Below are positions 1 to 64,000 of a DNA stretch of 64,000 nt, in pieces. Within the stretch, counting starts at the first letter, position 1; every line of letters starts with the position of its first letter. The stretch is taken from positions 35,898,001 through 35,962,000 of the forward strand of contig OZ020244.1 of NCBI GenBank assembly GCA_963971285.1, written 5' to 3'. The DNA is from Astropecten irregularis (taxonomy: Eukaryota; Echinodermata; Asteroidea; Paxillosida; Astropectinidae). A program made the position numbers and the translations under genes. The notes below the pieces were generated by a model, which ran no database searches, was not told where the DNA came from, and saw nothing but the letters and a program-made list of their open reading frames with translations.

Positions 1-840
1 CTTAGTGTCTTTGGCAGTGTCCGGCTAGTCTCATTCTCCTGGCAGCTATTTTGTCGCTCACCCTGGATACTCGAGCCTCGTTGGTTACATGTGCGCTCTT
101 ACTGATGTTCAGCACTACACGTAGCAATACACGACAGTAATCAGTGTCAAAATCAAGGGATTTTCAACATTTTTGCACTGCCAGAGGTTTTGTTGTCAGA
201 GGTGAAACTTTGTTTTCCAGATTACAACAGTGTATACATGTATCGTCCTGAAAACTGCAGCCAAAAGCTCTTACTTTGAAATGAATGTTTGAAATGGAGC
301 TCAAGTTCGAGCCACAGATCCCAAGCCAAGAATTCAGAAAAAGGATGTTACTCCATCAGCCATGTCAGAGCTTCAAACTGATCAAGTTTGTTAAGAAACA
401 CCCATTCTATCACTGCCTTGTTCAGATATTAAACAAACCTTTCAAGCTGTTTTGTCTTGCTTCAAAATTTGTACTGACTTGAATGGCTTCACTCAATACA
501 AGATAAAGACACGTACACGTACATGTATGTACAACCCCAACTGAATCTTACACATAGACTGAAAACAGTTTTGAAGACATTGGATGGGTTTTGAAACGAA
601 GATTATTGTTTTGGTACAACTGGTACAAGAAGAATATCTTTAAATTGTAGACTTCATTGAATCTACAATTCGGGCTAAATTCCAAAAACAAAATACATTT
701 TCAAAGAGTCATGGAGTAATTTCCTCATTTGAAACATGCCAACCTTTCAAGCACTATGGTGAGTTTCCGTAGCCATCTGTAAACGTGAGCGGTGGATCAA
801 AGTTCATTGCAGTTCACTATTCTCTGTTTGTATATTTCAG
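1..840. other. EEFSEC intron, no feature seen
   Basis: The expected preceding eEFSec segment (human GLVCAPESLHTVHA) is absent, so this is intron sequence. No repeat shared with the rest of the window was recognised. Confidence 0.6.
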
Positions 841-909
841 CCGGCATTATCTCAGTTCAGAAGATTCCGTATTTCAAGGGCACGTGTGCAACCAAAGCTA
901 AATTTCACG
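841..909 (+). CDS. EEFSEC: EEFSEC exon a (ISVQKIPYFKG segment)
   Basis: The acceptor tatatttcag precedes base 841 and the donor gtaagt follows base 909. The exon enters with two bases of a split codon and leaves in phase 1. It encodes GIISVQKIPYFKGTCATKAK plus FH, matching the start of eEFSec domain III. Confidence 0.93.
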
Positions 910-3900
910 GTAAGTTTATTACGATATCTGTTACTGAAAAAAAGTATGTTAACTATAATAAATAACCTCAGTTACCATGACAATTTTTGGCATTTTAAAG
1001 GGAGCATATAGGATTTGCAAGGGCTAAAAAAAAAAATTATTGAATTATTATTTTCGTCTGCTCATTTGAGCCAAGTTTCATGTCTTTGCTTGCCAAAATA
1101 ATGAATCAGTTTTGATGAAAACAATCAGTTCTTGGCTTACGGGATCCTAGATTAGCAAGGAATTCTATCAGTTGTGATGGGCATGTGTTGTTCCTGCAAT
1201 TTAAGATTTCTCACTCGGGTAGTGCAAACAGGCAGTGCTTACCATACTCTAAATGAACTCTAAATGAACTCAAAGTCTTGCGGTCAATCTACTGATTTTG
1301 GGTTCAAATCCATCCATGGGTTAATGCCGCTTGCGTCCTTGGGCAAGACGCTCTGTCACATATTGCTCCTCTTCGCCAGGTGTAAAATGAGTACCTGTGA
1401 GGGTAAAGATGGCTTTGTGATTTGATTGGCATATGCGCACTGAATATAAAAGCCGGGCTGTATACTCTTCAGGGAGTTGAGATGGTTTCTGGAATGTAAA
1501 ATTATGGCCCAATGATCAGGGATAATAATAAATGTGTAATGCGGAGTAGAGTATATTCATATAGTAGCTGTGCAATATAAATGTCCTTTATAGTTACAAA
1601 TGGGGTATTGGCATCTAAAAATGGACATTAGGGAGACATCGGAACTTAGGGAGACTTTTCGATGTCTCCCTAAGGTACCAGCTACCTTTTAAAGACAGTT
1701 TTTTTTTCGAAGACAGAGAATGCTCTGAATGTGAACATATGTCAATTTCAAGTTCATTGGTTTGGAGGATGTTTAGAAATTGTTAAGTAAAGTTTGTGCA
1801 CGACCCTATGGGAAAGTCTCCCTAAGGTCCCATCCTCGGTTAACATTATTATCATTATTACTAAATACAAAGAATGCTAACATGACAAAGTATGATGATG
1901 AGTGTAAAAAAAGATACATTAATTTTTAATTAATTATTATTTTTAAGTCCGACATGCATTTACTGAAACCCAACATATGTGCATACGCGCATGTAAAGTA
2001 TTTTAAAGCTGGAACCTACTGTACCTGTGACATTAACAGAGAAACACATGATCACCATTGCCCTAGTGTAGAGTTGAAAGAGCTGTAAAGGTTTAGTCTC
2101 CAGTATACATACCCATGGTATTGAGCCCAGCAGTCTTTGAAAATGGATACTTCCAGTCAAGAATCCCTTCTCTCTGAAAAAAAGACTTGGACATCCTCAT
2201 CACTGCACCTGCCATCCGTTACTTAGCACCGGTGTCAGACAATGGGCATGATGAGAGGTATATTGTCTTTAAAGATCAAGAGTGATTCCTTGTTCCTGTA
2301 AGTCTATCCCCGCTGCCGGGGGGAAGCCAAGGATTGTCGGAAGGTATTAAAGAGCCAGAGCTCGGCAATGGATGTTGACTTTGTGCATAATCCTTCAGAG
2401 ATCAAGAAAACATCCCCGAGGTGTTTGTAAGGACGCCCCTTAAGGCCATCTGTTAAGGAGAGGATGACAGAGTCGGCAACTCTCTTATATTGAAGCTGGT
2501 TCTGTCTAGCAGCTATGCAGATATCTTAACAATACCAACTTAATGGCACCCTAGCCTTGCAGCGGCTTTTGATGCTGTGTAAAATAATAAAGGTTTTGTA
2601 CACTTCAAAGACAACCACACGCTCCACAAACAGGGTAAAACCACTTTAAAAACTCAAACTGCTAACTTGAAACAGAAAGCTAGCTTGGTAAAGGAGAAAG
2701 CTCTTCCCTGTAATTGTGTGGCACATCCTTGTATGTGACCAGATGAATAAAGTGAGTGAGGGACAAGTCATTCCTACAATATTTTGCATGTTTGCAATGT
2801 TACTTACATTAGGCGGTATGTACATAGCCCATTTATTTATTGCATCAAATGACAGTGTGTATGTACCAGACATCCCTACCAGTACCAAACATTTGCCAAG
2901 GATAGGAGGCATGTGTTTACATTATACTAGAGCAGATTAGACAGGGACTATAGCGTCTTATCTGTAGATAAAAACATTTTCCTCAAGCAGAACATTGATG
3001 CTTACATGTCCTTTTCAAGTATGTACATGTGCTATGCACAAGGACTTCAATTATTGAAATTTAACATATTTTCTTTGATTCAAATCAATTAAAATGTTTA
3101 GTTAATTAAATCATTAGTGAAACAAGTTAAAGGTATTGCCCAAAGTCACCTTGTTGCAAATTCAAAAGGAAAATCGGAGAAAACATGACCGGAAATGAAA
3201 CCTTGATTGAAAAACCTAAAAAACAATAAAACGCTGACTCACCATGACTCAGTACTTTTTTTTTTTTTTTTTCAAACCATTTTTAGGTTGGGCAAAATAT
3301 TTTTGATAATTTTTTTTTTCACTCTGGTAGGTCATATGTATTGCCAGAACATCCTTTTAGCCTATTCAGAACTTCAAATTCAACATTGTTTGAAATTCAC
3401 TACACCCTAGTGTACATGTATTTAGCTTTTGATTGTTATGTTCACGTACGACTGTTAAAAGGTATAATACATTGCACTTGATTTGTGAAGGTCACACTCA
3501 CAGATTAGCATTCACACTTATTCTGATCCTCATGTACATGAAATAATAAACCTTTGAAGATTTGAGCTCAATCGGACATCTCAGTCACGAGAAAATAGCG
3601 AAAACGCGACTCAATTTTGTCTCATAAAACATAAATAATGGTTTTGATTCTACCCCGAGATCTGCTGTTTTTGGTCTTTGATTAATTTCTAGATAAATAC
3701 ACCATTTCAGGTGGAAAATTTTAACGGTATGTTTCTCCCACCACCATCTTCATATCCTGAAAAATTATTTGTAAATCTGTGAACATTTCTGTTTGGATAA
3801 TGTTACCAATCCTGGACTGTACTTTCAAAGCAGTACAGACTTGTGATATTTTGACATCTTCTACAACTTACATTTTCTTTATTTAGAAGGCCTTTTGGGA

Positions 3901-6900
3901 TCTTCCAGCAAGAATGGAAATTTTGCAGATTCAAACATTTGTTTTTTCATGCCCCTCATACATGTATGTCTGTGTATCTTTATACTGTACCTACATGTGT
4001 AAAATAAGATGTATTTAATTACAGCTATTGTACATGTAACTCACATCCAATGGACTAATTCTCTGGATAGTGGTTAGTACATATCCCCCCTTCACCTCTA
4101 CCCCGCCCCTTTTCCTCTCCTGCCCCCCCCCCCCCCCCCACCCTCTCTCTATCCCTTAATTTAAGACCGTCAACATTTGAAGGGAAATTTCACCTTATAC
4201 CAAGCTGTACGTACACACAAATAATGAATTTCGCTCTCCGTCCCAACGATACAAAATTGAATCAGACTTTATATTCACCACGGAAAATCGACTGAAAGCC
4301 TCTCTCTAGCCATTTTGACGGCAACCCTCCTGTTGACATTAATGACTTCTGTATCCCACTTCAAGCCTCCTATGAAATTGTCCTCAAGTTTCAGCAACCA
4401 GACAAGCGGGACAATTGCAACCTCCCAGGAGTAAGATTCTACGACACTAAGTACCTCCCAGCACGCCTCTCCGAGTGGTTGATGTATACCCTCTCCATTT
4501 TCTGAAAGTATCTGCAGTTTTTCTTTTCCCGAATCACATATATATGACCGGCGGGTCATTTGATGTTGCGGCAAAAGATTACCTCCCTCCGGACAACCGT
4601 CTTGGCTCGCTTAAAAGCACCATCAGTCACAATTCTGCTTTTTAGTTCGGATTTTGACGCTCATCAACTTCTGATGCTCTTGTTGCGTAGGAAGTGTTAT
4701 TACACATGTTTGTGTGATATGAATATTGACAGTTGTCTGACAAATCGTAACTTGTGATTGCTGCCAAGTCCCCGGTGGAACAGACAAACAAACAACCCCA
4801 AACAAACAAATAAAAAACAAAGCCTGGTACCGTGGAACGGCACTATACAGGGTGTCCCAGAAAAAACGCAACACTGTGTCGGGACCCATTATGTTAAGAT
4901 TAAACTGTTAATCACTTCAAGATTCAGATATGTGATACAGCCATGTCTTTGCTATCACCATGTAGAATCTGAGCTAAATTGGACTGAAATCGAGAGAATA
5001 AACTAAGACTGAATCACCCAACCTCAAAACCCGATTTTAATCTTTCTTTCATACTTATTATGTGTGTATTGACCACTTATTCTGGAATACTGCAAATTTG
5101 TTTTTAAAAAGTACTTTTCAGTTCGATTGGTCATATTTTTGCCAATTTCAGCCCGCTGTTGCTTAAATTATACATGGTGATAGCCAAGACATGGTTGTAT
5201 CAAATATGTGAATCTTGAAGTGATAAACAGTTCACTTTTAACATGATGGTTCCCGATAAATTATAGTGTTGCGTTTTTTTCTGGGACACCCTGTACAAGG
5301 CACACCACCAAACTTTGGCTATACCGAACATCATCCTTGGCTCCCAATTGTTTATGTACAATGTATAGGCATGCTGAACATTGTTCGCCATAACAAACGA
5401 CCACTATAATGAATAAATTATTTTTGTACATTCTGGCGCATTCACCTCTAGCAGTATTACCAATTTTGCACTTAAAATTGTTAACACAATTTTACACAAT
5501 TTCTTGAAATTTCATATTTTGAATTAACCTCCTGATTATAAAATTAGATCTCATTGGATATTATCTTTCTTGAACTGTTGAATATTTAATCCCATTTTCA
5601 ATTGTTTCTGTCATGAATGTCAGCAGCCCTTTGTGGGGGAGGTGGGATTTAACTGTTGGCTAGCAATCCCAGTCCATTATAAGAATTTCATTGTTGTTCA
5701 AGATTTGTTTTTTAATCAGAATATCTTCTTTTATATTTATTATCCCACTTGGGTGATGAGGTTGTGAGTGCAGCATTATAACTCTGGTGCTCAGAACATT
5801 CCATGAGGCCGCTGGGCACAATTTGTGGCAATGTTCATGTCCCATTCATGTTCACCACTTAACTTACATGCATCTATATCTCCATTAAAGGTAATGTCAT
5901 ACTTGTGGTTTTTGTCAAAGAAATTCAGATTCACAAGCAAAAATATCAAGGAAGATACAGTAACAGTCATCTGTGTAATTTTCAGTCCCATACGGTGCCC
6001 ATTATTTTTTTAGAAATCAGTGAAAACGGCCCACAGTATTTTTACAATCTTCACTGTAATTTTTTATCTTTAAATGATCAGAATTGTTTTTGGTCATTGT
6101 TTTTACTCTTTTATTGATAAATACAGCATTTCAGGCAGAAAAAACATGAAGGATGTTTCTACCATCACCATATATGCCAAGTTATCTGTGAAGATTTCTG
6201 TTTCAGTATTCTACCAAAATACGATAGTACCTTAAAAGGTAGTATCATACTTTTGTAAGAAACCAAAACGGAAATGTTCACAGATTTACGTATAACTTAC
6301 TGGGTATGAAGATGGTGGTGGTAGAAACATACCGTTTTTTATTTTTTCCTCTTGAAATGGTGTATTCATCAAGAAATTAGTAAAAAAAAAAAACGACCGA
6401 AAATCTTTTTGATCTTTTAAAAGATCAAACGTAAAAGAGAAAAGACTTAAGAAATACTGTGGCCGTTTTTCACTGTTTTCTCACAAAGTAGGCTCCGTAT
6501 GGGACTGACATTTCCACGCATGACTGTTACTGTATCTTCCTTCATATTTTTGCCCATGAATCTGTATTTCCCTTACAAAAACCAAAGTATGATACTTATT
6601 TTAACCATTGTCCATCAACTGGGAGTGAAAATAATATTGAGCCTTAATACAGCAAAATGTCCAGGTGGAAATCGCAGTAAAAATATACTCTGGCCTTCAG
6701 ACGTTATGCTCCAGGCCGATGAATGGCCCTGAGATAGCTCCTTAACTTTCAAAAAAAATTGTTTTTGCTTAGAGGCAACCGTCAAAGCATGGATTGCTTC
6801 ATTTTCAAACACGCCTTCAGGCTCAGCTTTATACACTCAATTTATGAACTCCGAGTCAAGGCCTTTTCACACGACGCTTAAAGGGTCTCTGCAATGGGAA

Positions 6901-9900
6901 TATTATGGCTTGAACATGTGCCAATAAAAAAAAAACTGTACATGGGGACTGTGATTTTACCCACTTCCTCACACTGATTCAGGGTAAAAAAAACAGTTTT
7001 TTATTTGGATATGCTAATTAGCATTTCCATATTCATGAGCAAAACTGTGATGTCATCTAGGGAACTGAGAGCAGTAACCCAATTGATTTGTGCACAAAAA
7101 GTTGCGGTTGTTTTATAGGTTTTCCGACAGACCTTTTCCTCCTCAATTGGTTTTATTTTGCCAAATATGTTCCTTTCACTCATTATGATGGTGTAATTCT
7201 TTTACCAAACCATTTCTGTAGGTCAAGTTTGGCTCTTTTATGTTTTTTCATTATATTTTTGCTGTTGGTTCCCTACATGAGAATATGCGTGAAAATCCCC
7301 CATTTTAAAAAAGCCATTCAAAGGAAAACCAAATGCTCGTTTGAAACCAAAATAAGACTTGTCATTCATTATCTGTCAGTATATTCTCTGTTTGCAGCAA
7401 TAAAATAACCTGACTGAAAAAAGCACTGCAGGAACCCTTTAAAAAAACTCTCAACCATTGAGACATTTTCTCAAGGTTGCGAAATCTTACAAAACGGTTT
7501 ACGCTGGCCGTTTTTGCGTCCTTTCACACAGCACAATGTAACATTTCGCAAGCCTGCCTTGAGACGTAACGCTGGTAATCGATAAACTATGCATTTTATT
7601 AATGTAAACGTTGCTAGTACCATCACAACGCTGTTTTTGCGCGTGAAGCGCGCGATAGAAAACACACGCATGCGCATTGCAAAGCACTTCGCAAGGGACC
7701 CTTGAGAAAATGTTGTCGTAGCTTTGGACCTCATTCAAATTCTCTCAAGGATTCACCAGGGACGTCGGTCACTCTCAAGCATTGATGTCCTTTCACATGA
7801 TGACACTTTTGTAATATTTCGCAACCGTGAGAAAATTTCTCAATGGTTGAGAGGTATTTTGGCATCTTGTGAAAAGGCCTTACACCTTTATGCAGTGTTA
7901 TGCAGTGTACTTAAATACTGAGTGAACTGCATCAATATCTTTCTCTTTGCTTTTTGGTGTTGTTCAAAACTCTAACCATCCTGTTGAACCTTAAAGGGTT
8001 CCTGCAGTGCTTTTTCAGTCAGGTTATTTTATTGCCTTCGGACAGAGAATATACTGACAGATAATGACTGGCAAGTCTTATTTTGGTTTCAAACCACCAT
8101 TTGGTTTTGGTTTTAATGGCTTTGCAAAATGGGACATTTTCATGCATACTCATGTGGGGAACCAACAGCAAAAAATATAATGAAAAAGCATAAACAATGA
8201 AGAGGCAAACTTGACCCACAGAATTGGTTTGGCAAAAATATTACACCGCCTGTTGAGTGAAAGGAACATATTCAGCACACAAAACTTCTTCAGGAGGAAA
8301 AGGTCTGTCAGAAAACCTATAAAACAACCCCAACTTTTTGTGCACAAATCAATTGGGTTTACTGCTCGTTACCCAGATGACATCACAGTTTTGCTCATGA
8401 ATATGGAAATTCTAATTAGCATACAAACCAAAAAACCTGTTGTTAACCCTGAAACAGTGTAAGGAATTGGGTAAAATCACAGGCCCCATATAACAATTTC
8501 TTATTGGCACGTGTTAAAGCCATAATATTCCTATTGCAGAGACTCTTTAACACTCTTCGCTGTTTCAACATTCAATAACAGTAAAATGCATCCCAGCCCC
8601 TTCGTATCTCACACCATCTTATCCAAGTGGACATCTTAATGCTCATTCTGTCTCCAAATCCACGGTATTGCCACGAAAACAACGCAACAACAAGTATAGG
8701 GCCTACCTGCGGAAATCGCCCCATAATCCCCCAATCATTTCCAAGCCCAATTTCAATTTCAAAACTCTAGAAGCTACGCATGGACAGGGCATTACAGTAT
8801 ATGAGACCGATGACAGCTCAAGTCCCTCGCTTCAAACTATAAATTTTTCATAGCGCATACACTTGCACGTACGTCTTTGAAGAAATGATCCCTACTCCCG
8901 CACTCAAGGACCCACCTTTGGGGTTGAAATAATTCCACAAAATAAGCCAGGGGATAAAAACTATGACTGGCGGATTGCTTTCTCACAAACCATCTCCCAC
9001 AAGCTAAAATGACAACCCCCCTTCCATTTTAAGGTACAATACATGATTGGTAAAGGTCACAGGACTGCACTCATACTTTGTCTGATCAAACATGTACATG
9101 AAATAATAAACCTGTGAAATTTTGAGCTCAAACGGACTTCTGAGTCACGAGAAAATAGCGAAAACCCGACTCGATTTTTCTTATAAAACATGAAGAATAG
9201 TTTACTTTATGTTTGTTCCAAAAATCGTTCGGACGAACGATCTTTGGAAAAGACACTAAATCCTGATTTGCTTGGAAAAACCCAGCATCTGATGAACCAA
9301 GATTTCCCATGGTGACTGTTTGCACTGTTTACGAACTGTTGAGTCCATTTTCTGTCTCAAACTGAATACATTTTTTTTGGAGGCCTTGCAAATCCTATAT
9401 GCCCCCTTTAAGTGTTCTACTTGTGAATTCTGTCCCATTTAGCAAGTAAATCCTCTCGCGTTACTTGCATGTTTTACGCAAAGCCTTTCAAATTGAGGTG
9501 AGAACATGATTGCCCTTTGCAAAATCTGTGTTTCCATCCATTAACCCTAATCCTCCTGCATACCACAGTTTACCATCACACCGTGGTTTTCCCCTGTGGT
9601 AAGTGTGGTATCCTGAATACCGCAATACACCACAATGTGGTTTACGTGCTGGTGATACATGGTCTGTGATCCAGTCCCCTTGTGGAGACTGGGGTAATGT
9701 GTGGTAAGCAGCTCTTGTCTTGTGTGGTAGGTGCAGAGGATTAGGGTTAATATCCAGTCCCCCTGTGGAGACTGTGGTAATGTGTGGTAAGCAGCTCTTG
9801 TCTTGTGTGGTAGGTGCAGAGGGTTAGGGTTAATATCCAGTTACCCTGTGGAGACTGTGGTAATGTGTGGTAAGGAGCTCTTGCCTTGTGTGGTAGGTGC

Positions 9901-12900
9901 AGAGGGTTAGGGTTAATATCCAGTCTCCCTGTGGAGACTGTGGTAATGTGTAGTAAGCAGCTATTGTCTTGTGTGGTAGGTGCAGAATTTAAGGGTTAAT
10001 ATCCAGTCCCCCTGTGGAGACTGTGGTAATGTGTGGTAAGCAGCTCTTGTCTTGTGCGGTAGGTGCAGAGGGTTAGGGTTAATATCCAGTCCCCCTGTGG
10101 AGACTGTGGTAATGTGTGGTAAGCAGCTCTTGTCTTGTGTGGTAGGTGCAGAAGGTAAGGGTTAATATCCAGTCCCCCTGTGGAGACTGTGGTAATGTGT
10201 GGTAAGCAGCTCTTGTCTTGTGCGGTAGGTGCAGAGGGTTAGGGTTAATATCCAGTCTCCCTGTGGAGACTGTGGTAAAGTGTGGTAAGCAGCTCTTGTC
10301 TTGTGTGATCGGCGCAGAGGGTTAGGGTTAAAGTACATGTACATGTGCGTGTTTTGTACATGTGGATCCGTTTGCACTTCCTGTATAAACTGTTACAAAA
10401 CAGAATTCTGTGATAATTCTTCATTTACAGTGTTATGCAAAACATCCACACTTAAGTTGGGTGAGGGAGAAATCCTTGATATGCATGACTGAAAAATCCG
10501 TACTAAGCGTGAACAGACATGAACTTAAAGCACTGAATTTTCTGCTTCTTCAAAGGTAGTATCATACTTTGGGGTTTTTTATCAAAGAAAGGCAGATTTA
10601 TGGTCGCAATTATCAAGACAGATACAGTAACAGTCATCTGTGAAAATTTCAGTCCCACATGGTGCCCATTTTTTTAGAAAACGGTGAAAAACAGCTACAG
10701 TATTTCTTAAGTCTTTTCTCTTTTATTTTTGATCTTTTAAAAGATCAAAAAGATTTCCAGCTAATTTCTGGATAAATACACCATTTCAGGCAAAACAATG
10801 TTAACGGTAGGTTTCTACCAGCACCATCTTCATACCCTGTAAGTTATACGTAAATCTGTGAACATTTCTGTTTGGGTTTCTTACCAAAGTATGATACTAC
10901 CTTTAGAGCGCTGAATTTTCTGCTTCTTCAAGCACTGACTCTTCCCTTAGAGCCATGCAACCGACTGGGCCCCGATGTGAAGCAATCCGCAAGCTGATTT
11001 CACATAGATGTAGCCCTCGTGTCTTGGGAGACAATGTACTCTGTCAGATCTACAAATAGTTTGTGCAATGCCTATTTAATAGTCGGTCCATTAGTGGTGC
11101 ACTTCAGGTCCATTACGTCCAACATGTTTAAAGGTAATATCACACTTTGATAGCATACCGAAACAGAAATCTTTCACAGATTTACCTATAACTTACAGGG
11201 TTTAAAGATGGCGATGGTAGAGACATACTGTTAAAACTTTTCTGCCTTAAATGGTGTATTTATCCAGATATATAGTAAAACAACGATCAAAAATAAAAGA
11301 GAAAAGACTTAAGAAATACTGTGGCTGTTTTTCATTGTTTTCCCAAAAGGTGGGCACCGTATGGGACTGAAATGTTCACAGATGACTGTTACTGTATCTG
11401 TCTCGATATTTTTGCCCATGAATCTGTATTTCTTTGACACAAAAACCAAAGTATGATATTACCTTTAAGAAATACTGTGGCTGTTTTTCACTGTTGTCTC
11501 CAAAATTGGGCACCGTATGTGACTGAAATTTTCTGTCTGTTTTCATACTGAAATTTCAGAAATTGTCATACTGTTACTGTATCTGTCTTGATATTTGTGC
11601 CCATGAATCTGTATTTCTTTGATAAAAAAACACCAAAGTATGATATTCCCTTTAAAATGGTGTGTTCTTATTCTTTTTGTTTTTGGCAGTTACCATGGGC
11701 CACGAAACAGTCATGGGACGTGTCTTCTTCTTCGGTGTATCATCCCACGCTCACCCTGTCTCCCTACAGGCCGGCCAAGGTAAGCTATGTAGCCACAGGA
11801 CAGAGATCAGCGAGGATTCCTGCGTGTATAGCAGACGCATTAGGGACAGATCAGACAGATTACCGCGCAAGCAAAGACAAGACAGATCTAATCAGGACGA
11901 CCTAATTCAGATGTAAAATACGGGAATTTACTGTGAATTGAATCATTGTCCAGTCAAATCCTCTTCATACATGACAGCTTATCGTCCCGTGTCAACATAC
12001 TTTCAGGATTTTAAAATCTGAACATTGGTGTTTTAAAACACACTGAAGTTGAATACAGCCTTTACGGTGTGTGTGTGACTTTTGTTTTTTTCATCGAAAA
12101 AATTGATGAAAATGATTTATTATATCAAGAAAAATGTTGTATTTAGAATCTTGAACAGATTAATTTTTTAAGGTTTTTTGTTTGTATGCTCATTAGAATT
12201 TCCATATTCATGAGCAAAACTGTGATGTCATCTGGGTAACTGAGAGCAGCAATCCAATTGCTTTGTGCACAAAAAGTTGGGGTTGTTTTATAGGTTTTCT
12301 GACAGACCTTTTCCCCCTCAATGGGTTTTATTGTGCTGAATATGTTCCTTTTACTCAACTGGTGATGATTTATTGTTGACCAACCATTTCTGTGGGTCAA
12401 GTTTGCCTCTTCATTTGTTTATGTGTTTTCATTATATTTTTACTGTTGGTTCCCCACATGAACGAGCATGAAAATACCCCATTTTGCAAAGCCATTCAAA
12501 AGAAAACCAAATGCAGGTTTGGAACCCAAATAAAGACTTGCCATTCATTATCTGTCAGTATATTCTCTGTATGAAGGCAATAAAATAACCTGACTGAAAA
12601 AAGCACTGCATGAACCCTTTAAAGGTGTAATACATGATTGGTAGAGGTCACAGAACAGCTCTCACACTTTGTCTAATCCAGCATATACATAAATTGATAA
12701 ACTTGTGGAATTTATAGCTGAATCGGCATCTGATACTGGAAAAAAAAATTCGAAAACGCGTCTCAATTTTTCTTATAATACATAAAGAATGGTTTTGATC
12801 TAACCCCGAGATCAAAACCGTTTTCAAACTTTGTTTTACTGATTTCTGGATAAATACACCAATTCAGGCGGAAACATTTTCACAATTATGTTCTTCATAT

Positions 12901-15900
12901 ACCATCTTCATATCCTGAAAGTTATACTTACATCTGTGAACATTTCTGTTTGGGTATTTTACCAATCCTGTATTGTACCTTTAAATAGGATAAGTTTGAA
13001 ACTGTTTCCATCTTTTTCTCACTAACATCAGAATTCAGCTTTGATGAGGAGTACATATATCAAGAAGAATTGCTCAGCCCTCCATCCAAATCGACCAATC
13101 AGACAACCGGAGAGAAAGAGAGTCATCAGCCCCCTTCGTCCAATCAGCAGTGGGCTTTGATAGAATTTGAGAAACCTGTAACCTGCCCTGCAAGGTGCCT
13201 GGTGATTGGCTCAAAGTTGGACACCGATATTCATATCCTTTTGTTGCATGTGTTCTGTGAACTTAATACAGACCAAGTGTTTTGCAGGTATTTTTTTTTT
13301 TTTTTTATATCAATGATTTGTACAACAGACTTAGTACGGAGGACAAACATTTTATGAAGTTGGTAGAAGTATGTTTGTAGAAAACATTCAGTCTTCCCTC
13401 TTGTGATGGTTCGGGGAGTCAGGTTGGCGAAGCGGTTCTTTCCTCGCCTTTCACCTCTGTGGACCGAGTTCAAGTCCGGTTCGGTTCACAAATGGATTGG
13501 TTTTTCAGTCCCTGCCTGATTCTGTGGGTTTTATACCCAGAATATTACTCTGGGGTTTTCCTCCCACCTCTTAAACTGTACCTTCTTCTCATCATCTTTC
13601 CAAAACAGGTTTCATCAGGCTTCTGAGCTACAGTGCCTAGGGCGCTTTTGAGGAATCCTTGGTGTCATTACCAGAAATAAATAATCATATTAATAATAAT
13701 AATATATATTGGTTTAAAGGTATTATCATACTTTGGTTTTTGTCAAAGAAATACAGATTCATGGGCAAAAATATCAAGGAAGATACAGTAACAGTCATCT
13801 GTAAAAATTTCAGTCCCATACGGTGCCCGCTTTTTGAGAAAACAGTGAACAACAGCCACAGTATTTCTTAAGTCTTTTTTCTTTTATTTTTGATCTTTTA
13901 AAAGATCAAAAAGATTTTCGGTCGCTGTTTTACTCATTTCTGGATAGATACACCATTTCAGGCGGAAACATTTTGAAGGTATGTTTCTACCACCACCATC
14001 TTCATACCCTGTAATTAATACGTAAATCTGTAAATATTTCTGTTTTGGTGTCTTACCAAAGTATGATACAACCTTCAATAACGGCTTTGTTTGTCTTAGT
14101 AGAGCCTTCTTGTTGTTTTTCGAAGTAGCAGAAGTTTAAACTCTGTGACACTGGTTCTTCTCAGGACGGTCCATGCAGGCTAAAGCTAGTTATACTCTCA
14201 GGAGCTCTTGTTAGCGTCATGCTCAGATTGATGTGGAAAGGTTTTGCTACATTGACTGTAAGGGCATCAGAGCTTGGCAGTGAGTAGACCGGAGCACAGT
14301 AAACACGTGGGTGAATCCCTGTTGACTCGATCTTAATTCGCCGCTTCGCTTCCAATCCCCAATCCCCGATGATGGTCGCTTCTCTCTACATCGAACCAAT
14401 CACGCCGAGGAAAAAATCGCCGACAAATCGCCGTCTCGTGACCGGAGTCTAATGCAGCCGGGGAGGGAAGGGAAGGGTGCAAACCGCCCGATCTTACAGC
14501 ATTGTTGACATGATGAGATGGCAAACGGACCGTGTGGAGTTTGCTTGAGACACCGGCGACTGGAGACGAGAGTGCTGGTGATAGTCACGTAGGGATCAAG
14601 ATCTTCCCCGGGTAAAGTGCAGTTTGCACTGTTTGGTCTGCGGGATTTGGCCGTTTCATCACAGTGAATAATTCTCATGGTTAGCCTCTTACACCTCGGC
14701 AATTTTATTCATGGTCTTATTTTTCTCTTGGATTTAGAAGAAAAATCCTGCCTTGTTCGTCCCTGTAGAGATTGCTTCATCCCACTGCATGGTGAATTTT
14801 TGCTGTTATCTGTAAAGCCTTTCTATCTAACAGTGGTATGAAACCACTGTGTGAAGGAGATTAATTTAATCTCAATGTTTTTAAAACTCGGTGGAAAATC
14901 CGGGGACATGTGCCGGCTTTCTATTCTTATTGAAAGCGAATACTTTGTTTGTCCATCTTTCAACTTCATCTTTTGTAATTCTTTATCAGGAAGGACAACT
15001 GTTATAGAGATAAGCTTGGTAATCATGTATGGCACTCATAGTCCACCGTAGAGCCCGTCATGCTTGCCTACGACATGTACTCTTGCATAGTGTATTATGT
15101 TCAACGTGTTGTAATAAACACGTTCACTTACGTTACGCTACTCACTGGTGTCAGTCTACACGCTAAACATGGTGTCAGAAGTGGGATACAACAACAATTC
15201 TGTGATTTGTAGTATACGGGAATAGGAAGCAAGTCAAGCAACTCTTATGAATCAAAACCGCTCAAAAGGCAATCAGAGAAATGTTTGTTCTTGTCATTGT
15301 GCACAGCATGCTGTGTAGAACCAATCACAGATTGGCATCATTTGGCCATCCGGGGGCAGCATTCACATTGTCTTTTGCATTTTTCTAGTGTGGTTGGAAT
15401 AGGAGACTTTGGAGAACGGGTCTTCAAGTCAACAGCGCAGAGCTAAGTTAAAAATGTTAAGAAAATATCTTGGCAAAGTTGCAACTTGAAGGTACAGTAC
15501 AGGATTAGTTTAACTTTCAGGATATAAAATGATCCTGGTAGAAACATACCGTTCAAATATTTCCGCCTGAAATGGTGTATTTATCCAGAAATTGGCAATA
15601 CAACGACCGAAAGCAGTTTTGATCTTGTGGTAAAATCAAAAGTCCTGTAAATAGATTTGAAAATACTGTGAGCAATTTCACTGTTTTCTATATACAGTTT
15701 CTGATGATTATGATACAGATTCATGGGCAAAATTACCAAGACAGATACAGTATACTATAGTAACAGTCATCTGTGAAAATTTCAATCCCATACGTTGCCC
15801 ACTTTTTGAGAAAACAGTGAAAAACAGCCACAGTATTTCTTAAGTCTTTTCTCTTTTATTTTTGATCTTTTAAAAGATCAAAATGATTTTCGGTCGTTGT

Positions 15901-18900
15901 TTTACTAGTTTCTGGATAAATACACCATTTCATGCAGGCGGACAAATTTTAACGGTATGTTTCTACCATCACCATCTTCATACCCTGTAAGTTATAGGTA
16001 AATCTGTGAACATGTCTGTTTTAGTTTCTTACTAAAGTATGATATACTACCTTTAAAGGTAAAGGCCGTTTTTCACTGTTTTCTCAAAAAATTGGCACTG
16101 TATGAGACGGAAATTTCACAGATGACTGTTACTGTATCTTCCTTGATATTTTTGCCCATATGAAGCTGCATTTCTTTGACAAAAACCAAAGTATGATATT
16201 ATCTTTAAATAAGCTACATATAGAACGTGAATCGGTGGAAGAAAAGGTGGTTGACTTGTAAAACCTCCTCACATTTTCTGCCAGAAAAAGTACCAGCCTT
16301 CGTGATATATGTGATTCTCACTTAATATCTTGACCCCTCCCTGACACACAAACCTGCCCCAGGGGCTCCGTCGCATCAATCATGTAGGCCTCTACTGCCC
16401 TCTAGATAATTAAGAGATTATATAGTTATTTGATAACACGGACCATGCTCATACACGTCCTGATCTCTACGGCTTTACCATCTGTCTCTGCCAGCATCTG
16501 CGATAATTAAATTCTCCCACTGAGGGCAGTTTTCAGCGGGGTGAAGATTTTTTTTAATGCTTTATGCGTCTCTTGTGGCTTGCTTATGTTCCCATGGTTA
16601 CATGTGCGCTGGGATTATCCAGTGCCCTTTTCCAAACCTCGGCTCCGGCTCAGGCTCCGGCTCCAGCTTTATTTCTTGAGTCAATTTTAAAATAACGGGT
16701 GTATCAAAATAGAGACTTTTGGCTGTGGTTCGGAAGTTGATTCTCTGGTTTGAAAGGGGAAAACGGAGCATCAGCTTCAATGAAAACCCACAATCTCTAT
16801 TTTCAGCATATGGATGACGGAGCCGGAGCCGGAGCCGAGGTTTGGAAAAGGGCCCAGGTTTCAAAAGGCGCGGGCGAGTTGGGAGGGCGGGGGAAGTATT
16901 TTAATTTGCGTTTGACGTCATCCGCTCATGTGTGTGAATCATGCTAACATAGTTAGTTAGTGTCATTAGTCAGTTAATCTCTTGTTTTTCAGAGACGGGA
17001 GGGGGCGTATGAGGTAGGACATTGCGTGAATGCTCGCTCGCAATATATATCGGGGTTGGACGGGGGAGGTGTCTATTTTCGGCAAGATGGATTCTGCCGG
17101 CTGATTAAACCAATTACGCATAGTCTGCTGCCGTCCATGAAATTAGCAATCGAGTTATGTCAGTTCATGTGCTGTATGTATGTATCTACGTGTATAGGCA
17201 CGCTACTCATCTCATGCTTGTCTTGAAGGAAAGGTCCAAAGAAATTTGGGTCATCAAGCAAATTGTTTTAATATCCATGGAGAAATCATAGTCATCCCTA
17301 TTTTTGGTTTTTGGTTTTTTAACTCTCGTGTTGAACGGTGCTGGATAGGATTGCAATGATTTCCCTTGAGACAGTGGTTGAAGTTGTGACATAGACTTAG
17401 GTTGTAGGCTAGCTCATGCTGCATGCAAAAAGTTATATGAGTGTGCTTAAAATGTTGCAGAGAATGGACCGTGGGGTAATTGTGTTGATCACATACTGGG
17501 AATGAATGCAGGCCAGGGGCCAATTTCTTTGAGCTGCTTAGCACAAAAAGTCGCAAAGCGTGACATTTCTGTCTTTAATAATAAAAACAGGATTAACAAC
17601 CAAATTTCCATGTGTTGTGCATGCATCACTTGCAATTGTTCTTTGGCTGTTGTTCGCTGACCACGAATATCAAATCGAATTTTCAATGGTGGTTTTACTG
17701 TTTTAATTGTTTTATTGCACAAGCCATTTTTGTGCTAAGCAATTTGTTTGTGCTAAGCAGCTCTATGAAATTGGCCCCATAAGATAAATCGCATATTAGC
17801 ACTGATGTATATCCATTTGATTTCTTGTCATATATCATGATATACGGGGTGTCCCAGAAAAAAATGCAACACTGTGTCTGGACCAGTTACATGTATGTTC
17901 AAATTGTCTTTGTTCGTTTGGCAGTCAGAAACCATGCACATATCGCCATACCCCAAGTATCATTTCACTGATACGCACAGCAATGCTGCAACCTGAGAAA
18001 CAGTATACATGGGTGATCACTCAAAGAGGATGCAGCGTTTTTAATCAGTATGTTTAAAAAAAAAATTTTTTTCATCCCCACTAATATTCAAGAAATATTC
18101 CTGGCATTTCCCTTAACTTGTATCCACATTCCAACACGTGTCGGCTTGCATTTCACGGTCAACTCCTACACCATATCACAGACAAGGTACGTCCAATGAA
18201 TCTGACTGATCAGCTGTATTTGCCCAATGTTTCATCATCCATCGATTATTCTTGTTTTTTTTTATTAAGCGGCAGTTTTGACGTAAGCAGCAATAAACAA
18301 TCCCATCTTCTTTTGATTTGCGTCGATCCACAAGCAACAAGGATAAAAGTCATAATTATGCAAATTAGGCTTGCTCTTCACCGACGTGGATGAGCTCTGC
18401 ATACTCAGTGCTTGTGAGAGCACGTGAAAAAATCACATGCTGGCTCAGGTGGGATTCGAACCCACGACCTCCTGCTTATACTAGTGCAGATGCCATACCG
18501 CTATAGGCCAACGAGCTAGCTGGGGTCAGCGGGGTGAATCGAATCCAATATCGCGGCGTGTACCTCAGTAAATCCTGAATATTAAAATATTCAGGATAAA
18601 GGTCAATTACAAGTTGTTTTGCTCTGAGAAGCTGTTTACGCAAGAAAAAATGTTACTCCTTGAAATGTAGCCGTTCTGAGATGGCGTTAACAGGGACATT
18701 AATGAAGTGTTGATTTAGCTGTATTAAAAGACTTGTTCACTGTTCATCCCTCTGTGTTTGCTTCTCAGAACTACGCCGAGACCGTTCTGCCGCAGCTGAA
18801 AATCTTCAAGAACAAGAGCAGAGAAGGCTTCGTTGACAGAGTAAGCAAATCTCTTCCAATTGATAAACCCAACTCAATTCAGTCCCCCCCCCCCACCCTC

Positions 18901-21900
18901 TCTCTCGACGGTTGAAAAAGGAGTCGGATTTAAAGGTACAATACATGATTGGTAAAGGTAACAGGACTTCACTTATACTTTGATCTGATCAAACATATAC
19001 ATGATATAATAAACCTGTGAAAATTTGAGCTCTGAATCGGACATCTGAGTCACGAGGAAGTAGCGAAAACCCGACTCGATTTTTCTTATAAAACATGAAG
19101 AATAGATTACTTTATGTTTGTTCCAAAACTCGTTCGGACGAACGATCTTTGGAAGAGACACTAAATCTTGATTTGCTTCAAAAACTCAGCATCTGTTGAA
19201 CCAACGTTTCCCATGGTGACTGTTTGCACTTTTTACGAATTGTTGAGTCCATTTTCTGTCTCAAACTCAATAAATGTTTTAAATAAACCCTTGAAGCATA
19301 GGAGAGAACCAAACGCACAACTCTACTCACATTATTACGACCCAAGCCGGGATCGAACCCGGGCCACATTGGTGAGAGGCGAGTGCCTAACACACTTTGC
19401 CACCTATGCTCCGAGAACTCATCATTGGATGGAATAATATTCTCAGCAAAAAAAAAATTATTTCACCCATGTGACTCTGACTCGGTAACTTTGCTCTTGC
19501 ATGAAGTCATGTTGTTGGGATCAGTCCTATGGACGAGTAGACTTCCCAGTTTGAATAACTCATGATCTTGGCGAGGTTACCCGTATTAACCGATCTCTCC
19601 AATTCGATTCCTGGCACGGAGTGTTGTCCTAATGGGATAGCAAGCTCCTGGGCATTTTGACTCGAAACCTCCTCAATTCTGTCACAAATTCAACACTAAA
19701 ACTGTTAAGCACAAAAATTAGCTAAGCATGACATTTCAGTCTTAATACAAACAGGGTTAACAACCAAATGTCCACGTGTTGTGTAGCACTAATGTGGATT
19801 TATCTTTGGCTTTTGTTCGCTGACCATGAATATCAAATGGAATTTTCAATGGTGGTTTGTTTTATTGGGCGAGACATTTCTGTGCTAATTTTTGTGCTTA
19901 ACGGTTTTATGAAATTGACCCCAGGTTGGGCAACTCAATCCCTAGTACCTGGGCCCTACAGACCTCTGGTCTAGTGAAGTTAACGATTCTCTAAGATGTA
20001 TTTGGATTAGAGTTAGGGTGGATGAAGTCACAGATTTTGAACACGATACAAGTAATAAACTGCTGCAAACTGCTCATCAGCCAAAATGACCTGAAAGATA
20101 TCAAATGCTTATTCAAGTTTATAGGAGGGCCTGACGCGTTTCGATCCTAACAGGATCTTTCTCAAAGGCAAACTGACGGAAGGACAAGAACATGGAAGGG
20201 AATAGAAACACAAATGTATGGATGAGGGAGTCAGGACAATGGGAGAGGGGATTGGTCACACACAGAGGGGTCAGGTATATGCAAGATCAAAGATCAGAGA
20301 CCTAATTGCGAGAAGTGCGAACGATATAGAAGTGCGGAAGTACGAACGATAATTACATGGTGTTTCCGCAAACCGATCTACATACCAATTGTCACCATGC
20401 AAAGCCTCAAATCTTTCAAAATTGCCAGACTACATAGGGATAAGGAAGAATGGGGCTGGGGGATGGGGAAGAACACGTTCACAAAGTCCTACCTTCCTTC
20501 CTCCATGGTCCTACGTAACGCCACATAGCCGGCAAACAAAAACTTCACACTCCCAAGTCCAAAGTTTTTGTGGTCACCAAACCAAATCACAAATACAAAG
20601 AAGTTGAAAGCATTAATGCAGAGCACGTTTGATCAAGTGTAATCAAATTCCAGGCCATTCAAGCTTAGATCTGATTATCTAGTCAGTATCACTGCCAAAT
20701 CATTCGTGTAAACAGCCCTTCCATAATCCTTAGGGGGGAGGTTGAGAAGCGAGATTAATTTATTAATTCGGCTCAGCCTTCTTGATGTCAGGACCGCTGA
20801 TTAGACTTTAAATTCCCCCCACACATCTACGGTAAATGAATTATGCTTAGGGTGGGGAGGGGCCACAGTGGCGCAGCGGTATTAGTTGAATTCGTGCAAG
20901 TTGATTGGATGTTGAATCTCGGGGAAGGAAAAGGTCACGACCTTTTAGTCCGTGGGCCGTGGCCTTTTATTCGCTCGTTTCGTGACCATCATCACCGAAT
21001 TTGTTCCCATTCGGCATGGATGTAGATCTGACATTACTGAACAAGAATTGATTTGTTCCCACGTCCAATTTTTGTTCCCAAAAGAGAAATTTGCATAGAA
21101 AATCGTCAAATTTTACGTACAGAAAAAACATAAGAATAAACAGCGCCCTCAATCGGTAGAAAGTAATATCTACATAATAAAACTATAGGAACTGTATACC
21201 TGTGCAGTTTTATTCCCGATGTAAAACCCTTTACATGATTGGAAACTGATCAAACTTCAACGTAATTATTTCGAGGGACATTTTAATTGTCGTTTTAATT
21301 AAAGGATAGTTAGGCGAATGCCTGAATGGAAAATATGACATGTTTCTGAAGATGTTGCTCCCAACAAACTGCTGTTGCAATTTGGCATTATTATGTATGA
21401 AAGTCGGTTTTTGAAAACACTGGGAAATTATTCTAATGACTGGGTTTTTTTATGTAGAATTTCCACCACTAACAATGAAAAGACATTATGCAAAAGAATG
21501 GTCTTACACAAAAGACGGGCCCTAGACTTGTACAATTTATAGCATTTTGTTCAATTATTATTATGACTTTAAATTTGTTCCGAAAACAGAGATTTCACCA
21601 CTTCGTTTTGTTATGGGCTCCATACAATAGTCTTTACCACTAAACATTGCATTTATGATAAAGAATTGAATAAAAATATGACTGAAATTCCAACGAAGGA
21701 TGTTAAAATTGTATATTACAAACAATTATAACAATAACATACAAATCTTGCTCATAACACTTAATATACCCCAAATAATATATTTTCTTAGGATACATTG
21801 GCTATGTGTGCTTTTGCAAAGGAGTGCATGTAGGTTGAAAAGTAAAATATATGATTGCAAAAGGGTAAAAAAGAGTACTTACACTTTACCCTGTCACTTA

Positions 21901-24308
21901 CACTGTCTGATCCATCATGTGTACACATGAAATAATACCCCTGTGAAAGTTTAACCGTAATCGGCCATCTGAGTCCCAAGAGAATAAAAGTCAATTCTTT
22001 TCTTATAAAATATAAAGAATACTGTAGTTTTGATCATCCGTGACAAGAAATTTCTGTTAGTGTTTTCTAAAAAAGAAATATTCATCTCATAATTTCATTT
22101 TTGACAGAAAATTTTAACAGCAAAATCATGTGAGATCATACAGTGTGTGTGGCTTGAAATGAATATTCCTTTGTGGGAATAAAGTCAAGTACGCAACTAT
22201 ATTGAAGTCTCAACCTCATTGTGATATTTGTTTTGTTTCCTTTGTCATGAAATCTTTTTATTGTAATTTTATTTAGATTAAATATTCTGGTAGGTTCAAA
22301 ATGTCAGGCATTCCCCAGAATTTTTTATATTTTAGGCTCTTATTTTGCTTGATGAGCAGTTTGCAGCAGTTTATTACTTCCTCATCATTTTAGAAATTTT
22401 GCTGGAAGAAACATCTTCAAAAACATGTGTCATATTTTCCATCCAGCATTGACCTAATTTTCCTATAATTAAAACGACAAATAAAATGTCCCTAGAAATA
22501 ATTAGGTTGAAGTTTGATCAGTTCCAATCATGTAAAGGGTTTTACATCGGGAATAAAACTGCACAGGTATGCAGTTCCTATAGTTTTATTATGTAGATAA
22601 TTACTTTCTACCGATTGAGGGCGCTGTTTATTCTTATGTTTTTTCTGTACGTAAAATTTGACGATTTTCTATCGCAAATTTCTCTTTAGGGAACACAAAT
22701 TGGACGTGGGAACAAATCAATTCTTGTTCAGTAATGTCAGATCTACATCCATGCCAAATGGGAACAAATTCGGTGATGATGGTCACGTAACTCAAAAACT
22801 AAAGCGAATTTGGCCTCACGGCCCACGGACTATTTCCAGCCCATCGCATTCTGTATAAGGTTGCACCCAAGTAAATAAACTCCCATAGACAACAGTGATA
22901 AATCCTCAAACTTCAAAAATCATTTAAAAAAATATACAGAACTCTCACAGCTGTTCAAGTTGCACAGAAAAATTATGATGAACATGTCACCTTTCATTTT
23001 CTTTTCATTTTATGGTAGGGTGACCATTGAATTTTTGAGATATACTCATTCTCAGATGACCACCCCTAAAACAAGGTATGGATCACTCCAGTCAAAGAAG
23101 CCATTAAAAAAAAACATCCCTCTGCAAAGCGGCTGATGAAATAGACCCACTTTCTCACCCAGTTGCATCAAAAATGGTCACAAATGGAAGCCCAGAGTCC
23201 AGGCAGGAGATCCAGTGCCATATTTCGTCAATCCTTCATTTTCATAGCTCTCACAACTTTCTTATTTAAAATATATTGAGTGCTGAACTTTTATTCATGA
23301 GCTCGGCGGACGGATTTTGGCACTGTGTACATTGGTTCACCCTTAGCTGTATAATCTTCCCAGCGGACAGCTCAAAATTGTTGACGGCCAGCGCAAATTC
23401 TTCAAAACAACAGTTTCTTTGAAAAAAAAATACAAAAATCATGAGGAGGGAGGATTGGTAAATTATAGACTTCAGTGGACAAAAAAAGCTTGAAAATTGC
23501 AGTGCGCCATTAATAATGGACTTCTCAATGGCTTTTCTGAACATTGTGTATTAAAAGGAAATCCTCTTTTTCTTGTGGCCCCGAGAAAAACTCCTACTTA
23601 TTATTATCTCCCAGGGGTTTGGCTTAAGTTTCCGAACACCCTTTGGCAAAATAAACTCCCATGAAGTCATTCTCTTATAAATTCCCATTGACTTTAGCCT
23701 GCCGAGAATGCTCACTATCACAATCTGAAGATATTTCTTTCACTCAGTTTAAAATGTTATTCCCACCGGGCTGGCTTTGCCGTTCAGGCCGCTATTATAT
23801 ACCTCATAATGATCTGTAAAAGACAGATTTGCAAATCCTTTGAGTAATTTCCCTCTGTTTTTTCTTTTCTGCACCTTTCAATTATCTTCCGTTCCTTGTC
23901 CCAGTGGTACGGCAGATAAGACTCTTTCATTTTTTTCGGCATTAAGTTATAAGATAGAGCCCGTGGCATTATGATCATGGAGATAAGCCCCATTTGGGTT
24001 CACTTGACAGATAGTGAGGTACATTGTATTCCATTCCAATTTTACTCACTGGCATGAAAATGTCTACAGGGTGTCCCAGAAAAAAAACCGCAACACTGTG
24101 TCGGGACCCATTATGTTAAAATTAAACTGTTTATCACTTCAAGATTCAAATGTGTGATACAGCTTTGTCCTGGCTATCACCATGTCGAATCTAAGCATAT
24201 TTGGGCTGAAATTAGCGAAAATATGACCAATTGAGAGAGTATACGGTCTTAAAAACGACTTTACAAGGATAACACGCATAGTGGTCAAGGCCCTTTTCCA
24301 AACCTCGC

Positions 24309-24365
<57 letters not shown>

Positions 24366-27300
24366 ATCCTCCGGCGCTGTCATCCATATGCGGAAAATGT
24401 AGGTTGTGGCTTTTCATTGAAGCTGAATCTCTGTTTTCTTGTTCAAAATAGAGTATCTACTTCCAATCCGTAACCGAAAGCCTCTATTTTGATACCTGTT
24501 ATTCAAAAATGGAGTCACGAAATGGAGCCGAAGCCGGAGCCTGAGCCGGAGCCGAGGTTTGGAAAAGGCCCCAATACACACGTAATGTGTATGAAAGAAA
24601 GATGAACATCGGGTTTTGAGGTTGGGTAATTCAGTCTTCAATTTGTTCACTCAATGTTAGTCCAATTTTGCTCAGGTTCTACATGGTGATAGCCAAGACA
24701 TGGCTGTATCACATATCTGAATCTTGAAGTGATAACAGTTTAATTTGTATATAATAGTTCTCAACACAAGTGTTGCGGGGTTTTTTTTGGGGACACCCTG
24801 TATAGACGCGATGTGGCTGAATACTTCACAAAAAAACTTCAGTTATTCCAAATCTCCATCCCTCTCCCAAATATAAAAAAGAAGAACAAGAATTAATTGA
24901 AAAATTGACGGATGCTTTTAGGGGCTGATGCTTTTCCATCCTAGCAGGATCTTTATCAACATGTTCAAAGTCTAAATCTTTAGCCTTCGATCTTAAAGGT
25001 AGTATCATACTTTGGTAAAACACCAAAACAGAAATGTTCACAGATTTACCGATAACTTACAGGGTATGAAGATGGTGCTGGTAGAAACATACCGTTAACA
25101 AATTTTCCGCCTGAAATTGTGTATTTATCCCGAAATTAGTAAAACAACGACCGAAAATCTTTTTGATCTTTTAAAAGATCAAAATTAAAAGAAAAAAGAC
25201 TCAAGAAATACTGTGGCCGTTTTTCACTGTTTTCTCAAACCCTGGGCGCCGTATGGGACTGAAATTTTCACAGATGACTGTTACTGTATCTTCCTTGATA
25301 TTTTTGCCCATGAATCTGTATTTCTTTGACAAAAATCAAAGTATGATGTTACCTTTAACAATGTTGTGCCATCCTTGTAAAGGAATATAGCATATACTTG
25401 CTAAGACTAAGAAAAATCATGTTCTCAGATTTTTGGAGATGGTAGAACTAGAAAAATATTCATGCCCGAAATGCTGTTCTTGAAATGGTACATCATAGAG
25501 AGATCTGTGAAAAACCTCACGTTTTGAGACATTGAGGGCAGCAGACAGCTTTTTACTTTTATGGTAGAAACCTCTCATTTTGAATATTTATACCCGAAAT
25601 GCTGTTCTTGAAATGCTATATCATGTAGAGATCTGTGTGAAACCTCACGTTTTGAGACATTGAGGGCAGCAGACAGCTTTTTACTGTGATAGTAGAAACA
25701 TCTCATTTTGAATATTCATTCCTGAAATGCTGTTGCGGAATGCTACATCATGAAGAGATTTTTGTGAAAACTCAGTGTTAGACATTTTGAGACATTGAGG
25801 GCAGCAGACAGCTTTTTCAACTGCTATAATGCTACTTCTGATGAGTGCATGAATTTTGAAGGCAGTTCTTAACATTGTGCATGGTCTACGTGCATTTAAC
25901 CAGTGAGAGTAGTGGAAAAGATGGCACAAAACTGTGTCCTTCAATGTATTGTCTTAACCTCCGATTTGGCTGGAGAATGAAAATTCAACCGTTAATGTCG
26001 GAGCATTTTGGGTTAGAGCTTTTCTGAGTCCTTTTTACCACTCTGTTGAACAGCATCCATATTGCACATTCTTTGGACCTGGTTTAAGTTATACAGGCCG
26101 GCAATTTTCTTATACAAATCATGGTTGTGCATGTGGGCTCTGCTTTAATTTTTGTCAAAATGCTACACAATACTGGTTGAGTCAAAAAGAAGTTGATCAG
26201 GATTGCTGTTGCTTTTTTTTTTTAAACAAACGAACGGCTCTTAAAAGTTCAGTAAAGCATGTACTTGTATGTAACAAACACTCTCATCTGCTTAAAGGGA
26301 TGGTACAGAATTGGTAAGACAAAATACACTTCGTGATCACAGATTCACATAAAACTTACACAGTATAATGGTGATGATAGGAGAAAACATCCCATGAAAT
26401 GTTTTTGTCTGAAATGCCATATTCGTTGAGAAATAAATGAAACTTTCTTTCGATTGGAAGAAATCGCTTCAAAGCGTTTTATTCATTCGTTGAAATGTGT
26501 ACAGTTCTCTGCACACGGGTTTTCACTATTATCTCATGACCCTGATGGCTGATTGACATCAAACTTCTACAGGTTTGTCAGTTAAGGTATATGATGGATC
26601 ATATGATGTGCTTTCACTGTCAGCAACGGTTTTGTCGCAAAAACTAGTTCTGTACCATACCTTTAAGAAGAAAAAAGAATGAAACAAATTGATCATTCCT
26701 AAGAAGACTTAGGTGTATTAAAGGTACTCATTTTCAAGCTGTCCATGGAATACTTGACAAAACAACAATTTTTTGCTGTGTATGTAGCTTAAATGACTAG
26801 TTTTTAATACCTTTCGCTACTTCGATGTTTAGATTTAGTCAAGCATTAACATTCTATGGACAGCTTGCAAAATGAGTACCTTTATTAAAATAGACATAAC
26901 TCCTCTTAGGAATGATCAATTTGTTTCACTCTTCTTTTTTTTTAATAAGCAAAGTCAAGCAGCATGGACCATGAAAACAGTTGACTTCTCAACTCCGACC
27001 ACATCTAAGGTCTAACTTAAGAAACTGATGGAGCAGACCTCAGGGAACATTTCTAGGTGCTATGTGACCTCAAATTGTGGTAGCACTTTTGTGTAATATC
27101 CCAAAAATTATTGTAATATTTCCCCCACAAAATTAAGAAAACCAAAGAAAATTCAACAAATGGGTTTAAGCTCTTGCTTTTGACTTATTTTTGTAAATGT
27201 TATCTCTCTGTGAATGGATTATGAATGATATAATTACATAATCATTCACCAAACTACATATCAAGGACTTGGAGGCAGAAAATTCGACCACGCCTTTTTT

Positions 27301-30300
27301 CAGTTGCATTGTGGGAAAGTTATTCTTGATTTTTTCTGGTTCCTCAAACAATACCACATTTTCTCAAACGTGATACCACAATTTGAAGCCACATACTATG
27401 TAATAGCAAAGCTGTTAATGGTATAAGCTTCCATTTTATGAAGTCAAACCATAGATGTGGTGGGTGTTGAGCTAACTCCTTAAGAGAGGATGTTCAACAC
27501 TTAACAAACCTCGCTTTGTTTGTTAGAAAACAAAATATTTATCTCACACAGAAAGAGAGTCTTTTTGATGAATTTTGCTCAACCCGCAAGCTGCCCCAAA
27601 ATTGAAACTGTCTGAATTTCGTCAATGGGGGCAGCAGACAAATCTGTGTGATTTCGTGACGTCACATTACGGAGTCTTTTCATTAAATGAAAAGGCTCAT
27701 TACGTCACATTACGGAGCCTTTTCATTAAATGTATGCTGCCCCCATTGACGACATTTAGACAGTTCCAATTTTGGGGTAGCTTGCGGGTTGAGCATGTAG
27801 AGTGAAAATTCATCAACAAGACTCTTTCTGTGTTCAGTGTGAGATAAAAAAAATTCTCATCTCAAGTAATTTAATGATTATAGTTCTAACAAATAAAGCG
27901 AGGTTTGTTGAGTGTTGAACATCCAGGAGAGAGTGCTTGTTAGGTACATGCTTCACTGAACTTTTGAGTGCCATTTGTTTGTTTTGAAAAAAACATCACC
28001 AATCCTGTCAACTTCTTTTTGACTCACCATGTAGTGGTTCGACTTCGATTACAAAGGATTTGATCATTATGGTTTGAGAAAGATATTAACTTTCTCTCCT
28101 GAGGACGACTAGAGCACACTAGTCGAAACGTCGAGAATCCACTCTCATCGGTCCTTTTCAGGACCACACATCTTCCATTGAAAAAGAGTATTATATTTGG
28201 TGTCACCGCTAGCCTTACTCATTCTAAAGATATTCTCATCATCATCTGTTGATAGTTTGTCCCCTTCTATTTCACATCAAGGGTTAGGGTTAGGGTTACC
28301 TGCAACTCCTCTAATGTGGTCTATGCCATCAGTTGCCTGCAATGCCCCAGAGCCCCCTGTACATTGGTCAAACTGGTCAGTCACTGCGGCAACGGATCAA
28401 TGGCCACAAGTTTGACATTCGACACCAGGATGTGGAGAAGCCAGTGTCCCAAAGACTTCAATCTCCCTGGCCATGCCATCGCTGACCTGAGAGTGGCTGT
28501 GCTCAGACAAAAGAACTTCAAAACCAGAATGGACAGAGAAGCAGAGGAGCAAAAGATAATCCACAGACTGGACTGCTCCCAGTTATGACTTATCATGCCC
28601 CCTTTTCTTTGGATATGCTTCATTGCTTTATACCAGTTGATATACTCATGTTGATGATGCTCCACTTCATTACATCTGATGAAGTACTTGTTACTTCGAA
28701 AGCTTATGTAGTTTTTCTCATAGTTAGTCTTTAAGTGCTACCCTAATTTTCTTTATTACATCTGCACAGGTGACAGATGAGTACACCGTCATTGGCCGAT
28801 CGCTCTTCAAGAAAGAAACCAACATGCAAGCATTTGTTGGGCTCAAGGTTGAGCTGTCTACTGGGGAGGTGGGAGTCATCGAAGGAGGTTTCGGTCAGAG
28901 TGGGAAATTCAAGATTAGAATTCCCGGTGAGTGGGATTCATGGGTATTTCAATTTTTTTTTTGCCCAGTGGCCCAGATTTACAGAACGTATGCTAAACTG
29001 AAAGTAAGCTTTCTTGCCAATTAAAGGTAGTATCATACTTTGGTAAGAGACCAAAACAGAAATGTTCACAGATTTACGTGTAACTTTCAGGGTATGAAGA
29101 TGATGCCAGTAGAAACCTCGCGTTAAATATTTCCGCCTGAAATGGTGTATTTATCCAGAATTTAGTAAAACAACGACCGAAAATCTTTTTGATCTTTTAA
29201 TAGATCAAAAATAAAAGAGAAAAGACTTAAGAAATACTTTGGCTGTTTTTCACTGTTTTCTCCCAAAAAAAAGTGGGCACCGTATGGGACTGAAATTTTC
29301 ACAGATGACTGTTGCTGTATCTGTCTTGATATTTTTGCCCATGGATATGTATTTCTTTGATAAAAAGTATGATATTACCTTTAAAGCAGTAATGAACTGC
29401 TGCAAATTGCTCATCAACCAAAACGATAGCCTGCAATATATAAAATGCTTGGAGTTAATATTAGGTTGACCTGATGTTTGATCCTAGCAGAATCTTTTTT
29501 CAAAGGCTAAATGTTCCTGCTACATTTAGGATCTCCTGACTTAAAGGTACAGTGTAATATCATACTTTGTTTTTTTGTCAAAGAAGTACAGATTTATGGG
29601 CAAAAATATCAAGGAAGATACAGTAACAGTCATCTTTGAAAATTTCAGTCCCATACGGTGCCCACTTTTTGAGAAAACGGCGAAAAACGGCCACAGTATT
29701 TCTTAAGTGTTTTCTCTTTTATTTTTAATCTTTTAAAAGATCAAACAGATTTTCGGTCGTTGTTTTACTTATTTCTGGATAAATACACCATTTTAGGCAG
29801 AACAATTTTAACTGTATGTTTCTACCACCACCATCTTCATAGTTCATACCCTATAAGTTATACGTAAATCTGTGAACATTTCTGTTTAGGTTTCTTACCA
29901 AAGTATGATACTACCTTTATTAACGCAGAAAGAGTTTCTCTAGCATGATTGAATTTGAGTAAAGCAGCGCTATGAAATGGAAATCATATACTTCAGATTA
30001 TAACCTTTGGGATAGAAATGAGCAGTATGTTGGCAGATGCCACTAGCCAGTTCAGGCCACTTATGTGGAGGTGACATTTTTGGTTGAATCTTCAGAATCC
30101 TCCCACATTTCAACCAATAGTGTCCTTAGTCCTTACGCATTTTTATGGCCGCCATGACGCATGACATTACGGGCGAATCACAACCACTAACTTCATACCG
30201 TTATTTCGCTTTTCGCGGCAGTTGACCGCTGTTTTAATAACTTTTTTTTGTTCATTTCACTTGATTTCTAATTATCGTAAACTAAAGCAAGAAAAGATTT

Positions 30301-32945
30301 TTCAGAAAAAAAAAATCATGCCACTATAAAAACACACAAATAAAAACGTGCACAGATTTTTGTTGTACGATGTTATACGTCATTATAATTCACGTGCAAA
30401 CATCGCATAATGAAACTGCGCAGATATTTGTGAATTTGTGATATACGATGTACCAAACATCACAAATGTGCGAAGATATTTCTGATGTTCGATGTTCCTC
30501 CTGCGCCACCTTTCTTTGCCGTCTTGCGCATGATATTCATAGTTAATTTCACACTGTGAGTAATGTAATGCGCGCCCCATGTGTCATGTGTCATGGCGAC
30601 CACCGCATTTTGCACTGGATACGAAACCACACTATAGAGAGGGAAATTGCCTCATATTTAATAATGACGCGTCTTTCACAGTTCATTTCTACATTCAGCA
30701 TGTTCAGTGCTATACAGTGAGGTCAAATTCTTTGCTTTTTTGCGACTTTTGGCCAATTATTTTCATCTCAGCCTGTACATCTTGATTCATAAATTCAAGA
30801 TTTGTGTAATTTATTATGTCAGTTGTGAGAGTTTCCTCCTATTTATTTGTGTAATTCACAGATGGGCTAAAAGCAGAAACTATGCAGCAACTCGCTTCAT
30901 CTGGTAAAAAGAAAGGGAAAAAGGCCAGCAAAGCAGGTATGCGATGCCATTTGAACAGAATGTTTCAATCACTCAGGCTAACAGTCAATGCCACATAGGT
31001 CCCCTGGTTGGATTCGAACCAGGTGACCCTGATTGGGTATGGACAAGCAAACCACTTGACTTGGTGCACCTGATGGGATTCGAACCAGGGGCCTATTTCA
31101 TAAAGCTCTGCGACGCGTCGCAACTCGATTTGCGACGCGTCGCATCTAGGCGGTGAGTCCATAGAGAAAGGATGCGTCTTAACTCTGCGATGCGTCGTAA
31201 GTTTTATGAAATCAGGGGCCGATTTCATAAAACTTACGATGCGTCGCAGAGTTAAGACGCATCCTTTCTCTATGGACTCACCGTATAGATGAGACGCGTC
31301 GCACCTAGGACGCGTCGCAAATCGAGTTGCGACGCGTCGCAGACCTTTATGAAATCGGTCCCAACCCCCATGTACACTGGTTAGGTAGGGACTGGCAATC
31401 CTGTCTATATAGTGCCCCTGGTTGGATTCAAACCAGAGGCCGATTCCACTAACGTGTTGCGATCATCACTAAAGCCCAAATTCATCGCTACACGGAAATT
31501 TGCTACGCAGAGTAGTGGTATTACCGTTTAGCGATGGATTTGGGCTTTAGCGAAGATTGCAAAGCGTTAGTGAAATCGACCCCAGGTACCCTGATTGGGT
31601 AGTTACTGGCTTCCAGATCCACTTGGTGCCAATGGTGAGCTTCAAACCAGGTACACTGATTAGGTAGGGATTATTACAACCTCCGCTCTTTCATTTTGGG
31701 GATCTTTTTTTATGTTAATCCAATATCTAGATGTTGTCAAAATTGACCAATATATTGCAGATGACGGAGACCCTCCGATCCAGTGAGCGACATCTAGATC
31801 TGTTCATCGAGTGAACATCTCTCCGATAATGGACTTTTTTCTGGCTTTAACGGAGACTTCCTCACCATAATACATTTTCTCTTTTCCTTACAGAAGAGAA
31901 AGGTGGGGCATCTCATTTGGATCGAAAAATCCTATTTTCATCGAGATGCCTGTGTTGCCATGAGACAATTTTTCGATTTGAGCTCAATGTATTTTTGTTG
32001 TACAGAAAGTATTTCATCATATGGATAGGTTAATAATGAAAGCCCCTTCTTTTTAGGTGTTCGGGTTCAAGCCGAACACCTATTGTTATTGTTCGGGTTT
32101 TTCTTTTTCATTAATCTTCTTTTCAAACTTGTCAGCAGGACTTCTATATGACAGTTACAAGATATTAACTTGAAACTTGGTGGGAACTTCGGTCATGATT
32201 CCAAGTTGTATTTAGAAGTGTGAAGCCCAAGAGCACTTTGTCTTGTTTGTGAAGTTTGAACGTGGTCACGTCATTCAACCGGAAGTTATGCGCTTTTAAA
32301 GGGAAAATGACGTCATTATTCAAATACTGTTTACTCGGTAATTACATGACGTACGTCAGTGAAAATTGCAAAATATTTACATCGTATGCATTCAATGAAA
32401 ATGTTCAGTTGCTTTTGATGAACTAACCGGAAGTTGTTGTCCAGACAATATTACATGTATTTAAAGGTGATGCTATTTTATATACGCTATCAGTCAGTGT
32501 ACGAATACGGCAATCAGCATATCAAAACATGTATTTGTTCAATCACGCAGTTTAAGTGCATTTCAATATGCCGTTGTATGAGGAACGATAGATCACAGAC
32601 GTTCCAACTTGTTCACATAACACTTCCACTATACGAAATAAGACCCGAACACCTAGTGGTTGTTCCCACAACCACAATGTCTAGTTCAATGTATTTCAGT
32701 TGAGTGATAGTCCAAAATATAAGTTAACAGCAACGTCGTAACGTAATATTTTCTTTGCTTCCTACATGTAGGTGTTAGGTCATGCACTCATCCTTTGTTT
32801 TGTTTTGTGTTCAGAAGACGCGGAGGATACAGCCCCGCCTGCTGATGAAGGGGGCGGAGCCTCATCCAAACATCAACCAATCAAAATCAGTCTCCGGTTC
32901 AAACGCTACGTCCACGACACAAAGAAACGTATGATCCAAGCGTGA
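841..32945 (+). CDS. EEFSEC: EEFSEC, selenocysteine-specific elongation factor (3' half, eight exons)
   Basis: This is the C-terminal half of eEFSec, the GTPase that delivers selenocysteyl-tRNA to UGA codons with SBP2 and SECIS RNA. Exons are 841-909, 11690-11779, 13032-13232, 18128-18186, 18769-18840, 28770-28926, 30862-30936 and 32815-32945. Their phases join without a break into about 283 residues and a stop. Recognisable family segments, in order, are SVQKIPYFKGT, GHETVMGR, QQWALIEFEKPVTCP, NTCRLAFHG, VIGRSLFKKETNMQAFVGLK, FGQSGKFKIRIP and the basic tail RFKRYVHDTKKRMIQ. They correspond to domain III and the selenium-specific domain IV of the roughly 600-residue family. The GTPase domain and domain II must lie upstream of base 1. 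The intron after exon 13032-13232 has AT-AC ends; the others are GT-AG. Introns are long (up to about 10.8 kb) and full of MITEs. Identification is secure from the protein match. Confidence 0.95.
999..1060 (-). repeat. Family B MITE end fragment
   Basis: TTAA is followed by AGGGAGCATATAGGATTTGC, the same end as copies at 9407 and 59310. The match fades after the A-rich run. Confidence 0.6.
1230..1605 (+). mobile_element. SINE family X, copy 1
   Basis: A tRNA-like B box (ttgggttcaaatccatcc) is followed by a body shared with 57390-57755, including ggcaagacgctctgtcacat and ggagttgagatggtttc. It ends in an ATT-rich region. Confidence 0.75.
1627..1835. repeat. Short inverted repeat with AGGGAGAC motifs
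   Basis: ttagggagac occurs twice and its complement gtctccctaa twice within about 200 bases, suggesting a small palindromic element. Boundaries are unclear. Confidence 0.4.
1850..3455. other. EEFSEC intron, no recognised feature
   Basis: Unique within the window by eye. Short overlapping ORFs at 2646-2940 on both strands show no known motif. Confidence 0.5.
3460..3827 (+). mobile_element. Family B MITE, diverged
   Basis: Starts TTAAAAGGTATAATACATT, contains the shared core gagctcaatcggacatct, and ends ccaatcctggactgtac. Confidence 0.7.
3828..4845. other. EEFSEC intron with C-rich tract
   Basis: Holds a poly-C run at about 4121-4140 and a CT-rich stretch. A 99-residue minus-strand ORF at 4275-4574 matches no family I know. 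Confidence 0.5.
4848..5293. mobile_element. Family D mariner-like MITE, complete
   Basis: Inverted ends CAGGGTGTCCCAGAAAAAAC / ttctgggacaccctg are flanked by TA on both sides, the Tc1/mariner target. At about 446 bp it carries no transposase. Confidence 0.85.
5889..6231 (-). mobile_element. Family A MITE
   Basis: Inverted copy with the core ttcagattcac...tacagtaacagtcatctgtg. Its right end shares one TTAA with the next copy. Confidence 0.8.
6237..6600 (+). mobile_element. Family A MITE, abutting previous copy
   Basis: Begins AGGTAGTATCATACTTTTG after the shared TTAA (6232-6235) and ends CCAAAGTATGATACTTATT before TTAA. The internal gatcttttaaaagatc palindrome is present. Confidence 0.85.
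6859..7881. mobile_element. Family P inverted-repeat element split by a family C insertion
   Basis: Ends are aaggccttttcacac and cttgtgaaaaggcctt. A second inverted match joins ctctcaaccattgagacatt (7449) with ctcaatggttgagagg (about 7840). The family C copy at 6882-7438 interrupts it, so about 460 bp belongs to P. Confidence 0.65.
6882..7438 (+). mobile_element. Family C MITE, complete with TTAA duplication
   Basis: AGGGTCTCTGC...GCAGGAACCCT lies between TTAA at 6878-6881 and TTAA at 7439-7442. About 557 bp, no coding capacity. Confidence 0.85.
7995..8546 (-). mobile_element. Family C MITE, inverted copy
   Basis: Inverted relative to 6882-7438 and flanked by TTAA at 7991-7994 and 8547-8550. 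With the first copy it forms an inverted pair separated by about 550 bp. Confidence 0.85.
8551..9030. other. EEFSEC intron, no recognised feature
   Basis: No repeat or protein motif recognised. Confidence 0.5.
9033..9407 (+). mobile_element. Family B MITE, complete
   Basis: Runs from AGGTACAATACATGATTGG to CAAATCCTATATGCCCCCT, with TTAA on the right and TTTTAA on the left. Contains a gttcggacgaac palindrome. Confidence 0.8.
9545..10327. mobile_element. Family N TTAA element with amplified right end
   Basis: TTAA-CCCTAATCCTCCTGC at left and GGGTTAGGG-TTAA at right enclose a palindromic core (accacaatgtggt) and a tandem array of the right end. Related copies lie at 52524 and 55799. Confidence 0.75.
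9671..10327 (+). repeat. 83-bp minisatellite, about eight units
   Basis: Unit starts at 9671, 9754, 9837, 9920, 10003, 10086, 10169 and 10252. Each begins ccagtcccc and ends gggttagggttaatat. Units differ by a few bases. Confidence 0.92.
10554..10902 (-). mobile_element. Family A MITE with 23-bp flanking direct repeat
   Basis: Complete copy flanked not by TTAA but by gc(a/g)ctgaattttctgcttc plus ttca at 10530-10552 and 10908-10930. Confidence 0.8.
11132..11464 (+). mobile_element. Family A MITE
   Basis: Preceded by TTTAA; contains ttcacagatttacctataac and ends accaaagtatgatattacct. Confidence 0.8.
11466..11653 (+). repeat. Family A right-half fragment beside EEFSEC exon b
   Basis: Repeats the aagaaatactgtggctg... 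to ccaaagtatgatattccct half directly after the previous copy. Ends 36 bases before the exon at 11690. Confidence 0.75.
11690..11779 (+). CDS. EEFSEC: EEFSEC exon b (GHETVMGR segment)
   Basis: The acceptor ttttggcag and donor gtaagc bound this 90-base exon, phase 1 to phase 1. It encodes TMGHETVMGRVFFFG and a short variable linker. Its upstream side is crowded: a family A MITE fragment ends at about 11653, 36 bases before the exon. Confidence 0.93.
12168..12618 (+). mobile_element. Family C MITE, left-truncated
   Basis: Shares catattcatgagcaaaactg through gcactgcatgaaccct with 6882-7438; right end at TTAA 12619-12622. Confidence 0.8.
12623..12980 (+). mobile_element. Family B MITE sharing a TTAA with family C
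   Basis: AGGTGTAATACATGATTGG to CCAATCCTGTATTGTACCT, with TTAA on both sides. The left TTAA is the right TTAA of the family C copy. It ends about 50 bases before EEFSEC exon c. Confidence 0.82.
13032..13232 (+). CDS. EEFSEC: EEFSEC exon c, followed by an AT-AC donor
   Basis: Acceptor acatcag; phase 1 in and phase 1 out. It encodes EFSFDEEYIYQEELL, a Ser/Thr/Gln-rich variable stretch, then QQWALIEFEKPVTCPARC and IGSKLDTDI. No GT donor fits the end of the homology. The next bases, ATATCCTTTT, are a U12-type donor. Confidence 0.93.
13407..13660 (+). mobile_element. SINE family Y, tRNA-derived
   Basis: Box A-like ggttggcgaagcggtt and B box gagttcaagtccggt are followed by tctggggttttcctccc, a body typical of invertebrate V-type SINEs. 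Confidence 0.65.
13718..14071 (-). mobile_element. Family A MITE
   Basis: AGGTATTATCATACTTTGG to ccaaagtatgatacaacct, with the gatcttttaaaagatc core. Confidence 0.85.
14080..14845. other. EEFSEC intron, relatively GC-rich unique stretch
   Basis: 14320-14620 is richer in GC and CpG than its surroundings. Minus-strand ORFs (up to 100 residues at 14400-14702) show no known motif. Confidence 0.4.
14850..15195 (+). mobile_element. LTR retrotransposon fossil: LTR end with primer-binding site
   Basis: An LTR-like stretch with an aataaa signal ends in ca and is followed by tggtgtcagaagtggga (15169-15185), a primer-binding site common in Gypsy-type elements. No coding part follows, so it looks like a short broken remnant. 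The left edge is a guess. Confidence 0.45.
15399..15443 (+). repeat. Family M fragment
   Basis: ggagactttggagaacggg and tcaagtcaacagcgca match one end of the family M palindrome at 47812. Confidence 0.55.
15489..16204. mobile_element. Composite of family A MITE copies
   Basis: A partial forward copy, an inverted near-full copy ending about 16055, and a right-half fragment ending ccaaagtatgatattatct are joined head to tail. Confidence 0.7.
16623..16855. mobile_element. Family E MITE, complete
   Basis: Inverted ends gcccttttccaaacctcggc / gccgaggtttggaaaagggc with GGCTCC-type subrepeats; the core includes ttttcagcatatggatgacg. Confidence 0.8.
17516..17778. mobile_element. Family F palindromic MITE
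   Basis: GGGGCCAATTTCtttgagctg at left and agctctatgaaattggcccc at right; aagcacaaaaa-like repeats inside. Confidence 0.8.
17845..17895 (+). repeat. Family D end fragment
   Basis: ggggtgtcccagaaaaaaat and acactgtgtctggacc match the left end of family D. No partner end nearby. Confidence 0.6.
18128..18186 (+). CDS. EEFSEC: EEFSEC exon d (NTCRLAFHG segment)
   Basis: This 59-base exon follows the AC acceptor and ends at donor gtacgt, phase 0. It encodes SNTCRLAFHGQLLHHITDK, strongly matching domain III/IV of eEFSec. Confidence 0.93.
18437..18530 (-). repeat. tRNA-like sequence (pseudogene or SINE head)
   Basis: On the minus strand, a box A-like tagctcgttgg and a good B box gtgggttcgaatcccac are about 50 bases apart. 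Acceptor and anticodon stems do not pair well, so a functional tRNA is unlikely. Confidence 0.5.
18769..18840 (+). CDS. EEFSEC: EEFSEC exon e (NYAETVLPQLKIFK segment)
   Basis: Acceptor gcttctcag and donor gtaagc bound exactly 24 codons, phase 0 to 0. They encode NYAETVLPQLKIFKNKSREG and FVDR, the family segment between the NTCRLAFHG and VIGRSLFKKE motifs. Confidence 0.93.
18934..19275 (+). mobile_element. Family B MITE, right-truncated
   Basis: TTAA-AGGTACAATACATGATTGG, nearly identical to 9033-9407 until about 19275, where SINE sequence takes over. Confidence 0.8.
19285..19415 (-). mobile_element. tRNA-derived SINE head
   Basis: On the minus strand gaggcactcgcctctcacc-like and cccgggttcgatcccgg form box A and B regions of the type seen in SINEs. 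It joins the truncated family B copy. Confidence 0.6.
19683..19923. mobile_element. Family F palindromic MITE
   Basis: Contains actgttaagcacaaaaatt and ttttgtgcttaacggtttta, matching 41435-41675 over its length. Confidence 0.75.
20055..20175 (-). repeat. Penelope-type 3' end fragment
   Basis: Minus strand reads gagaaagatcctgttaggat then cgaaacgcgtcaggc, the hairpin-plus-CGAAAC end typical of Penelope-like elements. Related pieces lie at 24920, 29385 and 51580. Confidence 0.5.
20180..20945. other. EEFSEC intron, no recognised feature
   Basis: A short match (tttccgcaaaccga) to 50005 is the only repeat seen. Confidence 0.4.
20946..22835. mobile_element. Family K foldback element with ~430-bp inverted arms
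   Basis: Left arm 20946-21375 and right arm 22385-22835 are inverted copies, ending agtccgtgggccgtg / cacggcccacggact. The spacer (about 1 kb) holds a diverged family B-like segment at 21842-22135. No coding region. Confidence 0.82.
22859..23342 (+). mobile_element. Family J element, right end diverged
   Basis: ggttgcacccaagtaaataa and about 470 following bases match 35173-35642 in the opposite orientation. Confidence 0.8.
23345..24060. other. EEFSEC intron, no recognised feature
   Basis: No repeat family or protein motif recognised. Confidence 0.45.
24067..24800. mobile_element. Family D mariner-like MITE interrupted by family E
   Basis: CAGGGTGTCCCAGA... to ...gggacaccctg with TA at both flanks. 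The interior matches 33216-33624 either side of the family E copy at 24289-24572. Confidence 0.82.
24289..24572. mobile_element. Family E MITE with expanded GGCTCC array
   Basis: Ends ggcccttttccaaacctc / gaggtttggaaaaggcc. The left arm holds about ten GGCTCC units at 24310-24364, against two or three in other copies. Confidence 0.85.
24920..24985 (-). repeat. Penelope-type 3' end fragment
   Basis: catcctagcaggatctttat and neighbours resemble the hairpin end at 20055-20175. Confidence 0.4.
24997..25354 (+). mobile_element. Family A MITE, complete
   Basis: TTAA-AGGTAGTATCATACTTTGG to AAAGTATGATGTTACCT-TTAA, with TTAA on both sides. Confidence 0.88.
25432..25825 (+). repeat. Three-unit ~125-bp tandem repeat
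   Basis: gagacattgagggcagcaga recurs near 25530, 25655 and 25793, and ccgaaatgctgttcttg twice with a diverged third form. Spacing is about 125-138 bases. Confidence 0.8.
26296..26662 (+). mobile_element. Family I MITE, complete
   Basis: AGGGATGGTACAGAATTGG to CTGTACCATACCT between TTAA at 26292-26295 and 26663-26666. Confidence 0.87.
26676..26935. mobile_element. Palindromic element with family R inside
   Basis: Outer arms aaacaaattgatcattccta / taggaatgatcaatttgttt surround R (26722-26881), whose own ends are AGGTACTCATTTTCAAGCTG and its inverse. Confidence 0.75.
27487..27924. repeat. Large palindrome, ~190-bp arms
   Basis: gatgttcaacacttaacaaa at left is mirrored by gttgagtgttgaacatc at right. 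The centre repeats gtcacattacggag and cattaaatg on both sides. Confidence 0.85.
28045..28150 (+). repeat. Penelope-like terminal fragment with hammerhead-like core
   Basis: ctcctgaggacgactag, a hairpin, and ctagtcgaaacgtcgag (28097-28134) are characteristic of Penelope-like element ends. Confidence 0.65.
28268..28290 (+). repeat. Short interstitial telomere-like TTAGGG run
   Basis: About three TTAGGG-phase units (gggttagggttagggtt) lie between the terminal fragment and the GIY-YIG fragment. Confidence 0.8.
28292..28720 (+). pseudogene. Penelope-like element, GIY-YIG endonuclease remnant
   Basis: VYAISCLQCP, then NLPGHAIADLRVAVLRQKNF and EEQKIIHRLDCSQL, are the C-terminal GIY-YIG part of a Penelope-like polyprotein. 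The reading frame is broken about twice and the reverse transcriptase is absent. A 3' tail with ctgatgaagtacttgttact follows. Confidence 0.8.
28770..28926 (+). CDS. EEFSEC: EEFSEC exon f (VIGRSLFKKETN...FGQSGKFKI)
   Basis: Acceptor tctgcacag and donor gtgagt; phase 0 in, phase 1 out. It is the best conserved exon: TVIGRSLFKKETNMQAFVGL, then LSTGEVGVIEGGFGQSGKFK. A Penelope-like fragment ends shortly upstream and a family A MITE starts 99 bases downstream. Confidence 0.96.
29025..29380 (+). mobile_element. Family A MITE, complete
   Basis: TTAA-AGGTAGTATCATACTTTGG to AAAGTATGATATTACCT-TTAA, 99 bases downstream of EEFSEC exon f. Confidence 0.88.
29385..29515 (-). repeat. Penelope-type 3' end fragment
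   Basis: aactgctgcaaattgctcat and gatcctagcagaatcttttt match the copies at 20055 and 51580. Confidence 0.5.
29545..29916 (-). mobile_element. Family A MITE
   Basis: TTAA-AGGTACAGTGTAATATCAT to AAAGTATGATACTACCT. Opposite orientation to the copy 165 bases upstream. Confidence 0.85.
30118..30634 (+). mobile_element. Family L inverted-repeat element
   Basis: Matches 48219-48742 inverted over its length. Terminal inverted segments carry ggccgccatgacgcatgaca / tgtcatggcgaccaccgc. Confidence 0.85.
30862..30936 (+). CDS. EEFSEC: EEFSEC exon g (lysine-rich linker)
   Basis: Acceptor aattcacag and donor gtatgc; phase 1 to 1. It encodes GLKAETMQQLASSGKKKGKK and ASKA. This matches the basic, poorly conserved linker that precedes the C-terminal beta strand in eEFSec. 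Confidence 0.88.
31088..31214 (-). mobile_element. Family G CpG-rich palindromic MITE
   Basis: Contains ctgcgacgcgtcgcaactcg and near-complementary ends ggggcctatttcataaagc / gttttatgaaatcagg. Confidence 0.85.
31215..31362 (+). mobile_element. Family G MITE, inverted to previous copy
   Basis: ggggccgatttcataaaact to ctttatgaaatcggtccc. Its sequence is the reverse complement of the neighbouring copy. Confidence 0.88.
31437..31583. mobile_element. Family G-like palindrome, distinct interior
   Basis: gccgattccactaacgt / acgttagtgaaatcgac-type ends enclose gcccaaattcatcgct and its inverse. Confidence 0.7.
32054..32685 (+). mobile_element. Family H Helentron-like non-autonomous element
   Basis: Left end TAGGTGTTCGGG; its complement CCCGAACACCTA is subterminal at 32644, followed by hairpin gtggttgttcccacaaccac and CTAG. 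This asymmetric layout is that of Helentron/HINE elements. Confidence 0.7.
32815..32945 (+). CDS. EEFSEC: EEFSEC last exon with stop
   Basis: Acceptor tttgtgttcag; phase 1 in. An acidic stretch (EDAEDTAPPADEGGG) is followed by ISLRFKRYVHDTKKRMIQA and TGA. The end matches the vertebrate C-terminus closely. A possible donor at gttagt (about 32983) could open a 3' UTR intron, but that is untested. Confidence 0.93.
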
Positions 32946-33215
32946 CATTGCAGTCCGCAGCTGGATTCTTCAAAGATAAGGAGGTTAGTCTCCGATACCA
33001 GCCGCTGTTGTTTTGCTCTTGAACTTGGAGGTGAGCAGAGAGCTCAGCTGACCAACCATGGCCAGTGATCTTGAGTTATATTGCACAAATTGCATTACTA
33101 AAGCAAATTGTCAGGCTGAACGGAGTCTAGCATGAGTACCAGTGATTAACATTCTGGCTGGTAACCTTTTTATGATCAGTATTAAAATGATTGTGTTCAG
33201 CATCTCTAGCAAGTC

Positions 33216-33624
33216 CAGGGTGTCCCAGAAAAAACGCAACACTGTGTCGGGAACCATTTTGTTAAAAATTAAACTGTTTATCACTTCAAGGTTCATATAT
33301 GTGATACAGCCATGTCTTGGCTATCACCATGTAGAATTTAAGCAAAATCGGGCTGAAATTGGCGAAAATATGACCAATTGAAAGAGTACTCCTTAAAAAC
33401 AAATTGCAAGGATAACACGTATAGTGGTCAATTCACACATACAATGTGTATGAAAGAACGATGAAAATCGGGTTTTGAGGTTGGGTAAATCAGTCTTAGT
33501 GTTTTTCACTCAATTCTAGTCCAATTTTGATCAAATTCTACATGTGAATCCTGAAGTAATTAACAGATTATTTTTCATACATTAGTTCTCTCCACAAGTG
33601 TTGCCTTTTTTGGAGGACACCCTG
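33216..33624. mobile_element. Family D mariner-like MITE
   Basis: CAGGGTGTCCCAGAAAAAAC to tggaggacaccctg. Flanks are not TA, so the edges may have decayed. Confidence 0.8.
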
Positions 33625-33870
33625 GTTCTGTGTTGAGAAAAATTTAAAATTTGGAACCGTCTGAGACACACCTCTCCTGCTGCATAAATGATCTTCCAGC
33701 AATAGTGGAGAATAGATGTATATACTCATGATCCTGATCTACACTAGTGATGATAGGGGACGGTGTGGTCATTATGTAACATACCAAGGAGTGGGCGGAG
33801 TACATTGCTAGCCACGCCCCTGCCAAGGTTAATTTGAACAGGTCAAGACTTGGTTGGTGCAGATTTTTAA

Positions 33871-34228
33871 AGGTAGTATCATACTTCGGTAAGAAACCAA
33901 AACAGAAATGGTCACAGATTTACATATAACTTACAGGGTATGAAGATAGTGGTGGTAGAAACATACCGATAAAATTGTTCCGCCTGAAATGGTGTATTTA
34001 TCCAGAAATTAGTCAAACAACCACCAAAAATCTTTTTGATCTTTCAAAAGATCAACAATAAAAGAGAAAAGACTTATGAAATACTGTGGCCGTTTTTCAC
34101 TGTTTTCTCAAAAAGTGGGCACCGTATGGGACTGACATTTTCACAGATGACTGTTGCTGTCATCTGTCTTGATATTTTTGCCCATGAATCTGTATTTCTT
34201 TGATAAAAACCAAAGTATGATACTACCT
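33871..34228 (+). mobile_element. Family A MITE, complete
   Basis: TTAA-AGGTAGTATCATACTTCGG to CCAAAGTATGATACTACCT-TTAA. Confidence 0.88.
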
Positions 34229-34389
34229 TTTAAGGAGCCCTCCGATTGAGAAGTACACATGAATGACTGGAAGGAATAATGTCAAATGCATTGACAAGTC
34301 CTCAGTGTTAACAGCATTGGAGTCTAGTGGAGTCAGCCCCTGCACAAACAGCTTATTTCAATCAAGTTATTTTTTCTAAAAGGTTTATT

Positions 34390-34525
34390 TATGCCTTGCT
34401 CCATTTCCAGACCATCAGGAAAACTCACCGTTCAACTTACAATGATATTGAAAGTGAAAATGCTACGATCATGTTCTCCAAATCTCCATTTACAATACAT
34501 TATAAATGGGCCTATCAAACTACAT
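34390..34525 (+). repeat. Repeat shared with 49870-50010
   Basis: ttccagaccatcaggaaaac and gatcatgttctccaaatct recur at the second site. Element type unknown. Confidence 0.6.
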
Positions 34526-34531
34526 AAATCC

Positions 34532-35160
34532 GAACACAAGTTTTAGAGGGGCGCCTTCTTTTGATTAAAGGGATGGTACAGAATTGGTAAGACAAAATAC
34601 ACTTCAAGATCACAGATTCACATTAAACTTATACAGTATAATGGTGATGATAGGAGAAAACATCCCATGAAATGTTTTTGTCTGAAATGCGGTATTCGCT
34701 GGGAAACAAATGAAACTATTTTCCGATTGGAATAAATCGCTTCCAAGCGTTTTATTAATTTGTTGAAATGTGTAAACGGGTTTTCACTATTTTCTCGTGA
34801 CCCAGATGGCTGATTGACCTCAAACTTCTACGGGTTTGTCAGTTAAGGTATATGATGGATTACATAATGTTCTTTCACTGTCAGCAACGGTTTTGTCGGA
34901 AAAACCAGTTCTGTACCATCCCTTTAAACAAGAAAATGTGGTGGTGTACTACAACTTATATATTTCTGAAAGAAACATGAAATTGAAAGAATATATTCGG
35001 CATGGGCAACATGCCCCTGATTTCCCGCCACTGGTCTTTTGCTCATGATTAGCTTTTTGGCTTCCCAGATTTCAATAAAAGATGATTGGCGTTGTACAAC
35101 AGAATATACTGACACCAGTTTTTAATCAAAAGAGGGCGCCACACAAAAACCTGTGTTAGG
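34532..35160. mobile_element. Inverted-repeat element hosting a family I insertion
   Basis: Left arm gaacacaagttttagagg with cgccttcttttgatta is mirrored by taatcaaaagagggcgcc at 35123. Family I sits inside. Confidence 0.7.
34569..34923 (+). mobile_element. Family I MITE, complete
   Basis: AGGGATGGTACAGAATTGG to CAGTTCTGTACCATCCCT, with TTAA at 34565-34568 and 34924-34927. The first TTAA is part of the host arm. Confidence 0.9.
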
Positions 35161-35172
35161 AGTACTGTATAG

Positions 35173-35642
35173 GGGTGCACCCAAGTAAATAGTCCCAAAA
35201 TCTGTCCGCCGAGCTCATTAATAAAAGTTCAGCACTCAATATATTATAAATAACAGAGTTCTGAGAGCTATAAAAATGAGGGAATGAAGAAATATGGCAC
35301 TGGACTCTGGGCTTCCATTAATTTGTGACCATTTGTGATGCAATTGGGTGAGAAAGTGGGTCTATTTTAGCCGCTTTGCAAAGGGATGTTTTTTGAAAAT
35401 GGCTTCTTTGACTGGAGTGAACCATACCTTGTATTAGGGGTGGTCAGCTGAGAATGAGTATATCTCAAAAATTCAATGGTAAACCCACCATAAAATGAAA
35501 AGAAAATGAAAGGTGACATGTTCATCATCACTTTTCTGTGCAACTTGAACAGCTGTGAGAGTTCTGTATATTTTTAAATGATTTTTGAAGTATAAGGATT
35601 TATCACTGTTGTCCATGGGAGTTTATTTACTTGGGTGCAACC
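35173..35642 (-). mobile_element. Family J element, complete
   Basis: Ends ggggtgcacccaagtaaata / tatttacttgggtgcaacc-type inverted repeats; body inverted relative to 22859-23342. Confidence 0.85.
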
Positions 35643-35941
35643 ATAGTATACAGCACTGCAAACACAGGTTGTATGACATCAATATTTATATCGAATAAAT
35701 TGATTGAAGAAAAATCATTCCGTTGTGAAAAGGTTGGTGGCCTTGTCTCTTGATTTATGATTTGAAAATAATTATAAAGAGAATAAAATAAAAACATTTT
35801 ATATTATTGAACACCAGAGGCTCAGTTTGTTGATTATTTTATGAAATGTGTTGATTTTGAAGCAGTATACAGGCCCATTTTACTTGGGGTCATGACTTTA
35901 CTACCAAAAGAAGTAAGTCTTAAGGCCAAAAATAATGATAA

Positions 35942-36460
35942 CTAGACATGTGGTTGTGTGAACAACCACTAGGTGTTCGGGGTCTTATTTCGTAGTGGAA
36001 CTGTGATGTGAACATAATTATGTTGGAACGTATGTGACCAATCGTCCCTCACAGATGTAATGTACATGTAATTTGTACAATGGGAATGAAACTGTTGTAC
36101 ACAAATGTTGTACATACTGTTCATATGTGTCACCTTTAAATAATTGCAATATTGCGTTGACTATAACTTCCGGTTCGTTCATCACAAAGAACTGAAAGTT
36201 AACAGAGGTCATTCAATGCGTACGATGTAAATATTTTCCAATTTTCATCAATGTACGTCTTGTAATTACCGAGTAAATGGCATTTGAAAAATTACGTATT
36301 TTTCCCTTTAAAAGAGCATAACTTCCGGTTAAATGACGTCGCAGATTTCAAATTTTGCAAACATGTCAAGATGCGCATAAGTGCTTCACACATACTAAAT
36401 TTGGCATAAATCCATTGTTTGCTTTCGGATAAGGTGTTCGGCTTGAACCCGAACACCTAA
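35942..36460 (-). mobile_element. Family H Helentron-like element, inverted copy
   Basis: Reads ctag, hairpin gtggttgtgtgaacaaccac, aggtgttcgggg, and at the far end cttgaacccgaacaccta, the mirror of 32054-32685. Confidence 0.72.
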
Positions 36461-36555
36461 TAAATAAATGTTCAAAATCCTCAGGAAAAATATTTCAACT
36501 TGAGGGCGCCCTATAATTGTCGGTCACCGGTGCAGAAGTCCGATATGCCAACTTA

Positions 36556-36788
36556 TGGCGTTTGCGAAACGGAGGCTCAGGCTCCGTGGCAGGCTCCAGC
36601 TCCATTTCCCATTGAATTCATTCTGAAATAACGGGTATCAAAATAGAGGCTTTTGGCTGCGGCTCTGAAGTAGATTCTCTAGTTTGAAAAGGAAAATGGA
36701 GCTTCAGCTTCAATGAAAAACCACAATTTATATTTTCAGCATATGGATGTCGGAGCCTGAGCTTGAGCCTCTGTTTCGTAACGCCCTT
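36556..36788. mobile_element. Family E MITE, cgaaacggaggct variant
   Basis: The core (taacgggtatcaaaatagag, ttttcagcatatggatg) is shared, but the ends read gcgaaacggaggctcagg / gagcctctgtttcgtaa. Confidence 0.78.
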
Positions 36789-36834
36789 AAAAGACTCTGG
36801 CTATATGTTTCTTCGTTGCTGACTTCCATTCAAG

Positions 36835-37002
36835 GTAGTATCATACTTTGGTAAGAAACCAAACTGACCTAAATGTTCACAGATTTACCTATTACTTTCA
36901 GGGTATGAAGATGGTGGTGGTAGAAACATACCGTTAACATTTTCCGCCTGAAATGCTGTATTTATCCATAAATTAGTAAAACAACGACCGAAAATCTTTT
37001 TT
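36835..37002 (+). repeat. Family A MITE, truncated
   Basis: Starts AGGTAGTATCATACTTTGG and stops at accgaaaatctttttt, where family M begins. Confidence 0.8.
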
Positions 37003-37009
37003 CGACCGA

Positions 37010-37947
37010 AGAGACTTTTGGAGAGACGGTCTTGAGTCAACAGTGCACGCGCAAACCATGATTGCGCAATATTATAATTGTGAGCATGCGCGCGTTGTAT
37101 TGCGCGTGCGTGCGCGTGCGCTGTTGACTTGAAGACCGGGGGCCGATTTCACGAAACTCGTCTTATTTTAGGATCGATCTTTTGACTTAGGACGAGTCCT
37201 GGCTGTAAGATCGATCTTAGCTATGACGCGTCCAATGATCGATTTCACCAAACGTGTCTTAGGCAAGATCAGTCTGTCATGCTGATAAATAAATTGTAAT
37301 ATATTGGACGAGGATGGCCTTTCCAAATACAACGGCTGTACCATGTTTACTTGATTCAATTGGAGCGAATGCGTGCAACAGTCGTTGTTTTATGCTTGCG
37401 GTGTGCGCGCGCAGCATGAATGAAGTAGGCCTACGTAAACTCAAGATGGCTGATTGGTTGTTATTCGGGCGAAAAGTTTTCGTCCGCTGAAATAAAATAT
37501 CTGCTAACACGTAACGTACTCACATGGGCGACGAGATCAAATTCATATGAAATAATCCCTGTCAAACAATAGACCATCCGCTACGTTTTCCTTGTCATTT
37601 TAAACTATCGAGTGGATTTCTCCGGTCACGGAATATTAACTCGCCAAGCCTAGGCCTACCTCCCCGCCCCCCGAGTCGCGATTACACAGCATGAAGCGTG
37701 AAGCGCCATTGGCATTGTTGCTATTCAGTGTTTAATATGTACGTGTTCGTGCAGATAAGACGACCCTCAGACCCGTCCTAAGTTAAGACGAGTTCAGCCG
37801 CGTTGCTGTGGAAGTTGAGATGCATTGAACGCGTCTTAACTTTGGTGAAATCGATCCTAGGACGCGTCCTGACATAGGACGAGTTACCCTTCCTAAGACG
37901 CGTCTTAGCGTTTCGTGAAATCGGCCGCTGTTCTCCAAAGTCTCCCA
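37010..37947. mobile_element. Family M element split by family G
   Basis: gagacttttggagagacgg to gacttgaagaccgg (37137) resumes at tgttctccaaagtctccc (37930-37947). The interior has gcgcgtgcgtgcgcgtgcgc. Confidence 0.75.
37138..37926. mobile_element. Long family G element inserted in family M
   Basis: Ends ggggccgatttcacgaaac / gtttcgtgaaatcggcc, subterminal cctaggacgcgtcctg-type palindromes, about 500 bp of interior without a recognisable protein. Confidence 0.8.
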
Positions 37948-38238
37948 TTTTGAGCAGTCTGCAGCTGCACGTGACCTTCGGCGTTTAAAGATTAAATATA
38001 AGGGCTTGACTCGTGTGTTAAGCAAAATGGAAAACGAATATTTGAAAAAAAAACTCCGCAACCATTACCGTATTAATTCAAGTTTTTTACCGATGCACAT
38101 CATAATCGCCGATCGATCTACCATGGAAAACAAGTCGATTACCCTGTAATCGAAATAACCTTCAGAGTACGGAGGCGTTTCAATACCTAATTTGCCACAC
38201 TGGTACTGATATCGGTAAGTCGTGTATACGGCTTTTAA

Positions 38239-38386
38239 AGGTAGTATCATACTTTGGTTTTTGTCAAAGAAATACAGATTCGTGGGCACAAAATCAAGAC
38301 CGATACAGTAACAGTCATCTGTGAAAAATGTCAGTCCCATACGGTGACCACTTTTTGAGAAAACCGTGAAAAACAGCCACTTTTAG
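38239..38386 (-). repeat. Family A MITE, truncated
   Basis: TTAA-AGGTAGTATCATACTTTGG, ends after gtgaaaaacagccac. Confidence 0.8.
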
Positions 38387-38646
38387 TTGTTTTTTTTTTT
38401 GCGGAACCTTTTTGAATTTATTCGCCGGAGGATTGTAATTTGTAAACATGTTGTGTACTGCTTTTCGTGGAACATTTTCTTTTCAAATGTCACAGCTTGG
38501 GAAATCCTGGGGGAAAAAAAACACGACCATCTTACCATTTGAATAATAGTTGTTGCTGTTCACACTTTTGAGAGAGCAAAATAATCGTACTCCCTTCAAG
38601 TTGTCAGAATATTACGGTAGTAAGTATATCCATGGAGCTATAAGTT

Positions 38647-39098
38647 TTACGGAGCTCCACGAGTGCCATTCCACTTATCCAGATAACCACATAATTTATC
38701 CCACCAAGTCGACTAATTAAGCCCTACAAGTCGACATATCGAGATTATTTATTCGTACAAGATGACTTAATGAAAACTAAGAAGTCGATATTTCCTGATA
38801 ATTTATCTCGCCAAGACGACTTACTGAAAGAAGGAAGTCGACTTGTCCTGATAGTTTACCTTGTAAAGACGTCTTAATAAAACTGAGGTTATTTATCACG
38901 AGTAAGACGACTTTGTAGATTCACTTCGTTCACTTGTCCAGATATATTATCAGTATAAGTCGACTTTCCATTTTCCCTAAAAGTCATCTTGTTGAGATAA
39001 TTATTGAGACAAGACGACTTTTACCACTCCAAAAGTCGACTTGGCGAGATAAATGTGGTTATCTGAATAAGTGGAATGGCACTCGTGGAGCTCCGTAA
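38647..39098. mobile_element. Family S palindromic element with AAGTCGACTT repeats
   Basis: Ends ttacggagctccacgagtgc / gcactcgtggagctccgtaa. Repeated aagtcgactt and aagacgactt units are spaced through it. Confidence 0.85.
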
Positions 39099-39519
39099 TT
39101 GTATACCTTCATGGTATATCTGTATTTAATATCTGTAGTACTTGGTGTATGACAGAAATTGTTGCGTATTCATTCTCGTTTGCTTTTCACGGTTGATATC
39201 CCCATTACAGCTACAAGCAATAATCATACATCGTAGCAGTGGGTGTCTATTTACTTTCAAAGAGAGACAGGATATAGGCCATATTGAAAATAAGTGACCG
39301 AACTAAATTTGTCTTCATTCAAAATTAGTGTCGGCTTTTAATTTTGGATATTTCGGAGCGAGAGAGGCAATCGTTACGTTTCCGGAATGGTAGCTGACAT
39401 GTATGCCGTGTTCAGCGACTCTAACGGGGGGGGGGGGATGAGGAAAGGAAACCGGTGCCAACTTGGCCTTGGTGCTACGAGGCTTTTGGTTTTTGGTTTT
39501 TGGTTGCTGTTGTTATTTT

Positions 39520-39590
39520 TTCACAACTTATATTTTCAGCATATGGACGGAGCTTGAGCTTGAGCCTCCGTTTCGTAAACGCCCTTTAAA
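39520..39590 (+). repeat. Family E right-end fragment
   Basis: ttttcagcatatggacgg and gagcctccgtttcgtaaac; the following 40 bases match those after 36788. Confidence 0.7.
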
Positions 39591-39629
39591 GACTCTGGCT
39601 ATGTTTCTTCGTTGCCGGACTTCCATTAA

Positions 39630-39707
39630 AGGTAGTATCATACTTTGGTAAGAGACCAAAACAGAAATGTTCACATATTTACGTATAACTTAAAGGGTAT
39701 GAAGACT
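39630..39707 (+). repeat. Family A left-end fragment
   Basis: AGGTAGTATCATACTTTGG to aagggtatgaag, then fused to family S sequence. Confidence 0.8.
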
Positions 39708-40385
39708 TACTGAAAGAAGGAAGTCGACATGTCCTGATAGTTTACCTTGTAAAGACGTCTTAATAAAACTGAGGTTATTTATCACGAGTAAGACGACTTT
39801 GTAGATTCACTTCGTTGACTTGGCCAGATAAATTATCAGGATAATATGACTTTTCGTTTTCGCTAAAAGTCATCTTGTTGAGATAATAATTAGTGAGACA
39901 AGACGACTTTTACCATTCCAAAAGTCGACTTGGCCAGATAAATTATGTGGTTATCTGAATAAGTGGAATGGCACTCGTGGAGCTCCGTAATTTTATACCT
40001 TCATGGTATATGTGTATTATCTGTAGTACTTGGTGTATTACAGAAATTGTTGCGTATTCATTCTCGTTTGCTTTTCGTGTTATATCCCCATTACAGCTAC
40101 ATGCAATATCGTACATCGTATAGCAGTGGGTGTCTATTTACTTTCAAAGAGAGACAGGATATATAGGCCTATATATTGAAAATAAGTGACCGAACTAAAT
40201 TTGGCTTCATTCAAAATTAGTGTCGGCTTTTGATTTTGAATATTTCGGAGTGAGAGAGGCAATCGTTACGTTTCCGGAATGGTAGCGACATGTTGGGCCT
40301 ATGCCGTGTTCAGCGACTCTAACGGGGGAACTACAGGAACGGCAAACCGGTGCCAACTTGGCCTTGGTGCTAGGAGGCTTTTGTT
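39703..40385 (+). repeat. Duplicated segment (second copy of 38818-39486)
   Basis: From gacttactgaaagaaggaag to ccttggtgctaggaggct it follows the first copy closely, including the right half of family S and about 390 bp of flank. Confidence 0.85.
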
Positions 40386-40597
40386 CCGTGAGCGGACAAG
40401 TTGCGGTCATGCAGTGTTGTTATTAATAAGGTTTTTCATTTCGAGCTGTTCACCTAACCTTTTCGTAGTTATTATCTCTCGCAGAGAAGACGAAAATACA
40501 AGTCACATTCATAATTTTATACAACACTGTAACTGCTGCATCATTATAGGTAGTGTACAGTACATGGACTTTTATTTTATTGAAAGTAATAATTTAA

Positions 40598-40857
40598 GAA
40601 ATGCATATTCATGGGCAAAAATATCAAGGAAGATACAGCAAAACGTCCACAGCATTCTTTTTTATCTTTAAAAGATCAACATTGTTTTTTGGTCATTGGA
40701 TTTACTCTTTTCTGGATAAATACGGCATTTCAGACATAAACAATGTAACATGCATGTTTAACGGTATGTTTCTACCATCACCATCTTTATACCGTGTAAG
40801 TTATAGGTAAATCTGTGGAGATTTCTGTTGCGGTATAATGCTACCAAAGTATGATTT
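40598..40857 (-). repeat. Family A MITE, truncated and diverged
   Basis: ttcatgggcaaaaatatcaa through ctaccaaagtatgattt; left end missing. Confidence 0.75.
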
Positions 40858-40859
40858 CA

Positions 40860-41430
40860 TGTTCCCCTCCCTTTCTCTCTCCCCCCCCCCCCCCCCCTCC
40901 TGGACTCTCTCAATCGAAAATCTTTTTCGACCAAAACAATGTGCTACAATGTATATAACAACTCGTGTGACTTGTTTGTTTGGGTGTTGGGGGTGTTTGT
41001 TTTTGTTTTTTGGTTGTTGTTGATGTTGTTGTTTTTTTCTGAGTTTTTTTTTTTTAATAGTGGTCCCATTATTAAGTCACCATTTTGCCTTATTTTGTCG
41101 TCTTGATTCTATACCGTTTTTTATTGCCAATGAATCTCTAAACGTCGTCTTGTTTTGAATATTCACTTGCCATTTCGACAGCCTTTTCCACAATCTCCCT
41201 TCACTTATTGATCATTTATGTTTAGTGCTTTCGTTTGACTCTATTATACTCCAAGTCATCGATTATTTCATGTCCACGTCAACACCTTATGCAGTGTGTA
41301 TTTTCCCCATGGGCGTAGATCTAGGGGGTTGCAACCCCCCCCCCCCCCAGGTTTTCACTGTTTATATATATAAAAAATGATTTTGTGCACAAACGTATAT
41401 TGAAGTACGACCCAGCTACACGATCAACCC
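40860..41430. other. Intergenic, low-complexity tracts
   Basis: Poly-C runs near 40880 and 41335 and a GTT/T-rich stretch at 40980-41060. No gene seen. Confidence 0.5.
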
Positions 41431-41434
41431 CCCA

Positions 41435-41675
41435 GGGGCCAATTTCATAAAACTGTTAAGCACAAAAATTTGCTTAGCACAAAAATGTCTCGACCAATAA
41501 AACAAACCACCATTGAAAATTCCATTTGATATTCATGGTCAGCAAACAACAGCCAAAGAACAATCACAAGTGATACACAACACGTGGACATTTGGTTGTT
41601 AACCCTGTTTTGATTAAGACAGAATTGTCATGCTTAGCAAATGTTTGTGCTTAACAGTTTTATGAAATTGGCCCC
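41435..41675. mobile_element. Family F palindromic MITE, complete
   Basis: GGGGCCAATTTCATAAAACT to AGTTTTATGAAATTGGCCCC, nearly perfect inverted ends. Confidence 0.9.
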
Positions 41676-41991
41676 TGGTTTGAGGACGTGTCTACACTAC
41701 TGATTTCCCCCCTAAATGGCAGATCACATCTCGCCTTGCGTAAATAGTGACCTGGACCTTGGGTTATACAGCCAATCAAGACGCGTATAGACGCGTCGGG
41801 GATCGGGCGCGCCGGCGACTCTGATCTCTGATGCAGATCGACTCATTTTGCGTCGACCAGTTTTAACTCCAAAATTCGTTTGGATGGCTGTACAAAATAA
41901 CTGAAGCTGGGCACCAAATTTCCGTCTTAAAGCAGCATCAAGACTTGTGTTGAACTCATTTTTTGACATTGTGTATATTGTCACTTGTAAA

Positions 41992-42336
41992 ATGATGGCA
42001 GATATTAAAACCATGTTGCGATATTTGGCCGCACTAGCTGTTATAAACGCAGTCATTTACGTGCACATCGCCGAAGTTCATTCTTCAGTCTATAATGATA
42101 GACCCCGTAGGATGTGTGGCTATGTGGGTTACATGTTACAGACCCAAAGCTTCAGTCAATCCATCGTGAAGACACAGAGAGATTGTTTTAATCTTTGTCT
42201 TCGCGATGCCCTCTGCAAGTCGACCAACTACTTTAGGAAGGAGCGTCGTTGCGCCTTGTATAACGTGTCGCACCTGGACAACGGCCAGAAGCTCACGGTG
42301 GGACCGGAAAGTTTCTACGCTTACAGCGAATTGGAG
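41992..42336 (+). CDS. PAN-FReD gene exon 1 (signal peptide and PAN domain)
   Basis: Coding exon ending at donor gtgaga, phase 0. It holds the signal peptide and the whole PAN/apple-like module. The 5' UTR and promoter are not defined, though an AGCCAATCA CCAAT-like box lies near 41771. Confidence 0.85.
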
Positions 42337-44634
42337 GTGAGAATATAGGATTTGAAATGCCCAGAAAAACATTATAATGAGTAAGCTAAGGAAAATGAAG
42401 CGTTTCATTTTACCTGTAATGAATAACATCAAAATTACCCTTTTCCCGTGCATTCATAGGCCTAAACCAATTGCACCAAAGACGGAGGAACTTCGACTAG
42501 TAGTAGGCCTACAAGGCAAAAATATTTAATAATTTTTATAATCATTAAAATGGGATAAGAACTTTCATGCTGCATCGCTCGACATGCAGTTTGAGAAAAC
42601 CAAATGCAGAATGGAGAAAAAAAAAACCAAGAAAATCCTTTTTTCACAGCGTAAAACTCATTATATGATATATATTTTTCACTTAACGAGACGTTTTCGT
42701 GCCCAGCATTTTTCATCCTTTTCGGAGTGGATGCTCCTTGTTAAAGGTAGTATCATACTTTGGTAAAACACCAAAACATAAATGTTCACAGATTTACATA
42801 ACTTACAGGTTGTAAAGATGGTGGTGGTAGAAACATACTGTTCAAATTTTTCCGCCTGAAATGGTGTAAATTAGTAAAACAACGACCGAAAAATCTTTTT
42901 GATCCTTTAAAAGATCAAAAATAAAAGAGAAAAGACATAAGAAATACCGTGGCCGTTTTTCACTGTTTTCTCAAAAAGTTGGCACCGTATGGGACTGAAA
43001 TTTTCACAGATGGCTGTTATTGTGTTTCCCTTGATATTTTTTCCCATGAATCTGTATTTCTTGGACAAAAACCAATGTATGATACTACCTTTAAACTAAA
43101 ACAAAATGTTGGAGTCTGGAATTAAAAACCAAAGGGCGATTCTTTGTAATTTATACATTTTTATTTTGTATTTGTTCTCGATCGGCTTTCATCAATGTGT
43201 TTCGTTCTTGTATCCATCAACTGATCTGGGATTTTTCTCTCTTATATAAACCCAAACAGCCTGACTGTAAAGATGCTACTGAGACCGAGGTTGCGTGCTT
43301 AGTGGACAGATGTACCTTGACTGACAACACACCAAGGTATATACCTTTTAATGTTTTGTCTATTTGGCATTTAAGCGATACCAATACCGGCTTGCAAATT
43401 AGTCCTTCAGTAATACTTCTGCTCAGTAGTCATCCCAATATCAATGAATTTATGGGTGCATTCGTTTAGCTATCACGGGTCAGCCCTTAGTGGGAATGGT
43501 CGTGCTATACTGCACAAAACAAGCGAGAGAATGGGACGAAGTTGACTGGTGTCGACCCGGGGGAGCTAAGCGAATGCACCCTATGGAACACACTGTATGT
43601 CAGTATCACTAGACTATAGTCCCAGGTCCCAACTTTACTATACTGTAACCACAGGACAGAGAGCAAGCATTATAGTGATGAATACGTTAATTTCTCCCAG
43701 TCTTATTAGTCACTATATTATATCATATTGCAACTAACTTAAGAGGTCCTTGAAAAATACCACCATATGCCAAGACCCATGCCCTACAATTCATTTTACA
43801 CCACTCAACTGATCTCACATGAAGACATATTATGGCACATTTTAATCCCAATCTGGGGGTTAACTTAAAAAGAACTTGCTCCAAGTTCTCCGGAATAATC
43901 GGTGCATATCGATTGCATAATAAATTAGTTATGTCAACGTTTGTTTTGTCTTTATTATGATTCACAGAAATTGCAAGATGCTCTTTGATGGTGGTTGCTC
44001 AGTCAACGGCGTCTACACCATCTACCCGCAGGAGCTCGTCGGACAGGGCATCCAGGTCTACTGTGAGATGGACGCTGGTCACGGTGAAGAGGGCGGCTGG
44101 ATAGTGTTCCAGCGTCGACTAGATGGCAGTGTGGACTTCTACCGCGCTTGGGAAGAGTACCGGTCCGGATTTGGCAATATGTGCGGTGAGTTCTGGCTGG
44201 GTAATGATAACCTGGTAACACTGACATCAGAGGGAAATTGGGAACTACGTGTTGATTTGGAGGACTGGGAGGGCAACACTGCACAGTCACAGTTTGGTAG
44301 TTTTCGAATAGTTGGGGATTTATACAATCTAAATATTGGCCCGTGCGTAATTGACAGTTGCTCTGCTGGAGATTCAATGTCAAACCTCAATGGGTTGCCC
44401 TTCACGACAAAGGATATTGATAATGATAGAAGGACGAGCAGCAACTGTGCACAAGAACGCAAAGGTGCATGGTGGTTTAGAAACTGTGGCCGCTCTCATT
44501 TGAATGGTCCGTTTCTCCGGGATGATAATGGCACAGTTGCTACCCGTGGCATTACGTGGTATGATTGGAAAAGCTCGGGATATTCCATGAAAAAATGCAC
44601 CATGAAAATACGTGAATTTATCGTATCGGGTTAA
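41992..44634 (+). CDS. Secreted PAN/apple plus fibrinogen-related domain protein (complete, three exons)
   Basis: Exons 41992-42336, 43260-43336 and 43968-44634 join in frame (phases 0 and 2) into 362 residues. ATG 41992 is chosen because it precedes a signal-peptide-like stretch (LRYLAALAVINAVIYVHIA). In-frame ATGs at 41947, 41995 and 42013 are alternatives; 41947 would bury the hydrophobic segment. Next come a PAN/apple-like domain with paired cysteines (CFNLCLRDALCKSTNYF, CALYN), a short linker with three cysteines, and a full fibrinogen C-terminal domain. Visible FReD motifs are GGWIVFQRRLDGSVDFYRAW, FWLGNDN, the Ca-site-like DIDND, and the ending NCGRSHLNG with KCTMKIR. Family members such as ficolins and tachylectins bind acetylated glycans or work in adhesion and innate recognition. 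The ligand here cannot be told from sequence. Confidence 0.92.
42745..43090 (+). mobile_element. Family A MITE in PAN-FReD intron 1
   Basis: TTAA on both sides; AGGTAGTATCATACTTTGG to CCAATGTATGATACTACCT. Confidence 0.87.
43260..43336 (+). CDS. PAN-FReD gene exon 2 (Cys linker)
   Basis: Acceptor acccaaacag and donor gtatat bound 77 bases, phase 0 to 2. It encodes PDCKDATETEVACLVDRCTL and a short tail. The three cysteines may form interchain or linker disulfides. Confidence 0.85.
43453..43582. mobile_element. Family U short palindromic MITE in PAN-FReD intron 2
   Basis: gggtgcattcgtttagct / agctaagcgaatgcaccc inverted ends, about 130 bp. Confidence 0.75.
43968..44634 (+). CDS. PAN-FReD gene exon 3 (fibrinogen C-terminal domain)
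   Basis: Acceptor tgattcacag, phase 2 in; runs to TAA at 44632-44634. One exon carries the complete FReD from NCKMLFDGGCSVNGVYTIYP to the KCTMKIREF end. Its length and motif order are normal for the family. Confidence 0.95.
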
Positions 44635-44857
44635 AAAGAAATCAGAATTTGGCGTGAACTTCTGCACGATTGCTTATCTCAAAGCATTTGTTTTCAAAGC
44701 ATTTTCAAAACAGTTTTCTCGGTCAATGCTAGCCTTATATGTATACATTGTGTTTTTAAAAACGGAATTTCATAAACCTTACTCCGGATTTAGACATTAT
44801 AGCCACAGCACAATCATGCATCGAACGTGTACATCCAACATTATTTTTGAAATTCCA

Positions 44858-45106
44858 GGGGCCAATTTCATAGAGCTGCTTAAGCAAAAACAAATTGCTT
44901 AAGCATGAAAAGTCTTCCTTGATCAAACAGGATTACCAACCATATTTGCATGTGATGTTTACTGCTTTTGACTTGTATTCGGCCATCGTTTGCTGAGCAT
45001 AACATTTACAAGTTTTGGCTGGCATACTGATTTTATTTACAAAGGTTTCTATTTTTTTGGTGCTTATGCAAGATTTTGGTACTTAAGCAGCTCTGAAATT
45101 GGCCCC
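44858..45106. mobile_element. Family F palindromic MITE downstream of PAN-FReD
   Basis: ggggccaatttcatagagct / agctctgaaattggcccc; interior ttaagcaaaaacaaattgct. Confidence 0.85.
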
Positions 45107-45109
45107 AGA

Positions 45110-46085
45110 ACGTTGAGTCCTGAATGGCGTGTCGTGGCGGTTGCCCCGCCGACTTAGACATTGCTCAAAATGGGTCAGACTGTAGGCCTACGAGGTAACA
45201 ATCACCTTGTTTGCGATCCCAAACTCGGTCGAAAAATTTAAAGACCCACCATTTTATACTTGACATAGCATATTTGTTCAACACGATGTTTATTATGAAG
45301 AAACCTTTTGCGAGATGTATCGAGATTTGCCTAGCATTTGATTTTCATAATTATTCGAAAACAACTTTTCGGTTTTTTTTATTTTGACACAATCCATTGC
45401 CTATACATTTGGAAATATCACATGAAAAATAATTATAGGTTAGCTGTTAACGAAAATATGGGCAGTAAAGTTTGTACATTGTATGCCTATGTAGGCATTT
45501 AAAGAATACCAGTTCTGTGATTTCTGACACCTTCTTACTCGACATTGCAGTAAGCCTATTAAGGCAAATTTAATGTAGATTTCTCTACGGCACTTCTATT
45601 TCCCAACCTCAAATACACTATCTATTAATCGTATATTTAGGTCAGGAAATGCCACAAATTTCATATTTTTATTGAGTTTCAACTTGAATACATGATGCCA
45701 TTTTGAACGTTTTTAGATTAATTTCCTCAATACTAATTCACAGAAAGCAGAAAGTCCGTTCCGCGACATTAGTTTGTTTTTAATGTTTTGGTCCGAAACG
45801 AAACATTAATACATGTAGTATATCTTGTAAAAGAAAAACACACTAAAAATAGATCAAGGCCTGTTTTTGGCTATTTGTAATTAATAGTACATTATTATGG
45901 ACTCAATTGTGAACTACACGCATTTCAATCTTTGTGGTAAAATCAGTTTCCAATTATAAAGTTGGATAACCGATATGAATTCACAAAGCATTATATAAAT
46001 AGGCACGATTTTTTGTGTGTTTCATGCCAATAAATTGATAGTTATATAGTTTTGCTCACAATTGTAATTTGATGATCTTTATTAT
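45110..46085. other. AT-rich intergenic DNA, nothing recognised
   Basis: No repeat or coding signal recognised. Confidence 0.5.
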
Positions 46086-46087
46086 AT

Positions 46088-46492
46088 GTTTTCCCGGTCA
46101 TTTTCGGCCAATGAGCGGACAATTAAAACGCCGCGTCGTTCCATTTCGCGTGAAACTGCAAGGCACCTCAAAAAAGTCATTCGAATTCACTTTATGCGCA
46201 AGCAAAATGTAAACAAGCGTCAGGCGAATAAAAAAGAATCGCCTTCAATTTAAAATTGCATTCGAACAGCATTCGAATTCGCAACGGCTTTCGGCAGCCT
46301 GTTAAATTGAATGCCGATTTTGCATGGCTAAAGTGAACGATTGTTGAACGAACTGATTGCAATGGTATATAAATACGGATACATCAAAGTGAAATCGAGT
46401 GACGGTTTCAACCGAGGAGACAAAATCACGTCAACACAAATGCGTGAAAATGAAATTGGCCGCTCATTTGCCGAAAATGACCGGGGAAACCT
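46088..46492. mobile_element. Family V inverted-repeat MITE
   Basis: gttttcccggtcattttcgg and its inverse ccgaaaatgaccggggaaac bound about 405 bp, with gccaatgagcgg / ccgctcatttgc extending the arms. A tatataaatac TATA-like motif lies inside. Confidence 0.8.
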
Positions 46493-46494
46493 AA

Positions 46495-47185
46495 ATTTAC
46501 ATTTGTGACATACATTGAATAATCTTTTTTTTTGGTGTGAATATTTAATTAAAGACAGCGATTGTAAACGAAGGGTGACTATTTTAACCCTGTATTTTTA
46601 TTGGGAAGGGAAAAATCGATCATTCATATTCATTAACGTAGCGACTGCGGCGCTAGTATTTTACCGTAGGCCAAAATGGTTCAGTCCTTGGGTCAGTCAT
46701 ATTTCATGCATCACGAATTCACGATAAAATTGATATTTCATAAAAGAATATTTGAACAATACACCCTAACCGTAGGAAGACTATGCATTGACGATTCACT
46801 GACATAAGTGAATAAATAGTAAATTTTTCCCGTTTTACTGTGGTAAAACGCGAGTTGGTTTTTTTTGTGGTTTTTCTTATCAGTATTCAATTATTGTTGT
46901 AATTTTACGTGAAACTCATAACATTTTGTAGCAAACGTAGTATTCATAGAAAATGGAGACTACTAAGTAAAATTAATTTTAAATCTCAAACTCTTTATAG
47001 TATTCAGTACATATAATAAGTTCATAGTCGTAGAAAAGGTAGAATCCATAACAAGGTTTGATTGCACTTGCAGCACATTGTGGGGAAATAAATTTCAATT
47101 ATATATCGGTGTGTGCGTGGTTTCATGTCTTCTGAACATAACTGCCAAAAACGAACAAAGATATAATTGACTATTGGGGTCACCA
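46495..47185. other. AT-rich intergenic DNA, nothing recognised
   Basis: No repeat or coding signal recognised. Confidence 0.45.
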
Positions 47186-47189
47186 GCAA

Positions 47190-47310
47190 CGTAGGGCTCG
47201 ATGGCTCAGTTGGTACAGCGCATGTACAGTATTCAGGATGTCGCTGGTTCGAATCCCGCTCCAGTAAAATTTTCTTTGTTCACTTTTCAAATTATAAATT
47301 GATTAGATTC
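47190..47310 (+). mobile_element. SINE family Z, tRNA-derived
   Basis: Box A atggctcagttggtacagcg and B box ctggttcgaatcccgct are well formed; the tail ttctttgttcacttttcaa recurs at 57250. Confidence 0.65.
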
Positions 47311-47639
47311 ACACGAGTAATTAAACCGTTGTTGCCTTTGTTGTTTACATCTTAAGGCCTATTTACACTTTGTCGCGCGACAATGTCGCGCGTATTTTTA
47401 ACTGCGCACAAAATGAATGAGCGTGTTTACATTTACGCGACAAACTTTATAGAGTGTTTGATTTTTATTCCATTATTGAAACATTCGCAGATTGATTGTG
47501 GTCATCTTAGTGGTGATTTGTGTGTAGTGTCCGGGAGAGAGGGAGATTTACAGATCACAACTATAAGAATGTCAAGATGACCGCCATTGTCAATCAATTG
47601 TGATGTCAGGAAAATGAACTTTTCAAGACAATCAGTAAT

Positions 47640-47795
47640 TGCTCAGTGATGCATGAATGGATTGCCTTGAAATTTCGTCAGAACATGGCCGGGGAGATAT
47701 TGAATGCAATAGACTAAAATTCAAATAGCTGAAAACATACATGTTCTTTTCATAATTGTTTAAAAAGGGGTATCGAATTTTTGGGGACACACTGT
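47640..47795 (-). mobile_element. Family D-variant end
   Basis: Right end tttttggggacacactgt; the 150 bases inward match 60288 onward inverted. Confidence 0.7.
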
Positions 47796-47811
47796 AGAAA
47801 TGTTGTCCAAT

Positions 47812-47945
47812 GGGAGACTTTGGAGAACCGGTCTTCAAGTCAACAGCGCACGCGCACGCACGCGCAAAACAACACGCGCATGCTCATAATTAATTGCGCT
47901 AGCATGGTTTGCGCTGTTGACTCAAGACCGACTCTCCAAAGTCTA
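47812..47945. mobile_element. Family M palindromic MITE, complete
   Basis: gggagactttggagaaccgg to cgactctccaaagtct, with gcgcacgcgcacgcacgcgc inside. Confidence 0.82.
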
Positions 47946-48218
47946 ACATTGTCAAACAACTTCTTCAAATTGCACCTTTTATAGTCACAAAGTACATCTT
48001 TAATTTGTAATTTGCATGTTTGTAAAGTGTTGATCGCGATTAGTTACAGGTAAAAACGTATTGAAGGTGTTGATGTGTTGTAATAGTTTTTCACTATATG
48101 AGATTGCAAACGGTGAGGTATGGAAAAAAGTCCAGAGGAACTCAGTCCGATTCCTATGTACGCCGGTGAATATTAAATTTCTATTATTGTGAGAATGCCT
48201 TAGTACTTCAGTGCCTTT

Positions 48219-48742
48219 TAGTGTGGTTTCGTATCCTGTGCAAAATGCGGTGGTCGCCATGACACGTGACACATGGGGCGCGCATTACATTACTCGCAGT
48301 GTGAAATTAACTATTTATGTCATGCGCAAGACGGCAAAGAATGGTGGAGCAAGAGGAACATCGAACATCAGAAATATCTTCGCACATAATTTGTGATGTT
48401 TGGTACATCGTACCGTACTCACAAATTCACAAACATCTGCGCAGTTTTGTAATGCGATAATGTTTGCACGTGCATTATAATGACGTATAACAATACATCG
48501 TACAACACAAATCTGCGCACATTTTTATTTGTGTGTTTTTCATAGTGTCATGATTTTTTTCTGAAAAATATTTTCTTGCTTTAGTTTACGATAATTAGAA
48601 ATCAATTAAAATGTACAAAAACAGTTATTAAAACAGCGGTCAACTGCCGCGAACAGCGCAATAACGGTATGTAGTTAGTGGTTGTGATTCACCCATAATG
48701 TCATGTGTCATGGCGGCCACAGAAATGCGCTGAGGACACTAT
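48219..48742 (-). mobile_element. Family L element, inverted copy
   Basis: tagtgtggtttcgtatcctg through tgaggacacta, the mirror of 30118-30634. Confidence 0.85.
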
Positions 48743-48990
48743 TGTGTTGCTGCTTTCTAACATTGCTGGTTAATGTAGCTTTCATGTATTTACATTCAGA
48801 TTTCTTATTAAATGAATTTCATACCGCAAGAAATGTCACAAAATGTGCACTCCAATTTGAATAAAATGTTCAGGCTCATGCGTGATCTTTGAAGACAATA
48901 CAAAGCATTTCAGTCATATTGTTGTATTTTGAGGTCAAAATAAACTGAAGTTCCATTGTTTTTATCAGCTCGTGACGAATAGCTAATTAA

Positions 48991-49292
48991 GGGTAATATC
49001 ATACTTTGGTTTTTGTAAGAAAATGCTGATTCATGAGCAATAATATTTGTGAGAAAAAAATTGAAAATCGCCCACGGTATTTTTAGAAACTTTTTAGCGT
49101 TATTTTTGTTTATCTTTAACAGATCAACAGATCAAAATAGTTGTTGGTCATTGCTTTTGCTCTTATCTGAATAAATACAGCATTTCAGGCAGAAACAATT
49201 GAACAAAATGTTTCTACCATAACCATCTTTATATACCCTGTAGGTAAATATGTGAAGATTTCTGTTGCGGTATGCAAAGTATGAAACTACCT
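48991..49292 (-). mobile_element. Family A MITE, diverged
   Basis: GGGTAATATCATACTTTGG to AAAGTATGAAACTACCT, sharing TTAA 49293-49296 with the next copy. Confidence 0.8.
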
Positions 49293-49296
49293 TTAA

Positions 49297-49664
49297 AGGT
49301 AATATCATTCTTTGGTTTTTGTTGAAGACATACAGATTCAGGTCCACAAAATAGCAATGAAGATACAGTAACGATCATCTGTGAAAATTTCAGTCCCATA
49401 CGGTGCCCACTTTTGAGAAAACAGTAAAAAAAAAAAAAACGGCTACAGTATTTCTTAAGTCTTTTCTCTTCTATTTTGGATCTTTAAATGATCAAAAAGA
49501 TTTTCGGTCGTTGTTTTACAAATTTCTGGATAAATACACCATTTCAGCCGAAACAAATTTAATGGTATATTTCTACCACCACCATCTTCATACCCTGTAA
49601 GTTATATATACGTAAATCTGTGAACATTTCTGTTTTGGTTTTTTTACTAAAGTATGATACTACC
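49297..49664 (-). mobile_element. Family A MITE, abutting previous copy
   Basis: AGGTAATATCATTCTTTGG to AAAGTATGATACTACCT-TTAA. Confidence 0.87.
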
Positions 49665-49869
49665 TTTAAGTGAGATGTGTTTAGATTTCTTGTTTGAAAT
49701 TGTGTTAAAGTTCTGATTGCATTATAATGTTGAATAAATACATAAAGTGAATGGCGAGAATTAATTCCTTAGACTTTTCCCGTATTCATTTATTTTGTTT
49801 TTTGTTGAGTTGCCATTGGCTCAGACGAAAAATATTAGGTTTTTTTTTTGAAAACAGCTAATCATTATG

Positions 49870-50010
49870 TACTTATGATGCCTTGTTCCACTTCCAGACC
49901 ACCAGAAGAACTCACCTTTCAACCTACAAATTATTGAAAGTTAAAATTTTGCGATCATGTCCTCCGAATCTTCATTTACAATTCAATTAGTACATGGGTT
50001 CGGTTTGCGG
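49870..50010 (+). repeat. Repeat shared with 34390-34525
   Basis: ttccagaccaccagaagaac and gatcatgtcctccgaatct. Confidence 0.6.
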
Positions 50011-50027
50011 AAACACCATGAAATATT

Positions 50028-50118
50028 CGTTCGTAAAATGCTGTATTTATCCAGAAAAGAGTAAAATCAGTGACCAACATTATTTTTGATCTTTTAAAGA
50101 TCAAAAATAAAAGAGCCG
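50028..50118 (+). repeat. Family A internal fragment
   Basis: aatgctgtatttatccagaa and gatcttttaaagatcaaaaa are the family A core. Confidence 0.7.
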
Positions 50119-50242
50119 GAACATACAGTTAACCGGTGTTTCAGACCCACCCAATTAATGTATCATGGTATACGGTACGTACCCGTACGCGTGTTACCGC
50201 AAAACCGCCGTGCATGCACAATTAACCTCATCTCTAACTTGT

Positions 50243-50382
50243 GGTCGATTTCACCAAACTCATCGCAACTTATATCAATCGTAGGACTTCTTGTGATGCA
50301 CTGCAGCCCTTCGTAGGATACGATGGGTTATCCTTCGTAACTAGAGTTACGATTGATCGTAGGGCTTCGTGAAATCGACCCC
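50243..50382. mobile_element. Family G-like palindrome
   Basis: ggtcgatttcaccaaact / cttcgtgaaatcgacc with atcaatcgtaggact inverted inside. Confidence 0.72.
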
Positions 50383-50566
50383 TGGGGTCCTAGCTATTTG
50401 TATGTTGTGAGCTGCGACACAAAACATGGAACAAACATGAACTCGATTATCCCCAACACTCCAACAGTAAAAAATTAATGGGGTGCTCACGCAAACAAGG
50501 TCTGCGGGATGTTATTCTAGAGGGCGCCCTTTTACACTAGATGGATGGATGCCTCTAGTAAAACAT

Positions 50567-51578
50567 AGGGCCTTTACGAAATGGGGCTTCAGGCTAGGCT
50601 TGGGATTTGTTTTTTTACTGCCATTCTGTGTCCTAAATGAAATAAAGGGCTTGAGATACATGGCGAAGCTGGAGCCTTTCTTCTGCTTCATCATGTGGCA
50701 CAATCCCTTCATCTCGTTTTGTGGGCTTCAAATGGTGGTGGTGAAGTAAGTCCCAAGCATTGATCTCCATAATACACTGGATAGGACATCGCGCGCCATC
50801 TTGTGCAACGCGTGCTTTTGCTCAGGAGGGTTTAGAAACTTCAAGCGCGGGTCGGCGCAGAGACCGTATGCAACACAAACAAATGAAGTTTGGGGGTTGG
50901 GGCAATAAATTTGCCATACATTTTGCTGATTTTCGAGTGGTTTAGAATTAAACTTTTGGAGGAAATACCTTACTATGGATTATAGGATGTGTTATGCGTT
51001 TGCGGATGTATAAAGGCCTACGAATGACGGGTGCACGGATGACACAAAAAGAGGGATTTGATTCCATAAGTAAGCGTTTTAGTCTGCAGAACAATAAGTT
51101 TAAGTGTGTGGGAATAATTATAACTTTATTTGAAAAGAATTCTAGAATCCTTATTTCATTTGCCTTTTTTGAATGATCGTAGTAAGCTGTAGTTTGCCGG
51201 TAACTTATTTGGTAGGGTGGCGATACATTTTTTTAATTTGGAGCAAACAAAACTCATCAACTCAACGATATTGTATTAAGTTAGCCTTATTTTATCTATA
51301 AATAACTACTGTGAACTATCATGATGGCATTCATCAGAGCATGCGCAACTCTCCTAAACGGGGCTGCGCGTTTTTACAGGAAGCGCTGTACTAGACTGGT
51401 TCCCGTTCCCTACAGTAGTCTCCTGACGTCTATCGTCACTCAAACCTATATATTTTATGTATTGGGACTGGAACCAGTCTAGCGCTGTACAAAAGGAATA
51501 CGCGTGTCCTATCCATGTGTATAATGGAGATCAATGGTCCCAAGCCTAGCCTCAAGCCAAGTTTCGTAAAGGTCCTAA
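50567..51578. mobile_element. Inverted-repeat element with ggcctttacgaaa ends
   Basis: gggcctttacgaaatggggc at left and agtttcgtaaaggtcct at right; gatctccataatacactgg (50762) is mirrored at 51509-51535. The left arm carries a 140-bp insertion. Confidence 0.65.
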
Positions 51579-51579
51579 G

Positions 51580-51705
51580 TAAACTGCTGCAAGCTGCTCA
51601 TCAGCCCAAAAATTACCTGACTTTTATCAAATGCCGTGGATTCGGAGGGCCTGACTCGCGTTTCGATCCTACCTATCAGGATCGTTCTCAAAGGCTAAGT
51701 TTTTA
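51580..51705 (-). repeat. Penelope-type 3' end fragment
   Basis: gcgtttcgatcctacctatc with aggatcgttctcaaaggct, as at 20055. Confidence 0.5.
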
Positions 51706-51709
51706 GACT

Positions 51710-52328
51710 GAAAAAGATCCTGCGATGATCGAATTGTGAGTCATGCGGCCTCCTTAGTCCAAAACGTAGTAAAGTTAGAGTGAATACAAATTCCAAATGG
51801 CCCTTTATTATGCAGACAGTAAATTTCAAAGCGATCGCTGATCAGTTGTGGCGGTTTTGAAGTTTCAATTGAAATGGCTACTCATTTTTTTCAATTTTGT
51901 GAAGATTGCATAAGTGTCCGCCGTTTTGGTGATCGTGGGCGCGGTATTATAATTATTCATGTCGCAACTGTCCCTGTCGGCTGCTCCGTTGCCACCGTGC
52001 TTAGGGCATTAGGGGGACACCGTACCAGCTAAATGGAGTAAATCTTAATAATTATTATGTACTGAAATCGTTTACAAAATGAATCACTTTTTGCTTACAT
52101 GTTCTTGCAAACTTGTACACTTACTTTCTTTCTGTAAAATTACATTATCAACATGGAAAAGAAAATAATTATTGTTGAATGGATGGACTGAAACACAAGT
52201 CTATTAATGAATCCCAACTTAGACTGGTTCCAAACCATGATGCTTTTTCATATTACGTAGATTGTGCAGACGTCTAGGTGTTGATCAGTATCATCAGCAT
52301 GTTGAAAAGTGTACACATGTCTGTCAAA
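51710..52328. other. Region upstream of DALRD3, promoter not identified
   Basis: No TATA box or known repeat recognised. Contains the presumed 5' UTR and promoter of DALRD3 if exon 1 is right. Confidence 0.4.
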
Positions 52329-52514
52329 ATGGGCGAAATATTGAAAGATTTTACTGTTTTCTCAGAAAGATTGGAGCATTTTATTTTGGCTTACAGCAAG
52401 AAAGTAGCAACAGGGAGCCCTGATTTTGGTTCAACAATTTTGAGATCGACTAGGAAAGCTCGCGGTGTGGATTTCAGCGTGGCAGCAGCAGTTGTTGATA
52501 GATTGAAAATCAAA
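52329..52514 (+). CDS. DALRD3: DALRD3 exon 1 (candidate)
   Basis: ATG 52329 has a good context (aaaATGg) and opens MGEILKDFTVFSERLEHFI; the exon ends at donor gtaagt, phase 0. It matches exon 2 in phase and resembles the family N-terminus only loosely. In-frame ATGs at 52278 and 52317 are alternatives. Confidence 0.7.
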
Positions 52515-55500
52515 GTAAGTTAAAACACCCTATCCCTCTGCACAGGCCTACCACACAAGACAAGAGCTGCTTACCACACATTACCACAGTCTCCTTAGGA
52601 CTGGGTCATAAACCACGCATTATTACACAAACCACACTGTGGTGTAATGTGGTGTTCAGGATACCACCCTTGCCAAGTAGCTAGTCCGGGTAACAAATCC
52701 GGTGCGACGAAACTAGGAATCCCAGTTTCGTTGACGGATTTTCAAATCCGTTGTTGTGTTCAGAGATTTTCGTGGTCAGGTTAAAAAGGCATTATTTCCA
52801 GTATATTGGTTTATTTAGTTGTTGTTTATTAGATTTGTGGCAAAAAACACAAAAAAAAAAAAAAAAAAATGAAGGTAAGTTTGCGGTGACACCATGTAAT
52901 CTCTTCTGTGAGAGTGTGTGGTTCTGAGAAGAACCGTAGGTATTAACTCGACGTTCCGAACAGTGTGCTCTGTTCGTCCTCAGGAGAATGACTGGTTGCG
53001 TGACTACGATGATGCAGAATATAACCTGGAAGGATGCATTGGACCGGAAACTGTTGGATTGCGTAGAATCCCACTGGATGAATGGATACTCAGTGTGAGC
53101 ATTGGAGCGTGACATTTGGGAACTAGGAGTTGTGGGGTGAGGAGCTAAGAGCCGTAGGTATAGGTGACCCATTGGCTTGTTGTAGTAAGGGGTGCCAGAT
53201 GCTGCTGATGTGGAAGCCAATGTCTTGGGGGACTGTGTTGTGTTTGTAGATTTCTACTGCTTCCCTGATGCGTCTTGGGTACCATCTGTTGAGTGGGACG
53301 ATGAGTTCAGCTGCTTGCCAGTTGATGATGTGGTCTTTCTCGTGTGAGTGCTTGATGATCGCTGATTTCTCGTAGTCTCCCCTGCGTCCGTGGGCAATGT
53401 GTTCTTTGGGTCTGGTCGGAAGGTTTCGACCAGTCTCGCCGATGTACACCTTCCCACATTCACAGGGGATCCGGTAGATGCCAGCTTTCGTCTGGTGGTC
53501 TTGCTTGTCCTTGTGGGTTTGTAGTTGGGCTTGAAGCTTGCTGGATGCTGCGTGGAATACTCGAATATTGGCACGTTGAAGGATGCGTTGTATCTTGTGG
53601 GAAGCATTGCCTATGTATGGAAGGGAGAAAGACCACGTCCCTTCACGTTCATTCTGCTACTGCTAGCACCATCTTTTAATAGACTGGGTCCCAGTCAAAC
53701 TGTGAGGTTTGGGCACCGGTCATGGAGTTAAATATTTGTTTTGAAATCTATGGGCACCGGTCACGGTGCACGTCCTGCAGCATGCACTGCACGCTGCACT
53801 AAGTTGGTCTAAACTTCTCGTTGCCGCCGATCCGAGACCGAATGGTTTATATAGTTTTTGTCTACTTAACATCAACAATGTGAAGGGGACTGGCAACAAG
53901 TCCACTTAACAGATTTGCAAATTCAGTACCGAAATTAGGAATCGGATGATAGAGGGCGTTTATGATCTAGTTTCTTCGAATTCTTCGTTGCAACAGGCCT
54001 ACTTACTTAAATTGTAATTACACATATTGCCCGGCGAACTTACCACCGCACCAGGACAAATGAAAACCATAGTGTGGTAAAGTGTGGTATGCAGGTGGGT
54101 TGCAGTTAGTGAATTTAAGGCTCATTGATAATAATCAATAACATAATCATTGATTAATATCCAGTCCAATGCCCTTTCATGTTGTGGCATGAAATTCTGC
54201 ATTTAGTTCAGAATGTGGCGAAAGTTCCGCTGACGACTTCCACGTTAATGGTCGTGCTCAAATTCTACAAAATGAGTTTGCAGGAAGATTGTTGGTGCCG
54301 GCAACAATTTTATCCCACCATATAGAAAATCAAAACTGACAAATAGATGCATTACTTTCAGCATCAATTCAGTACTACATTGGATATCTTACTTCTTAAA
54401 AGGTGCAATTGTGTACAAGTCAGGTTTCCCTGTATGTATAATACTACCTTTAATGCACTACCTTAAACTGTATTACTGTCATTTAGATTGTAATTCCAAA
54501 TATAAGTTTTTTTATGAGACCAATTTTGAAACTTCTTACCAGGACAGTGAATCATTCTCGAAAGCGCTGCTCAAGGAGTGCGCACACTGGCCCCTCCCGA
54601 TAGAATCCTGTGCCATCACAGACCAAGGAGCTCTGGGCATCAAGCTTCATCGGTCCAGCATCTTCAAGAAGGTTCTGACCACCGTGCAGCGAGAGGGCAA
54701 CAGCTATGGGAGGATTGCTGCTGGGACGCGGAATGGACCCAGTGGAATAGCCATTGTGAATGGCCATTTGCTGAGAGGAGGCAAGGAGTCCAGGAATGGA
54801 GACGGGGAGCGAGATGAGGGGGAGGTCTTGACGTTAAGTCAGTTGAGGGGCCTTCTTCTGACTGAGCACCTGACAGCTTTGTTGGAGACTGCAGGGTCAG
54901 TGAGCAGAGTTACTTTTTGTCTGACATCAGAAATTGATCCTCTTCCAAGTTGTTGTAACAGCTTCCTGAGAGTTCAGTTGATGAAGAAATTATTTGTTTT
55001 AGATAATGTTTCATTAGTTTAGCTTCTCTACCATGCTTGTAGTAGCATACACAAGGCTCGAAATATTTACTAGACTGGACTGTGTTTAATGTACTGCACT
55101 AGTCCAACTAGTGATTTTGTTTTCCTCGCACGAGTAAAATGGTGCCTAAAATGATGACTTTGTGGCTGAGTGAACACATTTTAGGGTATGGTGCTGTTAG
55201 TAATTTATCTACTTCTTCATTATTCTCTCCAGGTTTCAGGTCTGTAACCTGACCCCAGTTACACACGCATCCTCCACAGTGCTGGACCTCTTCCGAATCG
55301 GGTTGCTCCAGACCCTGCAGAACGAAGCATCCTCATCAAGGGATCCATCACAGGCTACGCTAGAAAAATTCGTCCGTGCGGCAAGCTCTTGTAAATTCAG
55401 AACTAACAGGTCCGCATCAGGGCATCAAGACAAGGTAACAGTTGGTCGGAGGTCGAGAGACAGTGATGTTGAGGCCCAGGCCAGCCCGGCGGAAGAGGGC

Positions 55501-58500
55501 TTAAATGAAGGGGATCAAAGACTAAGAGCAGTGGAAATGTCGCATCATCACAGGGATGTCCATCTGGACTTACATCGGTTCATTACCGATGAGGAGCTAC
55601 CATTAGGAAGGAACGGTTATGACAAAAACCTGCAAACAGTTGGAGGTAAATGACGGTTTGCACTACATATACAAGGTTGTATAAGTTTGTGGTTGAATGG
55701 ATTTTTTGTGTTTGGTAATACTCTGCAACCATATCTTACGGCGAATTATGTGAAAATTGTTGACATTGTCCAACAAGGATCAAGTATCAGAGGGTGCTTA
55801 CCCTAACCCTCCTGCATACAATTGTGGCATTACCACAATAGCGTTCCCCACGTTCCCCATGACGTCACACCATGCATGCATTGCACACGGTACCCCCACT
55901 CACCACACGTTTGCATTATGGACGGTTGCATTGTTTGTCTGAGGTTCGGTGCTATTTTTAGCGCAAGTGCGCAGTGCTATTTACCACACCTAGTTTTTCT
56001 GTAAGTGTGGTATCCTGCATACCACAATGTGTGGTTTTCATGGTAGTGCATATTTTATGATCCAGTTCCCCTGTGGCGACTGTGTGGTAAGCAGCTCTTG
56101 TCTTGTGTGGTAAGGGTAAAGGGTAAGAGTAGTTTTATATATATGAGACCCAATAAGAGTTTTCTTCTTTCTCAAAAAGAAAGTGCAAACGCTTATGAAT
56201 GGTTAATTGAAGGCACGCATATTCTGGAAGAGATCACCATGAGCAACCAGTTTGCCAACTTAGCAATTTACTGACTTGTTACTTGTATCATTTGCAGTTG
56301 TGTCAGCTGATGGTAAACCCTCTCCCTTGCTCCGCCGATGCTGCTTGGTAGAAGAGAGACTTGGTCAGATACAGCCTCTGGTAAGAGTCTTGTCTTTAAA
56401 AACAATTTTATCTGTTTGTTTCCCCTGAGAAATGTTCTGGGGCCAATTTCACAGAATCCGTTACAGGTAACAAAAATTCTTTGCTTACTGTAGCAGATTT
56501 GTTTTCCTTACGGTTAGCGTATTTCACGGGAGTTTTTCTTTTTGGTAACGGTAAGCAAAGAATTTCTGCTGAATGCTTGACAGCTCGTTAATCACGGTTA
56601 CCCTAGAAATTCTTTGGTAACCGAAGTCTTGCTTATGAATTCCATGGAATAGATTTCACAAAAATAGGCCGTAACGGATTCCATGAAATTGGACCCTGGC
56701 CTGTTCCCCTGCAGTCTTGTACTTTCTTCTTGCTTGTGGTCGTTCTGATCATTCAGTCTTATGACATGTATGAGGGGAAATCTGCATCTCTCAGCCAGGC
56801 CCTAGCGCTTGGTGTGGGGATGAGAAGAGCAGTCCATCCACCTTCTAGGCGATGGGAGGTACAGTGCAATACATGGCAGTTTGCTGTCTGTGCTTTGCCA
56901 CAGTTGCATCTGTCTGCATCTGACATGTCTGAAGGGTTCCATAGATGCATGCAGGCAGGCTTGAAATCATGCAGTGCCAGTATGGGGTCATTTCAGGCGT
57001 CAGTAGCAGGCGCAGTTCTGGGGATGGGGCCAGCAAAATTGTGTCTAGCCCCCCCCCCCCCCCCCCCCAAAAAAAAAAAAAAAAGATTTACTGGAGCAGT
57101 TCTGCAAACCAGTGACCTAGTGACCTCCAAAATACCATACAGGCACTCTTACCAACCAACATTTCGGATAGTTCACAGTTGGTAAGCGTGCCGGAACAGT
57201 ATTCCGGAGCTCGATGGTTCGAATCCCGGTCTAGTCAATTTTTGAATGTTTCTTTGGTCACTTTTCAATGTGACATTATTTGGATCAGCCCAAGATGGAC
57301 CCGTAAACACCCACAATGACACAGTGGAAGGAGACTGGGTGCTATGCATGCTATGCATCTGTTCATTTTGAAGTCCAACTACACTTTGTTGGGTGCTGTT
57401 GCCTAGTGGTCTGGGGTGTCGTACTCAAAGTCCTGTGGTCAATCTACAGGTTGTGGGTTCAAATCCAATCATGGGTTAATGGTGCTTGCATCCTTAGGCA
57501 AGACGCTTTGTCACATATTGCTCCTCTTCACCCAGGTGTAAATGGGTACCTGCGAGGGTAGAGATGGCTTTGTGTGCTTGGTTAGCCTATGTGCACCTTA
57601 CAGCAGCCAGGGCTGTTTATGCTCCCCAGGGAGTTGAGATGGTTTCAGGAATGTATTAATTATGGCCCGATGACCAGGGATAATAATAAGTTTGTAATGC
57701 ACAGTAGAGTATATTCATTTGGTAGCTGCGCAATATAAATGTCATATATTATTATTACTATAAGATAGACTACTGAAGAGTGTGGGGAGGTCAGGGTTTG
57801 ACGTAAAAATATAAACATCAGGAAAGCCTGATCTACAAGTTAATGAATTGCTGAGTTGGATTTTCTCCAAGTTTGAACCAGCTTCTGTCTGTTTGTTTTC
57901 TTGGTTTCATGAAGCCCTCTCACCTCCTCCACATATCGAGTCAAGGAGCAAGCTTCCAGCAACAGCAAGTGGACCTAACCTGGCGCCTCTGCACCTCCCA
58001 AGCCGCATCCCAGTCCTTCCAGCAGCATCACTTGATCCACGGACCCGTAGTGGCTAGGAGGGCCGATTCCAAGGACACGGAACACGTTGATGCCCTAGAG
58101 CTCCTTCGGATACGAGAGGCGCAGACGAGGGAGGCATCCATCTTGAAGTATGGGGAAGACGTGAAAGGTAGGAATAACGTCAAGATGAGAAGTTGCTTGA
58201 TGTCGGCTTTTACCTTATCCATCTGAGTTACTTCAGTCCGAAAAATCAAAGTGTCTGTAGAAATATTTGAAGTGAAATCCCATAGCCTCTGTGAAATTGA
58301 AGACCCACACTTGGTCAGGAGGAGTCTCAGCAATTTACAACTTGCAAGATTAGGCAGAGTGTATGCATGCTTTACAGCAAAATAATGTTTGGCAAATTTT
58401 TCATGCTATAAAGCAAAATTCGTTAGGGGACCTGTCATCAGCAGTGTGCATGCCATGCAGGCCTTGCACTAACTTGTTTATTATGACTAGCACACTGGGC

Positions 58501-61500
58501 CAGCTTGCTGCAGATTTTACAAGCCCATTTCAATTTTTACTAGCCCGTACATACATATGTTGATCCATACCTTAACAGGTAGGTTCCTTTTTTATTTACT
58601 ATACCACTGGGCAACCAAGGAAGTGAATCTAGCTAGTCCAGGGCAGTTTTTGCTAGACATTGTACGATGGGGCTAGTACTATTTCAAGCCCTGCCATGTA
58701 ATTTTCAAGTGGTCGGTAACCCGCCATTCTCTAAGCTTAGCAAATTGTCTCTGCTTACCAGCTGAGTAAAGTAAGGTCCAGCTTGCATAGCTAAGCCCTT
58801 TCCCAAACCTCCAGCTTCGGCTCCGGCTCCATTTCGTGAATCCATTCTAAATTAACGGGTATCAAAATAGAGGCTTTTGGCTGCGGTTCGGAAGTAGATT
58901 CTCTGGTTTGAAAAAGAAAACAGAGCTTCAGCTTCAATGAAAAACCACAACCCATATTTTCAGCATATGGATGACAGAGCCGGAGCATGAGCTGGAGACT
59001 GAGCCAGAGCCGAGGTTTGGAAAATGGCCGGTCCTGCCTTTATCCATGGCTTCCTCTCAACCAGGGTTGATTAATTCCTGTTCTTGCCCTCAGGTGAAGG
59101 TTGGGAGCAGATTATTCAAACATTGACAGTTGCGGGGCTCAAGTTTGAAATTCTTGGAAAGCAGTGTGGACACATGGTAAGTAGCAAAGTCAAAGCAGCT
59201 AGTTCAGAGAAGTGACCATTTTACTCGAGTAGCGGTTGTTGTGGGTTCTGCGGTAACAAACCATGATTTACTGACAGTCACCAAGATGCATAAGCCGTAG
59301 GTCTTTTAAAGGAAGCATATATGATTTGCAAGGCCTCCAAAAAAATTATTGAGTTTGAGACAGAAAATGGACTCAACAGTTCATAAACAGTGCAAACAGT
59401 CACCATAGGAAATCTTGGTTCATCAGATGCTGGGTTTTTCAAGCAAATCAAGATTTAGTGTCTTCCAAAGATCGTTCGTCTGAAAGATTTTTGGAACAAA
59501 CATAAAGTAAACTATTCTTCATGTTTAATAAGAAAAATTGAGTCGGGTTTTTGATTTTTTCTTGTGACTCAGATGTCCGATTGAGCTCAGTGCAGTCCTG
59601 TGACCTTTACCAATCAAGTATTGTACCTTGAAATGTAGTATCATACTTTGGTAACATACCGAAACAGAAATCTTCACAGATTTACCTATAACTTACAGGG
59701 TATAAAGATGGTGATGGTAGAAACATACCTTTAAAATGTTTCTGCCTAAAATGCTGTATTTATTTGGAAAAGAGCAAAACCAATGACCAAAAACAATTTC
59801 GATCTTCGGAAGATTAAAAATCCTATGAACGGATTTTGAAATACCGTTAGCATTTTTTACTGTTTTTTCAAAACGTTGGCACCGTATGGGACTGGGAATT
59901 TTACAGATGACCCTTACTGTATCTTCCTTGATATTTTTGCTGATGAATCTGCATTTCTTTGACAAAAACCAAAGTATGATATTACCTGTAATACGAACAG
60001 AAGGATACCTTCCTGGTGCACTTTTCAACCCAAAATGGACGTCCTAGTATGGAGGCCATAAATATTTGCTGTGCTTTCTTTCATCTCATCTGTAGCTGAA
60101 GGTGGAGTTGTCTGATGCTCGTAACAGCAGTACCTGGCCCGATAGCCGAGATGGAGTCTTTGTCATGTACAACTATGCAAGACTGTGCACACTCTTCAAC
60201 CATTTTCAGGAGGAAGTAGCAAAAGGTACATTTTTCGCTTCTCACACGAATCCAAAGATGACCACAATGGAAACTGACTTGATTATACAGTGTGTCCCCC
60301 CAAAAAAACTGATTCCCATTTTAAACAAAATATGAAAGGAAAGATATGTTTACAGCCATTTGATTTTTAGGCTTTTGCATTCAGTATCTCCCAGGGCATG
60401 TTCTGATGTAATTTCAAAGCAATACCGTTCCGCACTAATGAGGTCACACCACGCGCGACGCGCACAAATACTTCCACTCACCACACGTTTGCATGGCCAC
60501 ATTGCAATGTTTGTCTGAGGTTTGGTGCTATTTTTAGCACAAGTGCGCAGCGCTATTCATTCATGCATCACCGAGCAATACGGGCGTTTCACAATTTAGA
60601 GCGCCACCAAGAGGGCAGCAGGGAGAGGGCGATTTACACGGTGCATGATGGGAAATTGTCGACATTGGAGATTTTTCCCCTATACGTTCAATCGTCTTCA
60701 CCATTTAACCCACCGTATATCTTTCATCCATAGGTATTTCTCAATGTTTTCCAGTTTGGATGTGTGTGCTGTGCATCCGAAAGATACGCAAACATAAACC
60801 ATTGTGATAACACGTGAAATAAACGCACAAAACGACCCAAGAATTAGCAATAACGTTGAAAGTATAGGGGAAAAATCTCCAGTGTTGACAATTTCCCATC
60901 ATGCACCACATAAATCGGCTTCTACCTGCTGCCCTACTTGGTGGCGCTCTAAATTGTGAACCGCCCGTATTACTGATGACTATTTTAACAAAGGTACTAA
61001 AGGTACTCATTTTGCAGGCTGTTCATGGAATACTCGGCAAAACAAATATGAAGTATGCATTTTAGCTGTGTACGTAGCTAATAGCATACGTAGCTGTGTG
61101 CGAAGCTCTTTATGTGTACGTTGCTCTTTGCTACTTACTCAGATGTTTAGATTCAGTCAAGCATTAACATTCCATGGGCAGCTTGCAAGTCCTCTTAGGA
61201 ATGATCATTTGTAATAAGCAGGAGAGAATGCTTGTTAAATGTGTGCTTTACTGAACTTTTGAGTGTCATTTTTGTTTTGAAAAACATCTCCAAAAAAACT
61301 TGGTAAACTTCTTTTTGACCCACTCCGTACATATGTCTCTATAAATCAGGCACTTACCCAACCCTGCCCTGTGTCTCAACTGTGGATTTCAGTCTTCTCA
61401 GGGAGGACCAGGAGTGGGGACTCGTCTTCAACTACGTGTTGCAATATCCCGTCATGCTGGCCGAGTGCGTCAGTGACATCCTAGTGGGCAAAGGGCCACA

Positions 61501-63298
61501 GGTCACTATCCAAACACACAGGGTGAGTCCGAGTACATGACCTTATTTTTTTATCCACTTGTTGTATTTTGCACGGGTAGTTAGTGAAGTAGCTGTAGGA
61601 AGAGACTGCAAGCGTATATGGTTGACTGTAACCTTGTTGGTCAGGGGCCGATTTCATAAAACATACGACGCGTCGCAGATTTAAGACGGATCCTTTGTCT
61701 ATTGACTCACCGCATAGATGCGACGCGTCGCAGCTAGGACAAGTTCCAAATCGAGTTGCGACGCGTCGCAGAGCTTTATGAAATCGGCCCCAGGTGTCTT
61801 TTCGTCAAGGATCTTTTCGAATTCGGCTTCTTGCTTGAGCTATGACCTCAGCTCTTGTCTTCTAAACGCTGAAAATAGAGGTTGCGGTTTTTATTTGAAG
61901 CTGGGCCTCTGCTTTCCTGTTCAAATCAAAGTATGGGCTTAACGAAATGAGGCTTGAGGCTTGAGATTTATTTTGTATATACTGTACATGTATCTGTCCA
62001 CGGTTGCAAATTACACACGCATCTATGGCAGACACTAGTCAGTGACTGCTGGGGCCGACTTCATAAAATTTACGACGCGTCGCAGAGATAAGACGCATCG
62101 CATTTCTGTGACGCGTCGCAGCTAAGACGCGTCGTGAGATCCATTTCACCAAACACGTCGCAGGGGCGATGCGTTCAATATCCACTTTTTCTCATTTGTT
62201 GTTCTTGAACGAGGCTAGCTTTTGTATTTCTACGACTGTTCGCTGCATTTCACTCTTGAAAGACGCGCGTAGAAGCGCGTCTCGGATAGTTGCCTGCTCG
62301 CGCGCCCACATCGTCCAAATACGCGCAAAGGTGAATATACGTAAATTAAACAACTAAAAAAAGGTAATTATTATAGGGCCTACCATTAGTATTAGGCCTA
62401 CGGGATAATTTTTTTCGCCGCTGAAATTCAAGTAGGCCTAGGTCAGGGTTGTTCTTCACTAAGACAAATCTCTCAATAACATATTTCTAAATACCAATGA
62501 TGCGCTTTCCGTTCCATTAGCTGCCGCATTAATGCAAATTTTCTTGTATTTTTGTGTTTTTTGCAAGTAGGGCCCAAAGTTAAGACGACCCAGAGACACG
62601 TCTTAACTTGCGACGTGTTTCACACCGTTGCCAAGGAACTTGCGACGTGTTCAACGCGTTGCAAGTTTTGTGAAATGGATGGGCGACACATCGTAAGATT
62701 GCGACGTGTTGCACGTCGCAACTTGATTTGCGACGTGTTGCGGAGCTTTATGAAATCGGCCCCAGATGTTTCTATAGACTTGTGTTTTTATTTGTGGCCC
62801 CAGCCACCCAGGTAGTATCATACTTTGGTTTTTGTCAAAGAAATGCAAATTCATGGGCAAAAATATCAAGGAAGATACAGTCACAGTCATCTGTGAAATT
62901 TTCAGTCCCATGCGGTGCCCCTTTTTTGAGAAAACAGTTAAAAAGTATTTTTGTAAATCTTTTTACAATAATTTTTTATCTTTAAAAGATCACAATTGTT
63001 TTTGGTCACTGGTTTTACTCTTATTCTGGAGTACACCTATCAGGCAGAGAAAATTTAACAGTATGCTCCACCATCACCATCTTTATACCCTGTAAGTTAT
63101 AGGTAAATCTGTAAAGATTTCTGTTTTGATTTGCTACCAAAGTATGATACTACCTTTAAACATGTGAAATATTGGTTAGTGATTTGATTGACTTACGGTA
63201 TGTTGAATTTGTATATTTTTTCTGAACAGATTTGCAGTTTTCTGGTCAGCCTTTGTCGGGATCTTAGCTCCTACTATAGCCACACGCATGTCCTTGGA
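52329..63298 (+). CDS. DALRD3: DALRD3, DALR anticodon-binding domain protein (nine exons, 3' end outside window)
   Basis: Nine exons (52329-52514, 54543-54895, 55233-55645, 56298-56380, 57915-58167, 59094-59176, 60096-60225, 61350-61522, 63230-63298) join through consistent phases into 581 codons. Matching segments include GIKLHRSSIFKKVL, LSQLRGLLLTEHL, FQQQQVDL, VFVMYNYARLCTLFNHF, STVDFSLLREDQEWGLVFNY and ICSFLVSLCRDLSSYYSHTH. The last three form the C-terminal DALR domain, the anticodon-binding fold of arginyl-tRNA synthetase. Human DALRD3 partners METTL2 for m3C32 in tRNA-Arg; that role is known for the family and inferred here. The last 30 to 40 residues are missing because the window ends. 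Exon 1 is less certain than the rest. All introns are GT-AG. Confidence 0.93.
52524..54113. mobile_element. Family N element in DALRD3 intron 1, split by a Penelope-like insertion
   Basis: Left part shares cctaccacacaagacaagag and gctgcttaccacacattacc with 9671-10327; the right part ends gtgtggtatgcaggtggg, near TTAA. The pieces flank 52900-53620. Confidence 0.55.
52900..53615 (-). pseudogene. Penelope-like element, GIY-YIG endonuclease remnant
   Basis: Minus-strand residues YIGETGRNLPTRPKEH, SAIIKHSHEKDH and RRIREAVEIYKHN are the GIY-YIG domain of a Penelope-like polyprotein. The frame is broken at least once and no reverse transcriptase remains. A cctgaggacgaacagagcac tail (52983 downward) follows the domain. 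Confidence 0.85.
54543..54895 (+). CDS. DALRD3: DALRD3 exon 2
   Basis: Acceptor ttcttaccag, phase 0; donor gtcagt, phase 2. It encodes GIKLHRSSIFKKVLTTVQ and LTLSQLRGLLLTEHLTALLE, both clear DALRD3 segments, around a glycine-rich variable loop. Confidence 0.92.
55233..55645 (+). CDS. DALRD3: DALRD3 exon 3
   Basis: Acceptor ttctctccag; phase 2 in, phase 1 out at gtaaat. The start (FQVCNLTPVTHASSTVLDLF) aligns with the region before the human HMLTFLQQL segment. The rest is a charged, poorly conserved stretch ending NGYDKNLQTVGG. Confidence 0.88.
55799..56137. mobile_element. Family N element hosting family O, DALRD3 intron 3
   Basis: taccctaaccctcctgcata at left and gcagctcttgtcttgtgtgg at right match family N; family O interrupts at 55838. 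Confidence 0.7.
55838..55980 (+). mobile_element. Family O MITE
   Basis: atagcgttcc start, caccacacgtttgcat and gctatttttagcgcaagtgc core, ending gcgcagtgctat. Shared with 60422 and 63396. Confidence 0.78.
56298..56380 (+). CDS. DALRD3: DALRD3 exon 4
   Basis: Acceptor tcatttgcag and donor gtaaga, phase 1 to 0. It encodes VSADGKPSPLLRRCCLVEER and LGQIQPL. Support is mainly phase fit and splice signals. Confidence 0.78.
56439..56696. mobile_element. Family F-type element, distinct interior
   Basis: ggggccaatttcacagaatc / attccatgaaattggacc, with ggtaacaaaaattctttgc mirrored inside. Confidence 0.8.
57044..57086 (+). repeat. Poly-C/poly-A tract
   Basis: About 20 C followed by about 15 A in DALRD3 intron 4. 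Confidence 0.9.
57183..57300 (+). mobile_element. SINE family Z, tRNA-derived fragment
   Basis: gatggttcgaatcccggtct B box; tail tttctttggtcacttttcaa as at 47280. Confidence 0.55.
57390..57755 (+). mobile_element. SINE family X, copy 2
   Basis: Box A gttgcctagtggtctggg and B box gtgggttcaaatccaat, then the same body as 1230-1605, ending tatattattatta. Confidence 0.8.
57915..58167 (+). CDS. DALRD3: DALRD3 exon 5
   Basis: Phase 0 acceptor after a pyrimidine-rich tract (ttcatgaag); donor gtagga, phase 1. SHLLHISSQGASFQQQQVDL and HLIHGPV match human VVHVVSCEEEFQQQKLDLL and HLICGPV. The precise 5' end is a best choice. Confidence 0.85.
58168..58790. other. DALRD3 intron 5, nothing recognised
   Basis: No repeat family recognised before the family E copy at 58795. 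Confidence 0.45.
58795..59029. mobile_element. Family E MITE, complete
   Basis: gccctttcccaaacctccag to gccgaggtttggaaaatggc. Confidence 0.82.
59094..59176 (+). CDS. DALRD3: DALRD3 exon 6
   Basis: Acceptor ttgccctcag and donor gtaagt, phase 1 to 0. Encodes GEGWEQIIQTLTVAGLKFEI and LGKQCGHM, matching WTEIFGVLSVATIKFEML. A family E MITE ends about 65 bases upstream. Confidence 0.9.
59310..59628 (-). mobile_element. Family B MITE
   Basis: TTAA-AGGAAGCATATATGATTTGC to caatcaagtattgtacct, abutting a family A copy. Confidence 0.82.
59631..59986 (+). mobile_element. Family A MITE
   Basis: atgtagtatcatactttgg to CCAAAGTATGATATTACCT. Confidence 0.83.
60096..60225 (+). CDS. DALRD3: DALRD3 exon 7 (start of DALR domain)
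   Basis: Acceptor tcatctgtag and donor gtacat, phase 0 to 1. GVFVMYNYARLCTLFNHFQE is the hallmark start of the DALR domain. Confidence 0.95.
60422..60556 (+). mobile_element. Family O MITE nested in D-variant
   Basis: ataccgttccgcactaatga to cgcagcgctat. Confidence 0.78.
60580..60968. mobile_element. Family T inverted-repeat element, ~115-bp arms
   Basis: acgggcgtttcacaatttag and its inverse, with gcgccaccaagagggcagca mirrored; AT on each side. Confidence 0.88.
61001..61330 (+). repeat. Family R copy with flank shared with 26170-28027
   Basis: aggtactcattttgcagg, gtcaagcattaacattcca and cctcttaggaatgatca match R and its host; 61200-61325 matches 27925-28024. Confidence 0.7.
61350..61522 (+). 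CDS. DALRD3: DALRD3 exon 8
   Basis: Acceptor tataaatcag and donor gtgagt, phase 1 to 0. Encodes GTYPTLPCVSTVDFSLL and EWGLVFNYVLQYPVML, matching the human YPTFP/SLDFSLL/EWLLLFN region. Confidence 0.95.
61644..61791 (+). mobile_element. Family G CpG-rich palindromic MITE
   Basis: ggggccgatttcataaaaca to ctttatgaaatcggcccc. Confidence 0.88.
61800..61965 (-). repeat. Family E diverged fragment
   Basis: gctgaaaatagaggttgcgg and gaagctgggcctctgc resemble the family E core, inverted. Confidence 0.5.
62051..62763. mobile_element. Long family G element
   Basis: ggggccgacttcataaaatt to ctttatgaaatcggcccc, with gacgcgtcgcag-type repeats near both ends and about 400 bp of interior with no known protein. 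Confidence 0.8.
62810..63154 (-). mobile_element. Family A MITE
   Basis: aggtagtatcatactttgg to CCAAAGTATGATACTACCT-TTAA. Confidence 0.86.
63230..63298 (+). CDS. DALRD3: DALRD3 exon 9
   Basis: Acceptor ttctgaacag and donor gtaagt, phase 0 to 0. Encodes ICSFLVSLCRDLSSYYSHTH and VLG, matching [23 protein letters not shown]. The following exon is outside the window. Confidence 0.95.
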
Positions 63299-63395
63299 GT
63301 AAGTGTACCTAGTTATTCTATTCATTGGCATAGACAAGTCGTTATAATTAATATTACTTTACCTCATAAATATTCATGACCTATAGCCAAATCCC

Positions 63396-63575
63396 AATAG
63401 CACTCCGCACTTGCGCTAAAAATAGCACACTAGCTCAGACAAACATTGCAACCATGCAAACGTGTGGTGTGTTCGCGCGTGCATGCATGGCATACACTGC
63501 GTATGTGAGTCAATGTTTGTCTGACATCCGAGGATTTTGTATACTCATGTGACGTCATTAGTGCGGAGCGCTATT
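63396..63575 (-). mobile_element. Family O MITE, complete
   Basis: aatagcactccgcacttgcg to tagtgcggagcgctatt, in the intron after DALRD3 exon 9. Confidence 0.8.
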
Positions 63576-63639
63576 GGTCAATTCACCATCACATGCCAGT
63601 GGATATATTTGCTGATCACCAACGAGTAGGCCGGGGAAC

Positions 63640-63702
63640 TGTTACACATGTAACATCTCGTTGCGCATGTAACATCTCACTGCGCATGTAACATCTCACT
63701 GC
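63640..63702 (+). repeat. Short ~20-bp tandem repeat
   Basis: catgtaacatctc(a/g)(c/t)tgcg occurs three times in a row. Confidence 0.8.
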
Positions 63703-63867
63703 GCGTCCTAGAAGAAGTTTGCAGCACACATGCGTGAGCTTCGACCTACATGAAGTTAATGGCAGCTCACGAACATAAACAATTTTCTGCACTTACTGAT
63801 ACCAATCTCGAGGAAAATGTGAATATTTATGAGGTATAATAAAACAAATATCACATGTTTTTTTATT

Positions 63868-63995
63868 GGACAGTCGATTCTAGCTTCGCTCGGTGAACAT
63901 TGGAAGTTGACAAACTAGTTCCCTTGGATCGGCTTCGCCTCAGGAACTATAGTTTGTCAACTTCCAACACCTCAGGAGATAGAATCGACTGTCCA
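63868..63995. repeat. 128-bp imperfect hairpin near window end
   Basis: tggacagtcgattcta and ggaagttgacaaacta are mirrored as tagtttgtcaacttcc and agaatcgactgtcca. Confidence 0.85.
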
Positions 63996-64000
63996 CCCGC

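Follow-up and report, generated by a model that had tools for sequence, protein, structure and literature searches.

A U12-type AT-AC intron very probably interrupts the EEFSEC gene in a 64-kb stretch of an Astropecten irregularis genome

The stretch of DNA analysed here (the window, 64 kb) carries exons of EEFSEC, the gene for the selenocysteine-inserting elongation factor eEFSec, on its forward strand. The following features were read, the tblastn query being human EEFSEC:

841..909, + strand: EEFSEC exon a, preceded by AG and followed by GT
11690..11779, + strand: EEFSEC exon b, preceded by AG and followed by GT
13032..13232, + strand: EEFSEC exon c (eEFSec domain III), preceded by AG and ending ..GATATTC in phase 1
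13233..18127, + strand: candidate U12-type (minor) AT-AC intron of EEFSEC, 4,895 nt, phase 1, containing interspersed repeats
13233..13242, + strand: putative U12-type AT-AC 5' splice site ATATCCTTTT, consensus match 10/10, with predicted snRNA pairing
18109..18117, + strand: putative U12-type branch site TCCCTTAAC, 8/9, the branch adenosine being 18115 or 18116
18126..18127, + strand: AC 3' terminus of the EEFSEC AT-AC intron
18128..18186, + strand: EEFSEC exon d (SNTCRLAFHGQLLHHITDK), followed by GTACGT (tblastn 1.05e-4)
18769..18840, + strand: EEFSEC exon e, preceded by AG and followed by GT
28770..28926, + strand: EEFSEC exon f (domain IV), preceded by AG and followed by GT (tblastn 4e-20)
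32815..32944, + strand: last coding exon g of EEFSEC (tblastn); the coordinates reach the second base of the stop codon

Exon c matches the Pfam profile euk_SelB_III (5.9e-15) and the solved human eEFSec structure PDB 5izk (5e-15), and the profile becomes complete (1-120 of 120) when exons c and d are joined. An earlier note on this DNA had placed an AT-AC intron of EEFSEC at 13233-18127 and proposed that its ends restore the conserved reading frame. These coordinates are exact: exon c stops at 13232 and exon d begins at 18128, and the protein joined in this way matches 5izk over its whole length (E 1.1e-84), with 60% identity to the human segment. The junction falls within the block LDxDIHxNTCRLAFHG of the 5izk match, which reads LDTDIH-S-NTCRLAFHG after AT-AC joining and LDADIH-T-NTCRLAFHG in human. 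The remaining EEFSEC introns read (n = 7, five of them within the window) are all GT-AG, and no donor-like site at one mismatch or fewer lies on the + strand of L026, an upstream stretch of EEFSEC.

The intron opens with ATATCCTTTT and closes with ...TCCCTTAACTTGTATCCAC. Its donor also fits the extended U12 pattern RTATCCTTT, and its candidate branch site TCCCTTAAC scores 8/9 against the consensus TTCCTTAAC; both consensus strings are general ones rather than species-derived. From adenosine 18115 or 18116 to the intron end at 18127 there are 12 or 11 nt, and the published optimum for this distance in U12-type introns is 11-13 nt (PMC6717393, excerpt). The U12-type character that the earlier note had assigned to these ends is borne out by the donor (10/10), the branch site (8/9) and the spacing of 11-12 nt between the branch adenosines and the AC terminus. 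Minor introns have been described as biased against phase 0, which the phase 1 of this intron fits (PMC10639083 section 29, excerpt). On both strands of the window, ATATCCTTTT is the sole 10/10 site; RTATCCTTT itself occurs twice, near the chance mean of 1.67, and branch-like strings are no more frequent than chance across the window. Because donor and branch counts are near chance level, the weight of the argument rests on the placement of these signals where exon homology begins and ends. When the 60 nt around each intron end were dinucleotide-shuffled 100,000 times, a donor of at least 9/10 starting with AT arose within 10 nt either side in 119 cases and a branch site of at least 8/9 with an AC end in 518, while donor and branch together, in frame, never arose (0/100,000). 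U12-type introns lack a polypyrimidine tract ahead of their 3' end; here the pyrimidine fraction before the AC end (0.68) overlaps the range of the EEFSEC GT-AG introns, 0.68-0.82.

The same genome contains candidates for the machinery concerned. Single matches to U12 (132.2 bits), U6atac (139.2), U11 (100.7) and U4atac (87.4) were obtained among the scored candidates, all above the cut-off, and minor snRNA matches were found in 0 of 14 control genomes. A zf-U11-48K-type finger is also present, which we take to be U11-48K. The donor ATATCCTTTT is predicted to pair with this genome's own U11 at -7.5 kcal/mol and with its U6atac at -7.4 kcal/mol, more strongly than do the five GT-AG EEFSEC donors of the window; only 10 of 5,000 random 11-mers equalled it in both pairings. 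For the acceptor region, the predicted free energy of pairing with U12 (-8.2) is non-discriminating, given that the five GT-AG acceptors range from -7.8 to -12.2 and that 1,568 of 5,000 random 30-mers reached the same energy.

Other ways of joining exons c and d were enumerated by terminal combination (GT-AG, GC-AG, AT-AG and others). The earlier note had held that no GT-AG pair restores the frame; this is literally wrong, since 8 of the 275 pairs in the tested ranges (25 donors by 11 acceptors) keep it without a stop, all through the AG at 18092. Of 99 GC-AG pairs, 3 likewise stay in frame with no stop. Each of these eight GT-AG pairs adds, removes or replaces residues in the conserved block. 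In that note's interpretation the attribution to EEFSEC and the AT-AC identification stand, and the exclusion of GT-AG pairs was too strong. By protein score the best GT-AG pair, which inserts 15 residues, reaches 192, against 217 for the AT-AC pair, and the best by U2-type signals, 13288/18092, inserts 30 residues and reaches 177. Other AT-AC pairs were also tried: 58 of 420 (21 by 20) keep the frame, the next best scoring 203 against 217. When the junction was shifted from -12 to +12, five of the 25 placements yielded the same residues, and a shift of +3 gives T as in human, with a score of 221; the exact base of the junction is not fixed by protein alone. AT-AC ends occur among these 25 placements at zero shift only.

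The pair 13288/18092 is the chief form of an alternative in which a conventional U2-type GT-AG intron, bounded differently, leaves 30 lineage-specific residues in eEFSec. Its signals are respectable: the donor CAGGTATTT matches CAGGTAAGT at 7/9, on a par with the strongest of the window's own GT-AG EEFSEC donors (5 to 7), and pyrimidines make up a fraction of 0.71 in the acceptor AAATTTTTTTCATCCCCACTAATATTCAAG, compared with 0.71-0.82 in the five EEFSEC GT-AG acceptors tested. However, GT donors of at least 7/9 are frequent (58 on the window's + strand), and the other seven frame-keeping pairs have donors of 2 to 5 out of 9. This alternative would moreover place its 30 residues between DIH and SNTC, in a block that is continuous in human, and would leave to coincidence the presence of a U12 donor (10/10) and branch site (8/9) exactly at the homology edges; we consider it improbable. 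In a weaker form, 13288/18092 would be a cryptic major-spliceosome alternative, used if the U12 intron stays in the transcript; activation of alternative major splice sites has been reported in human cells upon loss of CENATAC (PMC8280824 section 10, excerpt).

Two further readings are still harder to credit. An unrecognised exon could lie within 13233-18127, the AT-AC pair being coincidental, and the length of the intron (4,895 nt) and the open frames in it leave room for one. Against this, the human protein is continuous over the junction with no residue missing (DIH-T-NTC), and tblastn with human EEFSEC (E<=10) listed no match wholly inside the intron. The chance of a hidden exon is very small. 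It is just as hard to believe that the intron has AT-AC ends and is spliced by the major spliceosome. U2-type AT-AC donors resemble ATAAGT, which ATATCCTTTT does not, and a U12 branch site lies 11-12 nt from the end; with U2-type AT-AC introns this intron shares the terminal dinucleotides and nothing more, its donor and branch site being of the U12 kind. In human, 85 major AT-AC introns or related subtypes have been mentioned (PMC8280824 section 10, excerpt), but AT-AC introns make up 0.01% of U2-type versus 26% of U12-type introns (PMC7367187 Table 2).

Taken on its sequence, the eEFSec gene thus very probably has, at 13233-18127, an AT-AC ("A-type") intron that is U12-dependent. It resembles known U12-type AT-AC introns in termini, donor, branch site, branch distance and non-zero phase, and its host genome likewise matches all four minor snRNAs. 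It also shares AT-AC ends, a U12 donor and a branch site with the A-type minor introns that depend on CENATAC (PMC8280824). In molecular terms it is a typical minor intron, belonging without peculiarity to an established class. No paper pairing EEFSEC with minor or U12-type introns was found in a literature search of article texts, as distinct from supplementary gene lists, and in the excerpts concerned the co-mentions of EEFSEC with U12 or intron retention are unrelated. The available part of PMC11739927 gives no intron boundary at EEFSEC codon 438, the human His438 that corresponds to the H of DIH, in whose codon the present intron lies at phase 1. In the excerpt of a study of isoginkgetin, EEFSEC stands at -1.51 fold among the lowered transcripts, a value that is unusable because inhibition of both spliceosomes by this compound is too unspecific. 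Scans of the viral_contigs and genome_contigs collections, which contain no other eukaryotic genomes, returned no relative.

If the intron is of the A-type, U11 and then U6atac would pair with ATATCCTTTT, U12 would pair around CCTTAAC and bulge the branch adenosine, and the minor spliceosome would ligate 13232 to 18128. In human cells, A-type minor introns are less efficiently spliced and depend on CENATAC (PMC8280824). By analogy, splicing of this intron should be less efficient than that of GT-AG minor introns and should require CENATAC. Were it retained, the frame would continue for 40 residues beyond DIH to a stop at 13355-13357, and the product would lack the end of domain III and domain IV. 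The human truncation p.Cys426*, 12 residues before the position matching this one, was reported to reduce UGA/Sec recoding (PMC11739927, excerpt). Since retention would cost the end of domain III and domain IV, and p.Cys426* is reported to reduce recoding, functional eEFSec very likely depends on excision of this single intron.

A selenocysteine-decoding factor would thereby join the genes dependent on the minor spliceosome, and the earlier note's suggestion that minor-spliceosome activity could limit this gene of selenoprotein synthesis is a reasonable hypothesis. It seems unlikely that excision of the intron governs eEFSec and hence selenoprotein output, with CENATAC or U6atac activity tuning selenoprotein synthesis in this lineage; if it did, and if the intron is ancient, such tuning could be general to animals. 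The hypothesis offers a testable link between minor-spliceosome disorders or U6atac control and selenoprotein levels, and human EEFSEC deficiency is a neurodegenerative disease (PMC11739927, excerpt). In addition, gene predictors expecting GT-AG may misannotate EEFSEC at this spot, a risk made greater by the frame-keeping GT-AG decoy nearby.

Parts of four other genes of the selenocysteine pathway (SEPSECS, SECISBP2, PSTK and SEPHS) from this genome were read and yielded no U12 intron; pathway-wide control through U12 introns is unsupported in these parts. Three matched stretches of SEPSECS (9 kb) cover profile positions 27-388 of 389; the sole donor-like site on its coding strand (at most one mismatch) lies beyond the stop codon as read, and the 9 kb contain no branch-like site. 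The single intron read in SECISBP2 (18 kb) is GT-AG. The + strand there carries six donor-like sites (at most one mismatch), unassigned relative to exons, and two branch-like sites, one within that GT-AG intron. For SEPHS the scan covered one of two loci (the second being L040): a perfect GTATCCTTT falls within an intron with GT-AG ends, three further donor-like sites on the coding strand are not placed against exons, and that strand has no branch-like site. PSTK was located on C18; its introns, read by eye over 3.2 kb, are GT-AG, and its coding strand has one donor-like and one branch-like site, not placed against exons. A PF08433 match on C14 had also been considered as PSTK and was rejected, its C-terminal sequence, which we take to be that of KTI12, and the PF08433 profile both pointing to KTI12. 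A PDB search with KTI12 gave no convincing relative. This gene probably contains a second AT-AC U12-type intron of the same genome.

The EEFSEC intron between exons c and d (13233-18127; 4,895 nt, phase 1) is best explained as a U12-dependent AT-AC, or A-type, intron. The genome that covers the window (475.7 Mb, 168 contigs; the window is G000:C1:35898001-35962000) contains a single match to the exon c peptide. The seven coding exons of EEFSEC in the window were located by tblastn, with human EEFSEC as the query, and by splice signals, and two more lie upstream on the same contig:

841-909, + strand, EEFSEC exon a
11690-11779, + strand, EEFSEC exon b
13032-13232, + strand, EEFSEC exon c
18128-18186, + strand, EEFSEC exon d
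18769-18840, + strand, EEFSEC exon e
28770-28926, + strand, EEFSEC exon f
32815-32944, + strand, EEFSEC exon g
about 3490-3630 and 7373-7550 of L026 (the upstream EEFSEC stretch), two more EEFSEC exons

Among the six introns that separate the window's exons, c-d is AT-AC and the other five are GT-AG; judged by eye, GT-AG ends also bound the intron between the two upstream exons and the one leading from them to exon a.

Intron c-d starts with ATATCCTTTT and ends with TCCCTTAACTTGTATCCAC. Its donor is the only 10/10 match on either strand of the window, its branch site agrees with TTCCTTAAC at 8/9 positions, and the distance to the intron end is 12 nt from adenosine 18115 and 11 nt from adenosine 18116, near the optimum of 11-13 nt between branch adenosine and intron end (PMC6717393, excerpt). 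Local shuffling, repeated 100,000 times, gave a comparable donor in 119 cases and a comparable branch site with an AC end in 518, and never both in frame. By themselves, donor-like and branch-like strings are no more frequent across the window than expected by chance; the evidence is the position of donor and branch site at the exon edges, not string frequency. The AT-AC, U12-type ends that an earlier note had proposed are borne out by donor, branch site and restored frame. The intron also contains interspersed-repeat copies in both orientations at 13713-16209 (180 nt at 93%, 110 nt at 87%, and 49-nt inverted arms at 96%).

Joined at the AT-AC sites, the protein reads LDTDIHSNTCRLAFHG, the human counterpart being LDADIHTNTCRLAFHG. 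The joined 258 residues match solved human eEFSec (PDB 5izk) with an E-value of 1.1e-84, share 60% identity with the human segment, and span the profiles of domain III (1-120 of 120) and domain IV (1-119 of 119). When the junction was shifted from -12 to +12 nt, identical residues resulted in five of the 25 placements and a shift of +3 scored slightly better than no shift (221 vs 217); AT-AC ends were present at zero shift only. The same note had held that no GT-AG pair restores the frame. This needs rewording to "no GT-AG pair does so cleanly", since 8 of 275 pairs in the tested ranges keep it, every one through the AG at 18092. Seven of these have donors of 2-5/9. The pair 13288/18092 (CAG/GTATTT ... 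CTAATATTCAAG/), just inside the ends of the U12 intron, has a donor of 7/9; its acceptor equals in pyrimidine fraction (0.71) the lowest of the five GT-AG acceptors tested, but use of the pair would put 30 extra residues between DIH and SNTC. This pair deserves attention as a possible decoy or cryptic U2-type alternative.

The U12-type reading of intron c-d is accompanied by matches, in the same genome, to U12 (132.2 bits), U6atac (139.2 bits), U11 (100.7 bits) and U4atac (87.4 bits), a single match for each among the scored candidates and all over the Rfam cut-offs; 14 control genomes gave no match to any of the four. Three CHHC-finger matches were found, of which that at C23:2089973 resembles U11-48K and the other two resemble GTSF1. 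The predicted pairing of the intron c-d donor is -7.5 kcal/mol with the genome's own U11 and -7.4 with its U6atac, against -4.5 and -3.4 at best for the five GT-AG donors of the window, and 10 of 5,000 random 11-mers equalled it with both. Pairing with U12 is non-discriminating: the AT-AC acceptor region (-8.2) was equalled by 1,568 of 5,000 random 30-mers. Of the five acceptor regions of GT-AG introns, three paired more strongly (-9.9, -11.9, -12.2) and the others reached -7.8 and -8.0. At its 5' end, the genome's U11 carries AAAAAGGGTTTTT (U11 locus L007, about 1501-1516), where human U11 has GGGC; position 9 of this U11 might thus form an extra A-U pair with position +3 of the donor.

A second such intron, which serves as an internal control, was found in KTI12 (PF08433):

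2918-2619 of L022, the KTI12 locus (G000:C14 about 8531619-8531918), minus strand, KTI12 AT-AC U12-type intron, phase 0

The exon ends in ...GCAAACGACAAA and is followed by the donor ATATCCTTTG; about 300 nt on come the branch site TTTCCCTTAAC and AC, then ATCAGCCTGACAAGG. The branch adenosines lie 19-20 nt from the AC, above the optimum. Joining at AT-AC raises the match to the KTI12 profile from 31 bits for the unjoined reading to 76.2 bits (185-271 of 271). EEFSEC is therefore not the sole case, and AT-AC minor introns also occur elsewhere in this genome. Human KTI12 is not known to contain introns.

For the U12-type class, recognition by U11/U12, replacement of U11 by U6atac at the donor, and removal by the minor spliceosome are established. 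Intron c-d would most likely be recognized by U11/U12 too, with U6atac taking the place of U11 at its donor and the minor spliceosome excising it. In human cells, A-type minor introns depend on CENATAC, 92% of them being affected vs 24% of G-type, and GT-AG minor sites beat AT-AC sites in competition (PMC8280824, excerpt). If intron c-d were retained, translation would run 40 residues further to a stop at 13355-13357, and eEFSec would lack domain IV together with the end of domain III. In a cell-free assay, p.Cys426*, a human nonsense variant located 12 residues N-terminal to His438 (the human match of the junction position), was reported among those that significantly lower UGA/Sec recoding (PMC11739927, excerpt). 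Given this truncation and the effect of p.Cys426*, intron c-d is very likely a single point of failure for eEFSec.

The genome also has a tRNA-Sec match (C20, 75.4 bits) and matches to SEPSECS, SECISBP2, PSTK and SEPHS, those to PSTK and SEPHS being below the whole-protein cut-offs of the models, which can happen when a gene is matched one exon at a time. A partial survey, covering the read parts of these four genes (one intron only for SECISBP2) and those single-mismatch donor-like sites whose position could be assigned, found no U12-type intron and no sign of pathway-wide minor-intron control. Six further matches to the tRNA-Sec model cluster at G000:C24:1346774-1354374 (46.5-49 bits, below that on C20) and are possibly other long-variable-arm tRNAs. 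No report tying EEFSEC to a minor or U12-type intron was found in the literature searched, which covered few subscription papers and no supplementary gene lists; minor-intron databases may already list the gene. We treat intron c-d as a new example within the known U12-type AT-AC class.

Elsewhere in the window, a histone-type 3' stem-loop lies at 52896-52940 (-) (Rfam RF00032, 34.5 bits against a cut-off of 34), with a stretch resembling AAGAGA after it. By eye, a closely similar, partly inverted sequence lies in a SEPHS intron (SEPHS locus L039, about 4840-4750), and the stem-loop therefore seems to be part of an interspersed repeat, not of a histone gene. Just upstream on the same strand, an open frame of 177 aa (53126-53656) has no Pfam match at E<=10 and contains CECGKVYIGETGRNLPTRPKEH, which resembles a GIY-YIG endonuclease end of a retroelement. 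In intron d-e, a tRNA-like match at 18441-18517 (-) (Rfam 33.8 bits, cut-off 29; no ARAGORN call) is possibly a tRNA-derived repeat. Two open frames lie 3' of EEFSEC: that at 43942-44634 (+) matches a fibrinogen C-terminal domain (7.3e-62), that at 41950-42345 (+) a PAN domain (9.8e-08).
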